In this document: positions 1 to 61,558 of the stretch, piece by piece
Layout: the number at the start of each line of letters is the position of its first letter
Position numbering within the stretch: position 1 is the stretch's first letter
Assembly (NCBI GenBank): GCA_002069785.1
Contig: MWCA01000025.1
Location: forward strand, 1-61,558
DNA length: 61,558 nucleotides
Reading direction: 5' to 3'
Source of the DNA: Lentisphaerae bacterium ADurb.Bin242
GTDB taxonomy: Bacteria; Verrucomicrobiota; Lentisphaeria; Victivallales; UBA1829
The notes under the pieces: generated by a model
What the model was told of the DNA's origin: nothing
Seen by the model: only the letters and a program-made list of their open reading frames with translations
Database searches by the model: none
Position numbers and translations under genes: made by a program

Positions 1-51
1 ACTGCGGACGGGTTCGGATGTATCTCCCTTCCACAACTCTTTTTCTTTCAT
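1..51 (-). CDS. Possible 5' end of a gene leaving the window
   Basis: An ATG on the minus strand opens a reading frame of 17 codons with no stop before the window edge (MKEKELWKGDTSEPVRS). It lies downstream of a perfect inverted repeat (95-112), which would fit a regulated promoter. The ribosome binding site is weak (GAAAGA). The piece is too short to assign a function, and it may be a chance open frame. Confidence 0.3.
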   Translation of the reverse strand, partial: MKEKELWKGDTSEPVRS

Positions 52-94
52 TCTTTCATATTACTTTTGACACTATCCGATTTTTTCACCGTTC

Positions 95-112
95 ATGGAC
101 AACAATGTCCAT
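95..112. promoter_or_regulatory. 18-bp perfect inverted repeat, candidate operator
   Basis: The sequence is ATGGACA-ACAA-TGTCCAT, two perfect 7-bp arms with a 4-base spacer. It lies 44 bases upstream of a possible minus-strand start at 51. Size and symmetry fit a dimeric repressor site. The regulator is unknown. Confidence 0.4.
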
Positions 113-551
113 TTCAGCCTCCCCGTCCGGCCTGTTTCCAGTTCAAAATGAAGGCGGCAAGATGTGGTAAGCCTGAACGGACGAGTGCGAAGACAACCTT
201 CCTGGTTGCTTTCCGCCTTCAGCCCGGCATAGCGGCTTTTCCGGCAGGAGGCCAGTCCGATGCCCGGTTTCTTGAATTCGGCATCCGACGAACAGTAATA
301 AAGTGGACGGCATCCAGGCTTGTCCAGGCTCCGGCACACCGCCGGAGAGGGGAAGTCCCGAAGTATCCATATGCTTTCCAGCGTCCATTGCCGACCGCGT
401 TATTGAATGAAAAACGGATGCATGCCGAAGTGTTTTTTCCACGGGCGGAACGCCGGATTCAAGACTGGAAATCGTAGCGGTCAACCGGGATGAAACCGCC
501 GAATTTTCATAAGATACGGGACTGAAAATTCCAATCTGCCGAATTTCCCGG

Positions 552-582
552 AAAACCGGCGCCCGGGGACTCCGGACGCCGG
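552..582 (-). terminator. Rho-independent terminator after the LamG gene
   Basis: Read on the minus strand, a GC-rich stem (CCGGCG pairing with CGCCGG, plus an inner CCGG pair) begins about 10 bases after the stop codon at 593 and is followed by TTTT. This fits an intrinsic terminator closing the leftward operon. Confidence 0.6.
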
Positions 583-592
583 ATACGGATGG

Positions 593-2656
593 TTACCGGA
601 GTTCGAAGACACCGGCCGCCAGCGGCGGAAGAGTCCATTCGCCCTTGCCGCCGGAAAGCGTGAGGGTGTCCTTGAATCCGAACTCAGGAAGGGGAACCGC
701 CTGCGTCCATTTCTGATCCGGCACTGAAACCGTGACCTTTTCCGGACAGCGCTGATCATTGGCGAGGAAGAGGTAACTTTTGCCTCCGGCCGTCTTGATC
801 GCGGCATGGACGGCGGGCTGTTTTTCCGCATCGACCAGCACATCTTTCCGGTTCGGCTCCACCAGAATCGGTTCCAGCGCGCGGACCTCCTTCACGAAAG
901 TGGTCAGGAGCTGAACGATTTCGGGGCGCTCGGAAACATGATATTTCTTCCGGTCTTTATTGGTACGTTCGTCCCAGGAATAAATCCCCAGTCCGTTGGC
1001 TCCGGAGGCGACGGCGATGACCGTCATGCAGCGGAGCTCCTGAAGGGTCGGAATTTTCGGTTCGTAGCAGGCGAGAACGGTCCAGACGGGTTTCCGGCCG
1101 AAACTGGCCTTGGAAGCAGCCTTGGTGAGATCGGCGACGCTCCGGAGGGAGACGCCCGGCACCGGATAGGGGTCGCAGCCGACGATGTCGCAGGTCGGAG
1201 CCGTGTTCTTCATGTGCTGTTCGCGGCACTGGACAGTGAACACGGGGAATTCGCCGTCCGCGCTCCGGATGAAATTATAGTTGTCCCGGAGCCGTTCCCA
1301 GTCGCGCCAGGGTTCGTCCGCGCCATACCAGAAGAGCATCTTCGGCAGAGTGCGGTAAAGGGAAACGTATTCGAATGCAGTGGACTCGTTGACATTGACG
1401 CCGAAATGAAGGAACAGATTGTTCTCGATGGCTTTCTCCGTCCACTTCCGCATCATCGGGATGTCGCGCGAGGGAATGCCGTAGAAGGGAGAATTGAGGT
1501 CCTTGGCTCCGGCCGTGGTGAAACCGATGTCCGCAACCTGCGGGATATTTTCGGCAACCACTCCGTAAAGGAGAATCGGAAACATTTTCTTTCCCTCATA
1601 CGAGATCGACTTGTCAGGATTGATGCGGACCTTGCCTTTGGGAGGAACCGGACGGTTGCTGTAGCGTTCGACCGTATTGAAGACTTCCTTTCCGCCGGCA
1701 TACACCTTGACATAGAGCGGACGGATGGAGCTCCAGATTTTCGGCATGGGGATCTCCATGTGAATGGGGCCATGGGTGGAAAAATCTTCGGTCTTCACGA
1801 CGGGGGTTCCCTCCAGAATCGCCATCACGGTGACCGGAAGAGGAAGCGACGGGTCGATCTTGTCCAGCGTCAGCACCATCTTGTTCGCCCATGGCAGCTG
1901 ATTCAGGTATGGCTTCATGACGGGGGCCCGTCCGGGATTGTGAACTCCCGAGCGGATACGGAATCCGGCCACGCGAACCTTCGCCGCATTGTGAAAAAGA
2001 CGGGTCAGCCCCTTGCCGAGCGTCATATACTGGGGACCGTCCCGCAGGAGTTCGCATTCGCGGTCGATCCCGCCGTTGACCCAGCTCCGGAGGATTTTAT
2101 CATGTTCGTCATACGTGAAGGCTACATGGTTCCAGCGTCCGGGGATCATCGGCAGAAGACCGTTGAACGGGATGCTGAGCGGGTAATAATCCAGCCGTTT
2201 CTTTTCCATGCCCGGTTCGACGAAAATCTTCCCTCTGGGAAAATTCAGCCAGGCCCCCTGAACGCAGCCGTTTTTGAACCCGAGGTTCCCGAACTTGCCG
2301 TTGAGGAAAAAGTCCGAGTTCAATTCCGTTTCCGGCTTGACCCATGCTTCCAGAGTCACTCCTTTTCCGCGCAAGACATTTTCATCGCCGGAATAGTTCA
2401 TGTGTATCTCCGCTTTCGGAGTGCTGTCAAACTCGATCACCTCGCCCATTTCGGGGTCTTTGACGATTTTTCCGCCGCTCAGCCGCGGACTGGCTCCGGA
2501 GACGGTTTCCTTCAACACGCCGCCGACCGGCAGGACCGCCAGGCAGTTGTCCTTGTCCTTTGCCCACTCCGCGGGTTTCTCGATTCCCGCAAAGACGCCT
2601 CCGGCGGACAGCATCAGTCCGGCGGACAGAAACGCAGTCGTAAAATTCTTCTTCAT
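593..2656 (-). CDS. Secreted LamG-domain protein with glycosidase-like TIM barrel
   Basis: 687 residues. A Sec signal peptide (MKKNFTTAFLSAGLMLSAGG, cleavage after VFA) shows export. Residues about 50-240 resemble a LamG/concanavalin-like jelly roll (EAWVKPET, GRWNHVAFTYDE, GKGLTRLFHN), which usually binds glycans. The C-terminal half looks like a glycosidase-type barrel: FWYGADEPWRDW carries an acidic pair where GH2/GH42-like enzymes keep a catalytic acid, and GLGIYSWDER is typical of the end of such barrels. CAGGAG precedes the ATG. It is the last gene of the leftward operon 6707-593, 16 bases after the preceding gene. The exact GH family and substrate are not clear. Confidence 0.75.
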   Translation of the reverse strand: MKKNFTTAFLSAGLMLSAGGVFAGIEKPAEWAKDKDNCLAVLPVGGVLKETVSGASPRLSGGKIVKDPEMGEVIEFDSTPKAEIHMNYSGDENVLRGKGVTLEAWVKPETELNSDFFLNGKFGNLGFKNGCVQGAWLNFPRGKIFVEPGMEKKRLDYYPLSIPFNGLLPMIPGRWNHVAFTYDEHDKILRSWVNGGIDRECELLRDGPQYMTLGKGLTRLFHNAAKVRVAGFRIRSGVHNPGRAPVMKPYLNQLPWANKMVLTLDKIDPSLPLPVTVMAILEGTPVVKTEDFSTHGPIHMEIPMPKIWSSIRPLYVKVYAGGKEVFNTVERYSNRPVPPKGKVRINPDKSISYEGKKMFPILLYGVVAENIPQVADIGFTTAGAKDLNSPFYGIPSRDIPMMRKWTEKAIENNLFLHFGVNVNESTAFEYVSLYRTLPKMLFWYGADEPWRDWERLRDNYNFIRSADGEFPVFTVQCREQHMKNTAPTCDIVGCDPYPVPGVSLRSVADLTKAASKASFGRKPVWTVLACYEPKIPTLQELRCMTVIAVASGANGLGIYSWDERTNKDRKKYHVSERPEIVQLLTTFVKEVRALEPILVEPNRKDVLVDAEKQPAVHAAIKTAGGKSYLFLANDQRCPEKVTVSVPDQKWTQAVPLPEFGFKDTLTLSGGKGEWTLPPLAAGVFELR

Positions 2657-2672
2657 CGGGTTCTCCTGTTTC

Positions 2673-4102
2673 TTATGGATTCAGTAAAATCTTTTTCAAA
2701 TATGCGGCGCGCAATTCCTGCGCCAGAAGGTCGCAGTTGACTAGATCGGGGAGAATCTCCCCGCGGAACGACTCGTCGGCCAGGCTTCCCGAACGGAATG
2801 CCTGAAGGGAATCCGCCAGTTTCCTGAAAGCGGGTTCCAGAATCGTCCGGAAAAAGGCGGGATCGCCCAGTTCGGGATCGTTCCAGGCTTCGGACAGACG
2901 TTTGCTGTCCGTTTCGAACTTCGCCGCGGCCTGGTCCGCAAGGAATTTCCGGGCCTGATCCCTGAGTTCCGGAGGAATCCGTCCCCAGAAAGTTCTCCCA
3001 TGCGGCCGAGCTCGTGGACGCGTCCGCCCCAGGTGATTCCGCCCGCCGGGGTCCAGCGGATCACGTTGAACCGCCAGTGTTTCCCGGTATCCCACGGAAG
3101 GACGTTGTAGAAGAAACTCCATGGGATGAAGACGCGAGTTACCATCTCTTTTCCATGACAGATGGTCTGGGTTTCGACCGCCCCGTCCATCTGACGATAG
3201 GTGCGGTTGAACGAACCCTTCGGATAAAAGTCCACTTTGTTGTTCGGAAGGCTCACGATCAGCTGATAGTAGTCCGCCGCTTCCATTCCGGGCGAGAAGA
3301 AGATTTCCAGCGCGCCCGCCCCGGAACCCGCCGCACGGTATTTTTCCAGTTCGTTTTCCCCACAGCGGACATACAGGGAAAGTCCCCGCGAATCCGCCAG
3401 AAAGAGGAAACGGGTATGGGAGAGGTAGAAATCAAGGTTTTTGCGTCCGGCCCCCAGCCGCTCCACCGTGGCGTCGGCCGTCAGCTCCGACTGGGCGGCC
3501 AGATCATACGGAATGAAAGCGTCCGCCCCTTTTTGGTTTCCGAACGGACCGGTCCGGAACGATCCGGCGTCCGGCGGCGCCTCCGGAACCCATACGACTT
3601 CCAGCGAATTCCGTTTGAAGGGCGCCTTCAGGCGTTCGGCTTCCTCCCACACGATCCGGGCGGATTCGGAAAGGTTCAGCAGAAGGAGATCGTTCGCCAC
3701 GCCCCGGAGGACTGCAAACTTCATTGCGGGTTCCAGTTTCGCCAGTTCCTCCGAACGGCGGAGTTCGTCTCGAACCCAGGCGGACTCCAACGGTTTCAGA
3801 CGGAAAAGCAGCGCGATTTCCATACCGAGTTCGGGCGGCAGGGTCTTCCACGCGGCCAGTTTTTCCAGCGCCTGCGTATTTTCCGTCTTACAGGCCAGCC
3901 ACACCAGTTTCCGGAAGAATTCCAAACGGTTTTTCGGGGCGAGTTTTTCGGCAAGGGAAAGGGCGTCCATTCCCTCGCCGAGGGCGGCGGCATCCCTGCC
4001 CGCGGCCATGCTCTTGCGGAGATTCGCCAGAGGGTCCGCCCCGGAAAGAAGGCCGGAAACCAGCAGAAAAGAAATCGTGAAGAAGAAAGCAAGGCGGTTC
4101 AT
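2673..4102 (-). pseudogene. CBM9-like secreted protein split by a frameshift
   Basis: The first frame (start 4102) has a signal peptide (MNRLAFFFTISFLLVSGLLS), an alpha-helical region to about residue 150, and a CBM9/DOMON-like sandwich (RFLFLADSRGLSLYVRC, ALEIFFSPG, VFIPWSFF, WRFNVIRWTPAGG). After HELGRMGE the frame turns into Arg/Ser/Pro-rich nonsense ending at 2741. A second minus-strand frame continues sensibly from there (RTFWGRIPPELRDQARKF) to a stop at 2673, next to the downstream gene. One missing base near 2991-3000 explains both. AGGAG precedes the start, three bases after the upstream stop. The intact product would be about 475 residues. Real inactivation and assembly error cannot be told apart here. 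Confidence 0.75.
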
Positions 4103-4105
4103 GGT

Positions 4106-5965
4106 TCAGCGCTCCTTTCCGCCGGGGGCCGGAGCGGAATCCGGCGACAACGCTTTTTGAAGTTCGAGGATGTAACGGATCATTTCCAGCCGGACAGCGT
4201 CGAGGTTTGCGGTGTCCATCCGGGTCAGGGCCAGAAAACGGAGAGCTTTCTTCCCGGTGTAGTAGAGGTCCGTTTTTTTCGAATCGGCCGAAGCTTTTCC
4301 CGCGAGCTGCCGGAGGAGCGTGGCATACCGGATGTCGTCGATGGCCGCGCGGAATCCCTCATACTGGAGGGTGTCGATCAGGCCGTCCGCGGAGGGATAG
4401 ACGACGGCAAAAGTGCGGAACCCGGCTTCCCGGTTGTTTTCACACCAGATGTTGTGCCCGCTGCCTTCGAGGAAATGATAGTTGCATGTTCCGTCGTAGT
4501 CCATCTGATACAGTTCCATGCCGTGGGCCCGGCGCATGTAGTCCGGGTTTTCGGGGCCCGTGTGCGGATTGGCATAGCTGGTGATGCGGTTCCCCATGAG
4601 ATGCCACTTCCGGGCGCTCTCCCGGGAAAAAGTTCCGGGATAGTTGGCGAAGTCCTCGTTGTAGCCGCCATACTGGAGATGGCGGTCCTTCGCGGTGGAG
4701 AGGATTTTCATGCCGCGTTCGTGGGCCTGCTTCCAGAGGGGGCGCTGTCCCTGGAGGAACTTCATGGAGGGTTCATCCCACCCGACCGGATAGACCAGGA
4801 TGTCCTTGCCCATCACTTCCCGGATCACCGCCAGCTGGTTGTCCATGTCGCGGTAGAATTTTTCCTCATGCCCGGCCGGATGGCGCTCCGGAGGCTGGGA
4901 GATCAGGTACCATGAAATCAGGCTGATTCCGCCCATCAGGACGTCCCGCGGAAATCCGCACTTCTTCATCAGAAGCAGGTTTTCGCGGAAGAGACGGTCC
5001 GCCACTTCCTCCGGGAGCCTCTTCCGGTCGGGCGTATTCACGAGCGGATAGGCGAGATTGTGCTCCAGCATGTTGCGGTACATGGCCTCGCGGCGCTTCA
5101 GGACAGGCTCGAAATTGCCGTCCGCCATGCGGAGTTCCTCTCCGATCGGCGGCATATACATGGAAACATAGAACTTCTTCCCGGGATCGTATTGCGTGCC
5201 GGGGTCCGGCAGGGAGAAGGGCAGCACGCGGACGACAAGACCGAGGGTTTCCAGCGTCTTGTCTCCGGCCTTCAAGGCCAGCGTTCCGGAATAGCGTCCG
5301 GGAACGGCATCCTTCGGAAGGCGGACCGTCAGGAAGAAACGCTTGCGCACTCCGGGTTCCAGCGAGAACGCGGCCAGTCGGGAAGCATCCCGGACCGGCG
5401 AAAGCACATAGTTGAAACGTCCGTAGTCAAGTTCTTCCGGATGGCTGATCCAAAGGTAACGGGAACCCACGCGGAGAAAATTGTCCTTCTTCTCCGTATC
5501 CGTTTTCAGCAGTGTTTCGTCGTGAAGGAGCAGCTCCGGGACCAGTTCCTTCTGGAGCGGGTCCGCAAAATAAGAACTCCATGCGGTTCCGCCCTGATAC
5601 CAGCAGTGGACGATGCGGAGATCCACCGCGGACGCGGGAAGGGTGTTTTTGCCGTCGGAAAGGGCGGAAACCTCGAAGACAGCCTGTTTTTCCGCTTTCA
5701 CGGGAAACAGCAGAAAAGCGGCGTGGCCGATCTCGTTCCTTGCGGTCAGAAGGCTCAGGGTCTTTCCCGGGGTTCCGTCCCGGAGCGGCTCGCCGGGCAG
5801 GTGGCGGTAAGGGGAAAGCGCCGGTATTTCCACGCTGAAAACAGCCTCGCAGGGAGCCTCCGCGCCGGGAACTCCCTTCAGCTCGGGGTAAAGTGAAAGA
5901 GGAGTTCTCTCCGAAGCCGTCAGACAGAATGCCGCAAGGGAAAAAAACAGGAGAAAGAGTTTCAT
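4106..5965 (-). CDS. Secreted GH123-like glycosidase (DUF4091 type)
   Basis: 619 residues from the ATG at 5965, chosen because GGAGG sits 8 bases upstream and a signal peptide (MKLFLLFFSLAAFCLTAS) follows directly. The N-terminal third is a beta sandwich (SLLTARNEIGHAAFLLFP, RFFLTVRLPKDAVPGRYSG). The rest is a TIM barrel of the GH123/DUF4091 type, with the characteristic Asp-Glu pair in VGWDEPS (D397-E398). Known GH123 enzymes are beta-N-acetylgalactosaminidases using a substrate-assisted mechanism. Substrate here is inferred only. It is the second gene of the leftward operon, 16 bases after the pseudopilin stop and 3 bases before the CBM9-like gene. Confidence 0.75.
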   Translation of the reverse strand: MKLFLLFFSLAAFCLTASERTPLSLYPELKGVPGAEAPCEAVFSVEIPALSPYRHLPGEPLRDGTPGKTLSLLTARNEIGHAAFLLFPVKAEKQAVFEVSALSDGKNTLPASAVDLRIVHCWYQGGTAWSSYFADPLQKELVPELLLHDETLLKTDTEKKDNFLRVGSRYLWISHPEELDYGRFNYVLSPVRDASRLAAFSLEPGVRKRFFLTVRLPKDAVPGRYSGTLALKAGDKTLETLGLVVRVLPFSLPDPGTQYDPGKKFYVSMYMPPIGEELRMADGNFEPVLKRREAMYRNMLEHNLAYPLVNTPDRKRLPEEVADRLFRENLLLMKKCGFPRDVLMGGISLISWYLISQPPERHPAGHEEKFYRDMDNQLAVIREVMGKDILVYPVGWDEPSMKFLQGQRPLWKQAHERGMKILSTAKDRHLQYGGYNEDFANYPGTFSRESARKWHLMGNRITSYANPHTGPENPDYMRRAHGMELYQMDYDGTCNYHFLEGSGHNIWCENNREAGFRTFAVVYPSADGLIDTLQYEGFRAAIDDIRYATLLRQLAGKASADSKKTDLYYTGKKALRFLALTRMDTANLDAVRLEMIRYILELQKALSPDSAPAPGGKER

Positions 5966-5981
5966 AAAACCTCCGTCGGGG

Positions 5982-6707
5982 TTATTCATAAAGGGCGTTT
6001 CCGGAAGACTGGCTGGCAACGTTCTTGAGTCCCTGGCTTAACGAGGGGTTGGCCTTTCTGGCTTCGATGTGCCCGTCGGTGAAAAGAACTTCAACAGAAG
6101 TATCGTGCCGGAAGTCGAGATAACCGGCGCTGTATGCGGTATGGGACAAACGTTCAAAAACATTGCCGCCCTGTCCATCAGCCATCTGCATGGTGGTGGA
6201 AGGTTTCTTGATGGAAACGGGACGCAGAGCGGGCAGCAACAGGGCGGTCGTCATATTGGTGGTGCCGTTGGCGTTGATCTGCGGATGGACGGATTTGTTG
6301 ATGTTGTAAAAACTCCAGCCGAGCCATCCGGTTTCGGTGAAGTTGCTCCGCGCGCCGCAACGGTAGACGCCGCCGCTTCTCGGGAAGTCGAGCGGGGTGC
6401 GGACCTTCCCGAAAATATAAGGGGAAAGAAAGGTGAAATAATAGGTTGTGCTTCCCTGATAAGACAACGACGGACAGTAGTATTCCTTGTTGTCGCTGCA
6501 ATAGAAAGCGGACGCCAGCGCCCACTGTTTCAGGTTGCCGGCACAGGAGGACCGGTAGGCCATCTGACGGGCCTTGTTCAGCGCCGGCATCAGCATTCCC
6601 GCCAGAATCGCGATGATCGAAATGACAACCAGCAATTCTATTAATGTAAATTCCCGCACAATATTTCCGCTGCGGATCGGCCTCCGGAAAGTTCTGCTCA
6701 TTTTCAT
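5982..6707 (-). CDS. Pseudopilin-like protein, FTLIELL N-terminus and H-X9-DG motif
   Basis: 241 residues from the ATG at 6707, chosen because GGAGGG lies 10 bases upstream; longer starts lack a site. A short basic leader precedes [20 protein letters not shown], a type IV pilin-like methylation/transmembrane helix. The globular part ends in a H-X9-DG motif ([13 protein letters not shown]), the hallmark of the short DUF1559-like pseudopilins abundant in Lentisphaerota and Planctomycetota. The residue before Phe is Glu, not the Gly that prepilin peptidase normally needs. It heads the operon with the GH123-like enzyme and is divergent from an AraC/PocR regulator. Function is unknown; a surface or secretion role linked to glycan use is inferred. 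Confidence 0.85.
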
Positions 6708-6867
6708 TTGGAACCTGCCCTCCATTATTTTGCTGTATTTTGTTTGATTGGACATCCCGCTTTCCTTCCGGGTTCCCCCGCGGAGCCGTATGGGGAAGAA
6801 ATCTCTTTTTTCTGAAATAATTATAATCGGATTTCAAAAGGAAACCTTGAAAAAATCACCTATTTAT

Positions 6868-6880
6868 CTTAAATTTTAAG
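6868..6880. promoter_or_regulatory. 13-bp palindrome in the divergent promoter region
   Basis: CTTAAATTTTAAG is a perfect palindrome between the pseudopilin and AraC/PocR starts. A weak promoter for the regulator, TTGAAA (6847-6852) with TAAATT 17 bases later, overlaps it. It could be an autoregulatory site, though AT-rich palindromes also arise by chance. Confidence 0.3.
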
Positions 6881-6907
6881 ACATATCTTGAAAACAAGGG
6901 GGTTCCC

Positions 6908-7732
6908 ATGATCCTTTCGGAATTGATTTTGATGGTGGAGGAGCTGTGCAGCGTGTCCGTGTCGCTGGAAATCATCGACGACAGCCTTTCCGAATGCCGG
7001 AACCTCCGGCTGCCTCAAGACCAATATATTCATCACAGCGAAGTCTGCCGCCGCAACAAGCTGGCAGATTTCTCCGTCTGCCTGAACAACAAGCGGAGGA
7101 GCCGGGAAATCGCACGGTACGGACGCGCCTTCAGCGGGAAATGTCCCAAAGGAGTCTGGGACCTGGCGATTCCGGTTCAACTGAACAGGAAAACGGTCGC
7201 GATTGTTTATCTGGGCGGAGTGCTGGTTCCTCCGGACGAGACCAAGCGGAAAAAGCTGTATTCCTACGGACGCTTCATCGCCCAATTCATCGTGCTCGAG
7301 CTTCTCCGGCAGGCGAAGCTGACGGGAGAACACCGGAAACGCCGGAGCGAACCGTTCTACATCGACAACTGCGTCCGGTTTCTGGAAGAACATTTCAGCT
7401 CGCCGGTCTCCCTCGGGGATCTGGCGGAAACGCTCAATGTCAACCCGAATTATCTGGGGAAACTTCTGAAAAGACACTTCAAAAAAAGTTTTCACGAACT
7501 GCTTTGCGAACGGCGTATGAAACAGAGCGAGGTGCTGCTCTCGCTCCACCACGCGCTCAACATCACCGAAATCGCCGGATTGTGCGGATTCAGCGACAGC
7601 AATTATTTTTCCACCGTCTTCCGGCATCATTTCGGGATCTCCCCGCGGGAATACCGGACGCTGCATCAGGCGAAAAAGCCCGTCCGGGAAAAACCATCCC
7701 CGAACGGGCTGAAAAAATCAGTGCGCGTATGA
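6908..7732 (+). CDS. AraC-family regulator with PocR-like sensor domain
   Basis: 274 residues; GGGGG lies just upstream of the ATG. Residues about 1-130 resemble the PocR ligand-binding domain (two early Cys, RAFSGKCPKGVWDLAIPV, then VAIVYLGGVL). Residues about 160-260 form the double helix-turn-helix of AraC proteins (VSLGDLAETLNVNPNYLGKL; ITEIAGLCGFSDSNYFSTVF; GISPREYR). PocR domains are thought to sense small hydrocarbon or sugar-type ligands. It is divergent from the pseudopilin-GH123 operon and probably regulates it. The 3' end of its coding region contains the terminator hairpin of the convergent oxidoreductase gene. Confidence 0.9.
   Translation: MILSELILMVEELCSVSVSLEIIDDSLSECRNLRLPQDQYIHHSEVCRRNKLADFSVCLNNKRRSREIARYGRAFSGKCPKGVWDLAIPVQLNRKTVAIVYLGGVLVPPDETKRKKLYSYGRFIAQFIVLELLRQAKLTGEHRKRRSEPFYIDNCVRFLEEHFSSPVSLGDLAETLNVNPNYLGKLLKRHFKKSFHELLCERRMKQSEVLLSLHHALNITEIAGLCGFSDSNYFSTVFRHHFGISPREYRTLHQAKKPVREKPSPNGLKKSVRV
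7673..7709 (-). terminator. Terminator for the oxidoreductase, inside the AraC coding end
   Basis: On the minus strand the stem GCCCGTTCGGG / CCCGGACGGGC is followed by TTTTT. It starts about 30 bases after the oxidoreductase stop (7740). The same bases encode KPVREKPSPNG at the C-terminus of the AraC protein on the plus strand. Confidence 0.7.
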
Positions 7733-7739
7733 GAAAAAC

Positions 7740-8798
7740 TCAGACGGTCACTTCGCTGTTGGTCTCGCCGGACTTGTAGATCGCATCCAGGAGACGCATC
7801 ACGACGACGCCCTCTTCCCCGGTGGCGGCGACTTTGCCCCTGCCTTGGACGGCATCGACGAATTTACGCATCTCCATGGTAAAACGGTCGGCTTCCGTCG
7901 GATAGGAAAGCTTCACATCCGCGATCCGGTTGTCGACTTCAGTCAGGATCGTGGTCTGCCCGCGTCCGACTTTCACCCCGCCTTTGGTGCCCAGGAACTC
8001 GACATACGACTCCTCTTCCGAGTTGCAAGCCCACGCGACCTCGAAACTCATGGTCGCCTTGTCGCCGAAACGGATGAAGCCGCAGGCGAAGTCGTCCACA
8101 TCGAACGTGCCGTCATACTTCGGCGGCCCGGCCCACATGGAAATATAGTGATAGTCCTTCATGGGCGACCCGAATTTGGAATACGTTTTGGCGCTGACTT
8201 TCGTGGGATTCCAGAGGCCCGACGTCCACATGGCCAGGTCGAAGAAATGAACGGCGATGTCGATCAGTCCGCCGCCTCCCGACTTCGCCTTGGTGGTGAA
8301 CCAGCCGCCCAGTCCGGGAATGCCGCGGCGGCGGATCAGCTTGACATGGATGTGATAGATGTCTCCGAGACGTCCGGCCGCGATGCTTTCCTTGACGACC
8401 TCCGCCTCCGGAGTCTGCCGCCAGACCATGCCCATCTGAAGCTGTTTTCCGGCACTGTCGCGAGCCGCGAGGATTTTGCGTCCCAGCCCGGCATTCAGCG
8501 TCATGGGTTTTTCAAGCATCACATGTTTGCCCGCTTTGAACGCGGCAATCGCGATGGGCGCGTGCACATCGTTCGGGGTACAGATGCTGACCGCCTCGAT
8601 CGCGGGATCGGCGAGAAGTTTTTTGTAATCGGCATAGGTCTTGGCAACCTGATGGCGTTTGGCCTTTTCCGCCAGACGGTCGGGCAGGATGTCGCAGAGC
8701 GCGACCAGTTCCGCATTTTCGACTTTCGCATACGAGTCCGCATGCACGGACCCGATGGTTCCGCATCCGATGATGCCGATCTTGACTTTCTTCCCCAT
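7740..8798 (-). CDS. Gfo/Idh/MocA-family oxidoreductase
   Basis: 352 residues from the ATG at 8798, chosen because GGAG precedes it and the Rossmann fold begins directly after. The N-terminal NAD(P)-binding motif is GIIGCGTIGSVHA, followed by ALCDI and the family's EKP element (VMLEKPMTLN). The C-terminal substrate domain has GLIDIAVHFFDLAMW with the usual Asp-x-x-x-His. Such enzymes oxidise, reduce or epimerise sugars and inositols, and often sit in glycan clusters. It stands alone, between the truncated DUF4838 gene and a convergent AraC regulator. Substrate cannot be read from the sequence. Confidence 0.9.
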   Translation of the reverse strand: MGKKVKIGIIGCGTIGSVHADSYAKVENAELVALCDILPDRLAEKAKRHQVAKTYADYKKLLADPAIEAVSICTPNDVHAPIAIAAFKAGKHVMLEKPMTLNAGLGRKILAARDSAGKQLQMGMVWRQTPEAEVVKESIAAGRLGDIYHIHVKLIRRRGIPGLGGWFTTKAKSGGGGLIDIAVHFFDLAMWTSGLWNPTKVSAKTYSKFGSPMKDYHYISMWAGPPKYDGTFDVDDFACGFIRFGDKATMSFEVAWACNSEEESYVEFLGTKGGVKVGRGQTTILTEVDNRIADVKLSYPTEADRFTMEMRKFVDAVQGRGKVAATGEEGVVVMRLLDAIYKSGETNSEVTV

Positions 8799-9008
8799 GA
8801 TTTCTCCTTCAAAAACGGTTGATATTTTTTCTCTCCCGCCCGGATTCACCGTTTCATCCCGCAGAAACAGCCGTCTTCCGCGTACGGGACGGAGCCCCTG
8901 CCAAACTTCGCATGGACCGGACAGAATGGAAAAATGAAAAAAACTCGGAGGATAATATATTTCATTTCGCCGACTATTCAAATGATTCCGGAACTTTATC
9001 TGTCCGGA

Positions 9009-9040
9009 AAACAGACTGACCGGGCTTCCCGCAGTCAGTC
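9009..9040 (-). terminator. Terminator-like hairpin after the truncated DUF4838 gene
   Basis: GACTGAC (9014-9020) pairs with GTCAGTC (9034-9040), with an inner CGGG/CCCG pair. On the minus strand it is followed by TGTTTT. It lies 53 bases past the stop at 9093 and is the main feature of the 294-base gap upstream of the oxidoreductase gene. Confidence 0.5.
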
Positions 9041-9092
9041 GGACACAAAAAAAACAGGGCATTCATGTTCAAATATCATTGAAATTGCCGCT

Positions 9093-10859
9093 CTATTTTG
9101 CTTCGACGCCGGTTCCGATCTCAACGAGTTTCATGCTTTCGATGAAAAAAAACTCATCCGGACCCAGTCCATTCCAGATCACATAGGCCCATCCGTAACG
9201 GCAGTTATTGGGTGTATTGGCCACAAGAGTCATCGTTATTCTCTTCCCCTGACACGGTTTGTAAAATTCGCTGCTTTCCTCGAACGAAGAGGAAAGGATT
9301 TCCTTTCCTCCGCCCAGAATAATCCGGGAGCTCATTTGCGATTCAGTGCCGAAAGGGGACCACGCTTTGACTTCAAGCGCATAGGTCTTCCGAGATTCCA
9401 GAGGCAGAAGCCGGCGCGCCGCAAGCCAGGTGGAAGGAGACGGCTGCAAAACTTTGATACGTTTTTTCCCATCCTCCTGCTCGATTGCCACCTTCACTCC
9501 TTTGTAGGAAATCCGCCATTCCTTTTTTTCCAGTTCATCGGGAAGGTCCGGTATCAGGTTCTTTTTCCGATCGAAGTCAAGGGTGTCGCGCAGTTTGTTC
9601 CGCAATTCGGCTCCGACATCCGGCCGGGCGGCCGTTGCAAATCCCTTTTCACGGACAGCGGGATTGTTCCGCCAAGGGAGGAGAGCATTGAAAAAAATCG
9701 CCCCTGTCCGGGTATATTCAGAAAGGTTATCCGTATGGAAATTCCCATTGAAACGATCGGAAGCGATCTTCTGAAAGACGGTATGAAATCCAGAGGAATA
9801 CTCCATGGCTCCGGGAAGTTTCTCGAGCATTGCCATAACTTCCCCTGTCCCTGTGAATTTTCCACCGACGGGAATAAGTCCACCCCCGCCGCCGTACGCG
9901 GCCGCTTCATGAAATTTGAAGAAATCAAAAAGTTTTTCCGCACGGTAACATTGATCGGCATTGCCGTCTTCTTTTGCGGCGGCAAGCATTTTTTCCATCA
10001 TTGAACGCCATTCTTCGAGTTTGCCGTCCGGGAGCGCATAAAGATAAGAACGCATCATGCCCCGTTTGAAATAGGTTGTTCCGGGAGTGAACCAGGAGGT
10101 TTGCCGGACCTCATCCGAGGTCCAGAATTTTTCACAGGACTCATAATATTCCTTGAGAAATTTTCCGGCTTTCTTCCCCACGGCCGCATCGCACCAGTCC
10201 TGAATGATCCGCCAAGGCTCGAGTTCCGGATGAAACGCGAGTTTGTAGGCAAGATACCGTTTGACGGCATCGCCGGAATAAGAGCCGGTTTCGATGAAAA
10301 GCGCTCCTGCATTTTTTGAAGTTGCAAACCGGAATGCATCCGCATGAATTGCCGGAGTCAGACGCGGAATCGAATAATCCCGCGCCATAAAGAAATATTC
10401 CCAGATACCGATGTGGCGGGCGACCTGTCCCCAGGCCTCGACCAGCTTGTGATTCTCCGTCCGGCGTTTCGGGCTCAGTTCCTGATGAATATCGAGGGTG
10501 ATGAACGGAACGATATTCGGATGGAGCTTGAATTCCGGCGGGCGGATAACCTCTCGATAGGCAACGACGCCGTAGAGTCGACCGGGATACTTTTCATCGA
10601 CCGCGGAAACTACCTTATTAAGCCAGTGATAATAGATCGTGGAGTGGTCCCGGTATCCCATGAAGGAGGATGTTTTTCCGCCATCCGCCTTTCTGCAGTT
10701 TTCACACTCGCAGAAACAGCCGATGTCATTGACACCGAGAGAGATGTATTTCCGTTCCGGTTCCTTTTCCAGAAGCGCACAAATGTTCTTTACCGCTTCG
10801 GAAACGCATTCCGGATTGCTGAAACAAGGCTGCCATCCGACCAGTTTGTTTTCCGGCAC
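9093..10859 (-). pseudogene. DUF4838 protein missing its N-terminal third
   Basis: 588 codons remain from a GTG at 10859. The sequence begins at VGWQPCFSNPECVSEAV, matching the middle (about residue 250-290) of the two intact DUF4838 proteins in this window (QPCSTNPQGL and QPCTTNPETL). The family Cys cluster CFCECENC is present. An in-frame TGA lies three codons upstream and only 225 bases separate it from the next gene, so the signal peptide and N-terminal domain are lost. No ribosome binding site precedes the GTG. DUF4838 proteins are putative secreted glycan-active enzymes related to GH67/GH20-type folds. A C-terminal sandwich remains (about 440-585). Probably non-functional, or a remnant of a deletion. 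Confidence 0.75.
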
Positions 10860-11084
10860 GATTCGAACTCAACTGGAAATTTTTGGGATATTCTCTCTCC
10901 GTTTTTCCGGCAGTGCGGAAATCACTAAGGCACATACTGAAAGCGAGTTTGTAAGTTGGGGAGTTTGTGTCGAGAAAAAGAGCGCGGGAATATGCTTTCT
11001 TCCGACAGTTCTTCCGGAATTTTTCCCTTCTTCTGTCCTCATGAAAAAACGGCTTGCCATCGGAAAGCTGATACGACAACGACC
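10860..11084. other. Gap at the DUF4838 truncation point
   Basis: No coding sequence recognised. The left edge is the break in DUF4838 homology and carries GATTCGAAC, which happens to match the T-loop consensus of tRNA genes, but I could not fold a tRNA T-arm around it. The stretch may be a deletion scar. Confidence 0.4.
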
Positions 11085-12395
11085 TTACAGGTAAAGTTCC
11101 CGGAGGCGCGACTTCGGGTTGTCCGTGGAAAGGATCGGCGTTTTCAATCCCAGCGGATTGTCGGGGAACGGCTGGTCCGGATCGATCCCGCAGAGCTCGT
11201 AAATGCTGCCGAGAAGATCGGCAGGGGAGACCGGCCGGGAAGCGACGTTTTCCGTCGTCGCATCGGAAGAGCCCACGACGCGTCCGCCGGCGAAACCGCC
11301 TCCGGCCACCATGGAACAGAAACAGTTGCTGTGGTGATTTCGTCCGCCTTGCCAAGGGGCGTCCCAGTCGATCGCGGGAGTGCGTCCGAATTCGCCGGTC
11401 CACCAGATCACGGTGTCTTTGAGCATGTTGCGCTCATGGAGATCGGCCAACAGGGTTGCCACCGCCCGGTCCATTTCCGGCGCGATCCGGGCCAGCGTCT
11501 CGAAATGCCTTTTGTGGGTATCCCAGCCGGAGGCGTTGATAGTCACATAGGGAACCCCTTGCTCAACCAGCCTTCGGGCGGCCAGGCAGGACTGCCCGAA
11601 ACGGTTCATGCCGTAGCGTTCCCTCATTTCCTTGCTTTCCCGGGAGAGATCAAAGACCTCGGCGGTTTTTCCGAACAGGATGCCTTTCGCCTCCTCGCCG
11701 GCCTGATTGAATTTTCCCGCGGACGGAGCTCCTTTCATCCGGCGGCCGAATGAATCCAGCTCCTCCGCCAGATGGAAGCGGCGTTCCATGCTCTCTCTGG
11801 AAAGGCCGCCGACCGGAGAATAACCGTCCACATTGAAAGTTTGGGCGGCGGGATTGCCGCCTGTGGCGAACGGGCTGTATTTTTCCCCGAGAAAACCGCA
11901 TTCCGAAAAACGTCCCTTGGCCGTGGTCAGCGCGACATAGGCGGGCAGATGATGCCGGACATTCCCGTTTTTCATCATGGCCAGAATCGCGCCGATGGCC
12001 GGATACGTCACTCCGCCGCCGGGCATACGCCCGGTCTGCATCAGGTAGGTGGCGGACTCATGTCCCCGATGAGGATGAGTCATGCTCCGGATAATGGAAT
12101 ATCTGTCCGCCTGTTTTGCCAGTTCCGGCAGGTATTCGCTGACGAAAATGCCATCGACATTGGTCGGGATCGCCTTATGCCCGCCGTTGTAATTCCGGTC
12201 CGCGAGAGGTTTCGGGTCGAACGCCTCCAGCTGGCAGGGACCGCCCCATATCCAGATTTCAATGACGGATTTCGCCGATCCCAGGGTCCGGTTCTTCGCT
12301 TTCGGCTCCATTCCCGCGAACAGGGGACATACGCGGGTCACCGCTCCCAATACGCCCAGTGTCAGGACACTTTTTAAAAATTCACGTCGATCCAT
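11085..12395 (-). CDS. DUF1501 family protein
   Basis: 436 residues with a twin-arginine-like leader (MDRREFLKSVLTLGVLGAV), suggesting export through Tat. Family signatures include MTHPHRGHESATYLMQTGRM, WDTHKRHFETL, GEFGRTPAIDWD and GRNHHSNCF. DUF1501 proteins are sulfatase/alkaline phosphatase-like proteins common in Planctomycetota and Lentisphaerota, where they are usually next to a cytochrome-like DUF1549/DUF1553 partner. None is seen here. A purine-rich GAGGGGAAGAAG precedes the ATG. It lies 63 bases downstream of feoB on the same strand but shows no functional link. Reaction unknown. Confidence 0.85.
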   Translation of the reverse strand: MDRREFLKSVLTLGVLGAVTRVCPLFAGMEPKAKNRTLGSAKSVIEIWIWGGPCQLEAFDPKPLADRNYNGGHKAIPTNVDGIFVSEYLPELAKQADRYSIIRSMTHPHRGHESATYLMQTGRMPGGGVTYPAIGAILAMMKNGNVRHHLPAYVALTTAKGRFSECGFLGEKYSPFATGGNPAAQTFNVDGYSPVGGLSRESMERRFHLAEELDSFGRRMKGAPSAGKFNQAGEEAKGILFGKTAEVFDLSRESKEMRERYGMNRFGQSCLAARRLVEQGVPYVTINASGWDTHKRHFETLARIAPEMDRAVATLLADLHERNMLKDTVIWWTGEFGRTPAIDWDAPWQGGRNHHSNCFCSMVAGGGFAGGRVVGSSDATTENVASRPVSPADLLGSIYELCGIDPDQPFPDNPLGLKTPILSTDNPKSRLRELYL

Positions 12396-12458
12396 TTTCT
12401 TCTTCCCCTCTTTGCCCGATAGACAATAGACCGCAACTTTTCCGGAATGTTCCGTGAA

Positions 12459-14781
12459 TCAGCCGAGCAGTTTCGTGCCGATCTGCAAAAAACTCCCGAT
12501 CTGATAGACGAACAACGTGACAATATAAGCAAGTGCAAACAGCCCGACCGCTTCGGCGACGGCCATCTTCCACGAATTCAACTCCCGACGGATGATCGCC
12601 AGCGTGGCCAGACACGGGATCGAGAGCAGGCAGAAGAGCATGATGCAGAAGGCCTGGAGAGGCGTGTAGTTCTTTACCAGCTGTTCGCGGAGCGGAACGG
12701 ATTCCTCGTTGGCCGCGCCCTCGGCGTAAAGGATGCCGAGCTGGGAAACGAATACCTCTTTCGCTGCCAGTGCGCCGATGCCCGCCGTCGTGAGCTTCCA
12801 GTCGAAACCGATGGGACGGAACATCGGTTCGAGGAACTTGCCGATCCGGCCGGAAAGTGTGTATTCCATCTCTTCGGCTTTCTTTCTGTTTTCCAGACCC
12901 CCGACGGCATCATTGAGCGTCTGCGCCGCGGCAACGACGGCTTTCTGCGGTTCCGTCAGTTCCTTTTTTCCAAGCTCTTCGATCTGTTTGTCCGAAAGGG
13001 TTCCGGCTTCTTTCACTTCCGCGAGACCGGAGGCGTCGAGGAGATTGCCGGCTTCCAGGGTCCCGACCTGAGCCGCGGTAAGCGACTTTTCTTTTTTCAG
13101 CTGTGCGATCTGCGTATCATAGTCCATGGAGAAGGAAGTTTTTTCCGGGAAGGTGTTGGCGATGTAGAGCAGGATGCTGGTCGCCAGAATGATCGTTCCG
13201 GCCTTCTGCACATACATCTTGCCGCGGTCCCACATGTGAAGCATCAGGCTCTTGAGGGTCGGCATGCGGTAGGGAGGAAGCTCCATCAGATACACTTCCC
13301 CTTCCCCGCTGAACAGGGTCGACTTCATCAGGCGCGCGGCAAAGAGCGCGATGACAACCCCGATGAGATACAGGATCCACATGATGAACACCTGTCGGTT
13401 TGCGGGAAAAAACGCCGGAATAATCAAGGCGTAGATCGGAAGGCGCGCCCCGCAGCTCATCAGCGGAAGGATCAGGATCGTGATCTTGCGGTCCCGTTCG
13501 GATTCGATGCAGCGCGTCGCCATGATCGCCGGCACGTTGCAGCCGAAACCGAGGATCAGCGGCACGAAGGAGCGTCCCTGAAGCCCGAAGCGCCGCATGA
13601 TGCCGTCCATCACGAACGCCGCGCGGGACATGTATCCGGAGTCCTCCAGGATCGCGATCGCGAAAAACAGGAACAGGATGTTGGGAAGGAACACCAGCAC
13701 GCTGCCGACGCCTCCGATCACTCCGTCGGTCAGAAGCGAACGCAGATACGGCAGGGTCGTTTCCGGCCAGGAGCCCTTGATGGAGTCGGCAAGATTACTG
13801 AATCCGGCTTCGATCCACCCCATGAAAGGCTCCGCGCAAGTGAAGGTGAAGTAGAAGGTGAGATAGATGATCAGCAGGAACAGGGGCAGTCCCAGGTACC
13901 GGTTGGTGATGACCGTGTCGATTTTATCGGATATCTCGCGACGGTGTTCCTGCGTCATGGTGATGGAATCCTGACAGGCTCCGGCAAGCATCGCGTAGCG
14001 GCGGTCCGCCATGAACGTATCGGCTTCGATCGCGTGTTTTTCCCACAGGTGCCGGATCTGGGCTTCGACTTCCTCGTGAACCGGCTTGAACTCCGCGAGA
14101 CGCGTGGCGGACAGATCGTTCTCCAGCAGCTTGATGGCGAAGAAACGCGACGGAATGTGTTTGTATCTGGTTTCTCCGAGCGCATCGATTTTTTTCACGA
14201 CCGCGCTGATCGCGTCGTCGATGTCCTTCCCGTAGGAAAGCATCGGAATGCCGTGGTTTTCCAGGCCGGTCAGGGTCTTTGCCAGACATTCCAGCAGAGG
14301 TTGAACGCCGTCGCTTCTGCAGCCGACCGTCTGGACGATGGGCGAGCCGAAGTATTTTTCCAGCTTCGGGATGTCGTAATTCAATCCCTTTCTCTTCGCA
14401 TCGTCACTCATATTGAACACCAGAAGCATCGGAATGTGGAGCTCCGCCAGCTGGGTCGTAAGATACAGGCTCCGGCGCGGAATGGAGGAGTCGACCACAT
14501 TCAGGATCAGGTCGATTCCGGAACGGGTCAGCTCCTGGAAGACGATGTCCTCTTCGGGCGAACTGGAGGAAAGCGAGTAGACGCCCGGCAGGTCCACCAG
14601 TTCGATCTGCATCCCGTTCAGAGTGAAGGTTCCCGATTTGCTTTCCACCGTGACGCCGGAATAGTTGCCGACATGCTCAAGGCCGTTCACTCGTCGGAAG
14701 GGTCCCGGTCAGAGCATTGAAAATACAGGTCTTGCCGCAGTTGGGATTGCCCGCCAGCACGACCCTGAAATGTTTTTTCAT
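12459..14781 (-). pseudogene. feoB: Ferrous iron transporter FeoB, frameshifted in the G domain
   Basis: The true start is the ATG at 14781, one base after the feoA stop. This frame gives MKKHFRVVLAGNPNCGKT (G1 P-loop) and FNALTG, then ends at a TGA at 14677. The rest of FeoB lies in another frame from 14690 (GTG) to 12459: HVGNYSGVTVE (switch I), VDLPGVYSL (G3), FNMSDD (G4), Gate domains (RSFVPLILGFGCNVPAIMATR) and the C-terminal membrane helices, with no further damage over 743 codons. Between LTG and HVGN there are 28 bases where FeoB proteins usually have 9, so about 19 extra bases break the frame. Without repair the product lacks the GTP-binding P-loop. Could be an assembly error. Confidence 0.85.
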
Positions 14782-14782
14782 T

Positions 14783-15097
14783 TTATTCGCACTCTTCCTT
14801 CATGACAATCCGGGCGGCATCATCGCGATGGAGCACCATGCTGGTTTCCATGACCTTGACCCGGAGAAGACCTCCGAACGGAGCGTGCGCTTCCATCCGG
14901 AGCTCGGTTCCGGCAACCAATCCGACATCGGCGAATTTCTTCCGGCCCCGCATTTCCGGCAGAAGTCTCGCAATGGTCGCGGTCGAACCGACCGGAACAT
15001 CCGCCAGGGTCAGCCCTTTTCCCGCCGGAATACGGTATCCCGGCCCGCCTTTCCTTTTCCCGCCGCACCCGCACGAACAATTTTTCATTTCCGACAT
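14783..15097 (-). CDS. feoA: FeoA-type iron transport accessory protein
   Basis: 104 residues from the ATG at 15097, chosen because AAGGA lies 8 bases upstream; an earlier ATG (15121) has no site and falls near an operator. A Cys-rich N-terminus (MKNCSCGCGGKRKGG) precedes the SH3-like FeoA fold (LTLADVPVGSTATI; MRGRKKFADVGLVAGTELRM; LLRVKVMETSMVLHRDDA). FeoA is a small cytoplasmic protein thought to modulate FeoB. It is the first gene of feoAB. The Cys cluster is an addition that some FeoA proteins carry and could bind metal. Confidence 0.9.
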   Translation of the reverse strand: MSEMKNCSCGCGGKRKGGPGYRIPAGKGLTLADVPVGSTATIARLLPEMRGRKKFADVGLVAGTELRMEAHAPFGGLLRVKVMETSMVLHRDDAARIVMKEECE

Positions 15098-15125
15098 TTC
15101 CAGAATCCTTCGATCAAGCATGATT

Positions 15126-15141
15126 ATTAGTTATCGCTAAT
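15126..15141. promoter_or_regulatory. ATTAG-N6-CTAAT dyad, candidate iron-responsive operator
   Basis: A perfect 5-bp inverted repeat (ATTAG TTATCG CTAAT) about 30 bases before the feoA start codon. It shares the pattern TTAG-N-GAT-N2-CTAA (bottom strand TTAGCGATAACTAA) with a second site at 15246-15259. A metalloregulator of the DtxR/IdeR or Fur type is inferred. Confidence 0.55.
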
Positions 15142-15217
15142 TATTTGCTCCTGAAAAACACGTTCTCCATTATACCGCCCTCCGGAAAACGCGATTGTTC
15201 CGATCCTTACCGGAAAT

Positions 15218-15245
15218 AATATAATGCGGTTGCCGCATTTTTCAA
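15218..15245 (-). promoter_or_regulatory. feoAB promoter with a palindrome in its spacer
   Basis: On the minus strand TTGAAA (15245-15240) and TATATT (15223-15218) are separated by 16 bases. The spacer is filled by a perfect palindrome, ATGCGG-TTG-CCGCAT on the plus strand (15224-15238). A TTAG/CTAA dyad abuts the -35 box upstream. Transcription would begin near 15210, leaving a leader of about 110 bases before feoA. Confidence 0.55.
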
Positions 15246-15259
15246 TTAGAGATCACTAA
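15246..15259. promoter_or_regulatory. TTAG-N6-CTAA dyad abutting the feoAB -35 box
   Basis: TTAGAGATCACTAA, with a central GATC, directly upstream of TTGAAA. Together with 15126-15141 it defines a shared TTAGNGATNNCTAA element at feoAB. Placement next to the -35 box suits a repressor or activator that responds to iron. Confidence 0.55.
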
Positions 15260-15372
15260 ATTTTTTCAATATTTTCAATGCTTCCGGTTGTGTCTTGCGG
15301 TGCCGAAGCATCAAAGCCACCGATTTCCCAGGGCAGATGCCGTGACAGGCGCTCTCCGACACCTTTGAACTG

Positions 15373-15564
15373 TTACAGCTTTCTTACTGTTTCGGCGGTA
15401 TTGCCGTTGCCTTCCGGGATTCCGGCGCTCTCTTCATCGCGCTCCTGGCAATGATGAATCACATCTTGCCATTCCTGCAATTCACTGTATTCCTGAAGGG
15501 TGAAGCCGCTGTCCCGATATTCGCCTAATTGCTCATCCCAGTATTGCCGTGTCTCCCGTACCAT
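15373..15564 (-). CDS. Small acidic hypothetical protein
   Basis: 63 residues from the ATG at 15564, chosen because GGAGG lies 5 bases upstream. The first 30 residues (RQYWDEQLGEYRDSGFTLQE) faintly recall the N-terminus of IS66-type TnpA accessory proteins (aromatic, spacer, SG-hydrophobic-Ser/Thr-x2-Glu-Tyr). The remainder is Glu/Asn-rich and unlike that family, so a decayed fragment is possible. It lies alone upstream of feoA's regulatory region. I do not assign a function. Confidence 0.4.
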   Translation of the reverse strand: MVRETRQYWDEQLGEYRDSGFTLQEYSELQEWQDVIHHCQERDEESAGIPEGNGNTAETVRKL

Positions 15565-15602
15565 GGTATCCTCCATTTTTTGTTGGTGGAGGTTAATTTA
15601 TC

Positions 15603-15619
15603 ACAGGTTCACATCCTGT
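15603..15619. promoter_or_regulatory. Inverted repeat upstream of the small gene
   Basis: ACAGG-TTCACAT-CCTGT, 5-bp arms around 7 bases, 39 bases upstream of the 63-residue ORF. It could be an operator or a small hairpin. The rest of the 267-base gap (15565-15831) shows nothing else I can support. Confidence 0.25.
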
Positions 15620-15831
15620 AAAAGATGTATCACATTGGGCGGTTACTTTCGCATGATCTGAAATAAGGCGTTTTTTGCCCCCGCAAATCAAAATTTCAAG
15701 AGGTTCGAAATTCCCTCGGACTCTCTATATGCCGGCAGCATTCGCTAAAAGTCGTTTTTCATGGCTGCCAGGCCGGATAGAAACAATCGAATCCTCGTTT
15801 GATGAACGGGCTATGCCGCAAGTGTACCGCA

Positions 15832-16701
15832 TCAACAGCGAGTGGACGTAGCCTCCCGATAACAACCAGGGGAAGAACCGACCATTCTCTTAAACGCTTT
15901 TGACAGATGAAACCGGTTCGAAAATCCGGTTTTTTCCACGATTTCATCAAGCTTCATATCGGTCTTTACAAGCAGTTCGGCAACTTTTGAAATGCGGGTT
16001 CGCAGAATGTAACGCTTTGGCGTTGTCTTCATTTCCATTTTGAAAACCCGTAGAAAATTATTCAGCGACATGTTGACGCGTCGTGACAGACTTTTTAAAG
16101 GAAGAGGCATACTGTATTCCTTTTCGATGATCTGCAAGGCCTTGTAAATTCTGGAATCAATGATTTCTTCTGCTTTTAAAAACACACTGTCGGGCAGCAT
16201 GGAAAAATATTGACAAAAAACTCCAATAATTCTTAGCGCCCCTTTCGTAGGAGACAGCGTATCTTCAATAAACAGAAAATTCTGTTTTAGAAGATCGGAT
16301 GGGAAAACATATAGTCCTCTGACAACCGGAATGTTTGAAGACAACTTCATGTATAGATAAAATTGCATGAAGGATGAATGATTTCTACTTTGAAAAGGAG
16401 TGAACGGGGAGAGCAAATACACCTTGTCGCTTTCCATTTTTATCCATTTCCCATCCACGAACAATTCTCCACCAGGGGAAAGATTCCAGTAAAGAATCCA
16501 GAATGGCACTCTCTGCGGACTGAAATTCCAGTATGCAACGTTGAAGAAATTCATCTCCATGATGGTTGCGGAAATAGTGATTTGAGTATTTCCCCTGGTC
16601 CAATCAAAATGCAGAAGCTTCCCCAATTCAGTATCGGCAATAGAAAAGTTTTTTCGTTCTAAAGAAATCCGGTATGTGTTTTCTGACATAAGAGTATCCA
16701 T
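15832..16701 (-). CDS. AraC-family transcriptional regulator
   Basis: 289 residues. The N-terminal half (about 20-160) is a cupin-like sensor (PGGELFVDGKWIKMESDKVY, LLSPFTPFQSRNHSS). The C-terminal half has the two AraC helix-turn-helix motifs (LPLKSLSRRVNMSLNNFLRV; LDEIVEKTGFSNRFHLSKAF; VGSSPGCYR). No strong ribosome binding site is seen before 16701 or the in-frame ATG at 16689. Base composition is more AT-rich than neighbouring CAZyme genes, as in the adjacent export genes. Its start abuts the broken 5' end of a polysaccharide-export permease, so it probably arrived with the rearrangement that cut that gene. Confidence 0.85.
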   Translation of the reverse strand: MDTLMSENTYRISLERKNFSIADTELGKLLHFDWTRGNTQITISATIMEMNFFNVAYWNFSPQRVPFWILYWNLSPGGELFVDGKWIKMESDKVYLLSPFTPFQSRNHSSFMQFYLYMKLSSNIPVVRGLYVFPSDLLKQNFLFIEDTLSPTKGALRIIGVFCQYFSMLPDSVFLKAEEIIDSRIYKALQIIEKEYSMPLPLKSLSRRVNMSLNNFLRVFKMEMKTTPKRYILRTRISKVAELLVKTDMKLDEIVEKTGFSNRFHLSKAFKRMVGSSPGCYREATSTRC

Positions 16702-17129
16702 GTCGGCAAAAATTCTATTTTTATTTCAACCTAACGGGGATTCTTGGTGGTGTTTATTCATGGGCCATGAGTTCATTGCCTCTTCTGATGATTCTTCTGT
16801 TTCTGCTTGTTGCCGGAACCAGTTTGTTTCTGGCTGCCCTGACTCCATTTTTTCCTGACATGATGTGGCTGGTGGACTTTTTTCTAAATCTTATGATTTT
16901 TCTAAGTGGAGTATTTTTTGATCTGGCAATTTTACCCATGAAACTGCAAAATTTTTTACTTTATAATCCGTTGGCGGTGATTATTACTCAATTCCGCAGG
17001 GTAATTCTCAGTGGAAAATTTCCTGACTGGACAGCACTATTGTATCCTCTGCTTATTTCGTTGTTGTTTCTTATCGTTGGAGGTTGGCTCCTTCATGAAT
17101 TTGAAAAAAAATATCCACGGATGACTTAA
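16692..17129 (+). pseudogene. C-terminal remnant of a Wzm-type ABC-2 export permease
   Basis: The open part from ATG 16767 encodes about 120 residues with three hydrophobic segments: LPLLMILLFLLVAGTSLFLA, then WLVDFFLNLMIFLSGVFF, then LISLLFLIVGGWLLHEFEKK. The linker LLYNPLAVIITQFRRVIL is characteristic of the last third of O-antigen/teichoic-acid export permeases (usually 250-280 residues). The frame runs upstream without stop to 16692, directly at the start of the divergent AraC gene, where homology ends. The N-terminal half is therefore missing. It is followed three bases later by its natural partner, a Wzt-type ATPase. AT-rich compared with the rest of the window. Confidence 0.75.
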
Positions 17130-17131
17130 AA

Positions 17132-17827
17132 ATGAGTAATCAAATTATTTACGATGTTTCACATATCGGAATGTATTATACAAAGAGTGCAACTTTTCCT
17201 TGGCGAAAAAATCGCTTTCAAGCTTTAAAAGACATAAACTTCAAAGTAGAAGCAGGGGATATTATTGGCGTGATTGGGCAAAATGGCGCAGGGAAAAGTA
17301 CATTATTACGGTTACTTGCTGGAATTCTTGAACCAGACAATGGGCATATTTATCGGGCTTATGATAATATCGGAATTTTGAGTTTTGGCGCGGGATTTGA
17401 AGACCGCCTTACCGGTCGTCAAAACATCATGTTGGAAGGTGTTCAGATGGGAATTTCGCGCAGCGTGGTTTATTCCATTTTGGACGCTATCGTAGAATTA
17501 GCAGGAATTGGAGATTTCATCAATCAACCTGTCAAGGTTTACTCAACCGGAATGCGAACTCGACTTGGTTTCGCTATTGCCTACTATCTCCATACAAATG
17601 CACTTTTGATTGATGAAGTTTTTGTGGCGGGAGATGAAAAATTTCAAAAAAAAGCCGGACAACTTATAACTGAAAAAATACAGTCGGGAATTACTGTAGT
17701 TATGGTTTCTCATGCTTTGAATGTTCTTGAGCAACTATGCAATCGTATCATTCATATTGATAATGGAGTGTCACTGCCAGAATTGCCCGTAAAAGAATCC
17801 ATTCAACGATATGTAGCAACAGCATAG
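17132..17827 (+). CDS. Wzt/TagH-type polysaccharide export ATPase
   Basis: 231 residues. Walker A GQNGAGKST, the export-type signature YSTGMRTRLGFAIA in place of LSGGQ, Walker B ALLIDEVFVAGD and the switch His in VVMVSHA are all present. This is the nucleotide-binding subunit that powers export of lipid-linked polysaccharide (O-antigen, teichoic acid or capsule). The protein ends soon after the ATPase fold, so it lacks the C-terminal carbohydrate-binding domain some Wzt proteins have. It follows the broken permease by two bases. The gene is intact but probably has no local membrane partner. AT-rich, with codon use unlike the flanking glycosidase genes. Confidence 0.9.
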   Translation: MSNQIIYDVSHIGMYYTKSATFPWRKNRFQALKDINFKVEAGDIIGVIGQNGAGKSTLLRLLAGILEPDNGHIYRAYDNIGILSFGAGFEDRLTGRQNIMLEGVQMGISRSVVYSILDAIVELAGIGDFINQPVKVYSTGMRTRLGFAIAYYLHTNALLIDEVFVAGDEKFQKKAGQLITEKIQSGITVVMVSHALNVLEQLCNRIIHIDNGVSLPELPVKESIQRYVATA

Positions 17828-17875
17828 GTCATGTTATATTGATCATGGCATCATAAGGATAAAACAAGAAGAATT

Positions 17876-20440
17876 ATGGCAGAAAAAGCTGATTTGAGTG
17901 GACTGCGATGTTTGCAGTTACTGTTGGCACAATTCCGGCGGGATGTGAATTTTGCCGCGCTGCTGACGGAGGAGATCCGGGAGGCATACCGGCAATCTCC
18001 GTATGATACGTTGTTCCGGCTGGCGGAGGAACAGAAACTCCGTCCGGAGAAGGGTTCGGAAATTCGTACGGCACTGGCGACCTATTCCGGGCCCGTCCTT
18101 GCGAAGTTGTCGAATGAAAAATGGATACTGATTTTGGACAGTCGTTCGATTTTCTCCTCTGAAAAAACCGTTATTTTCGATCCGGCCGTCGGGGACGGCG
18201 ATCCGCCCAAAATGATTCAGGTTCCGTCCTCGCAACTTCTGGAGCGGCTTTCGGAGCCATTCATTCTATTCCGGAACCGGACACAGATCGATCCTTCCAA
18301 ACAAACGAAACTGTTTGCATTTTCCGCGATGGCGGGTCATCACAATACGCCGGTGGATGTCCGGGAGGTCATGCACCGGTATGCGGTCGGCGAAGAGGAA
18401 GTCCGGGACGCCCTGTTCCGGGAAATCGTTTCGGATTACCGCTTCAAAATGAAGCGGGTTGCGCTGTCATGGGAGAACTTGCCTGGAAGTTCCTCGGTCT
18501 TTCCGATGATTGCCGTCAAAAAGAACGGCAAATATGCTGTTTTCTGCGGAATGAGAAAACTGGATGACGGAAATCTGCAAGCTGTCGTCCTGGACCCGGA
18601 ATCGCCGCGTCATGCGACTCCGGAACGGTTTGATTTTCCGGCCCGGGAAGAATTCGAGGCTGTTTTTTCCGGACACTTTGTCCTGTTGAAAAAGATTTAT
18701 AAACTTTCGGATGAAAGCCAGCCGTTTTCGCTGCGCTGGTTCATTCCGGAATTCATCAAAAACAGAACGGTTTTCGGGGAGATCGCCCTCATGGTGGCGA
18801 TCCTGACGATTTTTTCCCTGATCATTCCGCTGTTCTTTCAGATCGTGGTGGACAAGGTCCTCACCAACCAGGCGTACAACACGCTCAATGTGATCGGGAT
18901 CGGAGTCCTTCTGGCGATCGTGTTCAACGCGCTGATCAATTACGTAAGAAGCTATCTATTACTCTTCGCCACCAACAAGATCGACATTTCCACGGCGATG
19001 AAGACCTTTGCGCACCTGATGAGGCTTCCCGTGGATTTTTTCGAGCGGGTCCCTTCGGGGGTGCTTCTCAAACACATGCAGCAGACCGAAAAAATCCGCG
19101 GATTCCTCTCGGGGAACCTTTTCTTTACGATTCTGGATTTGTTTGCGTTGTGCGTATTTGTCCCGTTCCTGCTGTTTTACAGCGTGCGGCTGACCTTGAT
19201 CGTGCTGGGCTTTTCGGCCTTGATGGCGCTGGTGATCGCCTCCCTGATCAAACCGTTCCAGCGTCGGCTGGATGAACTGTATCAGGCGGAAGGAAAACGC
19301 CAAAGCATGCTGGTCGAATCCATTCACGGCATCCGGACGGTCAAATCCCTGGCGCTGGAGCCGGTGGAAAAAAAGGCCTGGGACGATTCGAGCGCCTATG
19401 CGATCCAGTCTTATTTCCGGGTCGGGAAGATTTCGATGACCGCCCAGAGCATCAGCCAGATGCTGGAAATGATGATGACCGTCTGCGTGATCTGGGTCGG
19501 TGCGCACCTGGTGTTCAGTCATGCCATCAGCGTCGGTGCTTTGATCGCGTTTCAGATGCTGGCCGGGCGTGTGACCGGGCCGCTGGTGAAAATGGTCGGA
19601 CTCATTCACGAATACCAGCAGATCGCGCTGTCCGTCCGTATGCTCGGCGTTGTCATGAATACCTCTCCCGAACCGGCGGGCGGAGGCGTCCGGAATCCGT
19701 TCAAGGGAGCGATCGAATTCGAGGATGTCAGCTTCCAATACCGCCCCGATCTTCCGCAGGTCATCCGGGATTTCTCTTTGCAGCTGCCGCCCGGGACCAC
19801 ACTGGGGCTGGTAGGACGTTCGGGGTCCGGGAAAACGACTCTGACCAAACTTCTCATCGGGCTGTATCCGGTGTCAAGAGGACTCATCAAGCTGGACGGC
19901 ATCGACATCCGGGAAATCGACAAAGTCCATCTGCGGCGGAACATCGGCGTGGTTCTCCAGGAAAACTATTTTTTCAGCGGAACCGTCCGCGCCAACATCA
20001 GCCTGCCCAAGCAGAACGCAGCCCTGGAGGAAGTGATTTATGCCGCGAAACTGGCCGGTGCGGATGAGTTCATCCAGAAGCTGCCCCGGGGGTATGACAC
20101 GCTTCTGGAAGAAAATGCCTCCAATCTGTCCGGCGGACAGAAACAGCGTCTGGCGATCGCACGCGCCCTGCTGACGAATCCTCCGATCCTGATTTTCGAC
20201 GAAGCGACCAGTTCGCTGGATCCGGAAAGTGAAACGGTGATCCGGAAAAACCTGAAGGCGATCGCGCAGGGGCGGACGGTTCTGATTATTTCGCACCGGC
20301 TCAGCATCGTCAGCAGCGCAGACCGGATTCTGGTGCTGGATAACGGCGCGCTGGATTCGGATGGAACCCATAAGGAACTGCTTCTGAAGCGGGGAATCTA
20401 CAGTGAATTCTGGAATCAGCAGATGCGGGGGGAAGAATAA
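17876..20440 (+). CDS. Type I secretion ABC transporter (HlyB-like) with two C39-like domains
   Basis: 854 residues, longer than HlyB (about 707). Residues about 1-110 and 150-285 each look like a C39 peptidase-like domain. In the first, SGLRCLQLL aligns with DCGxxCL but has Ser at the catalytic Cys position, so it should be non-proteolytic. Membrane segments span about 300-560 (IALMVAILTIFSLIIPLFF; LFFTILDLFALCVFVPFLL). The ATPase has Walker A GRSGSGKTT (647-655), Q-loop LQENYFFSGT, signature LSGGQKQRLAIARA, Walker B ILIFDEATSSLD and switch ISHRL. It pairs with the HlyD-type adaptor three bases downstream. No outer-membrane channel gene is present, and no RTX substrate is seen. Confidence 0.9.
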   Translation: MAEKADLSGLRCLQLLLAQFRRDVNFAALLTEEIREAYRQSPYDTLFRLAEEQKLRPEKGSEIRTALATYSGPVLAKLSNEKWILILDSRSIFSSEKTVIFDPAVGDGDPPKMIQVPSSQLLERLSEPFILFRNRTQIDPSKQTKLFAFSAMAGHHNTPVDVREVMHRYAVGEEEVRDALFREIVSDYRFKMKRVALSWENLPGSSSVFPMIAVKKNGKYAVFCGMRKLDDGNLQAVVLDPESPRHATPERFDFPAREEFEAVFSGHFVLLKKIYKLSDESQPFSLRWFIPEFIKNRTVFGEIALMVAILTIFSLIIPLFFQIVVDKVLTNQAYNTLNVIGIGVLLAIVFNALINYVRSYLLLFATNKIDISTAMKTFAHLMRLPVDFFERVPSGVLLKHMQQTEKIRGFLSGNLFFTILDLFALCVFVPFLLFYSVRLTLIVLGFSALMALVIASLIKPFQRRLDELYQAEGKRQSMLVESIHGIRTVKSLALEPVEKKAWDDSSAYAIQSYFRVGKISMTAQSISQMLEMMMTVCVIWVGAHLVFSHAISVGALIAFQMLAGRVTGPLVKMVGLIHEYQQIALSVRMLGVVMNTSPEPAGGGVRNPFKGAIEFEDVSFQYRPDLPQVIRDFSLQLPPGTTLGLVGRSGSGKTTLTKLLIGLYPVSRGLIKLDGIDIREIDKVHLRRNIGVVLQENYFFSGTVRANISLPKQNAALEEVIYAAKLAGADEFIQKLPRGYDTLLEENASNLSGGQKQRLAIARALLTNPPILIFDEATSSLDPESETVIRKNLKAIAQGRTVLIISHRLSIVSSADRILVLDNGALDSDGTHKELLLKRGIYSEFWNQQMRGEE

Positions 20441-20443
20441 AAA

Positions 20444-21757
20444 ATGAAGGACGCGATTCCCCGTGAGATCATTGATTTTCAGCCGGATGCGCTGGAGATC
20501 AAAAATGAGCGTCTGCCGCCTGCCATTCGTTTCTGTGTCTGGGCTCCGTTCCTTCTGGTGATGATTGCGATCGTCTGGGCGTGTCTCGCGGGAGTGGACG
20601 TGGTGGTCCAGGCCGAAGGCAAACTCGTCACGGACAATCCGACCATCGTGATGAAACCGCTGGAACGTTCCGTCATCAAGAAAATCAACGTGCGGATCGG
20701 GGACATTGTCAAAAAAGACCAGCCGCTGATCACCTTCGACCCCACGATCAACAATGCGGATGCGGAACGTCTGAAAAATGAAATCGACGCGCTGACCGCC
20801 CAGCTGAACCGTCTTCGGGCGGAATTCGAAAACAAACCTTATTCCGGCGGGCCGAACCAGTTTGAACGGTGGCAGTTTGCCATTTTCAAGCAGAGACAGG
20901 AATATTACCGCGAAAAGATGAATTATTATTCCGAGGCCCTTTTACAGTGGAACGCTTCCGAAAAGAGCAAGAAGGATTCCCTCGCCAAACAGAAGGAACG
21001 GTTGAAGGAAGTCTTCCGTCTTGAACATATGTACAAACAACTTCACGCCAAGAACGCGGCCTCGCTGAAGGATTTGATCCAGATGTCCATGGACCGCATG
21101 TCCATGGAGGCGACCGTGGATTCCCTTTCCAATGATATCCTGGAGCTGGAGCATAAACGGGGAACGACGCAGGCCGAAAAAAACGCTTTCGTTCAGGAGT
21201 GGCGGAACAAGCTCTCGGAAGACATGGTGACCGTGGAACGCAACCTGACCGGCAATCTCAAGGAATATGCGCAGACCGCCCAGCTGATTGAATATGTCTG
21301 CCTCCGGGCTCCCTGCGACGCGGTCGTCCATGAAATCTCCTCGTTTTCCCCGGGCTCGGCGGTTCGCGAGGCGGAAGCGCTGATTACCCTGGTGCCCCTG
21401 ACCGGACATATCGAACTGGAAGCGGAAGTACGCCCGCAGGATATCGGCAAGGTCGCCATCGGTTCCTCCGCAAGAATCAAGCTGACCTCGTATCCCTTCC
21501 AGAAACACGGAACGTTGGACGGGATCGTCCGCAATATTTCCGAGGACACTTTACAGCGGGAACAAGGCGGAGTCCCCGTTTATTATTACCGTGCCCGGAT
21601 CACCGTCGGCGGCAAACTGGAACAGGTGAAAAAGGATTTCCGCCTGATTCCCGGGATGGAAGCCCAGGCGGAAATCAAATGCGGACAGCGCCGCGTGATC
21701 GAATATATCCTGTATCCGCTGATCAAGGCGCTCGACGAAACGGCAAGGGAACCGTGA
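20444..21757 (+). CDS. HlyD-family membrane fusion protein
   Basis: 437 residues. One N-terminal membrane segment (about 28-50, VWAPFLLVMIAIVWACLAGV) leads into the lipoyl/barrel-sandwich half (VVVQAEGKLV; IKKINVRIGDIVKKDQPLI). A long coiled coil follows (about 105-285, rich in Lys/Glu/Gln), then the second lipoyl half (LRAPCDAVVHEISSFSPGS) and beta-barrel (EVRPQDIGKVAIGSSARIKL). It bridges the inner-membrane ATPase to an outer-membrane channel in type I secretion. It lies three bases after the HlyB-like gene and was probably co-transcribed with it. Confidence 0.9.
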   Translation: MKDAIPREIIDFQPDALEIKNERLPPAIRFCVWAPFLLVMIAIVWACLAGVDVVVQAEGKLVTDNPTIVMKPLERSVIKKINVRIGDIVKKDQPLITFDPTINNADAERLKNEIDALTAQLNRLRAEFENKPYSGGPNQFERWQFAIFKQRQEYYREKMNYYSEALLQWNASEKSKKDSLAKQKERLKEVFRLEHMYKQLHAKNAASLKDLIQMSMDRMSMEATVDSLSNDILELEHKRGTTQAEKNAFVQEWRNKLSEDMVTVERNLTGNLKEYAQTAQLIEYVCLRAPCDAVVHEISSFSPGSAVREAEALITLVPLTGHIELEAEVRPQDIGKVAIGSSARIKLTSYPFQKHGTLDGIVRNISEDTLQREQGGVPVYYYRARITVGGKLEQVKKDFRLIPGMEAQAEIKCGQRRVIEYILYPLIKALDETAREP

Positions 21758-21964
21758 GGGAGGCTGTCTTAAAAGAGGAAGGATTCATATTCGAAATGAG
21801 TTGTTCGGGCAAACAGGCCATATGGAAGGAGAGGAGGATTATTTTAAGGGAAAATAACACGTAAGATTTCAGAAAACATTCAGGTGAGTTCGCAAAAGTT
21901 GTATGATGAAAAAGGAAAATCCGTTGTGGGTCAATCAGAAATTGAACTTGGAAAGGGGAAAGAA

Positions 21965-22567
21965 ATGCGTTCAAGAAAAATAGCAGTAAGACTGGCATTG
22001 TTGTCCGTAATGTCAATCACCATGGCACTGATGACAGGATGTGCTTTTGGAGACCGCCATTTGACTTTAAATCCAGTTTATATGGATAAAGTGCCTTCCG
22101 TAACGACAGCGAAATCAAAGGTACAGGTTGTTCCGCCGGTCGACAAGAGAACTGAACAGAAAGCGAATCTGGTGGGATATGTCAGGAATGGGTATGGAAT
22201 GCATACTGCTGACGTTCTCGCGGATAACAGCATCGCCGAGTGGGTGCAAAGCTGTATCGCGGAGAATTTGAAAAATGCCGGATTCAAGGTGAATAACGGG
22301 GAAATAAATCCCTTTGGATTGTGTGTCGCGACCTCAATCCGCACGCTGGAATGCGACAGCGGGATGTCTTTGAAGGCAACGGTTGCCCTCGACATTGAAT
22401 TGAAGGAAAAGAATGTGCCTTTTTTCAGCCGGACTTTTGTCGGAAAAGCTTCCAAAGTGAATTGGGCCGCATCCTCTGAAGAGTTCCGCGCCACCTTGAC
22501 CAATGCCATGCAGGACTGTCTGAACCAGGCAATGCCTGTCCTGGTGAAAGAACTAGAGGGACGATAA
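21965..22567 (+). CDS. YajG-like lipoprotein
   Basis: 200 residues from the ATG at 21965, chosen because AAAGGGGA precedes it and a lipoprotein signal follows (RKIAVRLALLSVMSITMALM, lipobox MTGC). The mature part has the YajG-like layout: VVPPVDKR, then GYVRNGYGMHTADVLADNSI, a helix WVQSCIAENLKNAGFKV, and an end LTNAMQDCLNQAMPVLVKEL. Such lipoproteins are found in cell envelopes; their role is poorly known. It lies 207 bases after the HlyD gene, so it could belong to the secretion locus as an envelope accessory. A long hairpin follows it. Confidence 0.7.
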   Translation: MRSRKIAVRLALLSVMSITMALMTGCAFGDRHLTLNPVYMDKVPSVTTAKSKVQVVPPVDKRTEQKANLVGYVRNGYGMHTADVLADNSIAEWVQSCIAENLKNAGFKVNNGEINPFGLCVATSIRTLECDSGMSLKATVALDIELKEKNVPFFSRTFVGKASKVNWAASSEEFRATLTNAMQDCLNQAMPVLVKELEGR

Positions 22568-22572
22568 ACTGA

Positions 22573-22636
22573 AAAAGTCAAAATGTCATCTTGGTAAGTA
22601 TATCAATCCCAGATTCAAGACGGCATTTTGACTTTT
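22573..22636 (+). terminator. Long inverted repeat after the lipoprotein gene
   Basis: AAAAGTCAAAATG (22573-22585) and CATTTTGACTTTT (22624-22636) are perfect 13-bp arms, with a further TCTTG/CAAGA pairing inside. It begins six bases after the lipoprotein stop, and the right arm supplies a T-rich end. It may work as a terminator, but the long loop and AT-rich stem also fit a small mobile-element remnant. Confidence 0.5.
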
Positions 22637-22882
22637 GGGAAGGCAAATTCATGACGGGAAGCAATGCCAAATGAAAACATTCCTGATGCAACTTCAAGGA
22701 TAAAGGGTGATGGAAATTCCCCACCGTTCAAGTTTGAACAAGCGAAAATACCATGCGGAAAAACGAACAATGTTGTTTATGTTTTCTGCAGCTGACGGGC
22801 TCTTATAATGTATTTACGCAGTAAAATTGGCCGCAAGGATGCATCCGCAAATTAATTAGGATTCCCGAATGGCTGGCTCAAA

Positions 22883-22912
22883 GGCCTCCTGCATTTTACC
22901 ATGCAGGAGGCC
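22883..22912. terminator. 12-bp perfect hairpin between convergent genes
   Basis: GGCCTCCTGCAT (22883-22894), loop TTTACC, ATGCAGGAGGCC (22901-22912). It lies 31 bases past the stop of the leftward gene at 22943. U-tracts on both sides are short (TTTG on minus; GGGTTT on plus), so it may be bidirectional. Confidence 0.6.
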
Positions 22913-22942
22913 GTCTGGGTTTATGTTTTGCTTCTTCCCGAG

Positions 22943-23755
22943 TTAACGTCGGGACCATGTACCGTAAAACCACTTCAGGTAATCTCGAAACCATTCCACC
23001 TGACGACGGTGTGTTTCACGGGAGAACCAGCCGCTTTGGAGGATGCACCAGTCCTGAATATTGCCGATCCGCAGTTCATCTCCGATTCGTTTGCTTTGGG
23101 TTTTCATCAGCTTGAGAGCCATCGGCGCGGAATGGTCCTTGGCAAAACCGTAATGATGGAGAAACATCCCCTGCATAATGGGTTTTTCATACAACTGCCG
23201 GTAACGGATGATGTCATGATAATATCGGGCATCCCAATACTCCTTGGTGGAGGTCCAAACCCATAGATTCAGCACGTCAAAGAAATCCTTGTATGGAAGA
23301 AGTTCCTCCGGATTCTGCCAGGTGTAGCGGACCACATAGAGTTCCAGTTCCGGGTTTTCGCTGCGGAGCGCATTCCGGACTTCTTTCAGTTGGGCTGGAG
23401 TCATATCGGCGCTGGGCCCTTTGTATGTATGGCCGCGATCCAGAAAATCATCGAGGATGGCGCCATGGATATTCGGGAAAGTCCTGGAAAACCGGCTGAC
23501 GGCTTTTGCGCTTTCGATATAATTTCCGTGCCGGAGAGCGCAGACGATCTTTCTCATTCCGGCGAGGTATTTGAGATTCTCCTCATTCAGAAGTGCAAGG
23601 TCGTCCATGGAATTCATAAATACCGCATTGTCCGCTCCCAGATACGAACAGGCCGTTTCAAGACTGCAAAAAGTGGGGAGGTTGACAAATGGAGCTTTCC
23701 CGGGAATCTTGTCGAGGACATATCCCCAGACCCATAAATGATTGTTCTTATCCAT
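22943..23755 (-). CDS. Cytoplasmic TIM-barrel-like protein of unknown function
   Basis: 270 residues from the ATG at 23755, chosen because GGAAGG lies 10 bases upstream. It starts eight bases inside the end of the preceding gene, suggesting coupled translation. There is no signal peptide. Motifs such as HLWVWGYVLDKIPG, IHGAILDDFLDRGHTY, LELYVVRYTWQNPEEL and FFDVLNLWVWTSTKEYWD suggest a glycosidase-like barrel with conserved acidic residues (DDF) after a strand. I do not recognise the family. It is the last gene of the leftward operon that begins with the pseudopilin at 36503. Confidence 0.7.
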   Translation of the reverse strand: MDKNNHLWVWGYVLDKIPGKAPFVNLPTFCSLETACSYLGADNAVFMNSMDDLALLNEENLKYLAGMRKIVCALRHGNYIESAKAVSRFSRTFPNIHGAILDDFLDRGHTYKGPSADMTPAQLKEVRNALRSENPELELYVVRYTWQNPEELLPYKDFFDVLNLWVWTSTKEYWDARYYHDIIRYRQLYEKPIMQGMFLHHYGFAKDHSAPMALKLMKTQSKRIGDELRIGNIQDWCILQSGWFSRETHRRQVEWFRDYLKWFYGTWSRR

Positions 23756-26177
23756 ACGTTGCTTTCCTTCCATTCTCTTTTCTGCAATCCTTGTCACATT
23801 TTTTGTTTCCGGATGCACGGGACATGGTTCTTTTCAGAATCAGGGTTTTCCCTTTCGGAAGAGTTCGAGTCAGATATTTTTTCCTTCGGGAAAAGGGATC
23901 CAGAAGAGTGAATGTGCCGCCCGCCAGAGAATGAATCCGGACTTCCGTCACTTTTCCATCCTTCATCCGGGCGGAGATTTCAAACGCACCGGGCGCCATC
24001 AGACGGTGAAAGCCGCCTGTGAAAGACTTCGGCACGCACGGAAACAACCTGATGACTCCGCCATAGGTTTGAAAGACCGCCTCGATCGCCAGAAAAACGA
24101 ATGCGGCCGCGCCTTCGAATACCGGCGGTGCAAGCCGCTTCGCATCCGGATTCGGAGAAGCGCAATGGGATTCCGGAATCCGGCTCTTCATGGGGGTGCC
24201 TTCCTCGTTGGCCCGGACAGGACACGGTATGCCGGAATTCCGGATGTTCCGTTCCGTTGTTTCCGAAGGGAGAATCAAATTCACATTATGGGAAAAAAGT
24301 CCGTTTTCCTTTCCGAACAGGCACAAAAACCGTTCTAGTTCCCGCCAAGAATTTTTCACGGAACCGAGGCGCATGCGGGCAACTGAATTCAGGAATGCGC
24401 TCCATCCGTAATCGAAATGCCATTGGCCCGCAGAATCGGTAAAGGAGCGTTCCAGCGCATTTTTCTCGATGTATTGAAGTGTGTTTTTCGCGGTTTCCGG
24501 GGAAATCTCCGATTCCGCCGGAAAAAATGGATAAAGCAAGTGTCCTCCGAAAAAGAAGTGGTCGGGCGGGATGTCCGGACCGCCATGCCAGCCGCCGCTT
24601 TCCGGGTGACGCGCCAATGGCGGATAATGGGTCAGCAGATCACACCAGCGGGGAAGGAACTCCTGGTCGGAGTTCAGAATTTCGGCTCCCTGAATGACTG
24701 TTTCCAGACAAGGTTTCAGAAGGGCGAGCGTGGCCATGTCGTCGCGGGTCATGGTGAAAATTTCCGGCGGAATGCTCCAATCCAGATGATACATGCCGTC
24801 CGCACTCTTATGCATCAGCGCCATATAGAAATTGACGAACTCCCGCAGAAGAGGATGAATTCTGTTTTTCAACGCTTCCCGGTCCCGTGAAAAGTTCCAC
24901 CAGCGTGCCAGAAGCATTCCGGTGTATGCGCTTCCGCAGAGGGTATAACGGTAGCCCGCCACGGGGTATTCCATGCCCAGCTGATTCATGCAAAGCGGAA
25001 GATAAATCCCGTCGCATCCGAAAAGTGCGCGGGTGTGACGTTTGAGCTCCTCCCTGACATTCCAATAAGTGTCTGCCAGAACCGGAAGGAGTTCGCAATG
25101 ATTGGAGGCGAACAGGGGCATGGCGGGAATCTGGGCGTTCTGGTCGTGGGTGTATCCCTGGGTGGAAAGACCGGGCGCGGTTACGCCGGAATTACCGTAG
25201 AACAATCCGTTCAGGCCGGGCATGGGCGCTTTGCCAAAGGAGGAGGCCGCCGTATAGAGACCGAACGCCCAATAACGCTGAACAGAATGGGATTTTCCGA
25301 AATCAATCCAGCTTTTGTTCCAGAAATCATGCCACCATCTGCGGTGTTCTTCCCGTAGTGCGTCAAATCCGGTTCGGGCGCCCTGCCGGGCTTCCCGGAA
25401 AGCGGCTTCGAGCGGATCGCCGGAGTCGAAGGTCGTTCGAACGGCAAGGAAGAAATCGGCGTCTCCAATCTGCTTGACAGTGGAAAAGGTCCGACCGGAC
25501 TCGATGGGAAACATCGGGATTTCACAATTGATGCCGGCTGTATGAAAGACAACGGCATAAGCGCCTTTGCCGCCGGGAAGGACCTGGCAGAACCCAACGG
25601 CGTCTTTCCATGTTTTCCATTCGGGAAACGGAAGCGTTTCATCCGCGGGGCGGAGCAGTTCGAAGATATGCGGCAGTTTCGAACCGTTGTCGCGAATCCG
25701 GAGACAGAAAAAATTGCTTCCCCGTGGTGCGAACATCGTCAGAACGGGATGCAGATTGTGGCCGTCGACGAACTCTTCCAGTTCGCCGTCGAACAGGGAA
25801 AGGTTCTGAGAGACTTTCGGAACAGTCTGGGCGGCCCACCCGACTGCCTGCCAGAAGCGAAGCCGGAGAACCGCCGCACTCATCGTTTTGCGGTCGCTGC
25901 CTCCTTTGACCGCTTCGGTTTTTCCCATGAAATGACTGTTTTTCCGTTGCATGGAGCGAAGCGTTTTCATGACTTTCCCGTGCGTGAGATATTTGGAGTC
26001 GGGCACAGTCGGATCGAAGACATCGACCTTGTTGATCATCCACTCCAGGTGGGAAGGTGCATACGCGACACTCCCCAGGTTTCCGTTTCCGAAGAAAAAT
26101 CCATCGGTCCAGTTCCAGAAGGCATTTTCCCGGAACCATCTCTGGCTCCGAATCAGTTTTTCCGCACTTTTCCCCAT
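23748..26177 (-). CDS. GH95-like (alpha/alpha)6-barrel glycosidase, cytoplasmic
   Basis: 809 residues; AAGGAAG precedes the ATG and there is no signal peptide. The N-terminal sandwich has FWNWTDGFFFGNGNLGSVAY, like the opening of GH95 enzymes (PIGNGRLGA type). The middle (about 290-640) is a helical barrel with YGNSGVTAPGLSTQGYTHDQ and WSIPPEIFTMTRDD. The end is a beta domain (SFTGGFHRLMAPGAFEISAR, YGGVIRLFPCVPKSF). GH95 includes alpha-L-fucosidases and alpha-L-galactosidases acting by inversion, but the catalytic pattern here is too diverged for me to name a substrate. Its stop overlaps the next gene's start. Confidence 0.7.
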   Translation of the reverse strand: MGKSAEKLIRSQRWFRENAFWNWTDGFFFGNGNLGSVAYAPSHLEWMINKVDVFDPTVPDSKYLTHGKVMKTLRSMQRKNSHFMGKTEAVKGGSDRKTMSAAVLRLRFWQAVGWAAQTVPKVSQNLSLFDGELEEFVDGHNLHPVLTMFAPRGSNFFCLRIRDNGSKLPHIFELLRPADETLPFPEWKTWKDAVGFCQVLPGGKGAYAVVFHTAGINCEIPMFPIESGRTFSTVKQIGDADFFLAVRTTFDSGDPLEAAFREARQGARTGFDALREEHRRWWHDFWNKSWIDFGKSHSVQRYWAFGLYTAASSFGKAPMPGLNGLFYGNSGVTAPGLSTQGYTHDQNAQIPAMPLFASNHCELLPVLADTYWNVREELKRHTRALFGCDGIYLPLCMNQLGMEYPVAGYRYTLCGSAYTGMLLARWWNFSRDREALKNRIHPLLREFVNFYMALMHKSADGMYHLDWSIPPEIFTMTRDDMATLALLKPCLETVIQGAEILNSDQEFLPRWCDLLTHYPPLARHPESGGWHGGPDIPPDHFFFGGHLLYPFFPAESEISPETAKNTLQYIEKNALERSFTDSAGQWHFDYGWSAFLNSVARMRLGSVKNSWRELERFLCLFGKENGLFSHNVNLILPSETTERNIRNSGIPCPVRANEEGTPMKSRIPESHCASPNPDAKRLAPPVFEGAAAFVFLAIEAVFQTYGGVIRLFPCVPKSFTGGFHRLMAPGAFEISARMKDGKVTEVRIHSLAGGTFTLLDPFSRRKKYLTRTLPKGKTLILKRTMSRASGNKKCDKDCRKENGRKATYG

Positions 26178-26189
26178 ATTCGCTTCCTT

Positions 26190-29054
26190 TCAGAAATCCA
26201 CGGTCAAAATGCCCGGACCGTTAAGCGAGAAAACGAGTTTTTCCGGATTCTGTTCCACAATCGATACGCGTTTTCCTGTGAAGGAAAAGGCTTTTGGCGT
26301 GCGTCGGATTCCGCAGCAGAGGATTTGCCTGACGTCGGTGGCGGCGATCCGGATGACGGCACGTTTTTCTTTCGTTCGCCAGACGGCGTCTTCCACACAG
26401 AGCCCAATCCAGTTTTCGAGCCAGAGTGATTGTTTTCGTATTTCCAGCCAGGCGGCTATTTGTGCTTTCAGATAATTTTTCGGAAGGGCGTTTTCGAAAC
26501 GGTGAATGTCATGCCAGTCCTGCAAGAAACGTCCGGTCTGTTCGGCGAGGGCGATATTTTTCAGAATTTCCGGGACGGGAATCCGTTCATCAAGTGCGTC
26601 GTTGACCAGAAGGTAGCTGAACTCCACATTGTTCCTGGAATTCAGACCGCTGCGAAGCGCTTTGCGGTAACGGTTCATCATATCACGGTGTGCTTCGGGA
26701 ACGGTTTTCCGGAAGGATTCGAAAAGTTCCGGATAAATGGCGTCTGTGGTGAGCATGGAAATGCCGCACGGCATGACCCGGTCCTTGTTGAGGTCTTTCG
26801 GAACATACTGGAAGTTATGACAGGGGGAGTATTCCTCCTGAAAAGTCCGGTTGCCATACCATGTGTCGACGCCGTATTGTTCGGCAAAATAGGCAGCCGA
26901 CAGAAAGCGGGCCTCGCACAAGGCCAGCATTTTTGAGGCGAGGTAAACGGCGTGTTCGCAGCTCCCGGTGTCGCCGACGGCTCGGGCCATATGGATGAAC
27001 GAAGTGAATGCGCCGAAATTGGCGCCTTCGATCCATGTGCGTGCTTTTTCTGCGTATCCGGCCCCCATACAGGCCCAGTCGTGATAAATGTCGAAGTAGG
27101 AAAAGATTTTCCGAATCACGTGCCAGTATTTTTCAATAGCGGAAAAATCGCCCGTTGCCAGCGCGGAGGTATAGAGCAGATAGAAGGTGATTCCGATGCC
27201 CCAGTCGTTCTCGACAAATGCCTCAGGATAGGCGGCGACTTCCTCCCTCGATCCATCCTTGATTCCGCCATTCAGCATCATGGACACATTGAAGTAACAG
27301 AGGAAATAGGAGCGCTTCGTGAAAGGTTCCCTGCGTTCATACAGGTTGAACATGGGAAGCTTTCCGATATCGCCCGACATGTAATATCTGTAAACGTCCT
27401 CCTTGCCGGGCTTCGTTCTGGAGAGGAGTTCGTGATCGGTAAGAAGGAGGGCGTATTTCCGCTCCGGATCGCAGGCCATGGGCATTCGTTTCCGCAGTTC
27501 GTCCCGGACGAATTTACGTTTTTCTTCCGGCATGAAATTGATCATGGAACAGGCGTAGGCGTAACTTTCCAGAATCGCGCCGGGATAGGCATAGCTTTGA
27601 ATGTTGTCCGGGAACCGGGCTTCAAACGAAAAATATTCATCCAGATCCTCGCCGAGCAATTCGGGGATTCTGGAATTTTCATTTCGCAGCGGATATTTTC
27701 TTTCGGTGCACATCATGGAAAGCGTATATGCGGAAAAGGAACCCGCGAATCCGAGGAGTTTTCCATATTTGGTCGGGAATTTGAAGTCGAGATGGCCTTC
27801 CGGCAGGGCTTGTCCGCAGAGCGTCAAAACGGGAGGAAGCGGCGCCAGCTTCAAAGGAGTTGTGTTCCAGTCATCCGAAAAAATCCGGTATTTAAATTCC
27901 TGGATGATCCGAACTTTTTGAGCGGAATAATCCGTCTTGAAAAATTCACGGCACCCGACCGGAAACGCAAGGAAAGCGCGGCTCCACAGACGGCTTCTGC
28001 GGACGGCATCCTCCAGAAATGCCTTGTCTCCGGGAGATTTCGGATCCAGTGCTTCGAATCCGAACGGGGTGGCGGTCACCATCCGGGAACAGCCATGAAA
28101 AACAATGGAAGAGAGCTGTCCCGTCAGCAGACGGCTGAACTCGATTTTCCGGGGTTTCCTGTCCAGGACGGCCAGCAGGGGAATATCGGGAAATTCCGTG
28201 GAACCGAAAAAGAGAAGCCAGTTTTCGGGCATGTCGCCGGAAAAATCGTCCAGCGCGGCTGTTTCGCCGGCAGTCAGTACATATTGGTAATTCCCTGCAT
28301 ACTCAAGTTTGGAGATGCGCAGGGAGTCCGAAGTCGTTTCCGTAATGATTCCGGGCGAAGCGATGGAATAGGTGAAACTGGTTGAATTGCGTTTCCACCG
28401 GACGGACATTGCATTGACGCGGATCTCGTCCCGTGCATTTTTTTCCTTTTCCTCCTGAAGCAGAGAATAAGCCCATGCGAACGGTTTCAGATAACGGGGA
28501 TGTCCGCAGAGAAACATTTTATCGACTTTTCCGAAACGGGACATGGCGCAATCGAGCAGGCCGTCGCCCTTGACGAACCCGAAACGGCCCGGCATGACCT
28601 CATGACCCAGTCCGTTTCGATATCCTTCCCGCGGGAATTCTTCCGCATCCGGATATTTTTCCGGCGCCGGCGGATGCCGTTTCCATCGGCCGGATGCGGA
28701 TTTCTGTTCCGGGCGGGCCGGCAGAAGATACATTTTGAATTCTTCCAGCTTGAATTTACGAGGCTGAATTTCACAGGTCAGCCGGTTTTTTCCTGCGGTT
28801 GCATGAAAGGGCATGCTCCGGCGAATGCCATGGTTCCGGATGTGAAAATCATCCTGGGATTCGGCATCGGCCCCATTCACTTTCAAAATGCGGGGTTCCC
28901 AGGCGGCTCCTTTGCGGTATTCGTCCCAGAGAAGAAGAAACTCACCTTCTTCCGACTCGAATTCGCATTCAAGAAGAAGGTTCCCGTTCTTACGGGAAAT
29001 CTCGCGCCAGGAGCCCAATTTCCGTTCCGACTCAAAATCGTAATAATAGACCAT
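26190..29054 (-). CDS. Large cytoplasmic protein of unknown function, helical toroid-like
   Basis: 954 residues, no signal peptide, no family recognised. The N-terminal part (about 1-115) looks like a jelly-roll/CBM (LLLECEFESEEGEFLLLWDE, NRLTCEIQPRKFKLEEFKMY). The middle is beta-rich; residues about 480-880 are dominated by Trp/Tyr-rich helices (ENDWGIGITFYLLYTSALAT, YFDIYHDWACMGAGYAEKAR), as in (alpha/alpha) toroid glycosidases and lyases. It lies 12 bases upstream of the GH95-like gene and 19 bases after the barrel enzyme before it, so it almost certainly acts on the same substrate. A glycoside hydrolase or lyase is inferred. Confidence 0.7.
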   Translation of the reverse strand: MVYYYDFESERKLGSWREISRKNGNLLLECEFESEEGEFLLLWDEYRKGAAWEPRILKVNGADAESQDDFHIRNHGIRRSMPFHATAGKNRLTCEIQPRKFKLEEFKMYLLPARPEQKSASGRWKRHPPAPEKYPDAEEFPREGYRNGLGHEVMPGRFGFVKGDGLLDCAMSRFGKVDKMFLCGHPRYLKPFAWAYSLLQEEKEKNARDEIRVNAMSVRWKRNSTSFTYSIASPGIITETTSDSLRISKLEYAGNYQYVLTAGETAALDDFSGDMPENWLLFFGSTEFPDIPLLAVLDRKPRKIEFSRLLTGQLSSIVFHGCSRMVTATPFGFEALDPKSPGDKAFLEDAVRRSRLWSRAFLAFPVGCREFFKTDYSAQKVRIIQEFKYRIFSDDWNTTPLKLAPLPPVLTLCGQALPEGHLDFKFPTKYGKLLGFAGSFSAYTLSMMCTERKYPLRNENSRIPELLGEDLDEYFSFEARFPDNIQSYAYPGAILESYAYACSMINFMPEEKRKFVRDELRKRMPMACDPERKYALLLTDHELLSRTKPGKEDVYRYYMSGDIGKLPMFNLYERREPFTKRSYFLCYFNVSMMLNGGIKDGSREEVAAYPEAFVENDWGIGITFYLLYTSALATGDFSAIEKYWHVIRKIFSYFDIYHDWACMGAGYAEKARTWIEGANFGAFTSFIHMARAVGDTGSCEHAVYLASKMLALCEARFLSAAYFAEQYGVDTWYGNRTFQEEYSPCHNFQYVPKDLNKDRVMPCGISMLTTDAIYPELFESFRKTVPEAHRDMMNRYRKALRSGLNSRNNVEFSYLLVNDALDERIPVPEILKNIALAEQTGRFLQDWHDIHRFENALPKNYLKAQIAAWLEIRKQSLWLENWIGLCVEDAVWRTKEKRAVIRIAATDVRQILCCGIRRTPKAFSFTGKRVSIVEQNPEKLVFSLNGPGILTVDF

Positions 29055-29073
29055 TCTTTCGTTTCTTTCTATT

Positions 29074-31176
29074 TCAGCGGATATAGATCATTCCGAAGTC
29101 TTTCAGCAGCCCGGACGGCAGATGCATGGTCAGCTTGTCGACGTTCCGTTCGAAAGGCAGAGGCTGCGGTATTTTTTCCAAACTCAGAAAATCCACATGC
29201 CCGACATTCTTCATCGTATCCGGAAGACGCACGGTAATGAGGCCGTTTTCTCCTTGCCATTCAGGAAAAGGGATCGGATCGTCATGCGAAATTTCAACGC
29301 CGTTTCCGGGCGGAGTCAAAGTATCTCCGGCATTCAGCAGACGGATTGTAATGGAATCCTCTCTCCGGGACCGGTACGGCGCCGCCAGCACGAGTTCCGG
29401 CAGGGCCGCATGAAAGAAGCATCCGTCCCCGAGAAGCTGTTCCATGAGTGCGCAGACCTGCTTTCCAATATCCCGGATACCTTCATACAGGCTGCCTATG
29501 TTGCTCCGGACCGCACTTTTTTCAGAACGAATAGTGTTCGCGCAGACAAACGGCGTGCTTTTCAAAAATTCAAACGGCATTTTTCCGAACCGGAAATCCA
29601 AATGATTTTTTCCGAAAACCGCTTGAATTTCCTCCTCTGGTCCGGGATATCCGAAAAACTTTCCGCAAAGACAGATTTTCCCCTTGCCGAAGGGAAAGAT
29701 TTCATACGATTTTTCATCGGAAGCAGTCAGATGGAATCCCCAGAGCGTTTCACATTCTTTCAAGGACCGTTCCAGATACTTTTCGTTCTGGTTGCCCGGA
29801 AGTCCCGAGATCATCAGAATCCCGCCGTCATTTGCATATTCCTTCAAATCATCGATCTGTTTTTCCGAAAGGACATTAAGTTCATTCAAACAGAGAATCC
29901 GGCATGTTTTCCAGCTTTCAGGAAGGTCTGCGTTCAGCATCGCACAGGGGAGATTGTGTACGATACAGGACTGCATCCAGAACTCCATGCGCGACATTTC
30001 GTAACCGGGAGAGAAAAACCGGTTGTCGCGCGAATCGAGAAAACCGACTTCCGGCATTTCGTCGATGTGAAAAAGAATTCCGGCATGTTTCTTTTCAAAC
30101 GAACGCACTTGCGTTTCATCCAGTTCACAACCGCCGCCTTCGGGCGTATTGATGTAAAATCCGCCGGAAAGCATTGCCGTTCCCCAGGAAAATATCAGCT
30201 GGTCGCGGTCATAGGCATAGAAGAGAATCCCGTGCGGGATGCCGCGTTGTCCGGCCACCATGGCACGGTGTTTTTCCTCGGAGAGCGATTTGAGCCACGA
30301 ATACCGGAGAACGCAAGCCCGCGCGCACTCCTGAAAAAACCAGTGCAGGTCCGGGACCGTCTCCACCGAGGAAGCCGTCCAATCCCGCGTTATGGCCAGG
30401 GAAATGTAGTTTGGGCGCAAAAGCTGCAATCCCAGCCGATTATAGTGGGTCTTGATCTGGTTATGGAAGTTTTGAATGGAATCGAAACGAAAATGGAGCC
30501 AGTCGATGAATGCCGGATCGCGCATGTCCCCGAACCATTCATCCCATTTTTCCGGGGAGGGAAGAGTATGCCCGTATTTTTCCTTGAACAGATACCGGCA
30601 GGCTTCACACCGGCATTGGCAATAAAACTGAACGTCATCCGTCATGATGCCGTCCACGCCGGTCGCGTAGATGCTTTCCAGATACTCCAGGTATTCACGG
30701 ATATATTCCGGATTGTTATAACAACGGTTGGTTGCGGCATAGGCTGTGATGTTGGGCTTGCCGGTTTTTTCATGAATCTGCGGCCATTTGAGCGCCGGGG
30801 AATCCGGACCCGTCAGATATTCGACAAGTCCGGACCAGGTTTCCAGAGAGGACCCGTGGTCCAGAAGATATTTTCTTAAACGCTCGAGGTGTTCCGGCGT
30901 ATCCGGATAGCTGGCCAGTTCCGAAGAATGATGTTCGATGACCTTCAAACCGTATGTATGGGCCGCTTTCACGATCTTTGCAAGACATTCGTTGATCTGT
31001 TCCCACCACGGACGGTAGGACCAGCGGAAATGAGTGCAGGAAAAGGTTATCAGGTGCGTGATTCCCTGATCGGCCGTTTTTTTCATTTTGGCCCCGATTT
31101 CTTCCTCTGTGTCGAAAAAGATTTCCCGATCGTTATACCAGAAAAATGTGAAACGGACTTCATACGGATCCGTCAT
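29074..31176 (-). CDS. Cytoplasmic TIM-barrel glycosidase with trimerisation-like domain
   Basis: 700 residues from the ATG at 31176, two bases after the upstream stop; AAGGTGG lies just upstream. No signal peptide. The first about 330 residues form a barrel (GITHLITFSCTHFRWSY; GLKVIEHHSSELASY; TGVDGIMTDDVQFYCQCRC), where the Asp pair after a strand and the Cys-rich CQCRCEACR tail recall GH42-like enzymes whose barrel carries a metal-binding Cys cluster. Residues about 400-560 resemble a beta-galactosidase trimerisation (glutamine amidotransferase-like) domain (NDGGILMISGLPGNQNEKYL). A beta sandwich ends the protein. Family assignment is tentative. Confidence 0.7.
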   Translation of the reverse strand: MTDPYEVRFTFFWYNDREIFFDTEEEIGAKMKKTADQGITHLITFSCTHFRWSYRPWWEQINECLAKIVKAAHTYGLKVIEHHSSELASYPDTPEHLERLRKYLLDHGSSLETWSGLVEYLTGPDSPALKWPQIHEKTGKPNITAYAATNRCYNNPEYIREYLEYLESIYATGVDGIMTDDVQFYCQCRCEACRYLFKEKYGHTLPSPEKWDEWFGDMRDPAFIDWLHFRFDSIQNFHNQIKTHYNRLGLQLLRPNYISLAITRDWTASSVETVPDLHWFFQECARACVLRYSWLKSLSEEKHRAMVAGQRGIPHGILFYAYDRDQLIFSWGTAMLSGGFYINTPEGGGCELDETQVRSFEKKHAGILFHIDEMPEVGFLDSRDNRFFSPGYEMSRMEFWMQSCIVHNLPCAMLNADLPESWKTCRILCLNELNVLSEKQIDDLKEYANDGGILMISGLPGNQNEKYLERSLKECETLWGFHLTASDEKSYEIFPFGKGKICLCGKFFGYPGPEEEIQAVFGKNHLDFRFGKMPFEFLKSTPFVCANTIRSEKSAVRSNIGSLYEGIRDIGKQVCALMEQLLGDGCFFHAALPELVLAAPYRSRREDSITIRLLNAGDTLTPPGNGVEISHDDPIPFPEWQGENGLITVRLPDTMKNVGHVDFLSLEKIPQPLPFERNVDKLTMHLPSGLLKDFGMIYIR

Positions 31177-31177
31177 C

Positions 31178-34100
31178 TTATTTTCCACCTTCAAGAATGA
31201 ACGTTTTCCCGGCGGTCAGCCCGCTCATGACATCTTTCACCCGCAGCGTCCATTTTCCCTTCGGATCGTTGTACGCCATCCGGAAACGGAATTCCAGTGT
31301 TCCGTTTTCTGCGGAGAGATTCCGTTTCATGAGCAGAGTTGACTTGCCGTCCGGCGGAATCAGTTCTATATGAAATACGTGTGCTCCCGGACGGCCGCCT
31401 TCCACCTTCATCTGAATCCGGGCAATAAGGTCCTGGCCGGCCCGGACGGAATCCGGTATGTCCGCAAGAATCGCATCGATCCGGCAGGGATAGACTCCGA
31501 AAACTGCGGCGGGAGCGGTGTCATCCAGAACCACTTCCGCCTGCGAAGTCTGTCCGAGATATTTTCCGTTCAGAAGATTGTAAAGATGTCCTTTGACCGG
31601 AAACTGTACCGTCTGACTCATTTTTCCGCTTGTCGCCAGGACTGGATTGCGTAAAAGGATGAAAACATTCATTCCGCCTTTCCGGAAGTGAATCGCTTCG
31701 CGTCCGGGCAGAGCCCCGGAAACACTGGAAGCCAGAACCGGTTTTGCCCCGGATCCGGCAAGAAGTCCGGCGATTTTACGGCCTTGTTCAGGATCCTTGT
31801 CGTTGAAAATGCTTCCAAGCACATGAAGTCCGGCGAGCCCCTCGAGCGGAGAACGGTTCCGTTTCATGCCGAGCTCGTCATAAGCCCCCGGTTGAGAGTC
31901 AGCGACAATGATTCCGCCGCCGGCCAGAAATTTTTTCAGGGCGCCGACTTCCGCATCAGAGAGCGAAAAAATGGAAGGCATGAACAAAGCCTTGAAATTC
32001 TTCAGATGTCCGCCCGTCACCTGTTCAGGCGCGATAAAATCATACTGGTAAAGCATGGATTCAAGCATGTAGCGGATTCTGTGACGGCTGTAATAATAAT
32101 CGTGATGCGGGCCGCCCTCCCTGGAAATTTCTCCGTTTCGGGTTTCTTTGCCAAGGCAGAAGGAAGTCAGCATACTCTCCTGGGAATAATAAACGGCCGT
32201 ATCGCGCGGCGCCCACGGATAGTCCAGGCAGAGTTTGCCCAATCCGGTCAGCAGATGCATGGAATCCAGGCCTTTTTTCAAATCTCCGGCATCGAGGGTA
32301 AACCCGTTTCCCGGAATGTCCAGCAGATTCCACGGGGTTTTCAAACTTCCACCACGGACCTGCCCTCCGTGGGCGGCAAACCAGGTGAACCCGCCGTAGC
32401 GGTGTGCCGCGAACCAGATGGGCTGAAACATCAGGCGCGCGGGTGAGTTGACATAGCCGATATATCCCCAGACCCGCATATCCGGGGCGAATGAACGGTA
32501 AAACTCATCGAAGTCATAGATCGGACTCGGATTCTCGCGTCCGCCCATATACACCATCGATGTATAGTCCTGGGAAAAATTCAGTCCGCTCCGGGTGAGA
32601 AGTTTCCAGTAGTCGTTTCCGTTCAGGGATGTTTGCCCGAAGGAGTTCGGAAGCGCGAACAATGCGTTCGGATCATGCTTCTTTGCGTTGTCGGCCAGCA
32701 ATTTGAGAATTTCACACCAGCGGTCGGTATTGAAGTTGCGCCATTCGATGAACTCGGCGAAATGTCCGGTTTTACGTGCTTCGGCGAGCAATCCCGGTTG
32801 AAGTTCGTCAAAACTTTTCCAGGAAGTTCCGCAACGGGCATTGAATTTTTCGATGGTCCCGTATTTTTGTTTCATCCGCAGTCGGTATTCAGCAATGTTT
32901 TCGGGATGGGAATCCAGTTCATCGGGTTCAAACGTACGGGCCAGTTGAGGTTCGTCGCATACCTGATTCGAAACAGGGCCGAACAATTTGACTTTTGCGG
33001 TATTTTCTTCCGCACGGCGGGCGATTTTTTTTCGCGACTCAAGAGTATTGAACTGCTGTTTGCGGATATTGGAGTTCTGTTTCCACCCGCAGAAGATCTC
33101 CCCGCCTCCGATCGCCGCGCCGGCAGCAAGCCCCATTCCCGAGGCGAGAATGTGCGTACGGTCCCGGTTGCAGAATCCCACGGCGCGGATTCCGATATTT
33201 TCCAGCTGACGGCAGACGTCCGTTTCATATTCTGCGGATAAATTGGTGTCGAATGGCCAGACCGCGGGTGTGAAATCGTTCAGAAGGCGCTCCCTGTCGC
33301 GGTCCTGCACATACACGGGAATTCGTTTCAAGTCGAGCGTCCTGTCCCCTTGAATCAAGGCTGTTTTCAGTCGTGCCAGATTCGTATAAACGGAATGCAG
33401 CGGCACGGAAAAATTCATAATGCCGGAAGAGCATGGAATCGTCCCTTTTTCCAGAATTCGCCCGGAAATATCCTCCAGAGTCCATTCCAGCTTCATTCCG
33501 GCGGAAAAACCGTTCACTTCACAGCGGAAATTCCCAGGCTGTTCAATGGAATTGAATTGCTTCGCATCCTCCAGCTTTGCAATGAAAGGACCGTCTTTCC
33601 GGAGCGTCAGCGCGGTGTAGTCCAACACCTTGCCGTCTTTGTCCTTCAAGTGGAGAACCAGCAGATGGAAACCGCTCATCACCGGATTTGTTTTTACGGC
33701 GAACCGTCCGTTCTCAACTCTCTCCTGTCCGGAAGAGACCCGTTCTCCGGCGGAATTTAAAAGCGTCCATGCGGCGACCGCTCCGTCCGGCGTTTTCAGA
33801 TCGGAAAACGCAATTTCGCTGCTGGAAGTCCGCGGCGACCGCAGGAGACTTTCCTTTCCCGCGGCATGGCAGATCAGACGGGCCAGCCAGGCTTTGGCGT
33901 AGTCCGCGTATGGAAACATGCTGTCGGCGCCTGCTTTTTCATTGAAAAGGAAAGCGGTCGGATACGAAGCCGTATAAAGGACAATGCGTCCTTTCCCGGC
34001 TTTGCATCCTTCCTGAAATCCGGGGGTTGCCCCCATTCCTTTTCCACTCTGGCCGAAAAGGAAAAACGAAGAAGGGAATCCCTGCGAAGCCGCGGAATCG

Positions 34101-35710
34101 GCGGGATTTCCGGACAGCGGATATTTTTTCAGGAATGCTTCGAAATTTCCACGCCTGACCGCGTTTGCCAGTACAAGTCCGGCTCCTTTTTCCACGTTCC
34201 CCTGAATGCGGGAAGCAAGTTCCTTCCCGATGCGGTCAAGATTGAAGCCGATCAAGTAGATGTCATAAGAAGAACTTTCCAGTTTTTTTTGAATGTCTGC
34301 GGGATTCCCGTCTGTATAGTAGAGATCGCTGTTTTCCGTCGTGGTGATGAGGCTGTCCCATTCCGTGTTGAGCCCGGAAAAAATTTCCATCGGCTCACGG
34401 ACAGCGGCCAAATCCGGACACAGAGCCAGCACCCGGAGCTTTTCCTTTGCGAAACCGTAAGGATTCGGGCCCGGCTTCATCTCCGTCCCGGGGACCGCGG
34501 CCTTCCGGTCGAGCCGGGTCAGCTGCCGGATTTCGAATGCGGAAAGCTTTCCTTCGAAAAGCTGGATCGAGTCATAGTCGATCCCGGAGTCCTCGCGGTC
34601 CGGGCCGAAGCGGTAGAAGGAAAGAGCCTGCACGTTTTTGTCCGCCTTGAACGGAATCGCATATTCGCGGAAATCATCGGTGACGGGCATGCGCCAGACG
34701 GGAGATGCCCCTTCCGTGACACCCCTGCCGTCCGGACGCCCGCGCATCTGTATCACTCCGATCGCATTGGGCGACCCGAATTGCCGGACCTTGATCCGGA
34801 GCGTATACATTTTTCCCTCTTGAAGCGACGGCACCTGAACGGAAAGCATCTGATACGCCTTTCCTGTGCCGCGCATGACCCATTGATTGGAAAATTCCGA
34901 TACTTCCTTACGGGTGACTCCATTTTTGCTTACATACCATCCGGGCACCTGCTGGCCATCGGAAATATTGAAGTCGCTGTTCGGGATCAGGTTCATTCCG
35001 GTGTTGCCGCCGCTGGCATATACTATTTTCGGTTCCCCTGCCTTCCGTGTGAACCGGACTTCCGTCCACTGGGAAGTCTTATGGAAATTTTCTGCATCCA
35101 GCACGGCGAAGGAACTGCTTTCCGATTTTCCTGCCGGAAGATCGGAATTCACGCGGCACAGATTGAATTTGAATTTCAGATCTTCCACAGGAGCTTTCAT
35201 ATTCAGCACGGAAAAAGGAATCGCGACCAGAGCTTCCCACTGGTTCCAATCTTTTTTAACATGGCCTTGAACGAGGGCGGAATCGAGTTTTTCCGTTTTG
35301 TTGGCCGCGTTTTTTGCCAGATACATGCGTCCGTCGCGGGAGATCGCACAATGGATATATTCTCCGGAATGCTCTTGCGGCATCAGAAAAATTTCAAAAT
35401 GATTCCCGGAAAAAAGACTGTTTTCCTTTTTGTCTGCCGTTTGGAAAGCAGGAGTAAAACGACCTTTCAACCGGAGATAAACGTTCCGATCGTCGAAAAG
35501 CATGGAACACTCGGTTCTGGAGGTCTCCACCGTGAATTTTCCCGGAATCGCAAAACCGCTAAGGATATCCGCCTTTTTCCAGACGTCCTCCCGGATTTTC
35601 CCATCGGTCCAGGGCGATTCGGCGGTGAACCGGATTTCCGGAAGCGCCAGGGCGCCGGAGAGGCACAGGAACAAAAACACCAAGATACATTCCATTTTAA
35701 AAATACACAT
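31178..35710 (-). CDS. Giant secreted multidomain glycan-active protein (GH42-like barrel with several CBM-like domains)
   Basis: 1510 residues. GGGAG precedes the ATG at 35710 and a signal peptide follows (MECILVFLFLCLSGALA). Order: CBM9-like sandwich (about 25-220: DGKIREDVWKKADIL, NHFEIFLMPQ, WEALVAIPFSVL); a second CBM-like sandwich (about 240-395: NLIPNSDFNISDGQQVPGWY); an amidotransferase-like fold (about 440-620); Ig-like beta domains; a GH42-like barrel (about 830-1190) with an Asp-Glu pair in VCDEPQL (D919-E920); a trimerisation-like domain (about 1240-1360: KFLAGGGIIVADSQPGAYDE); and a C-terminal sandwich. It follows the pseudopilin by 46 bases and probably performs the extracellular step for the cytoplasmic enzymes downstream. 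Family naming of the barrel is by resemblance only. Confidence 0.75.
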   Translation of the reverse strand: MCIFKMECILVFLFLCLSGALALPEIRFTAESPWTDGKIREDVWKKADILSGFAIPGKFTVETSRTECSMLFDDRNVYLRLKGRFTPAFQTADKKENSLFSGNHFEIFLMPQEHSGEYIHCAISRDGRMYLAKNAANKTEKLDSALVQGHVKKDWNQWEALVAIPFSVLNMKAPVEDLKFKFNLCRVNSDLPAGKSESSSFAVLDAENFHKTSQWTEVRFTRKAGEPKIVYASGGNTGMNLIPNSDFNISDGQQVPGWYVSKNGVTRKEVSEFSNQWVMRGTGKAYQMLSVQVPSLQEGKMYTLRIKVRQFGSPNAIGVIQMRGRPDGRGVTEGASPVWRMPVTDDFREYAIPFKADKNVQALSFYRFGPDREDSGIDYDSIQLFEGKLSAFEIRQLTRLDRKAAVPGTEMKPGPNPYGFAKEKLRVLALCPDLAAVREPMEIFSGLNTEWDSLITTTENSDLYYTDGNPADIQKKLESSSYDIYLIGFNLDRIGKELASRIQGNVEKGAGLVLANAVRRGNFEAFLKKYPLSGNPADSAASQGFPSSFFLFGQSGKGMGATPGFQEGCKAGKGRIVLYTASYPTAFLFNEKAGADSMFPYADYAKAWLARLICHAAGKESLLRSPRTSSSEIAFSDLKTPDGAVAAWTLLNSAGERVSSGQERVENGRFAVKTNPVMSGFHLLVLHLKDKDGKVLDYTALTLRKDGPFIAKLEDAKQFNSIEQPGNFRCEVNGFSAGMKLEWTLEDISGRILEKGTIPCSSGIMNFSVPLHSVYTNLARLKTALIQGDRTLDLKRIPVYVQDRDRERLLNDFTPAVWPFDTNLSAEYETDVCRQLENIGIRAVGFCNRDRTHILASGMGLAAGAAIGGGEIFCGWKQNSNIRKQQFNTLESRKKIARRAEENTAKVKLFGPVSNQVCDEPQLARTFEPDELDSHPENIAEYRLRMKQKYGTIEKFNARCGTSWKSFDELQPGLLAEARKTGHFAEFIEWRNFNTDRWCEILKLLADNAKKHDPNALFALPNSFGQTSLNGNDYWKLLTRSGLNFSQDYTSMVYMGGRENPSPIYDFDEFYRSFAPDMRVWGYIGYVNSPARLMFQPIWFAAHRYGGFTWFAAHGGQVRGGSLKTPWNLLDIPGNGFTLDAGDLKKGLDSMHLLTGLGKLCLDYPWAPRDTAVYYSQESMLTSFCLGKETRNGEISREGGPHHDYYYSRHRIRYMLESMLYQYDFIAPEQVTGGHLKNFKALFMPSIFSLSDAEVGALKKFLAGGGIIVADSQPGAYDELGMKRNRSPLEGLAGLHVLGSIFNDKDPEQGRKIAGLLAGSGAKPVLASSVSGALPGREAIHFRKGGMNVFILLRNPVLATSGKMSQTVQFPVKGHLYNLLNGKYLGQTSQAEVVLDDTAPAAVFGVYPCRIDAILADIPDSVRAGQDLIARIQMKVEGGRPGAHVFHIELIPPDGKSTLLMKRNLSAENGTLEFRFRMAYNDPKGKWTLRVKDVMSGLTAGKTFILEGGK

Positions 35711-35756
35711 AAAAACTCCCGTTGAATTGGTTGTTCATTTTATCGGTGAGAGGAGA

Positions 35757-36503
35757 TCAGTTGTGATCATCCGCCAGGCGTCCGCCCGTCCAGCAGTCAA
35801 AATGCTTCGAGACTTCCGTTCCCCAGCCTTTGATGGTCAGATACGGATTGGCTGGATTGTTGATTTTCATTGAACTTGCCCGTCCATCCCCATATAAGAT
35901 ATTGACTTTGCCCGAGTGTCTGGCGGCATCGGGAATTCCGACACTCTTGTCATTTCCCCAGTAAAGGATCAGGGAACCGCAATCTTCGCCGCTGACACTC
36001 CGGATGGTGTCCATGACCAGATAAACCCCTGAAATTTTTTTCAGTTCATTGATGTGGGCCGGTCTTGAGTAACTGGCATATCCGCCGTTGATTAATGCCG
36101 CGCCCCCGATTCCTCCGTAGTTGTAGCCATACCCGTTGAAGGCAGACGGCGTTCCATCGGCATTGAGCTGGGAATACTTCTCCTTGTTTTTCAGGTTGCA
36201 CACGAAGATTTTGTTTCTGGCATATCCGAGACGGGCCAGTCCGACATGCCAGTAGCCGCCCTCGATATAGACCGGACAGTCGGCTCCGTCCGCATAGGTC
36301 CGCCACGATGGAAAATAACCTTTGTAGTCGCTCACATACATGTTGAATGCGAGGCCGATCTGCTTCTCCTGACTGAGACAGCGGATCGATTTGGCCTGTT
36401 CCCTGGCGGAATTCAACGCAGGCAATAACATCCCTGCCAGGATCGCGATGATCGAAACCACAATCAGGAGTTCGATCAATGTGAAATTCCATTTCCATTT
36501 CAT
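35757..36503 (-). CDS. Pseudopilin-like protein, FTLIELL N-terminus and H-X9-DG motif
   Basis: 248 residues; GGGAG precedes the ATG. MKWKWNFTLIELLIVVSII gives a pilin-type helix with only six residues before Phe and Asn, not Gly, in front of it. The globular part contains [17 protein letters not shown] and ends with H-X9-DG (RHSGKVNILYGDG) and a FDCWTGGR tail. It is a close paralogue of the protein at 37528-38325. It is the first gene of the six-gene leftward operon (36503-22943) and divergent from an AraC regulator 85 bases away. Confidence 0.85.
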   Translation of the reverse strand: MKWKWNFTLIELLIVVSIIAILAGMLLPALNSAREQAKSIRCLSQEKQIGLAFNMYVSDYKGYFPSWRTYADGADCPVYIEGGYWHVGLARLGYARNKIFVCNLKNKEKYSQLNADGTPSAFNGYGYNYGGIGGAALINGGYASYSRPAHINELKKISGVYLVMDTIRSVSGEDCGSLILYWGNDKSVGIPDAARHSGKVNILYGDGRASSMKINNPANPYLTIKGWGTEVSKHFDCWTGGRLADDHN

Positions 36504-36588
36504 TTTCAGCTCCCATTTTTGTCAGGATACTTGCTTTAAAATCTTTCTCTTCGTATATTATATTATATCCGTCTGCAAAAAAAATTAA

Positions 36589-37479
36589 ATGGATAAATCG
36601 ATCATGGGTAATGACAAAAAAATCATTGTGAACCAGATTTATGGAAACCGGAATCCCCCGGATTGCATCCGTCGCTACGGCCTCTGGTGTTATCCCGGCA
36701 ACAGCCGCATCGCGGAAGAGCCGTTTCCTTCGAACTCAAATCCCTTTGAAAAATGCCCGTCGCGCATTTTTGAGGTCTATTCCATTTCCCATCTGGTTGA
36801 GGGACAGGGAAAACTCTGGATCAAAAACAAAGGCGAGTTCAAAGTCCGGAAGGGAGACTGCATCCTGATGGCGCCCGGCATCGTCAACCGCTATGGAGGC
36901 GTCAACGGGGAGAGCTATATTGAGGACACCCTCTGTTTCAACGGTCCGGTTGCGGATATGATGCATGATTCCGGCATTCTTTCCTGCGGTGTTTTTCCGT
37001 TGGGCAATGTCCGCCGCCTCATTCCGCTGGTCAACAGCATCAGGGATGCTTCTCTGGATTCGATCTTTTCCGGACTGATTCGGCTTCAACAGCTTCTCAT
37101 GGAAATTTTTCTTTCCTCGCATTCCGCCAAAACACATGCCTATTCTTTCTTCGATACGGTCATCCAGAACATCCGCGACTCACCGGAACGCTGGTGGACG
37201 GTTTCCGAACTGTCGGAAATGTGCCGTCTCAGCATGCCCCAGCTCCGCAGAGTCTTTCTTCTGAAAACAGGGATGTCTCCCAAGCAGTATATCGACCGTG
37301 TCAAGGCGGAACTGGCCGCAGATCAGCTGAAAAACACCCGGAGAACCGTATTCGACATCGCACATGCTCTGGGATATTCCGATCCCTATCATTTTTCCAG
37401 GCGGTTCAAACAGGTCATGGGCGTTTCTCCCCATCACTACAGGAAATCCCTTTCCTGGAAAGACTCGCCGTATTCCTGA
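36589..37479 (+). CDS. AraC-family regulator with cupin sensor
   Basis: 296 residues. The N-terminal cupin-like domain (about 60-110) has IFEVYSISHLVEGQGKLWIK and FKVRKGDCILMAPGIVNRYG, typical of sugar-sensing AraC proteins. The C-terminal domain has two helix-turn-helix motifs (WWTVSELSEMCRLSMPQLRR; VFDIAHALGYSDPYHFSRRF; GVSPHHYRK). It lies 85 bases from the divergent pseudopilin operon and is the likely regulator of that operon. It is a paralogue of the AraC protein at 39391-40269. No strong ribosome binding site precedes the ATG. Confidence 0.9.
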   Translation: MDKSIMGNDKKIIVNQIYGNRNPPDCIRRYGLWCYPGNSRIAEEPFPSNSNPFEKCPSRIFEVYSISHLVEGQGKLWIKNKGEFKVRKGDCILMAPGIVNRYGGVNGESYIEDTLCFNGPVADMMHDSGILSCGVFPLGNVRRLIPLVNSIRDASLDSIFSGLIRLQQLLMEIFLSSHSAKTHAYSFFDTVIQNIRDSPERWWTVSELSEMCRLSMPQLRRVFLLKTGMSPKQYIDRVKAELAADQLKNTRRTVFDIAHALGYSDPYHFSRRFKQVMGVSPHHYRKSLSWKDSPYS

Positions 37480-37527
37480 TATAATTTTCAATGAGCAGCA
37501 GCCCGGAAAAAACACTTCCGCTTTCGC

Positions 37528-38325
37528 TCAGTCGTCTTCGTTTGCACCGCGGCCGCCGGTCCAGCACGAAAAACGTTTCCCGCTGCTGTCCGCCCACGCC
37601 TTGAGTGTATAATAGGGATGTTCCGGATTTAGAATCTTTATTGCTTCCACCCGTCCGTCCCCGAAGAGAATATTGACAGGGCCGTTGTGCCGGATGCCGT
37701 CCGGTACGCCGACGCTCCAGTCTTCCCCCCAGTAAAGCTGGTGATTCCCGACGATCCCCGCCGCAATCTTCCGGACAGTGTCCATGATTATATAAACTTT
37801 GGACGGTTTCCTCAGTTCCTTGACATTGGCCGGCCGGCAGTATTTTGCATTAGCCCCGTTAAACAAAGCCGCGCCGCCGATACCTCCGTAATTGTAGCCG
37901 TATCCAATATATGCGGTGGTCTTTCCGGTGACCGTCGAAATCGGCGCATAGGATGGACCGGTCAACGCATTCTTCGGATAACATACAAAAATCATCGGCT
38001 TGGCGTACCCAAGCAAAATCAATCCCTGATGCCAGGTGTCTCCTTCAATATAGGCGCCTCCATCAAGCGCATCCGCATAAGTTCTCCAGGCAGGATAAAA
38101 TCCGTTGTAATCATTCCCATACAGGGAGAAGGCGACACCGATCTGTTTCTGTTGGCTGACACAGGAGATCGCACGGGCTTTTTCGCGGGCCTTGTTCAGC
38201 GCGGGGAGCAGCATTCCGGCCAGAATCGCAATGATGGCGATCACAATCAGTAATTCGACCAATGTAAAAAAATGAATTCCCGGACGAAACATCCCATCCC
38301 ATTTTTTTTCAAAAAATACTGTCAT
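37528..38325 (-). CDS. Pseudopilin-like protein, FTLVELL N-terminus and H-X9-DG motif
   Basis: 265 residues from the ATG at 38325, chosen because GGGAG lies 8 bases upstream; upstream in-frame starts lack a site. [20 protein letters not shown] is the pilin-type helix, with Phe before the conserved Phe. H-X9-DG is [39 protein letters not shown] and FSCWTGGRG match the paralogue at 35757. It stands alone: the next gene downstream (36589-37479) is convergent. It is divergent from an unusual AraC protein at 38470. Confidence 0.85.
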
Positions 38326-38413
38326 AATTTTTTCTCCCGAAGAAAAGATGTTTTCGTTTTCTGCATAATGGCATAAAATATCCTCCCGGATTGCTTGAAA
38401 CAAACGAATTTTA

Positions 38414-38443
38414 TTGTATATTCTTGTAATTAAACTGTATAAT
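38414..38443 (+). promoter_or_regulatory. Candidate promoter for the AraC gene at 38470
   Basis: TTGTAT (38414-38419) and a consensus TATAAT (38438-38443) are 18 bases apart, in the 144-base divergent region, 26 bases before the GTG start. Confidence 0.45.
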
Positions 38444-38469
38444 CTGACATTTCTCCGGGAGACGGATCC

Positions 38470-39396
38470 GTGAAACAGAATTTCTACAACTGGAACTTGA
38501 CCGAATCCCATCCGGTTCACATGCAATTTTTCTTCCGCCGCGCATTGACATCGATGAAGGATATGGATTTTCATCGTTCCATTCATCTCAATATACAAAT
38601 TGCGGGCGATGAATCCATCCGCATCTGCAATGCGGAAATTCTTTTAAAAAATATTGACTGTTTATTGACTGCTCCCTGGGAGCCGCACGGGCACAGTTCT
38701 TCCAGGAAAGGCATGGTGGGGCTCATGACCGCCCTGCATCCCGAAAAACTGGCGGGTGAAATGCTCGGGGAAAAGGCTAAATTCGATGCGCTGCTTTCCA
38801 TGCCTCCGGAAAAACGTCAGGAACTGATCCGGAAATATGTCCCGAAAGATAAAATTCTCCGTTGTCTGGAAAATCTTCTCGGAAAATCCGTCCTGGATCG
38901 GATCGGAAAACGATGGAAGCGGGGACAGGTCTCCCTGCCGTGGCTGGACTCCAATCTGCCGGAAGGAGATTATCTTCATTCATGGCATGCGGTTGTCGGA
39001 CTGGTGATCGATATCGTAAGCACGATTCCGCCGGACAGGTTTTCCTGTTCAAACAGCAGACAGTCTTTTCAACTGTATCCCGCCTTTGAACTTCTGGGAA
39101 CCGAGAAATTCCATCGGATCACAGCGGAAGAGGCTGCGGAGGTATGCAATGTCAGTGTCAGCGGATTCCGTAAAAAATTCATTGAAATGACCGGTGTTCC
39201 CTTTGCGGAATTCGAACTGAATTACCGTTTTTCGCAGGCCGTTTCGGAACTTCATGACAACCGCTTGCTCGTCAAAGAAATCGCGGAAAAATATGGATTT
39301 TATGACATCAGTCATTTTATCCGGCTTTTCAAGAAGAAACATGGTATTTCCACACGGAAATTCATGAAGAGCCCGGTGCAAGGATTCCGCTCATGA
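38470..39396 (+). CDS. AraC-family regulator, divergent N-terminus
   Basis: 308 residues with a GTG start; GGGAG lies 10 bases upstream. The C-terminal 100 residues carry the AraC helix-turn-helix pair ([49 protein letters not shown]). The N-terminal region (about 15-190) is a cupin-like sensor of a type I do not recognise ([30 protein letters not shown]), followed by a charged helical segment ([18 protein letters not shown]). Its last six bases overlap the end of the convergent AraC gene. It probably regulates the divergent pseudopilin gene at 38325. Confidence 0.85.
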
Positions 39397-40269
39397 TTTT
39401 CCCTTTGGAACGGGTTTTATCATGAAATGTTTCCGGTATTCGAGCGGAGAACATCCGATGACCTGTTTGAAACGTTTGCTGAAATGAAAATAATCCAGAT
39501 ACCCATAGCGTTTTGCCGTTTCGGAAAGAGGTTCTGTATCCTTCAGGATATCCTCTGCGATGCGGCGGAGTTTGAAGTTGTCCAGATACTGTTTCGGCGT
39601 AACATCCATTTTCGAATGGAAGATATGAATGAACTGGTTCACGCTCAAATCCATGAATTCCGCCATTTCGGATACGGTCCACCAATGGTCGGGACGGCAC
39701 TGTATTTCCCGGAGGAGGTCTTCCAGGCGTTCTCCGTGCCGGCTCTGGTCGGCAGTCTTCTGGGATTCCAGGTGAAGTTCGACGATCAGGTTCTGGAGCG
39801 CCATATTGGCTTTGAGTTGAAATGCTTTCGTCGTGATCTCGACCAGGCGGATAATGGGGAGAAGACGCCTCGTCATGCCCATGCGGACAATGGACTGTGA
39901 AAAAACACCGCTCTGCGCAAGCATATCGGCCACCGGCCCCCCGAAACAGATGAAATCCTCGACAAAAAATTCATCATACCCATTATAGTCCTGGATAACG
40001 CCCGGCATGTTCAGGATGGCGTCTCCGGGCGCCAGATCGCGTTTTTTCTGTCCTTCCTGCCAGAACCAGCCCCGTCCTTCAAGCAGATGGCAAATATTGT
40101 AGAATTCAAATTTACGGGGAATCGGCGTTTGATAGGTCGGAACGCACTGTCTTTCCCGCCAGCGGAAGATCCAAAGTCCGTAATCGTTGTGGAACGGAAG
40201 CCTGGCTTGCGACGCCCTGTTGCGCGGCGAATTGCCCATGTCATAGATGATCGGTTGTGTTTTTGACAT
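39391..40269 (-). CDS. AraC-family regulator with cupin sensor
   Basis: 292 residues from the ATG at 40269, chosen because CGGAG lies just upstream; longer starts have no site. The cupin part (FEFYNICHLLEGRGWFWQEG, RDLAPGDAILNMPGVIQDY, ICFGGPVADML) and the helix-turn-helix pair (WWTVSEMAEFMDLSVNQFIH; LSETAKRYGYLDYFHFSKRF; GCSPLEYRK) align along their length with the AraC protein at 36589, so the two are paralogues. It is divergent from the operon beginning at 40503 and is its likely regulator. Confidence 0.9.
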   Translation of the reverse strand: MSKTQPIIYDMGNSPRNRASQARLPFHNDYGLWIFRWRERQCVPTYQTPIPRKFEFYNICHLLEGRGWFWQEGQKKRDLAPGDAILNMPGVIQDYNGYDEFFVEDFICFGGPVADMLAQSGVFSQSIVRMGMTRRLLPIIRLVEITTKAFQLKANMALQNLIVELHLESQKTADQSRHGERLEDLLREIQCRPDHWWTVSEMAEFMDLSVNQFIHIFHSKMDVTPKQYLDNFKLRRIAEDILKDTEPLSETAKRYGYLDYFHFSKRFKQVIGCSPLEYRKHFMIKPVPKGKS

Positions 40270-40390
40270 GATACTCCGTGATAATATACATGGTCTTTTT
40301 ATTTTTTCTGTGTATAATATATAGTATAAACCATGAAATACAATAAGAGATCGCGGTTTTTCAGGCAAACTGCAGGAGGCAGATCGGAAC

Positions 40391-40456
40391 ATGAGAAAAT
40401 ACAAATTCGGCATCATCGGGGCAACTCCGCGAAGCCGGTACTGCCTGAAACCCTGA
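40391..40456 (+). pseudogene. 21-codon ORF resembling the start of a Gfo/Idh/MocA oxidoreductase
   Basis: ATG at 40391 follows AGGAGG by 12 bases and encodes MRKYKFGIIGATPRSRYCLK before stopping. KYKFGIIGA-x2-RS is how many Gfo/Idh/MocA proteins begin (Rossmann GxxGxxxRS). The rest of such a gene is absent; a pseudopilin gene starts 46 bases later. It looks like the 5' stump of a deleted gene, though a leader peptide cannot be excluded. Confidence 0.45.
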
Positions 40457-40502
40457 AAGTTTCTGCGAAACCTTTAATCTCGTAAATGAAAGGAAAACGA
40501 CA

Positions 40503-41489
40503 ATGTCCATGACTTCATCCCATGTCAGGGCGCGAAAGGCGGAAACAATGGAAAAAGACAAGGCCTCATGCTTCGCCGCGAGATGTTTCAAAATGAAACG
40601 GAAGCAGGCATCCGCCGGTGCCGGGAGATACCGTCCGCGGCTCGTCCCGTTCCGCGCATTCTATCCAAAAATGCTTGATTTTACAATGATCGAGCTGTTG
40701 ATCGTCATATCGATGATCGCGATTCTCGCGGGACTGCTTCTCCCCGCCCTGAACAGGGCAAAGGATGCGGCGCAGTCAATCTCCTGTCTTGGAAACACCC
40801 GTCAGATCGGGATTGCCGTTCAATCCTATTTTGCGGACAACAGAGACTGGTACCCGGCCGTATATCTCAACAGCACGGGAAGAATAGGACAGGGATATGA
40901 ATTCCATCTCCTGCAAACGTATTTCGGCATCACGGATCCTCACAGCAAAGAAAATGCTCCGAAAGACAACTTTGGTTTCGGAACAGATAACCCCGCAACG
41001 ACTTCGGTTATCTCTACGATGCGCACAAAATACAAGGCATGGATCTGTCCGGACAATAAGAGCCGCTTCAACCTCCCGCGCCAGCCTCTGCACTCTTACG
41101 CGTTCATTGTTTCCCAGAACCTGACACCGGACAATATGCAGGCGGCGACCGCCATGGCGGGCAGAAAAATCATCGGAGTCGTGCGTCCTTCCGACAAAGT
41201 CGCATGCCTGGACGGAAGAGGGACCCTGAAGAATCAGGGGATGCCGTCCTCCGTCAACAATTGGAATCTCCTTCTGCCCGGCGGAGGAAGTTTTCCCGGC
41301 GCGAGACCCCTTGACATTGGTGAGGATCATCCCGCCAGATACGAATACTACATGGGACGCCATGGACGCAAGCTGAGCATCGTATTTCTGGAAGGGCATG
41401 CGGAAAGCCTTACGCCGGACAGACCCGTGAAAGAATATTATGTCAACTTTTCAGGCGGGTACAAAATGTTCCGGCCGCTGGAACAATAA
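40503..41489 (+). CDS. Pseudopilin-like protein with long N-terminal leader
   Basis: 328 residues. DFTMIELLIVISMIAILAGL is the pilin-type helix, with Asp before Phe and Met replacing the usual Leu after Thr. Some 58 residues precede it, far more than in the paralogues. AAAGGA lies upstream of the ATG at 40503; in-frame ATGs at 40548 and 40593 could be used instead. The terminal motif is RHGRKLSIVFLEG, H-X9-EG rather than DG. It heads the rightward operon (40503-52775) of DUF4838, GH2 and GH42 genes, and is divergent from an AraC regulator. Confidence 0.8.
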   Translation: MSMTSSHVRARKAETMEKDKASCFAARCFKMKRKQASAGAGRYRPRLVPFRAFYPKMLDFTMIELLIVISMIAILAGLLLPALNRAKDAAQSISCLGNTRQIGIAVQSYFADNRDWYPAVYLNSTGRIGQGYEFHLLQTYFGITDPHSKENAPKDNFGFGTDNPATTSVISTMRTKYKAWICPDNKSRFNLPRQPLHSYAFIVSQNLTPDNMQAATAMAGRKIIGVVRPSDKVACLDGRGTLKNQGMPSSVNNWNLLLPGGGSFPGARPLDIGEDHPARYEYYMGRHGRKLSIVFLEGHAESLTPDRPVKEYYVNFSGGYKMFRPLEQ

Positions 41490-41521
41490 CAAACCATGAA
41501 CTGATCACAGGAGCAGACAAT

Positions 41522-44209
41522 ATGCGCATGCGTTTCATCCGGGAATTCACCGTAACAGCCTTTTTCCTTCTTGCCGCTCCGTATCGAATATACAGTGCGG
41601 ATCATGTACTTGCGAAAGACGGAGTTCCGAATATCTGTGTGGTTGTTCCCGGAAAATATTCATCGGTGGAGCTGAATGCCGCGGAGGAGTTCCGCAACTG
41701 CTTTGAATCGGTTTCCGGAGCTCTGCCGGAACTGCTGCGCACGCCGCAGCCGGGGCTCTGGCCGGTGACGATCGGCGTGATTTCCAATCCGGCACTGAAA
41801 CTTCCGTCCGGAGCCCGCGCCATGGCGGAGCAGATTCGGCATGACGGCTTCCTGCTGTATGGCGACGGAAGCGGTTTTTATATTGTTTCGAAGATCCCGC
41901 GCGGCACAATTTACGGCGTTTATGAGTTCTTTCAGCGCTTCGCCAATGCCCGCTGGATTTTCCCGGGGAAGAACGGAGAATTTTACGACAGGAAAAAGGA
42001 CTGGACAATCGGCGACTTCCGTCTTGTCAGCAATCCCGGCTTCCAATACCGCGAGTTCAACCTTGTTTCCAGCTACTGCGCCTATGATACCATGAAATGG
42101 ATGCTCCGCAACAAGATGCTTGTATCCGTCGCAAAAATGAAACAGGGCAACAATTACGATTGGGCGCAGTGGGGACAGCCTCTGATGATCGGCGGACACA
42201 TTTTTTCCTCTCTGCTCGACGACGCGCTGTTTCCGGCGCACCCGGAATATTTCGCGCTGGTGAACGGCAGGCGGATTCCCCAGAAGGATGCCGGGCGCCG
42301 ATGGCAGGCACAGCCCTGTTCGACAAACCCGCAGGGCTTGAAGGCGATGGGAGATGCTCTGGAAAAAATGATCCGTGCCAACCCCGCGGCAGAACGGTTG
42401 CTGATCCTGAACAACGATACGGGCGGCTGGTGTGAATGCGGAGAATGTGCAAAGCTGGGAGACAGCGGAAACGCCGCAAACCGCTTCTGGAACATTGCCA
42501 ACAGTCTGGCTGCCCGGGCGAACGAGGTCAAGCCGGAACTTCTGGCGGACGTGCACGGATATCAGAACTTTCAGGAACCGCCCTCCGGGGTGAAGCCCGT
42601 CTCCGGCGCCGGAGTCAATATTTGTGTCCATCACCGCTGTTACGTCCATTCCCTGGGCGATCCGCGTTGTGAATACAATGCACGCTACCGGGATCTGCTG
42701 GCGGCGTGGAGGAATTTGAAGTTGAACTCGATCGGGACCTACGAATATACGAACTGTCTGCCCGGATGGGGATACCTGCCGTTGGAGCGCATCCTTGCGC
42801 AGGACATCGCCTGGTATCACAGGGCCGGGCATTCCAAATACACCGACGAGGTTCTTCCCCTTGACGGCTTCAGCCAGGGAAAAACGATGCCGGTCACACC
42901 CTACAAAGGCTCCATCCTCGCCCATTACATCCAGGCGGTGTTTCTCTGGAATCCGGATGCGGACTTCGACAGCGTATATGAGGACGCCGGATCGCGTCTT
43001 TACGGTGCCGCATGGCCTGCAATGAAGGAATACCGCGAACTGCTTCGCCGCTGTTATGAGCGCAGCAATCTTTATCTCTGCTACGGCAGCGGGAACAGGA
43101 TGCTTTGGAAGGTATTGGAACAGCCGCGCGCGGAAGAACTTCTGCGGCGCTGTCTCGCGGAGGCTGAGCGCCTTGCCGCCGGGAACAGGTTCCTGGAAGA
43201 GCACATCGCATTTGAGAAACAGCGTTTTGAAGACGTATTCGCAAAGGCGAAAAAAGATGCGGCGGAAACGAAATCGGTATTTGCGGGGTCTGCCGCGGGA
43301 AAGATCGTACTTGACGGAAACGACAGCGAAACGGACTGGGGCTGTTCGGAATACCAGCATGATTTCCGTACCGCCGATGGGAAAAACGCCGCGGAGGAGA
43401 CATGGGTCAAGTTTCTGTTCGACGATGAGAAGTTATATCTTTACTTTGAAGCGTACGGCGTTCCCTCCGGCGAAGATTCCGTGAAAGTCGTTTTCGCCGG
43501 GAATGTACTGCATGTCACACCGGACGGCATTCCGGAAGGCGGCATCTGGAAAGGGCGGACTCTCCGCGGCAAAAACATGTGGAAGGGAGAATTCGCGTGT
43601 CCGCTCCAGAAAACGGTTGCGCCGCGCAGTTTTCTTTCTGTCGGTGTAAGCCGCAAGCGCTCCGGCAAGATGAGCTCCTGGAACACCTGCGGAAACGAAG
43701 CGATGCCCGCAAATGCGCGACGCGTGATCAGGGGAACGCAGGAGCGGCTGAAAAACGGTGATTTCGAATCCGTGGCTCCATCGGAAAAAGGCTCCGGCCG
43801 GAATGCGGAGCATCTTGTTCCCTGCGCATGGGCGTGCAGCGGGAAGGCGGAGCTTGTGAAAGGAGATGCGTCCAGCGGGGAATATTATATTCGCGCCGCC
43901 GGGAGCGGGGTTCTTTATCAGGCTGTGGGGCTTAGCGGACAGACCTATCGGGCGTTTCCGAAATATCCGAGGGTCCGGGTGTCTGCCGATGTGCGCGGCA
44001 AGGGGAGAGTCGCCGCCTCCTTCCGGTTCTCCGACAGGAAGACGGACACGCCGCCGCAGTCCATGGAGGTGGATCAGCCGAATTGGAAGCGCATTGAATT
44101 CGATTTCGACTGCCGCGCATATCGGTTTCCGATCCTCTATCTGTTCATCTCGCTTTCCGGCAGCGGCGTCTGCATTGACAACATTGACTTTGAACCCATG
44201 AATCCATAA
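41522..44209 (+). CDS. Secreted DUF4838 protein with CBM9-like and C-terminal CBM-like domains
   Basis: 895 residues; GGAG and a signal peptide (FTVTAFFLLAAPYRIYSADH) support the start. Residues about 27-165 form an N-terminal domain as in GH67/GH20 (AAEEFRNCFESVSGALPELL, IPRGTIYGVYEFFQRFANAR). DUF4838 spans about 190-470 with the Cys cluster NDTGGWCECGECAKL and the HRCYVHSLGDPRC motif. A CBM9-like sandwich follows (about 615-735, KIVLDGNDSETDWG) and a CBM-like sandwich with LKNGDFESV (about 745-895). DUF4838 proteins are putative glycosidases of unproven activity. It is paralogous to the protein at 47447 and to the truncated one at 9093, and is the second gene of its operon. Confidence 0.85.
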   Translation: MRMRFIREFTVTAFFLLAAPYRIYSADHVLAKDGVPNICVVVPGKYSSVELNAAEEFRNCFESVSGALPELLRTPQPGLWPVTIGVISNPALKLPSGARAMAEQIRHDGFLLYGDGSGFYIVSKIPRGTIYGVYEFFQRFANARWIFPGKNGEFYDRKKDWTIGDFRLVSNPGFQYREFNLVSSYCAYDTMKWMLRNKMLVSVAKMKQGNNYDWAQWGQPLMIGGHIFSSLLDDALFPAHPEYFALVNGRRIPQKDAGRRWQAQPCSTNPQGLKAMGDALEKMIRANPAAERLLILNNDTGGWCECGECAKLGDSGNAANRFWNIANSLAARANEVKPELLADVHGYQNFQEPPSGVKPVSGAGVNICVHHRCYVHSLGDPRCEYNARYRDLLAAWRNLKLNSIGTYEYTNCLPGWGYLPLERILAQDIAWYHRAGHSKYTDEVLPLDGFSQGKTMPVTPYKGSILAHYIQAVFLWNPDADFDSVYEDAGSRLYGAAWPAMKEYRELLRRCYERSNLYLCYGSGNRMLWKVLEQPRAEELLRRCLAEAERLAAGNRFLEEHIAFEKQRFEDVFAKAKKDAAETKSVFAGSAAGKIVLDGNDSETDWGCSEYQHDFRTADGKNAAEETWVKFLFDDEKLYLYFEAYGVPSGEDSVKVVFAGNVLHVTPDGIPEGGIWKGRTLRGKNMWKGEFACPLQKTVAPRSFLSVGVSRKRSGKMSSWNTCGNEAMPANARRVIRGTQERLKNGDFESVAPSEKGSGRNAEHLVPCAWACSGKAELVKGDASSGEYYIRAAGSGVLYQAVGLSGQTYRAFPKYPRVRVSADVRGKGRVAASFRFSDRKTDTPPQSMEVDQPNWKRIEFDFDCRAYRFPILYLFISLSGSGVCIDNIDFEPMNP

Positions 44210-44230
44210 TCCGGAAAGGACTCCCTGTTC

Positions 44231-46600
44231 ATGATTGCAAGTTTTGACTTCAACAAGGGATGGAAATTCATCCGCGGTTTTTCCGAAGAAATGCTTGCCG
44301 GAAATTACGACGATTCATCCTGGCGCACGCTCGATCTCCCGCACGACTGGAGCATCGAGAATGATTTCGACATCGATTCCCCGACGTTCTGCCGGGGGGC
44401 ATGGCTTCCCGGAGGCATGGGCTGCTACCGCAAGCGTTTCACGCTGCCGGAAGATTTCCGAAACCATGACGCCGCTCTTTATTTCGGCGGAATCTACCGC
44501 AATTCCGAGATATGGGTCAACGGGCATTACGCGGGCGGACGGGAATGGGGGTTCATCTCGTTTGAAACCCGGATCGGAAAATGGCTTGATCCCGGCGGCA
44601 TCAATGTGGTGGCGGTAAAAGTCGATAACTCCGTTCAACCTTCCTGCCGCTGGTATTCCGGCAGCGGTATCTACCGGAATGTGGAACTGGTGTTCAGTGA
44701 CAGACGCCTGGAAATTCCACGCTGGGGGATGTATGTTCTCGCCTGCAACGAAAACATTTCGGAAAAACACGTGGAGTTCTACCTGAAATACGAACTGCAC
44801 AACAAATCCGGCCGGCGGCTGAAAGCCATGGTCTCCCACAGGATCAAGGATGCGGACGGCGCCGCCGTATATGAATATGAAGCCCCGCATACGCTCGGGA
44901 CCGGGATGATGGTTACGCTTGCCGATACGGTGCGGCTCGACCATCCGCGCCTGTGGTCGCCCGAAAGTCCGCATCTCTACCGCTTGCAGACAAACATATC
45001 CCTCGACGGCAGGGTGATTGACACTTTTGAATGCAATTTCGGGCTTCGCTCCGTGATTTTCGACGCAGACAAAGGATGTTTTCTCAACGGCAGGCATTGC
45101 AGGATCAATGGTTTTGCCCTTCATGCGGACGGCGGTGCGCTCGGAAGCGCGGTTTCCAAAAAGAGTTATGTCCGTCAGCTCCGGATTCTGAAGGAGTTCG
45201 GCTGCAATGCCGTCCGCACTGCGCACAATCCTCCCGGCGAGGACTTTCTCGAGGCATGCGACGAACTCGGACTGCTTGTTCTGGATGAGGCATTTGACGA
45301 ATGGCAGGAGCCGATCCGCATCGGGCCGTTCGAAGACGGCGAAGTGCAGACAACCTATGCCCGCTATTACTCGGAGATTTTTGACCGATGCTCGAAACAG
45401 GACCTGACCGATTTCGTAAAACGCGACCGGAACCATCCTTCCGTTTTCATGTGGTGCATAGGCAACGAGATTCCGCAGATGCACAAGCCCACCGGCGGCG
45501 CAATCGCCCGGCGGCTTGTGGAGACAGTTCACCGGCACGACGAGATGCGCCCCGTCACCAGCGCTGTCACCATGGATGATTTCCTTCATGAGAATATCGA
45601 CTGTCTCGACATTGGCGGCTACAATTATCCGAGGGGGCCGATGATGGACATGCTTCACGCCAAACACCCGGGCCAGCCGATGATCCTTACGGAAAACCAC
45701 TCCGTGCGCTCCATGCTTCCTCCCGGGATGTATCTCCCCTTCGGAGAACGCCCCGATTTCGGCTACCGCCATCCGGGCGCAGTCGATTTCATCATGCGGC
45801 ACGCGGATTTGAAGCTGGGGGTGGAACAGGATCTTTCCGCTGCGGCACGCCCTTATGTCATGGGGCATTTCGTCTGGACCGGATTTGATTATCTCGGCGA
45901 ACCGACCCCCTGCGACTGGCCGGCGCACAGCAGTTTCTACGGAGTATTCACTACCGCCGGTTTTCCGAAGGACGCCGCCTATTATTACAGATACATGTGG
46001 AGAAAAGAGATTCCGGGAGTCCGCCTCTGCACCAACTGGGATTACAGGCCCGGTGACAAAGTGGAGGTCAAAGTCCTTTCCAATTGTCCCGTCGTCGAAC
46101 TCTTCCTGAACGGCAGAAGCCTCGGCGCCAAAGCCGTTCATGCCATCGCCTCATGGCTGGTCTCCTTCGAACCGGGCGAACTCAGCGCCAAGGCGTATCG
46201 CGACAATTCGAACGAAGTCTCCGCAACGGATGCCGTTCATACTTCCGGAAAACCCGCGGTACTGCGCCTCACTCCGTATTTCGGGACGGCGATGAAGGCG
46301 GGAAGCCTTGACCTCGAATACATCGCATGCGAACTGTTTGACGAGGCCGGGCATCCTGTCCGTATGCCGATGATTCCGGTTGCTTTCCGCATTTCCGGAG
46401 CGGGACACATCACCGGAGTCGATAATGGATATCCCATGGAGGAAATGACTTATCAGCGCTCGACCGCCTGCCGTACATGTGACGGGCGCTGTTTGTGCAT
46501 CGTGAAGCCCGGCCAAGAAGCGGGCATCCTTCTCCTTGAGGCAGAAGCGGGCAACTGCCGGGCATCGCTCGCGCTCCGGACGGAGGAACAGCAGACATGA
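44231..46600 (+). CDS. GH2-family glycosidase (beta-galactosidase-like), cytoplasmic
   Basis: 789 residues; AAAGGA precedes the ATG and there is no signal peptide. Domains in order: sugar-binding jelly roll (about 1-170: WRTLDLPHDWSIENDF, GIYRNSEIWVNGHYAGGR), Ig-like (about 175-280), GH2 barrel (about 285-590: CRINGFALHADGG, NAVRTAHNPPGEDFLEACDE), then beta domains related to those after bacterial GH2 barrels. The acid/base is E413 (WCIGNEIPQ). The nucleophile is probably E488 (MILTENHS). The operon context suggests it trims oligosaccharides made outside by the DUF4838 proteins; galactose specificity is by family resemblance only. Its end overlaps the next gene by four bases (ATGA). Confidence 0.9.
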   Translation: MIASFDFNKGWKFIRGFSEEMLAGNYDDSSWRTLDLPHDWSIENDFDIDSPTFCRGAWLPGGMGCYRKRFTLPEDFRNHDAALYFGGIYRNSEIWVNGHYAGGREWGFISFETRIGKWLDPGGINVVAVKVDNSVQPSCRWYSGSGIYRNVELVFSDRRLEIPRWGMYVLACNENISEKHVEFYLKYELHNKSGRRLKAMVSHRIKDADGAAVYEYEAPHTLGTGMMVTLADTVRLDHPRLWSPESPHLYRLQTNISLDGRVIDTFECNFGLRSVIFDADKGCFLNGRHCRINGFALHADGGALGSAVSKKSYVRQLRILKEFGCNAVRTAHNPPGEDFLEACDELGLLVLDEAFDEWQEPIRIGPFEDGEVQTTYARYYSEIFDRCSKQDLTDFVKRDRNHPSVFMWCIGNEIPQMHKPTGGAIARRLVETVHRHDEMRPVTSAVTMDDFLHENIDCLDIGGYNYPRGPMMDMLHAKHPGQPMILTENHSVRSMLPPGMYLPFGERPDFGYRHPGAVDFIMRHADLKLGVEQDLSAAARPYVMGHFVWTGFDYLGEPTPCDWPAHSSFYGVFTTAGFPKDAAYYYRYMWRKEIPGVRLCTNWDYRPGDKVEVKVLSNCPVVELFLNGRSLGAKAVHAIASWLVSFEPGELSAKAYRDNSNEVSATDAVHTSGKPAVLRLTPYFGTAMKAGSLDLEYIACELFDEAGHPVRMPMIPVAFRISGAGHITGVDNGYPMEEMTYQRSTACRTCDGRCLCIVKPGQEAGILLLEAEAGNCRASLALRTEEQQT

Positions 46601-47445
46601 CGATGAATCGGAAGCATTTCCTGACCGCCGTATTTTTTCCGGGAATCCTTCTTTGCTGTATTTCCCTCTGCGCACAGGAAATATTGTTTTCGCCGGAGAA
46701 AGTCACGGATTGGCTTTGGAACTATACGCCGGACAAAGTCTCCGTTTCGGAGGAAAACGGGACGAAAGTGTTCCGGGTCTATGGGTACCGTCAACTGTTC
46801 TCGGTGCAAAAGTTTCCTGTTGAAACGGGCAAGGCATACCGGCTTTCCGGTGAATTCCGGGCGGGGCCGGGCACCATTCCCGCGAAATTCTACTTCGGGT
46901 TCTCTCAGTTTGCGGAAAAAGGCAGGCTCATCAATTCCCCCCAGGTAAACATTCTGCCGGGAACGGATGCGGTACTGCTTTCGGATGTGGCAAAGAGCGA
47001 TACGGTCGTCTTTCTGGATTCCGGCGCGAACTGGAAGAAAGGCGGATTCGTCGTGTTCGGCGCACGAAAAGACCTTTCCGATCTTCCTAATTTTCGTATT
47101 GCGAAGGGGACGGTGAGCTCCGTTGAAATAAAGGACGGAGTTGTGAAACTGACCTTGTCGCGCCCGGCAGGGTTGGAAGCGGGGAAAGGGACTGGGGTCC
47201 GCGAGCATTTCCCCGGCGGAAATTACCATTACGCCGGAGCGCTGAACGAAACGGCGCCCAGGGAATGGACCGGATTCGAAGGCATCATATCCGGTTTTGC
47301 ATCCAGCGGGCTGCCCCGGGAAAAATGGTGGCCTGGCGCTGAAAGCGTCTCGGTGCTGATCCTTGCGAATTACCGGGGACCGAAAGAGTCCGTTCTGGAA
47401 TTCCGAAACCTGAAATTTGAAATGATAAAAAAGGAAAATCACTGA
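46597..47445 (+). CDS. Secreted stand-alone beta-rich module, unrecognised family (copy 1)
   Basis: 282 residues with a signal peptide (HFLTAVFFPGILLCCISLCA). No known domain recognised. The mature part shares a pattern with the protein at 49855-50649 and with the N-terminus of the heparinase-like protein at 58579: AYRLSGEF near the start, DLSDLPNF in the middle, GTGVREH, a W...G...G segment, KWWPGA, and VLEFRNLKFE at the end. The alternating beta pattern suggests a carbohydrate-binding sandwich. Its start overlaps the GH2 stop (ATGA), and it lies one base before the next DUF4838 gene. A glycan-binding role is inferred from context. Confidence 0.75.
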   Translation: MTMNRKHFLTAVFFPGILLCCISLCAQEILFSPEKVTDWLWNYTPDKVSVSEENGTKVFRVYGYRQLFSVQKFPVETGKAYRLSGEFRAGPGTIPAKFYFGFSQFAEKGRLINSPQVNILPGTDAVLLSDVAKSDTVVFLDSGANWKKGGFVVFGARKDLSDLPNFRIAKGTVSSVEIKDGVVKLTLSRPAGLEAGKGTGVREHFPGGNYHYAGALNETAPREWTGFEGIISGFASSGLPREKWWPGAESVSVLILANYRGPKESVLEFRNLKFEMIKKENH

Positions 47446-47446
47446 C

Positions 47447-49849
47447 ATGAAACGAAAAAACATGAAACGGCTTCTGCTCGCTGCATTGCTTTGCGGTTCG
47501 GGAATCCTTCCAGTGCGGGCAGCGGATCATCCGCTCGTGAAAGACGGTCATGCAGAATCCGTAATCGTGCTGCGGGATGTGAGTGCGCCGGGCGTCTTTG
47601 CGGCATGTGAACTTGCCGACTATCTGGAAAAGATCACCGGCGGCAGGCCCGAAATCCGCCGGGACCCGGTTCCCGGCAAATACCCCATCCATCTGATCTT
47701 GAAATCCGCCGAGGCTCAAAAGATCATGCCCGCCGCCGTATACGCCGCGACAAAGCACATCCAGGACGACGGATTTCTGCTGGCTTCCGGGAAAGACGGC
47801 ATGTATCTCTATTCCCGCCTTCCGCGCGGATTGATCTATGCCGCTTACGAAATTCTGAAGCGCTACGGGGATGTCCGCTGGTTTTATCCGACGGAGGAAG
47901 GGGAATACTGCCCGAAGAAAAAGACCTTCACTGTTCCGGAGGAAACCGTTGTCTCGAATCCGTCCATTCCGAAACGCTTTTTCAATCTGGTCTGTTACAA
48001 CCGCGGCTTTGCGGATGAAGCCTTCAAATGGCAGCTTCGCAACAATATGATCGTCATCGGCAACCCGCGCTACCCGAACTTCCACACATACGGGATGTAT
48101 TTCTCGGAGGGCGGGCATTGTTTCAGCACCCTCCTCCCCGATGATCTGTTCGATGCCAATCCCGAATTGTTCTGCCTGTTCAACGGAAAGCGCTATCCGC
48201 AATCCGGGAAGATCGACGCGAACGGCAAACGCATCAAAGGCACTCCGCAGGCAAACCAGCCGTGCACGACAAATCCCGAAACCCTGCGTATCATGAAGTC
48301 CAACCTGCTTCACATGCTGACGAAAAACGGAATCGTGGACCAGCTCTCGATCATCAACAACGACTCCCAGGTATGGTGTGAATGCGCAAGATGCAGAAGC
48401 ATCGATACCCTCGAGGAAAAGCGGCTGTTCAAAATCGGCACCCGCTACTGGACGCTTGTCAATGAGCTCGTCAAAACCGCCATGGAGTATTTCCCCGGCA
48501 TCGATATTTCGGTTCTCGGCTACCAGAATTTCCAGGCGCCGCCGCCGAAAGACGCCGTCCTGCCCGACAAACGCGTCATGGTCCCGGTCGCCGTACACCA
48601 GCGTTGTTATGCGCACAGCATGGACGATGCGTCCTGCCCTGTGAACAAACGCTTCCGCGACTATCTGGCCGCTTGGAAAAAATGCGGCATCATGACCGGG
48701 ACATACGAATACACGAACATGCTTCCCGGCGGCAGAATACGCTACAATCCTCTGGAAAAAATCGTTGTCGGGGACATCCAATATTACCATCGGCTGAAAA
48801 ACCGCATTTACATTGATGAACTGCCCCCGTATGCCGCCGTCTACAACGCCAAACGCTGGGGACGAGGCGTCATGGAGGCGCAGCGTGCAAACTTTTTCGT
48901 CCACTATCTTCAGGCCTATTTCCTGTGGGACGCGACGGCCGATTTCGAAAAGGTTTACAATGACGCAGGAAGCAAATTCTACGGTCCCGCCTGGAATGAG
49001 GTCAAGACATTCAAGCAGAAGCTTTCCGACGCCTTTACCGGAAGCGGGATTCATTTCATGTACGGCACTTCCGGGCGCGCCCTCGGCAAATGCATTGAAA
49101 CGCCTGAAAAAGAAAAGGAGCTTCTGTCCATGCTGGACAAGGCGCTGGCGAAAACGGATTCCAATTCCGTATACCGCAAACGCGTCGAATACGAAAAAGA
49201 GTGTTTCCTCGACAGCTGGAGCTTCTGTGCCGCAGATTACCGCAAGATCAGGAAAAATAACCTGACAGTTACGAAAAATACGCCTGTGCTTGATGGAAAT
49301 TCCGACAAGGAGGTCTGGAAAAATGCGACTGTGGTTGAGGGTTTCAAAACGATGAGTTCAAATAGCCCCGCCGATCCCCGGACAGTTGTCAAGTTCCTCT
49401 ATGACGACAAGAATCTCTATCTCGCCGTTACCGCAATGGAGCCGTCTCCCGATAAAATGGTCTCCCGCTGCAGCAAACAGGATGAACTGGTCTGGCAGGA
49501 CAACAGCATCGAACTTTTCTTTGCGCCTCCCGCAGTTGACGGACGCTGTGTTCATATCGTATTCAATGCACTGGGAACCCTCTATGACACTGTCTCGCTC
49601 AGCCCTCCGGACAACGACCTTTCCTATTCCTCCGGGGCGGTCGTCAAAACCCGGGTCGGCGGGGATCGGTGGACCGCAGAGATCGCCATCCCGTTTTCCG
49701 CTCTGGGCCTTCAGCCGAAACCGGGCGAAAAACTGCCGATGAACGTGGCGCGCAACCGTCTTGTTTCGGACACGGTTCACGCCGCTCCATCCTCCTGGAA
49801 CTCTTATTTCCATGGAGCTGAAATCTTCAATACGATCGAATTCAGGTGA
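47447..49849 (+). CDS. Secreted DUF4838 protein with CBM9-like domain
   Basis: 800 residues with a signal peptide (RLLLAALLCGSGILPVRA). The N-terminal domain (CELADYLEKITGGRPEIRRD, LPRGLIYAAYEILKRYGDVR) and DUF4838 core (NNDSQVWCECARCRS; HQRCYAHSMDDASC; YEYTNMLPGG) match the protein at 41522 throughout. A CBM9-like sandwich ends it (about 610-800: LDGNSDKEVWKNATVVEGF, NSIELFFAPP, AEIAIPFSAL). It lacks the extra C-terminal CBM-like domain of its paralogue. It lies one base downstream of the unrecognised module gene and five bases upstream of the next copy. Putative glycan-active enzyme, reaction unproven. Confidence 0.85.
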   Translation: MKRKNMKRLLLAALLCGSGILPVRAADHPLVKDGHAESVIVLRDVSAPGVFAACELADYLEKITGGRPEIRRDPVPGKYPIHLILKSAEAQKIMPAAVYAATKHIQDDGFLLASGKDGMYLYSRLPRGLIYAAYEILKRYGDVRWFYPTEEGEYCPKKKTFTVPEETVVSNPSIPKRFFNLVCYNRGFADEAFKWQLRNNMIVIGNPRYPNFHTYGMYFSEGGHCFSTLLPDDLFDANPELFCLFNGKRYPQSGKIDANGKRIKGTPQANQPCTTNPETLRIMKSNLLHMLTKNGIVDQLSIINNDSQVWCECARCRSIDTLEEKRLFKIGTRYWTLVNELVKTAMEYFPGIDISVLGYQNFQAPPPKDAVLPDKRVMVPVAVHQRCYAHSMDDASCPVNKRFRDYLAAWKKCGIMTGTYEYTNMLPGGRIRYNPLEKIVVGDIQYYHRLKNRIYIDELPPYAAVYNAKRWGRGVMEAQRANFFVHYLQAYFLWDATADFEKVYNDAGSKFYGPAWNEVKTFKQKLSDAFTGSGIHFMYGTSGRALGKCIETPEKEKELLSMLDKALAKTDSNSVYRKRVEYEKECFLDSWSFCAADYRKIRKNNLTVTKNTPVLDGNSDKEVWKNATVVEGFKTMSSNSPADPRTVVKFLYDDKNLYLAVTAMEPSPDKMVSRCSKQDELVWQDNSIELFFAPPAVDGRCVHIVFNALGTLYDTVSLSPPDNDLSYSSGAVVKTRVGGDRWTAEIAIPFSALGLQPKPGEKLPMNVARNRLVSDTVHAAPSSWNSYFHGAEIFNTIEFR

Positions 49850-49854
49850 GCATC

Positions 49855-50649
49855 ATGAAAAACATGTTGTACATTCCGGCTCTCCTGGCGGCGGGAACGG
49901 TTCTTGCCGCCGGAGATGCCATAACATTTCCGTATCCCGGAGACTGGAACGACAATCCGCTCGTTTCCGAAGCAAAAGACGGTGCTCTTTTGTTTTCAGG
50001 GGATCACGGAATGATTGCATCCACCAGAATATTTCGCATCGATCCCTCCAGGACTTACCGGCTGAGCGGTTCTTTCCGCCAGGAAGGCGCGGCAAAGGTA
50101 AAGATGACTCTGGCGCTGCGCGTTTATGACAGGGACCGCATCGAGATCAAAGCGGACGCTGTTTCCCCCGTTCCCGGCACGGACACAAAACTTTCCGCCG
50201 ACTGCTGCGCCGCAGACAAGTTTGTGATCGTGGAAAACGGAAGCGCCATCCGTCGCGGCTCCCTTGCATTTCATACCGAACCCGATTTCAGCGACTTGCC
50301 GAACAGGAGACTTATTCCCGGAATACAGACCGGCACGAAACTGGACGACGGCAAATGGCGGATCGAGTTCCGGCAGCCGGTCGGAGTCAATCTCCCCGCC
50401 GGAACCGCCGTCCGCGCTCATTACGGCTACCTGTATCAGATGACCGGCGGACAGTTCAATATAACGGAGAATTGGACGGAGCATTCCGGTACAGTTTCGG
50501 GTATGGCAAAATCCGGCCGCGGCGGGTCCCAATGGCGTCCGGGCGCCGCTTATGCGCAGGTGATTCTTGTCAAAGAGGGTAAAAATGCAAAGGTGCTGTT
50601 TCAGAACATCAAATGGGAAGAGATTCCCGCACCGGGAACTGGAAAATGA
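49855..50649 (+). CDS. Secreted stand-alone beta-rich module, unrecognised family (copy 2)
   Basis: 264 residues from the ATG at 49855, five bases after the upstream stop, with a signal peptide (MKNMLYIPALLAAGTVLAAG). The mature protein repeats the pattern of the protein at 46597: TYRLSGSF, DFSDLPN, GTAVRAHYG, ENWTEHSGTVSGMAKSG, QWRPGA, VLFQNIKWEE. Sequence identity looks low but spacing is kept. It ends by overlapping the GH42 start (ATGA). No known family recognised; a glycan-binding or structural role is inferred. Confidence 0.75.
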   Translation: MKNMLYIPALLAAGTVLAAGDAITFPYPGDWNDNPLVSEAKDGALLFSGDHGMIASTRIFRIDPSRTYRLSGSFRQEGAAKVKMTLALRVYDRDRIEIKADAVSPVPGTDTKLSADCCAADKFVIVENGSAIRRGSLAFHTEPDFSDLPNRRLIPGIQTGTKLDDGKWRIEFRQPVGVNLPAGTAVRAHYGYLYQMTGGQFNITENWTEHSGTVSGMAKSGRGGSQWRPGAAYAQVILVKEGKNAKVLFQNIKWEEIPAPGTGK

Positions 50650-52775
50650 TGGGTAAAAACAGAAAACAGTTTTATTTCGGCGGCAGTTATGTCCCGCTCG
50701 GGCTTGACAAGCATGTTCCCATGAGCGAGTGGGAAGGCGGAATGTGTGAAATGCGGCGTCTTGGGATCAATGCTTTCCGGGCCTTCGTTTCATGGAACCG
50801 GATTGAGCGGATCGAAGGGAAATGCGATTTCACGGAATTGGATTATGCCATGGAACTCGCGGAAAAGTATGTGCTTCATGTTGTCCTGAATGTCGGCGGC
50901 ATGTTCAATAATATTCAGGGGTTCCGTCCTCCCCCCTGGCTTTCCTATGCCTGTCATTGCAGGCACCGCATCGACGATCCGCTTAAGGCGCACATCCATG
51001 AAGGGGCGGACCTCATGCTCTGCGCGGATGATCCGGTCCTTCAGGAGAAAGCGTATGCTTTCATTGAAAAAGCGGTTCTGCGCTATCGCGGATCGCCGGC
51101 TCTGGAGGGATGGAGCATTTGGAACGAACCGCACGGCGATCCGTGTTATTGCGAGTGCACCCTCAAGGCATTTCGTGCCTGGCTCCAGGCAAAGTACGGC
51201 ACACTGGATGCGCTGAATGAACGCTGGGGAACCGTATTCCCGATTGACTTCCCGAGTTGGGACGATGTCTGTCCCTCGGTCGATATGTCGCCCTATGCCC
51301 ATGCCGACCCGTGCATGAAGCTGGACTTCCTGAATTTTCTCGAAGACAGCTTCATTGAAAAATTCAACCGGATTTCCGCTCTGGTCCGCAGGTTTGACCC
51401 CGATCATACGACAACGTTCAACCTCCAGGGGATTCACGGACATGACATGGATCGCTTCCAGGTCACAAATCCCGGCATATCGGCATACATCGAAGAACTC
51501 GCCGTGAACCCCCGCCGGGTCAATCTCTGGCTGAACATGTATCTTCGAAGCGCCCGCACCGGAAGAGATGGACAGGACAAGATCCGTATTCTTGAAACGG
51601 ACAGCGGGCCGCGGCCGACCGGGAAGCGTCCCGGATGCCAGAAACTGGCGTCCGTCCGCGATTGGACATTTGTTGCCCACGGGGCGGACATGATCCTCTC
51701 ATGGATTCACCGGACCCGCATCACCGGCGGACATGCCCTTCAGGCTTCGATGACGCGCTGGGACGGAAGCACGCCGCCGCGCCTGGAGACTGCCGGCGCA
51801 CGCGGACAGACGATTCTCCGGCACCAGGAGCGGCTGCTTGGCGCTTCGCCGTTCTCCGGACGCTGCGGCGTGCTCCATGATATGAAGATGTACCGATATG
51901 CCACTGTCGAGCGCTGGCACGGCTCTTTCAATTTCACGACAAACAGTCACGATGGCGCATTCATGCTCATGCAGGATGCCGGATATGCTCCTGAATTCAT
52001 GAATGACAGTATGGTGCTTGATGGGCGCTTCCGCCGTTTTCCCGCGCTCATTCTTCCCTTCATGCCTTATATGACGCGGTCCCTTGCATCCGCGCTGCGC
52101 GATTATGTGTGGAATGGAGGCATTCTGATTGCCGAGGCGCTTTTCGGAGTGAAGGACGAAAATATGGAGCAGTTCTGGAGGAAAACACCCGGCTGCGGCC
52201 TGGATGAAGTCTTCGGATTCCGCTGTGCGGACATGATGTATTTTGACCCCGTGAAGGATAAGATACTGCTCGGCGCCGGAGAGATCATTCCCGCAGAATA
52301 TTTTCGTGAATGTATTGAACCCTCGGAAGGTGCCGCTGTCCTGGGGCGTTTTCCGGATGGATCTCCCGCAGTTGTTTCGCACTGCTGGGGAAAAGGGCGC
52401 ACTCTGTTCCTCGCCGCTCTTGCAACAAGCAGATACGATTATGAAAACACCGCGTTGAGAACATTGATTGCCTCTTTTCTCGAAAATTCCGGCGTTCTCC
52501 CTCTGTTCAAAATCCGGTCCGAACAAAATGCGGGCGCCCTCGGAGTCTATTTGGCGACGAAGGACGGGAAAACTGCGGACATTGCATATTTGATCAATTA
52601 TGCGGAGGAACCGATTTCCTTTGCACTTTTCCCGGACGCCGGAATCCTGCCGGAAAAGGCATCCTTCACGGATATCCTGACCGGAAAACAATATGACGAT
52701 TTTGCGGAGATTACACTGGAAGACCGGCAATGCGCCGTTCTTTTTGCGGACAGGAAAGATACTGCGCCTGTTTGA
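50646..52775 (+). CDS. GH42-family beta-galactosidase-like enzyme, cytoplasmic
   Basis: 709 residues from the ATG at 50646, which overlaps the upstream stop by four bases; no signal peptide. The barrel (about 15-390) opens with MRRLGINAFRAFVSWNRIE and has the acid/base E161 in SIWNEPHGDPC and the probable nucleophile E317 in RILETDSG. Cys residues in CYCEC resemble the metal cluster of GH42 enzymes. Residues about 395-620 form the trimerisation domain (YVWNGGILIAEALFGVKDE; GKGRTLFLAALATSRYDY), followed by a short beta domain. It is the last gene of the operon. Specificity for beta-galactosides follows the family; it is not proven here. Confidence 0.85.
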   Translation: MMGKNRKQFYFGGSYVPLGLDKHVPMSEWEGGMCEMRRLGINAFRAFVSWNRIERIEGKCDFTELDYAMELAEKYVLHVVLNVGGMFNNIQGFRPPPWLSYACHCRHRIDDPLKAHIHEGADLMLCADDPVLQEKAYAFIEKAVLRYRGSPALEGWSIWNEPHGDPCYCECTLKAFRAWLQAKYGTLDALNERWGTVFPIDFPSWDDVCPSVDMSPYAHADPCMKLDFLNFLEDSFIEKFNRISALVRRFDPDHTTTFNLQGIHGHDMDRFQVTNPGISAYIEELAVNPRRVNLWLNMYLRSARTGRDGQDKIRILETDSGPRPTGKRPGCQKLASVRDWTFVAHGADMILSWIHRTRITGGHALQASMTRWDGSTPPRLETAGARGQTILRHQERLLGASPFSGRCGVLHDMKMYRYATVERWHGSFNFTTNSHDGAFMLMQDAGYAPEFMNDSMVLDGRFRRFPALILPFMPYMTRSLASALRDYVWNGGILIAEALFGVKDENMEQFWRKTPGCGLDEVFGFRCADMMYFDPVKDKILLGAGEIIPAEYFRECIEPSEGAAVLGRFPDGSPAVVSHCWGKGRTLFLAALATSRYDYENTALRTLIASFLENSGVLPLFKIRSEQNAGALGVYLATKDGKTADIAYLINYAEEPISFALFPDAGILPEKASFTDILTGKQYDDFAEITLEDRQCAVLFADRKDTAPV

Positions 52776-53216
52776 TTGAAAAAAGGGCTTCCGTGATTTC
52801 GCTTTTGAAGAATACACATAGTAATCCCCAATCTAGGGAATATCAAATGCACGAAAAAGTCCGGACGCTGTCTTGCGTTTCAGTTCTCCAGGCAACGCTT
52901 CCGTCCCGCGCTTCATCATCTCTTTCGCCAGTTCTTTCCGCCGGAATATCTGAAGATATTTCTCATCTGGTCCTCTGGGCAGCTTCCGTCACGCTCTGTG
53001 TTCAGCGAATATTGGATTTTTCAAGTCCGCCGTGTAACCGAACTTCCTCCAGACTTTACTAAATTGTTTTTTTATTTGTTCAACAGAACATATTTTTGAA
53101 TATATATTTTAATTCCATATATATCACAATATATTTAAAAACAACAAATAGGCATACATATTTTACTTGAATAAAGGATTAAGAGGGATTATATTCCCGG
53201 AAAGGAGGCGCGGCCT
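52776..53216. other. Intergenic region with a possible decayed gene and operator half-sites
   Basis: The left part (52848-53060) gives a protein-like translation on the minus strand (KVWRKFGYTADLKNPIFAEH, then after a stop ELAKEMMKRGTEALPGELKR) that I cannot assign; it looks like a remnant. The right part is very AT-rich and contains TGTTC-AACA-GAACA (53077-53090), ATTTGT (53074-53079) and ACAAAT (53144-53149), resembling the half-sites near 55600. A strong AGGAGG precedes the gene at 53217. Confidence 0.5.
53077..53090. promoter_or_regulatory. TGTTC-AACA-GAACA dyad upstream of the enolase-superfamily gene
   Basis: Perfect 5-bp arms with a 4-base spacer, overlapping an ATTTGT half-site. It lies about 130 bases before the start at 53217, in an AT-rich promoter region. 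Candidate repressor site. Confidence 0.35.
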
Positions 53217-54326
53217 ATGAAAATTGAGAAGGTATATGCGTATCATTATTCCATCCCGCTGAACCATCCTTTCCGAATCAGTGCAGGAGAAATCCGCGAG
53301 AAGGAAGGACTTGTCTTTGAATTACGTACCCGCCATCTTACCGGATGGGGAGAAGCGTCTGTCGATGGGATTCCATTTTATGCGCACGAAACCTGCGGAT
53401 CGGTCATGGACCTCGCCCGGAGAGTGCTTGTGCCTCTTCTGGAAAGCCGCGATTGGAATGATCCATACGAATTCAATGAAGCCTGTCATGCATATCGCGG
53501 TGGTAATTTTGCAAAATGTGCTTTCGAGACGGCATTGTGGGACATTTATGGACAGCAGGAAAATGCCCCCGTCTGGAAACTCCTCGGTGGGAATCGGGAA
53601 ACGATTGAAAGCGGAGGCGCGGTCGGAATCAAAAGAAATCCGAATGAGACGGTTCAAAGCATCGCCGCACTCCTGGCGCATGGATATCGCCGGATCAAGC
53701 TCAAAATCTCGCCAGGGCATGACACCGAATATCTCGAAGCCGTGAGGTCGGCTTTCCCGGATATCTCCCTGATGGTCGATGCCAACAGTGCATACGGAGC
53801 AGATGATTTTGACAAGATTGCTTCCTGGGACCGGTTCAATCTTTTGATGATCGAGCAACCGCTGGATGAAAACGACATCTATTTTCATTCCCTTTTGCGC
53901 AGGAAAATAAAAAACCCGATTTGTCTGGATGAAAGCCTGCATACCATTCACGACACCGAATGTGCAATAAACCTGAAGGCGGCTGATATTGTCAACATCA
54001 AAGTTTGCCGCGTCGGAGGTCTCTGCAACACGAAGGCGATTCATGACCTCTGCATGAAAAACAACATTTCAAACTGGATCGGCAGCCGTATTACCGCTTC
54101 CATTGGAGAAGCCCCCCGTCTTGCCGCGTGCACATTGCCCAATTGTTCCCTTGCATCCGATTTCGGAATTCCACTCGAGCGGGGGCATATCGCCGATGAT
54201 TTCGCGGAAATCGACACAAAAACCATTGACGGATGTCGGATGACGGCGCCTTCCCAATCCGGGCTCGGTCTCAAAATCGACCGGAAAAAACTTTCCTCTT
54301 TCCTCTTGGACGCATGCAGAATGTAA
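53217..54326 (+). CDS. Enolase-superfamily enzyme (OSBS / N-acylamino acid racemase-like)
   Basis: 369 residues; AGGAGG lies 9 bases before the ATG. The N-terminal capping domain (about 1-130) leads into the barrel. Catalytic signatures of the muconate-cycloisomerase subgroup are present: KxK lysine in RIKLKISPG, metal ligands in VDANSAY, MIEQPL and CLDES, and the second lysine in VNIKVCRVGG. The sequence is closest in style to MenC/N-succinylamino acid racemases. No menaquinone genes are nearby, and the next gene is a sugar-type regulator, so a racemase or acid-sugar/dipeptide epimerase role is as likely as menaquinone synthesis. Activity cannot be fixed from sequence. Confidence 0.85.
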   Translation: MKIEKVYAYHYSIPLNHPFRISAGEIREKEGLVFELRTRHLTGWGEASVDGIPFYAHETCGSVMDLARRVLVPLLESRDWNDPYEFNEACHAYRGGNFAKCAFETALWDIYGQQENAPVWKLLGGNRETIESGGAVGIKRNPNETVQSIAALLAHGYRRIKLKISPGHDTEYLEAVRSAFPDISLMVDANSAYGADDFDKIASWDRFNLLMIEQPLDENDIYFHSLLRRKIKNPICLDESLHTIHDTECAINLKAADIVNIKVCRVGGLCNTKAIHDLCMKNNISNWIGSRITASIGEAPRLAACTLPNCSLASDFGIPLERGHIADDFAEIDTKTIDGCRMTAPSQSGLGLKIDRKKLSSFLLDACRM

Positions 54327-54362
54327 GAGAATTTGCAATTATGGATTTCCTTACCCGCATTC

Positions 54363-54391
54363 TTGAAAAGGAAAGCAAAAGCATGTATAGT
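54363..54391 (+). promoter_or_regulatory. Promoter of the GntR/LacI-type regulator
   Basis: TTGAAA (54363-54368) and TATAGT (54386-54391) are separated by 17 bases, 32 bases before the ATG at 54424. Confidence 0.55.
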
Positions 54392-54423
54392 ATTTTCTTT
54401 ATTGACAGCGGGAGATTTCCAGA

Positions 54424-55479
54424 ATGAAAATAGAGCTTAAAGCCCGAAACAAAGAGATTCCGGTTTATGATGAACTTCGGAAAATGTTCGTCGACGCCAT
54501 CCGGAAGGGCAAATTGAAAACGGGGGATCGAATTACCCCGGAAGAAGAACTTGCCAAAATGTTCAAAACTTCCCGGACAACCGTCCGGAAAGCAATGGCA
54601 TGTCTCCAGGAAGAGAATCTTATTCTGCGCTTCCCCCGGAAAGGGACATTCATCAACAGCAATTTTTCTGCGGATGAAAGCAAGCCGCTGCCGATCATCG
54701 GAGTTGATTATCTAGGCGGGATCATCCGCAGCGGACCCGGTTACTACGGGGCGATGATCGAAGGAATTGTTTCCTGTGCCAGACGCAACCGGATGATCGT
54801 TACTTTTCTGGATAAAGACAAGAAGGATGACCCTGAAAAATTTGCCGGAATCATTTTCCTTCAGGAACCGAATAAATCCCTGCCGATCGTTCAGGCCGCT
54901 CTTCAGGGTGTCTTGCCCGGCGTTGGAATCAACCGGAAGATCGGCGGGCATGTGGGCTGTCTGTGCGTCGACTATAAAAGAGAAAGTTATCTCGGTGTCA
55001 AAAAACTGATCGAGCGGGGATACCGGGACATCGGTTACTATGGAAACGGATTCTATGGAGATGAGTTCAATCAGACGCGCTATGCCGGTTATTATCAGGC
55101 CATGACGGAAGCCGGTCTCCCTCTGAAAAAGAAAAACATCCATTTCTTTTCTTCGGAAACGAACAGATATCTTCAGGCAAAATTATATTTTCAACATGCC
55201 CGGATTTCCGCGTTGTTCGTTTCGCTGGCGCCGATCCTGTTTTCAGTGCTTTATGCGATGAACATACTCCGGATCTCCCCGGCGGAAGACATCAAGGTTC
55301 TTTGTTTTGACAATCTCGAGGATATGGAGCTCAACGGACCGGATATTGCCTATATCAAGATGCCGCTGCAGAAGATGGGAGTCCGCGCGACCGAATATAT
55401 CAGTCAGAAATTGACTTTAAAAAATAAGCTTTCTCCTGTCAATGAGGTTTATCCGGCTGAATTCTGTTTTCCGGATTGA
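54424..55479 (+). CDS. GntR/LacI hybrid transcriptional regulator (AraR-like layout)
   Basis: 351 residues. The N-terminal winged helix is of the GntR type (about 12-75: IPVYDELRKMFVDAIRKGKL, EEELAKMFKTSRTTVRKAMA, LILRFPRKGTF). Residues about 90-350 form a LacI/periplasmic-binding-protein sugar sensor (GYYGAMIEGIVSCARRNRM, IERGYRDIGYYGNGFYGDEF, INRKIGGHVGCLCVDY). This layout is that of the arabinose repressor AraR and relatives, whose operators contain ACAAAT half-sites. Such half-sites are repeated upstream of the next gene and occur upstream of the preceding one, so local control is likely. The inducer is unknown. Confidence 0.85.
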   Translation: MKIELKARNKEIPVYDELRKMFVDAIRKGKLKTGDRITPEEELAKMFKTSRTTVRKAMACLQEENLILRFPRKGTFINSNFSADESKPLPIIGVDYLGGIIRSGPGYYGAMIEGIVSCARRNRMIVTFLDKDKKDDPEKFAGIIFLQEPNKSLPIVQAALQGVLPGVGINRKIGGHVGCLCVDYKRESYLGVKKLIERGYRDIGYYGNGFYGDEFNQTRYAGYYQAMTEAGLPLKKKNIHFFSSETNRYLQAKLYFQHARISALFVSLAPILFSVLYAMNILRISPAEDIKVLCFDNLEDMELNGPDIAYIKMPLQKMGVRATEYISQKLTLKNKLSPVNEVYPAEFCFPD

Positions 55480-55555
55480 ACCGTTTTCCCGAGATGGAAA
55501 GAATTGTTTTCATGCCTGTGATATGAAAAAATATGGAATTTTTATCACTTCTCCC

Positions 55556-55583
55556 TTGACAAATTTATTTTTTCATATATAAT
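55556..55583 (+). promoter_or_regulatory. Consensus promoter upstream of the acyltransferase-like gene
   Basis: TTGACA (55556-55561) and TATAAT (55578-55583), both perfect matches to the sigma-70 consensus, separated by 16 bases. It is immediately followed by the ACAAAT repeats, which would overlap the transcription start, the expected place for a repressor. Confidence 0.75.
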
Positions 55584-55617
55584 ACAAATAGCAATACAAA
55601 TATAACAACAAATTTGT
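55581..55617. promoter_or_regulatory. ACAAAT repeat array, candidate operator of the GntR/LacI regulator
   Basis: AATACAAATA occurs twice as a direct repeat (55581-55590 and 55593-55602, 12 bases apart), followed by the 10-bp palindrome ACAAATTTGT (55608-55617). AraR-type repressors recognise inverted sites with the half-site TACAAAT, identical to the half-site here. The array begins within the -10 box of a consensus promoter. Confidence 0.6.
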
Positions 55618-55646
55618 AATCAAATAAAATAGTCTGTGGGAAAACG

Positions 55647-56900
55647 ATGAATGCCTGTGATGTTCTCGCTGAAATGAAAATTCAAGAAAAAGCGTATGCA
55701 ATCATTATTCCGGGCTGGGGACAATCCGTTTCCAATATGCCGGACAAGATTGATTTTCTGCTCCCGGAAAATATTAAATGCGCCTGTGACTGGAGTTGTC
55801 TGGAGAAAGAGGTCACAGAGGAAATTCTGGCGGTCGGCAAAGTGGTTGCGGAAACCCCCGCGCTCCGCGCTTTCGCCTGGCATATTTACTACAAGCTGAT
55901 GTTTCTGCCCTTCTCTTACGGAAATTATTCGCATTCATTCGGCGGCTGGCCGCTTCCGGAACATCATCTGGGTCATGCCGCCGGACTGTTTTACGTCCTG
56001 GTGGCGCTGGGCCTGGTTCCGCACACGGTAAAAAAACAGCAGGAAATGAACATTCCGGACAAAATTATCCGCGATACGCTGAATCTCACGGAAAGCATCG
56101 CGTTCTACAAACGCAGCAACGGCATTCCGGGAATCGATCCTTCGGTGATACACTGGCACCGGCTTTATGTCGCCGGACGGCTTTTCACACTCGGGCGGTT
56201 TCAATACAAGCTGGCCGAACTTTTTTCCTTCGGGGCAATGCTCCGCAGCAAGTCCGACGGACGCCGCCTTTTATTCGCTGAACCGGGAATGCGGTTCAAT
56301 TCGAAAGGATTCATCGTCCAGTCCGGATGCGAGTCCGATTCGGACAGGATTTCCTCCTTTGAACTGACAGACACCCATGTGTCCGGCTTTCCAGTCTCGC
56401 CCGAAGGATTTGCCTTCCTGGAAAAACATACTTGTTCCCGGAAAGAATGGGATGTGATTCTGCGGCGCGGCGACATCCTTCTCGATCTCCATATTCCCTC
56501 CGGAGGCAAGATGACTCCGGACGCCTGTCACGAATCACTGGAACTTGCCTTCCGGTTTTTCAGAGAACACCGTCCCGGACAATTTGTTCCTGCCGTCATC
56601 AGCCGTTCCTGGATTTTCAATACGCAGTTCGAAGAAATGCTGCCGGACTCCAATCTTGCGAAACTGATGTGCGAATGCTATTTGTTCCCCTGTCCGTCGG
56701 ACGGAAAAGACGGTTTTTTTTTCCTTTTCGGAAAAGATTATCCCGATCCGAAGGATGCGCCTCACGACACCACTCTCCGCCGGGCAATGCTTTCCGTTCT
56801 CGAGCGCGGAGACCGTTTGCGTCTGGGCGGTATGCTTTTCCTGGCGGAAGATTTGCAACGATATGGAAAGTCTGTATATAGAAGTCAATTCAAACTCTAA
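55647..56900 (+). CDS. Acyltransferase-domain protein (NAT_N/GNAT_C-like)
   Basis: 417 residues, no signal peptide. The layout recalls proteins with a NAT_N domain followed by GNAT_C: a helical region with [15 protein letters not shown], then [19 protein letters not shown], a beta stretch with [20 protein letters not shown], and [19 protein letters not shown]. Members of this family, known mainly from gut Firmicutes, are predicted acyltransferases of unknown substrate. The gene follows a consensus promoter with putative operator repeats. It precedes a pseudopilin gene by 17 bases, so it heads an operon that may run to the heparinase-like gene. Modification of a sugar or sugar amine is inferred only. 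Confidence 0.6.
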
Positions 56901-56917
56901 AAACGAGGAGAAGAAAG

Positions 56918-57733
56918 ATGTCAGGAAGATTTCAGAAAACTCCGGGAAGCGTGAAGAAATTCACATTAATCGAACTGCTGGTCGTTATTTCGATCATTGC
57001 CATTCTTGCGGCATTGCTGCTGCCGTCACTGAATCAGGCGCGTGCCAAAGCCCGCGAGATCGCTTGCCTGAGCAATGGTAAACAACTTGGGATTCAACTG
57101 GTGGTCTATGTCGATTCCCAGAAAGAATTTCTGCCGCCGCGTTATGATTCTCCGGGCGCTTCCATCAATGACCCGGTAGACATGTGGTACGGTCCGGGCA
57201 AGCTCAATGTGCCGACAAAACTTCTGCTGGGCTGCGGGGAAGGCAAACCGAATCCCGCCTCCACTGTCATGCGCGGTTATATGCACTACGGCATGGCCGA
57301 CTTTTCAGCCCTTGGTGATCCCAGGCGATCTCCACGTCTTTCTTTTGTCATCACTCCGCAGAACATTGTTGCTTTTTCCGACAGCAGTCATCCGAACGAT
57401 TATAATGTCTGGATATATTCCGCGGATGCCGGTTCCCGGGCTCCTTCGAGCATGCGCCCGTGGATTGTCAGCAATCCGGGATCGGGCGACTTCACCCGGT
57501 TTCGTCACGGCAACAAAAATGAAATGATCAGCTTTACAACGCCTTCCTCCAAGCTGACGACACCGAAAAAGAGTCAAAGCCGCGCCTCCTTTGCATTTAT
57601 CGACGGACATGCGCAGTTGATGTCTCCATATGAAGCATACCAGCCGGCCGCTGACTCGGACTGGACCGGATGGAACACCGGCAAGCCCAAGCTGTATTGG
57701 AAACACTGGATCAACAAAATGCCGGCCGAATAA
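56918..57733 (+). CDS. Pseudopilin-like protein, FTLIELL N-terminus
   Basis: 271 residues; GAGGAG lies 7 bases before the [23 protein letters not shown] is the pilin-type helix, with Lys before Phe. The Cys/Arg-rich middle has [16 protein letters not shown]. The C-terminal motif is altered: RHGNKNEM and [12 protein letters not shown] are separated by an insert of over 20 residues rich in Ser/Thr/Lys, so the H-X9-DG spacing is broken although the FIDGHA strand is intact. It follows the acyltransferase-like gene by 17 bases. Confidence 0.85.
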
Positions 57734-57930
57734 ACAGTCCATAAAAACGCCCTGAAAAATTCACTTCCGCCTGGAGTTCGGAAGCAATAGTCCGGCGAAG
57801 GTCGGAAAGGTAAACGAGTTTGAATGCCGGGTTGGATGGAACCGATCCGGTGCATGGTCAAGTTTTGAACAATACATCCACGCGAAAGTCGTGGCGAACA
57901 AACAGAGACAGGAAAACTGTAGGTGGTAAA

Positions 57931-58416
57931 ATGATCCGAATAAGAAAATTCAAGGCCGGAGACGCGGAACCGGTGGCGGCAATCATGTTCAAGGCATTTA
58001 AAAGTTTTTTAGGAACCCGGATTAAGCAGGAAGATTTTACCGCGGAATATTACAGGAAAACTTCAAACCTGAAAGCCTCCCATTCGGAAACAGTATCTTT
58101 TGTTGCTCATGACGGAGAAAAAGTTGTAGGCTATTTAAAGGTGGCGGCAGGAAATAACGGCCTGGGATCATTGGAGAGCATCGGCATTGCCCCGGAGTAT
58201 TTTTCCAAAGGGATCGGCTCCATGCTCTTTGCTGAGGCGGACAAATTCTGGCAGATGAAAAAAATGCGTAAGATTTCCACCTGTGTTTCCGCACATAACA
58301 GGAAAGCCCTCATTTACTACATTAAAAATGGTTTTATTCCGGAAGGATACCGGCGAGATCATTTCTTCGAAGGAGTCGATGAGATCATTTTAGGACGCTT
58401 CATGAAAAAAGCTTAA
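57931..58416 (+). CDS. GNAT-family N-acetyltransferase
   Basis: 161 residues from the ATG at 57931, chosen because AGGTGG precedes it and the fold begins directly (MIRIRKFKAGDAEPVAAIMF). The acetyl-CoA loop is GIAPEYFSKGIGSMLFAEAD, with motif B ISTCVSAHNRKALIYYIKNG. The substrate is unknown. It lies 197 bases after the pseudopilin and 162 bases before the heparinase-like gene, on the same strand; the hairpin CTTCCG/CGGAAG between it and the pseudopilin may separate transcription units. Confidence 0.85.
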   Translation: MIRIRKFKAGDAEPVAAIMFKAFKSFLGTRIKQEDFTAEYYRKTSNLKASHSETVSFVAHDGEKVVGYLKVAAGNNGLGSLESIGIAPEYFSKGIGSMLFAEADKFWQMKKMRKISTCVSAHNRKALIYYIKNGFIPEGYRRDHFFEGVDEIILGRFMKKA

Positions 58417-58578
58417 AGCGCACAGTTTGCTTAAAATAAAGATATGTTTTCAATGCACGGCTTTTTCAAGGTAAAATGCGTTCAGTCTGACAAAACGTGC
58501 GTTTGCTTTGTCAATGGACCAACCTGAAAAACAGGAAAACTTTAGCAGAAACAAATCAATCCGGGAGATAATAAAATC

Positions 58579-61558
58579 ATGAAACGATCTGTTGTTCACA
58601 CCGCCATCTGTCTGATTCCGGCAATGCTTTTTGCATCCGAGGCGACTGAATTCCTGCCGTCGCGGGACGGCGGATGGAATCCTGAAATTGCAGCCGCGGA
58701 GGACGGATTCCTCATTACGAAAGAAACCTCGCGTCTGACATCGAACACTTCGTTCGAAGTCGATCCAAAAGCGACCTATAAGCTGTCCGGCAAGTTCAAG
58801 CGCTCGCCTTCGGCGCCGCCGAAACCGTTGTTGTTTTTCGGGCTGGAAGCACTGGACAAACAGGGACGCGGCATCAGCTCTCCGGCGGTTTTTATCTATC
58901 CGGAAACCGAAACGGAACTGACTTCCGATCTGCCGGCAAAAGGAACGGGCGTAACCGTTCGGGATGCTTCGAAATGGAACACGAAATCAAACGCTTGCGT
59001 GATCGCCTTCAACGTGAAGGACAATCTGGCCGATCTGCCGAACTTCTCATACAGCACGAACATCAAAAAGATTGAACGGAAGGACAACGCCTGGCTCATT
59101 ACATTGGCTCAGCCGGCCTGGGCGGGATTCAAGGCGGGAACCAAAGTCCGGCAGCATTCCCACGGACTCGGGAGAATCTATTGCGCCGCCAATTATCGGC
59201 AGATTGTCTGGGACGACTGGCACGAAATCAACGGAACCGTCTGCGGAATCGCGGAACACGGGGCGCCCGCGAATCAATGGTGGAAGGGAACGGTCCGGGC
59301 AAAAATCACGATTTCGGCCGAGCCTGGAATCCTTCTCAAAGACATCAAGCTCGAAAAGATCGGAGGAAAAGTCAATCTCGTGGAGAAGGCGGCAATCCGG
59401 CCGCAAGTCAAAGCCGATCCGCTGAAACCTCTGTTCGAGAAATACAATCAGGAACTCGCTCACCGACTGGATATGTCCCATCCGCGTCTGCTGTTCACGG
59501 ACGCAATGTTCGAAAAAATGAGGAAAAGAGCGGCCTCGGAACCGCTGATTGGAAATGCGTTGCAGGTGCTTTACCGGAAAATCGATCTTTATCCGGACGA
59601 GGTGAATGAAGCATCCTTCAGCCGGAAACAGGAAGGCGAAGCGGTTTTCTATTCGACGGATAAGTTCGGCCCGACAGCCATGCGGGCGGCGTTTGCCTAT
59701 AAAATGACCGGTGAAAAGAAATATCTCGGCAAAGCGCTGAATATCCTGAAATATGCTTCGGAATGGTACAACAAGCGTTACGAGGAAGAGAAACCGGTCA
59801 GCTGGACTTCCTTCTCCCGGATTTCAGCCCTCTGCGCCTATGATTGGCTTTACAATGAAATGACGCCGTCCGACCGGGCCGTCATCGGAAAAAACCTGTT
59901 GAAACATATCGTTCAGGCACAAAACACGGACTGGATCGTACAATCGGGACTTCAAAACAAAGGCGAAGGCACCAGCCGCTGGAATTCCAGTTTTTACGGG
60001 ACTCCGTTGATGAAGTTCTACACGGGACTGGCTTTTCATAAAGCGGGCATCGACGACAAAGCCGCGGAAAAACTGCTGGAGGAAGGACTCGCGGATCATA
60101 TAAGAATGCTCGATTACCGTTCGGAAATGGCCGGTTCGGATGGCGGCGGCAACAACAGCACGCCGGGGTATGCCTTCGGAGACGCGCCGATGTGCGAATG
60201 GCTTTTTTACTATGCGTGGAAGACGCTGACGGGGCGGAACATTGCGACTGATTTTCCCGCCAACGGACTGCTGCCGCACTGGCTGTTTTACGCTTCCTTC
60301 ACCGGGATCGACGGAAAACTTTATGAGCACGGAACAGGAGGTGCGTGGCACATCGACAACAAACTCAAGATGAATCTGCGTTATCTTGCCCAATACAGGA
60401 ATTTTTTTCCGGATTCTCCTGCCGTCGGAATCATTGATTTTCTGATCTCGACCCAGGATGACTTCAAAGACGACAAGTATATTTATGCCTCCGGCACCTG
60501 GCGGCACGACGGTTATTTCCCGTGGCTGCTCTTCCAATACAATTATACGAAACAATCCGAATACAAATTCGACAAGAAATTCTTCGATCATTTTCCAAAA
60601 GCCTATTTTTTCCGCAATCTCGGGCAAACCTATCTGTTCAGCGGAAGGGAGCCGGATTCCACATACGCCCTGTTCACCTGCGGTTCAAAAAGTTCGGTAC
60701 ACAAGCAGGCAGACGAAAATAATTTCATCATTTACAAGGGAGGCTTCCTCGCTCTGGATTCGGGCACGCGGAGCGCTTCAGGCCACAAGGACTGGCTCGA
60801 TGACATGTGGCATGACAATAATTACTACGCTGTGAGCATCGCGCACAATGTGGTGACGATCCGTATGGAAGGTGAAAAATTTTCCGGATGGCCCGCACCG
60901 AAGTATGCCGTCGCCAATCACGGCGGAATGTACAAGACCACCGGCGGCATTGTAAAAGCGTTTGAAACGAACAACTTTTATACCTATGTTTCAGGCGATT
61001 CGACAGCGTGCTACCGTCCCGAAAAATGTAAGAAAATGATCCGTCAGTTTGTCTTTGTCCAGCCCGATTTCTTTGTGATCTGCGACACGGTGAAGTCCGT
61101 GAAGCCGGAACAGCTCAAGACCTGGCTGCTCCATTCGCAGAACGAGCCGGAGGAGTCGGGAGATATCGTGAGTTTCGGTGAAAATAAAGGACGCCTGTTC
61201 TGCCGCACATTTCTGCCGGAGGATTTCAAGCGGGAAAAAATCGGAGGTCCGGGCAGGGAATTCTGGGTGGACGGAAAAAACTATCCGCTTGGGAAAACGC
61301 GTCTGGAAGAATATGCCGCCCGCAAAATAACGAATCCGCTGTGGGGCAACTGGCGAATCGAATTGACCCGGAGAAAACCATCCGAATCCGTTCGTTTCCT
61401 GAATCTGATCCAGGTCGGAATGGCGGACAAACTGAAAAAAATGGCAACGTCAAGTTATGTCAAAAACGGTACGCGTGAAGGAGTGAAATTCATTCATGAC
61501 GACACGGAATATACAATTCTGTTCGATGCGGACGGAACCGGCGGATATTTCAAGGCGG
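58579..61558 (+). CDS. Secreted heparinase II/III-like protein with N-terminal unrecognised module, partial
   Basis: At least 993 residues; it runs off the window without a stop. A signal peptide (MKRSVVHTAICLIPAMLFAS) starts it. Residues about 22-260 repeat the module seen at 46597 and 49855 (TYKLSGKF, DLPNFSYS, GTKVRQHSHG, NQWWKG, LLKDIKLEKIG). Residues about 290-640 form a helical toroid (RMSHPRLLFT-like entry, SWTSFSRISALCAYDWLYN), and from about 660 a beta domain with GGFLALDSGTRSASGHKDW and SIAHNVVTI, as in heparinase II/III-type lyases. Such enzymes cleave uronic-acid polysaccharides by beta-elimination. GGGAG lies upstream of the ATG. Substrate cannot be read. Confidence 0.85.
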   Translation, partial: MKRSVVHTAICLIPAMLFASEATEFLPSRDGGWNPEIAAAEDGFLITKETSRLTSNTSFEVDPKATYKLSGKFKRSPSAPPKPLLFFGLEALDKQGRGISSPAVFIYPETETELTSDLPAKGTGVTVRDASKWNTKSNACVIAFNVKDNLADLPNFSYSTNIKKIERKDNAWLITLAQPAWAGFKAGTKVRQHSHGLGRIYCAANYRQIVWDDWHEINGTVCGIAEHGAPANQWWKGTVRAKITISAEPGILLKDIKLEKIGGKVNLVEKAAIRPQVKADPLKPLFEKYNQELAHRLDMSHPRLLFTDAMFEKMRKRAASEPLIGNALQVLYRKIDLYPDEVNEASFSRKQEGEAVFYSTDKFGPTAMRAAFAYKMTGEKKYLGKALNILKYASEWYNKRYEEEKPVSWTSFSRISALCAYDWLYNEMTPSDRAVIGKNLLKHIVQAQNTDWIVQSGLQNKGEGTSRWNSSFYGTPLMKFYTGLAFHKAGIDDKAAEKLLEEGLADHIRMLDYRSEMAGSDGGGNNSTPGYAFGDAPMCEWLFYYAWKTLTGRNIATDFPANGLLPHWLFYASFTGIDGKLYEHGTGGAWHIDNKLKMNLRYLAQYRNFFPDSPAVGIIDFLISTQDDFKDDKYIYASGTWRHDGYFPWLLFQYNYTKQSEYKFDKKFFDHFPKAYFFRNLGQTYLFSGREPDSTYALFTCGSKSSVHKQADENNFIIYKGGFLALDSGTRSASGHKDWLDDMWHDNNYYAVSIAHNVVTIRMEGEKFSGWPAPKYAVANHGGMYKTTGGIVKAFETNNFYTYVSGDSTACYRPEKCKKMIRQFVFVQPDFFVICDTVKSVKPEQLKTWLLHSQNEPEESGDIVSFGENKGRLFCRTFLPEDFKREKIGGPGREFWVDGKNYPLGKTRLEEYAARKITNPLWGNWRIELTRRKPSESVRFLNLIQVGMADKLKKMATSSYVKNGTREGVKFIHDDTEYTILFDADGTGGYFKA

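What the first reader, a model, noticed from the sequence alone, without database searches (positions are those of the whole stretch)
46597..61558. A roughly 230-residue secreted module of no known family, twice stand-alone and once fused to a heparinase-like enzyme
The proteins at 46597-47445 and 49855-50649 and the first about 240 residues of the protein at 58579 share an ordered set of short motifs: Y-[RK]-LSG-x-F, D-[LF]-x-DLPN, G-x2-VR-x-H, W-x4-G-x3-G, W-x-G, and a terminal L-x3-I/L-K-[WFL]-E. Overall identity looks low, so this is an old, diverged family. All three are exported and lie in glycan clusters. I do not recognise it as any CBM family; a new glycan-binding or adhesion module is possible.
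Basis: partly seen in the sequence, partly recalled or inferred. Interest (0 to 1): 0.75.

Follow-up and report, generated by a model that had tools for sequence, protein, structure and literature searches.

The report
Sugar-binding-like module shared with phage tails
A protein module that lies at 22 places in this bacterial genome, alone or joined to enzymes that likely cut glycans, shares its sequence with a module of phage tail proteins and is predicted to fold like a sugar-binding module with a second small barrel set into it, so it likely grips the glycans that those enzymes would cut.

The parts
46597..47445 (+). stand-alone module 1 (282 aa), signal-like N-terminus
   Evidence: AF2 model of residues 25-282 with pLDDT 96.0
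46924..47223 (+). inserted barrel of module 1 (model residues 86-185)
   Evidence: unaligned middle of the CBM match; folds alone, pLDDT 95.2; holds the near-invariant DLPN and VRxH
49855..50649 (+). stand-alone module 2 (264 aa), signal-like N-terminus
50140..50427 (+). inserted barrel of module 2, by alignment
58579..59385 (+). module 3, N-terminal part of a heparinase II/III-like protein (signal-like N-terminus included)
58867..59172 (+). inserted barrel of module 3, by alignment
58579..61557 (+). module + heparinase II/III-like protein, cut by the contig end; PF07940 at residues 689-852; the fusion is kept in two relatives
41522..44209 (+). DUF4838 protein
44231..46600 (+). GH2-family protein, overlaps module 1 by 4 bp
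47447..49849 (+). DUF4838 protein with a CBM9_1 domain, between modules 1 and 2
50613..52775 (+). GH42-family protein, overlaps module 2 by 37 bp; nearest solved relatives are beta-galactosidases

Best explanation
The module is predicted to be a CBM4/16/22-type beta-sandwich with a small barrel inserted in it, and it likely binds glycan chains and so would keep secreted glycan-degrading enzymes (in these bacteria) or the tail tip (in phages) on a polysaccharide. Shown by the calls: the three segments are homologous; the family recurs at 22 places in the genome and in relatives; it is joined at either end to unrelated proteins, several of them glycan-active by Pfam; its sequence, insert included, is homologous to a module of phage tail proteins. 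Predicted: the fold, and that the insert is an independent barrel. Inferred: that stand-alone copies are secreted and act in trans beside co-transcribed hydrolases; that the ligand lies on the sandwich face used in CBM4/16/22; that the insert shapes or extends the site. The sugar bound is unknown.
Against: No binding was measured here or, for this module, in the paper seen (Gp186 fusions were insoluble). The same sandwich is shared at nearly the same Z by Stig cyclases (11.5), Cry1A C-terminal domains (11.5), EphA4 (11.1) and the ubiquitin ligase Fbs1 (11.0). The strongest conservation is in the insert, not on the sandwich. 15 of 25 fused proteins hit no family. Neighbourhood enrichment is modest: DUF4838 alone 7 of 22 (P 0.038), GH123 alone 2 of 22 (P 0.09), all uncorrected.
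Confidence: 0.7

Rival explanations
1. The module is a non-binding structural spacer or docking domain: it positions catalytic or tail domains, and stand-alone copies dock onto the neighbouring enzymes.
For: A similar sandwich serves many roles; conservation is highest in the insert; module and enzyme are kept together in three genomes.
Against: 18 of 22 copies in this genome lie in short frames without a partner domain; fusion partners are unrelated and the module sits at either end, which suits a portable binding module; in the heparinase fusion the module diverges faster (49-50% against 63-67%).
Confidence: 0.15
2. The module anchors secreted proteins to the producer's own envelope, or is an adhesin, and does not bind the substrate of the enzymes.
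For: Phage relatives act at the bacterial surface (PMC11406892), so a wall glycan could be the ancestral ligand; 55 of 59 copies have signal-like starts.
Against: Copies within one genome are very diverged (the three window copies fall in three subclades), which one constant self-ligand would not require; two copies are interleaved with hydrolase genes.
Confidence: 0.1
3. The module is an enzyme: the near-invariant D138, N141, R178 and H180 of the insert form an active or metal site.
For: N141 and R178 in 59, D138 in 58 and H180 in 52 of 60 rows; the same sandwich is catalytic in Stig cyclases.
Against: The phage homologues BM15 and Deep-Blue have no DLPN at the aligned place; no enzyme family is hit.
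Confidence: 0.05

Closest known systems
CBM module 1 of Bacillus phage Deep-Blue Gp186 (PMC11406892)
   Same: Same module by sequence: our profile covers residues 79-328 of the 1463-aa Deep-Blue protein; the paper's CBM fold is split into 65-151 and 261-328, which fits the insert.
   Different: Part of a phage tail protein, not secreted; the aligned place lacks DLPN. The paper, in the passages seen, names no family and no bacterial relative.
CBM16 / CBM4 / CBM22 modules (2zew, 4bj0, 4xuo)
   Different: 10-18% identity; no whole inserted barrel (model 258 residues against 144-167 of these chains); PF02018 touches 2 of 60 members, best E 3.4e-4.
K1-lyase Rider barrel and other tailspike or GH110 barrels (7w1d, 4ru4, 9beu)
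   Different: Near the level of common shapes; no Foldseek match below E 0.001. There the barrel is not set inside a CBM sandwich (recalled).

Membership tests
CBM_4_9 (PF02018) | profile match over the Pfam cut-off | tested here: not met
   0 families for the two stand-alone window proteins and only PF07940 in the third; PF02018 in 2 of 60 members, best E 3.4e-4, listed at E <= 0.1
CBM4/16/22-type beta-sandwich fold | predicted fold superposes on solved members | tested here: met
CBM4/16/22-type beta-sandwich fold | measured glycan binding | not testable with these tools
   needs purified protein
any CAZy CBM family (dbCAN) | sequence match to the CAZy family profile | not testable with these tools
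   dbCAN is not on hand; Pfam and NCBIfam hold part of these families
module of phage tail proteins (BM15 / Deep-Blue type) | colinear sequence homology across sandwich and insert | tested here: met
   113 of 113 hit by the bacterial profile, 0 of 113 shuffled; hhalign 99.9, 223 columns; two clean sides of one tree
Rider barrel (PF24149) | profile or clear fold match of the insert | tested here: inconclusive
heparinase II/III-like lyases (partner of module 3) | PF07940 over cut-off | tested here: met
   36.5 bits against 24; not the HepB equivalog, 108.6 bits against 600

The most novel reading that the evidence does not exclude
A new superfamily of two-part glycan-gripping modules, in which a tailspike-type barrel is built into a CBM sandwich and supplies part of the binding site, has passed between phages (to grip walls) and glycan-eating bacteria (to grip food), and has been multiplied into a repertoire of specificities at 22 places in one Lentisphaeria-like genome.
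Probability: 0.35. Interest if true: 0.75.

Novelty: new variant of a known kind. Interest (0 to 1): 0.6.

Why it matters
If right, one unnamed module links two separate arts of gripping polysaccharide, phage adsorption and polysaccharide breakdown. It would give a role to many secreted proteins of Lentisphaeria-like bacteria that no Pfam family describes, and to a stretch of many phage tail proteins, and it would offer a simple way (glycan arrays on the lone modules) to learn which polysaccharide each neighbouring enzyme works on.

Tried and rejected
Family libraries: Pfam, NCBIfam and PHROGs on the three proteins, and Pfam and PHROGs on the 60 members, gave only scattered matches, at most 2 of 60 for any family. 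PDB by sequence: none for the single protein; with the 60-row profile the best is E 0.0098 over 44 positions of a GH10-attached domain, too weak to use.

Sequence searches: the viral-contig scan with the alignment could not run for lack of conserved stretches; a single bacterial copy found no viral relative, the phage copy found 12 loci. The genome-contig scan used patterns of one protein and found 4 relatives; it does not measure spread. The two protein-database searches with bacterial alignments found 17 and 14 proteins, each from a capped 7999 candidates. In the phylum scan 6 candidates at most were scored per genome, so counts are lower bounds, and the 7 hits outside the class are weak (best 2.6e-12).

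By eye I first took P0010 and P0012 for CBM9 fusions; Pfam at E 0.01 shows nothing in them, so that is dropped. Of the 10 family hits in fused proteins, three (L110, L118, L106) are below Pfam's cut-off.

Neighbour control by Pfam: of 62 neighbours of 19 copies (7 of the 62 are window genes), families matched at least twice include DUF4838 (5), GH123_N (4), GH42, GH20 and CBM9; of 76 neighbours in 19 random regions, none of the 8 families matched at least twice is a glycosidase or CBM family, though GFO/IDH/MocA has GH109 members (recalled). Only 25 of 52 and 25 of 78 families are shown, so single hits are uncounted. One of 20 random regions (L135) was dropped because it holds a copy, and 3 of 22 copies were missed by my simple gene caller, which also missed two genes before the third module. 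The whole-genome test is fairer: six tests were made; either family within 3 kb 9 of 22 (P 0.008), within 1.5 kb 6 of 22 (P 0.031), DUF4838 alone 7 (P 0.038) and 5 (P 0.060), GH123 alone 2 (P 0.09) and 1 (P 0.27); I entered all 139 DUF4838 matches but 20 of 31 GH123 matches, leaving out second pieces of one frame and those under the cut-off. Tree: 1 of 60 bacterial rows (short) and 1 of 41 phage representatives (cut short) were left out.

Literature: listings only; no listed title or abstract start describes the bacterial family. PMC11406892: abstract, outline and passages seen. Subscription journals are not in that library.

Full report
What was claimed and what is there. The motifs align in order. 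The first two begin with signal-like stretches and sit in one dense gene run, DUF4838 / GH2 / module / DUF4838+CBM9 / module / GH42, with gaps of -4, 1, 5 and -37 bp around the modules. The third is the N-terminal part of a heparinase II/III-like protein that runs off the contig; the solved proteins nearest to it are heparinase II (E 5e-19) and a PL35 chondroitinase (E 4e-6).

No family model covers it. Pfam and NCBIfam find nothing in the two stand-alone proteins and only the lyase part in the third. PHROGs gives nothing below E 0.1. Scanning 60 members gives at most 2 of 60 for any Pfam or PHROG family.

How widespread. The genome has 22 places (one search lists 23 matches, two of which are pieces of one short frame on contig C64). 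Eighteen are in frames up to 377 aa, one of them cut by a contig end (C159) and one weak (C64, E 1e-4); four are in long frames (1004, 1416, 1205, 832 aa). 20 of 41 genomes in the sample of relatives have it, own genome included, and 68 of 387 in the phylum sample. Relatives with names are three loci of two 'uncultured Lentisphaeria bacterium' isolates and one 'Lentisphaerae bacterium', so the host is inferred to be of that kind. In a tree of 59 bacterial and 40 phage-type modules the three window copies fall in three subclades, each beside copies from elsewhere: old paralogues, not a recent duplication.

Partners. Of 25 fused or longer proteins scanned, 10 hit a glycan-active or CBM family at E <= 0.01: heparinase II/III (2), DUF6259 (3), GHL6 (1), DUF4838 (1), GH2/GH42-like (2), CBM_4_9 (1); 7 are over Pfam's cut-off, the GH2/GH42-like and CBM_4_9 ones are not. 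The other 15 hit nothing; one of them, L100, is 63% identical to the window's lyase part. That DUF6259 and DUF4838 are glycosidase-like is recalled, not tested. The module is N-terminal in the heparinase fusions and in one DUF6259 fusion, C-terminal in the DUF4838, GHL6 and two DUF6259 fusions, and double in one protein. In the heparinase fusion of three genomes the lyase parts are 63-67% identical to the window's and the modules 49-50%: the module changes faster.

The phage link. tblastn of the first module found the Bacillus phage BM15 tail protein gp87 (E 2e-7). The BM15 module in turn found 40 phage records, 31 of Enterococcus, 7 of Staphylococcus and 2 of Bacillus phages, mostly annotated as tail fibre or phosphodiesterase, 12 viral contigs, and 112 proteins in the large database. 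Few of the 112 bear names; those that do are mostly tail or structural proteins of phages or prophages, one is a hypothetical protein of an Ignavibacteriaceae MAG. The bacterial profile, which holds no phage row, hits all 113 (112 plus the query) at E < 1e-3, 110 of them below 1e-10, and none of 113 shuffled. Profile-profile comparison of 60 bacterial with 40 phage-type rows aligns 223 columns in order, insert included, at probability 99.9. In the tree the two sets are two clean sides (100/100). The viral structure library agrees: a Bacillus phage Hobo minor structural protein reaches TM 0.71 of the query at E 1e-15.

Independent print. In PMC11406892 (abstract, outline and passages seen) the Deep-Blue protein Gp186 (1463 aa) has a fold like a xyloglucan-binding module at residues 65-151 and 261-328, that is, split. 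Our profile places the module at 79-328 of the 1463-aa Deep-Blue protein, so the gap fits the insert. The paper reports that polysaccharides are needed for adsorption and that another CBM-bearing tail protein (Gp119) binds cells; Gp186 could not be tested. It also reports that this first CBM of Gp186 has no counterpart that aligns in the sister phage Vp4.

Neighbourhood. Nine of 22 copies lie within 3 kb of a DUF4838 or GH123 gene, against 17% of the genome (P 0.008, uncorrected, best of six tests; two of the nine share the window's cluster). This is support, but modest; the genome is full of DUF4838 (139 matches).

Mechanism. The most economical reading is a glycan-binding module: in the bacteria it holds secreted enzymes, or in trans their substrate; in phages it holds the tail on the wall. 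Shown: homology, copy number, fusions, phage link. Predicted: fold and insert. Inferred: sugar binding, the face used, the sugar, the role of the insert. Against it: the same sandwich occurs in enzymes and receptors at nearly the same Z, and the strongest conservation sits in the insert, while the phage copies of BM15 and Deep-Blue lack the DLPN motif at the aligned place, so that motif may be structural or special to the bacterial side. The direction of transfer cannot be told from an unrooted two-sided tree.

Verdict. It is not categorically new: it is an unnamed variant of the CBM sandwich with a barrel set in it, whose phage version had been seen in one structure-prediction paper. New here, as far as the searches listed under Tried and rejected go, are the bacterial family, its expansion in Lentisphaeria-like genomes, its movement between enzymes, and its homology to phage tails.

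Noticed in passing
G000 whole genome; in the window at 10143-10841, 41522-44209 and 47447-49849: 139 matches of the uncharacterised family DUF4838 (PF16126) in one 6-Mb genome, against no match over the cut-off in 14 control genomes: an extraordinary expansion with almost no literature (1 paper in the library holds the name).
   Followed up: partly
56918-57733; also 5982-6755 and 35757-36503: Pilin-like proteins with the FTLIELL-type N-terminus (read) inside or beside glycan clusters; DUF1559 or N_methyl domains recur among neighbours of the module elsewhere (3 and 2 of 62).
   Followed up: no
viral structure library, A0A1V0SGD7 and A0A1V0SIQ6: Giant viruses (Hokovirus, Klosneuvirus) appear to encode short proteins of similar predicted fold; the 281-aa Hokovirus one is nearly the length of the stand-alone module (TM 0.65/0.60).
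   Followed up: no
55647-56900: A 417-aa protein with NAT_N and GNAT_C domains (PF18082, PF18164) between the GntR-type regulator gene and the lyase; its role in the cluster is unclear.
   Followed up: no
L025:9112-13359, L102, L103, L108 (about 1400 aa) and L111, L112, L117 (about 1500 aa): Two families of very long module-bearing proteins, related within each family (37-75% and 51-58% identity), in which Pfam finds nothing at E 0.01 (L103's long frame was not scanned): likely uncharacterised enzymes.
   Followed up: partly
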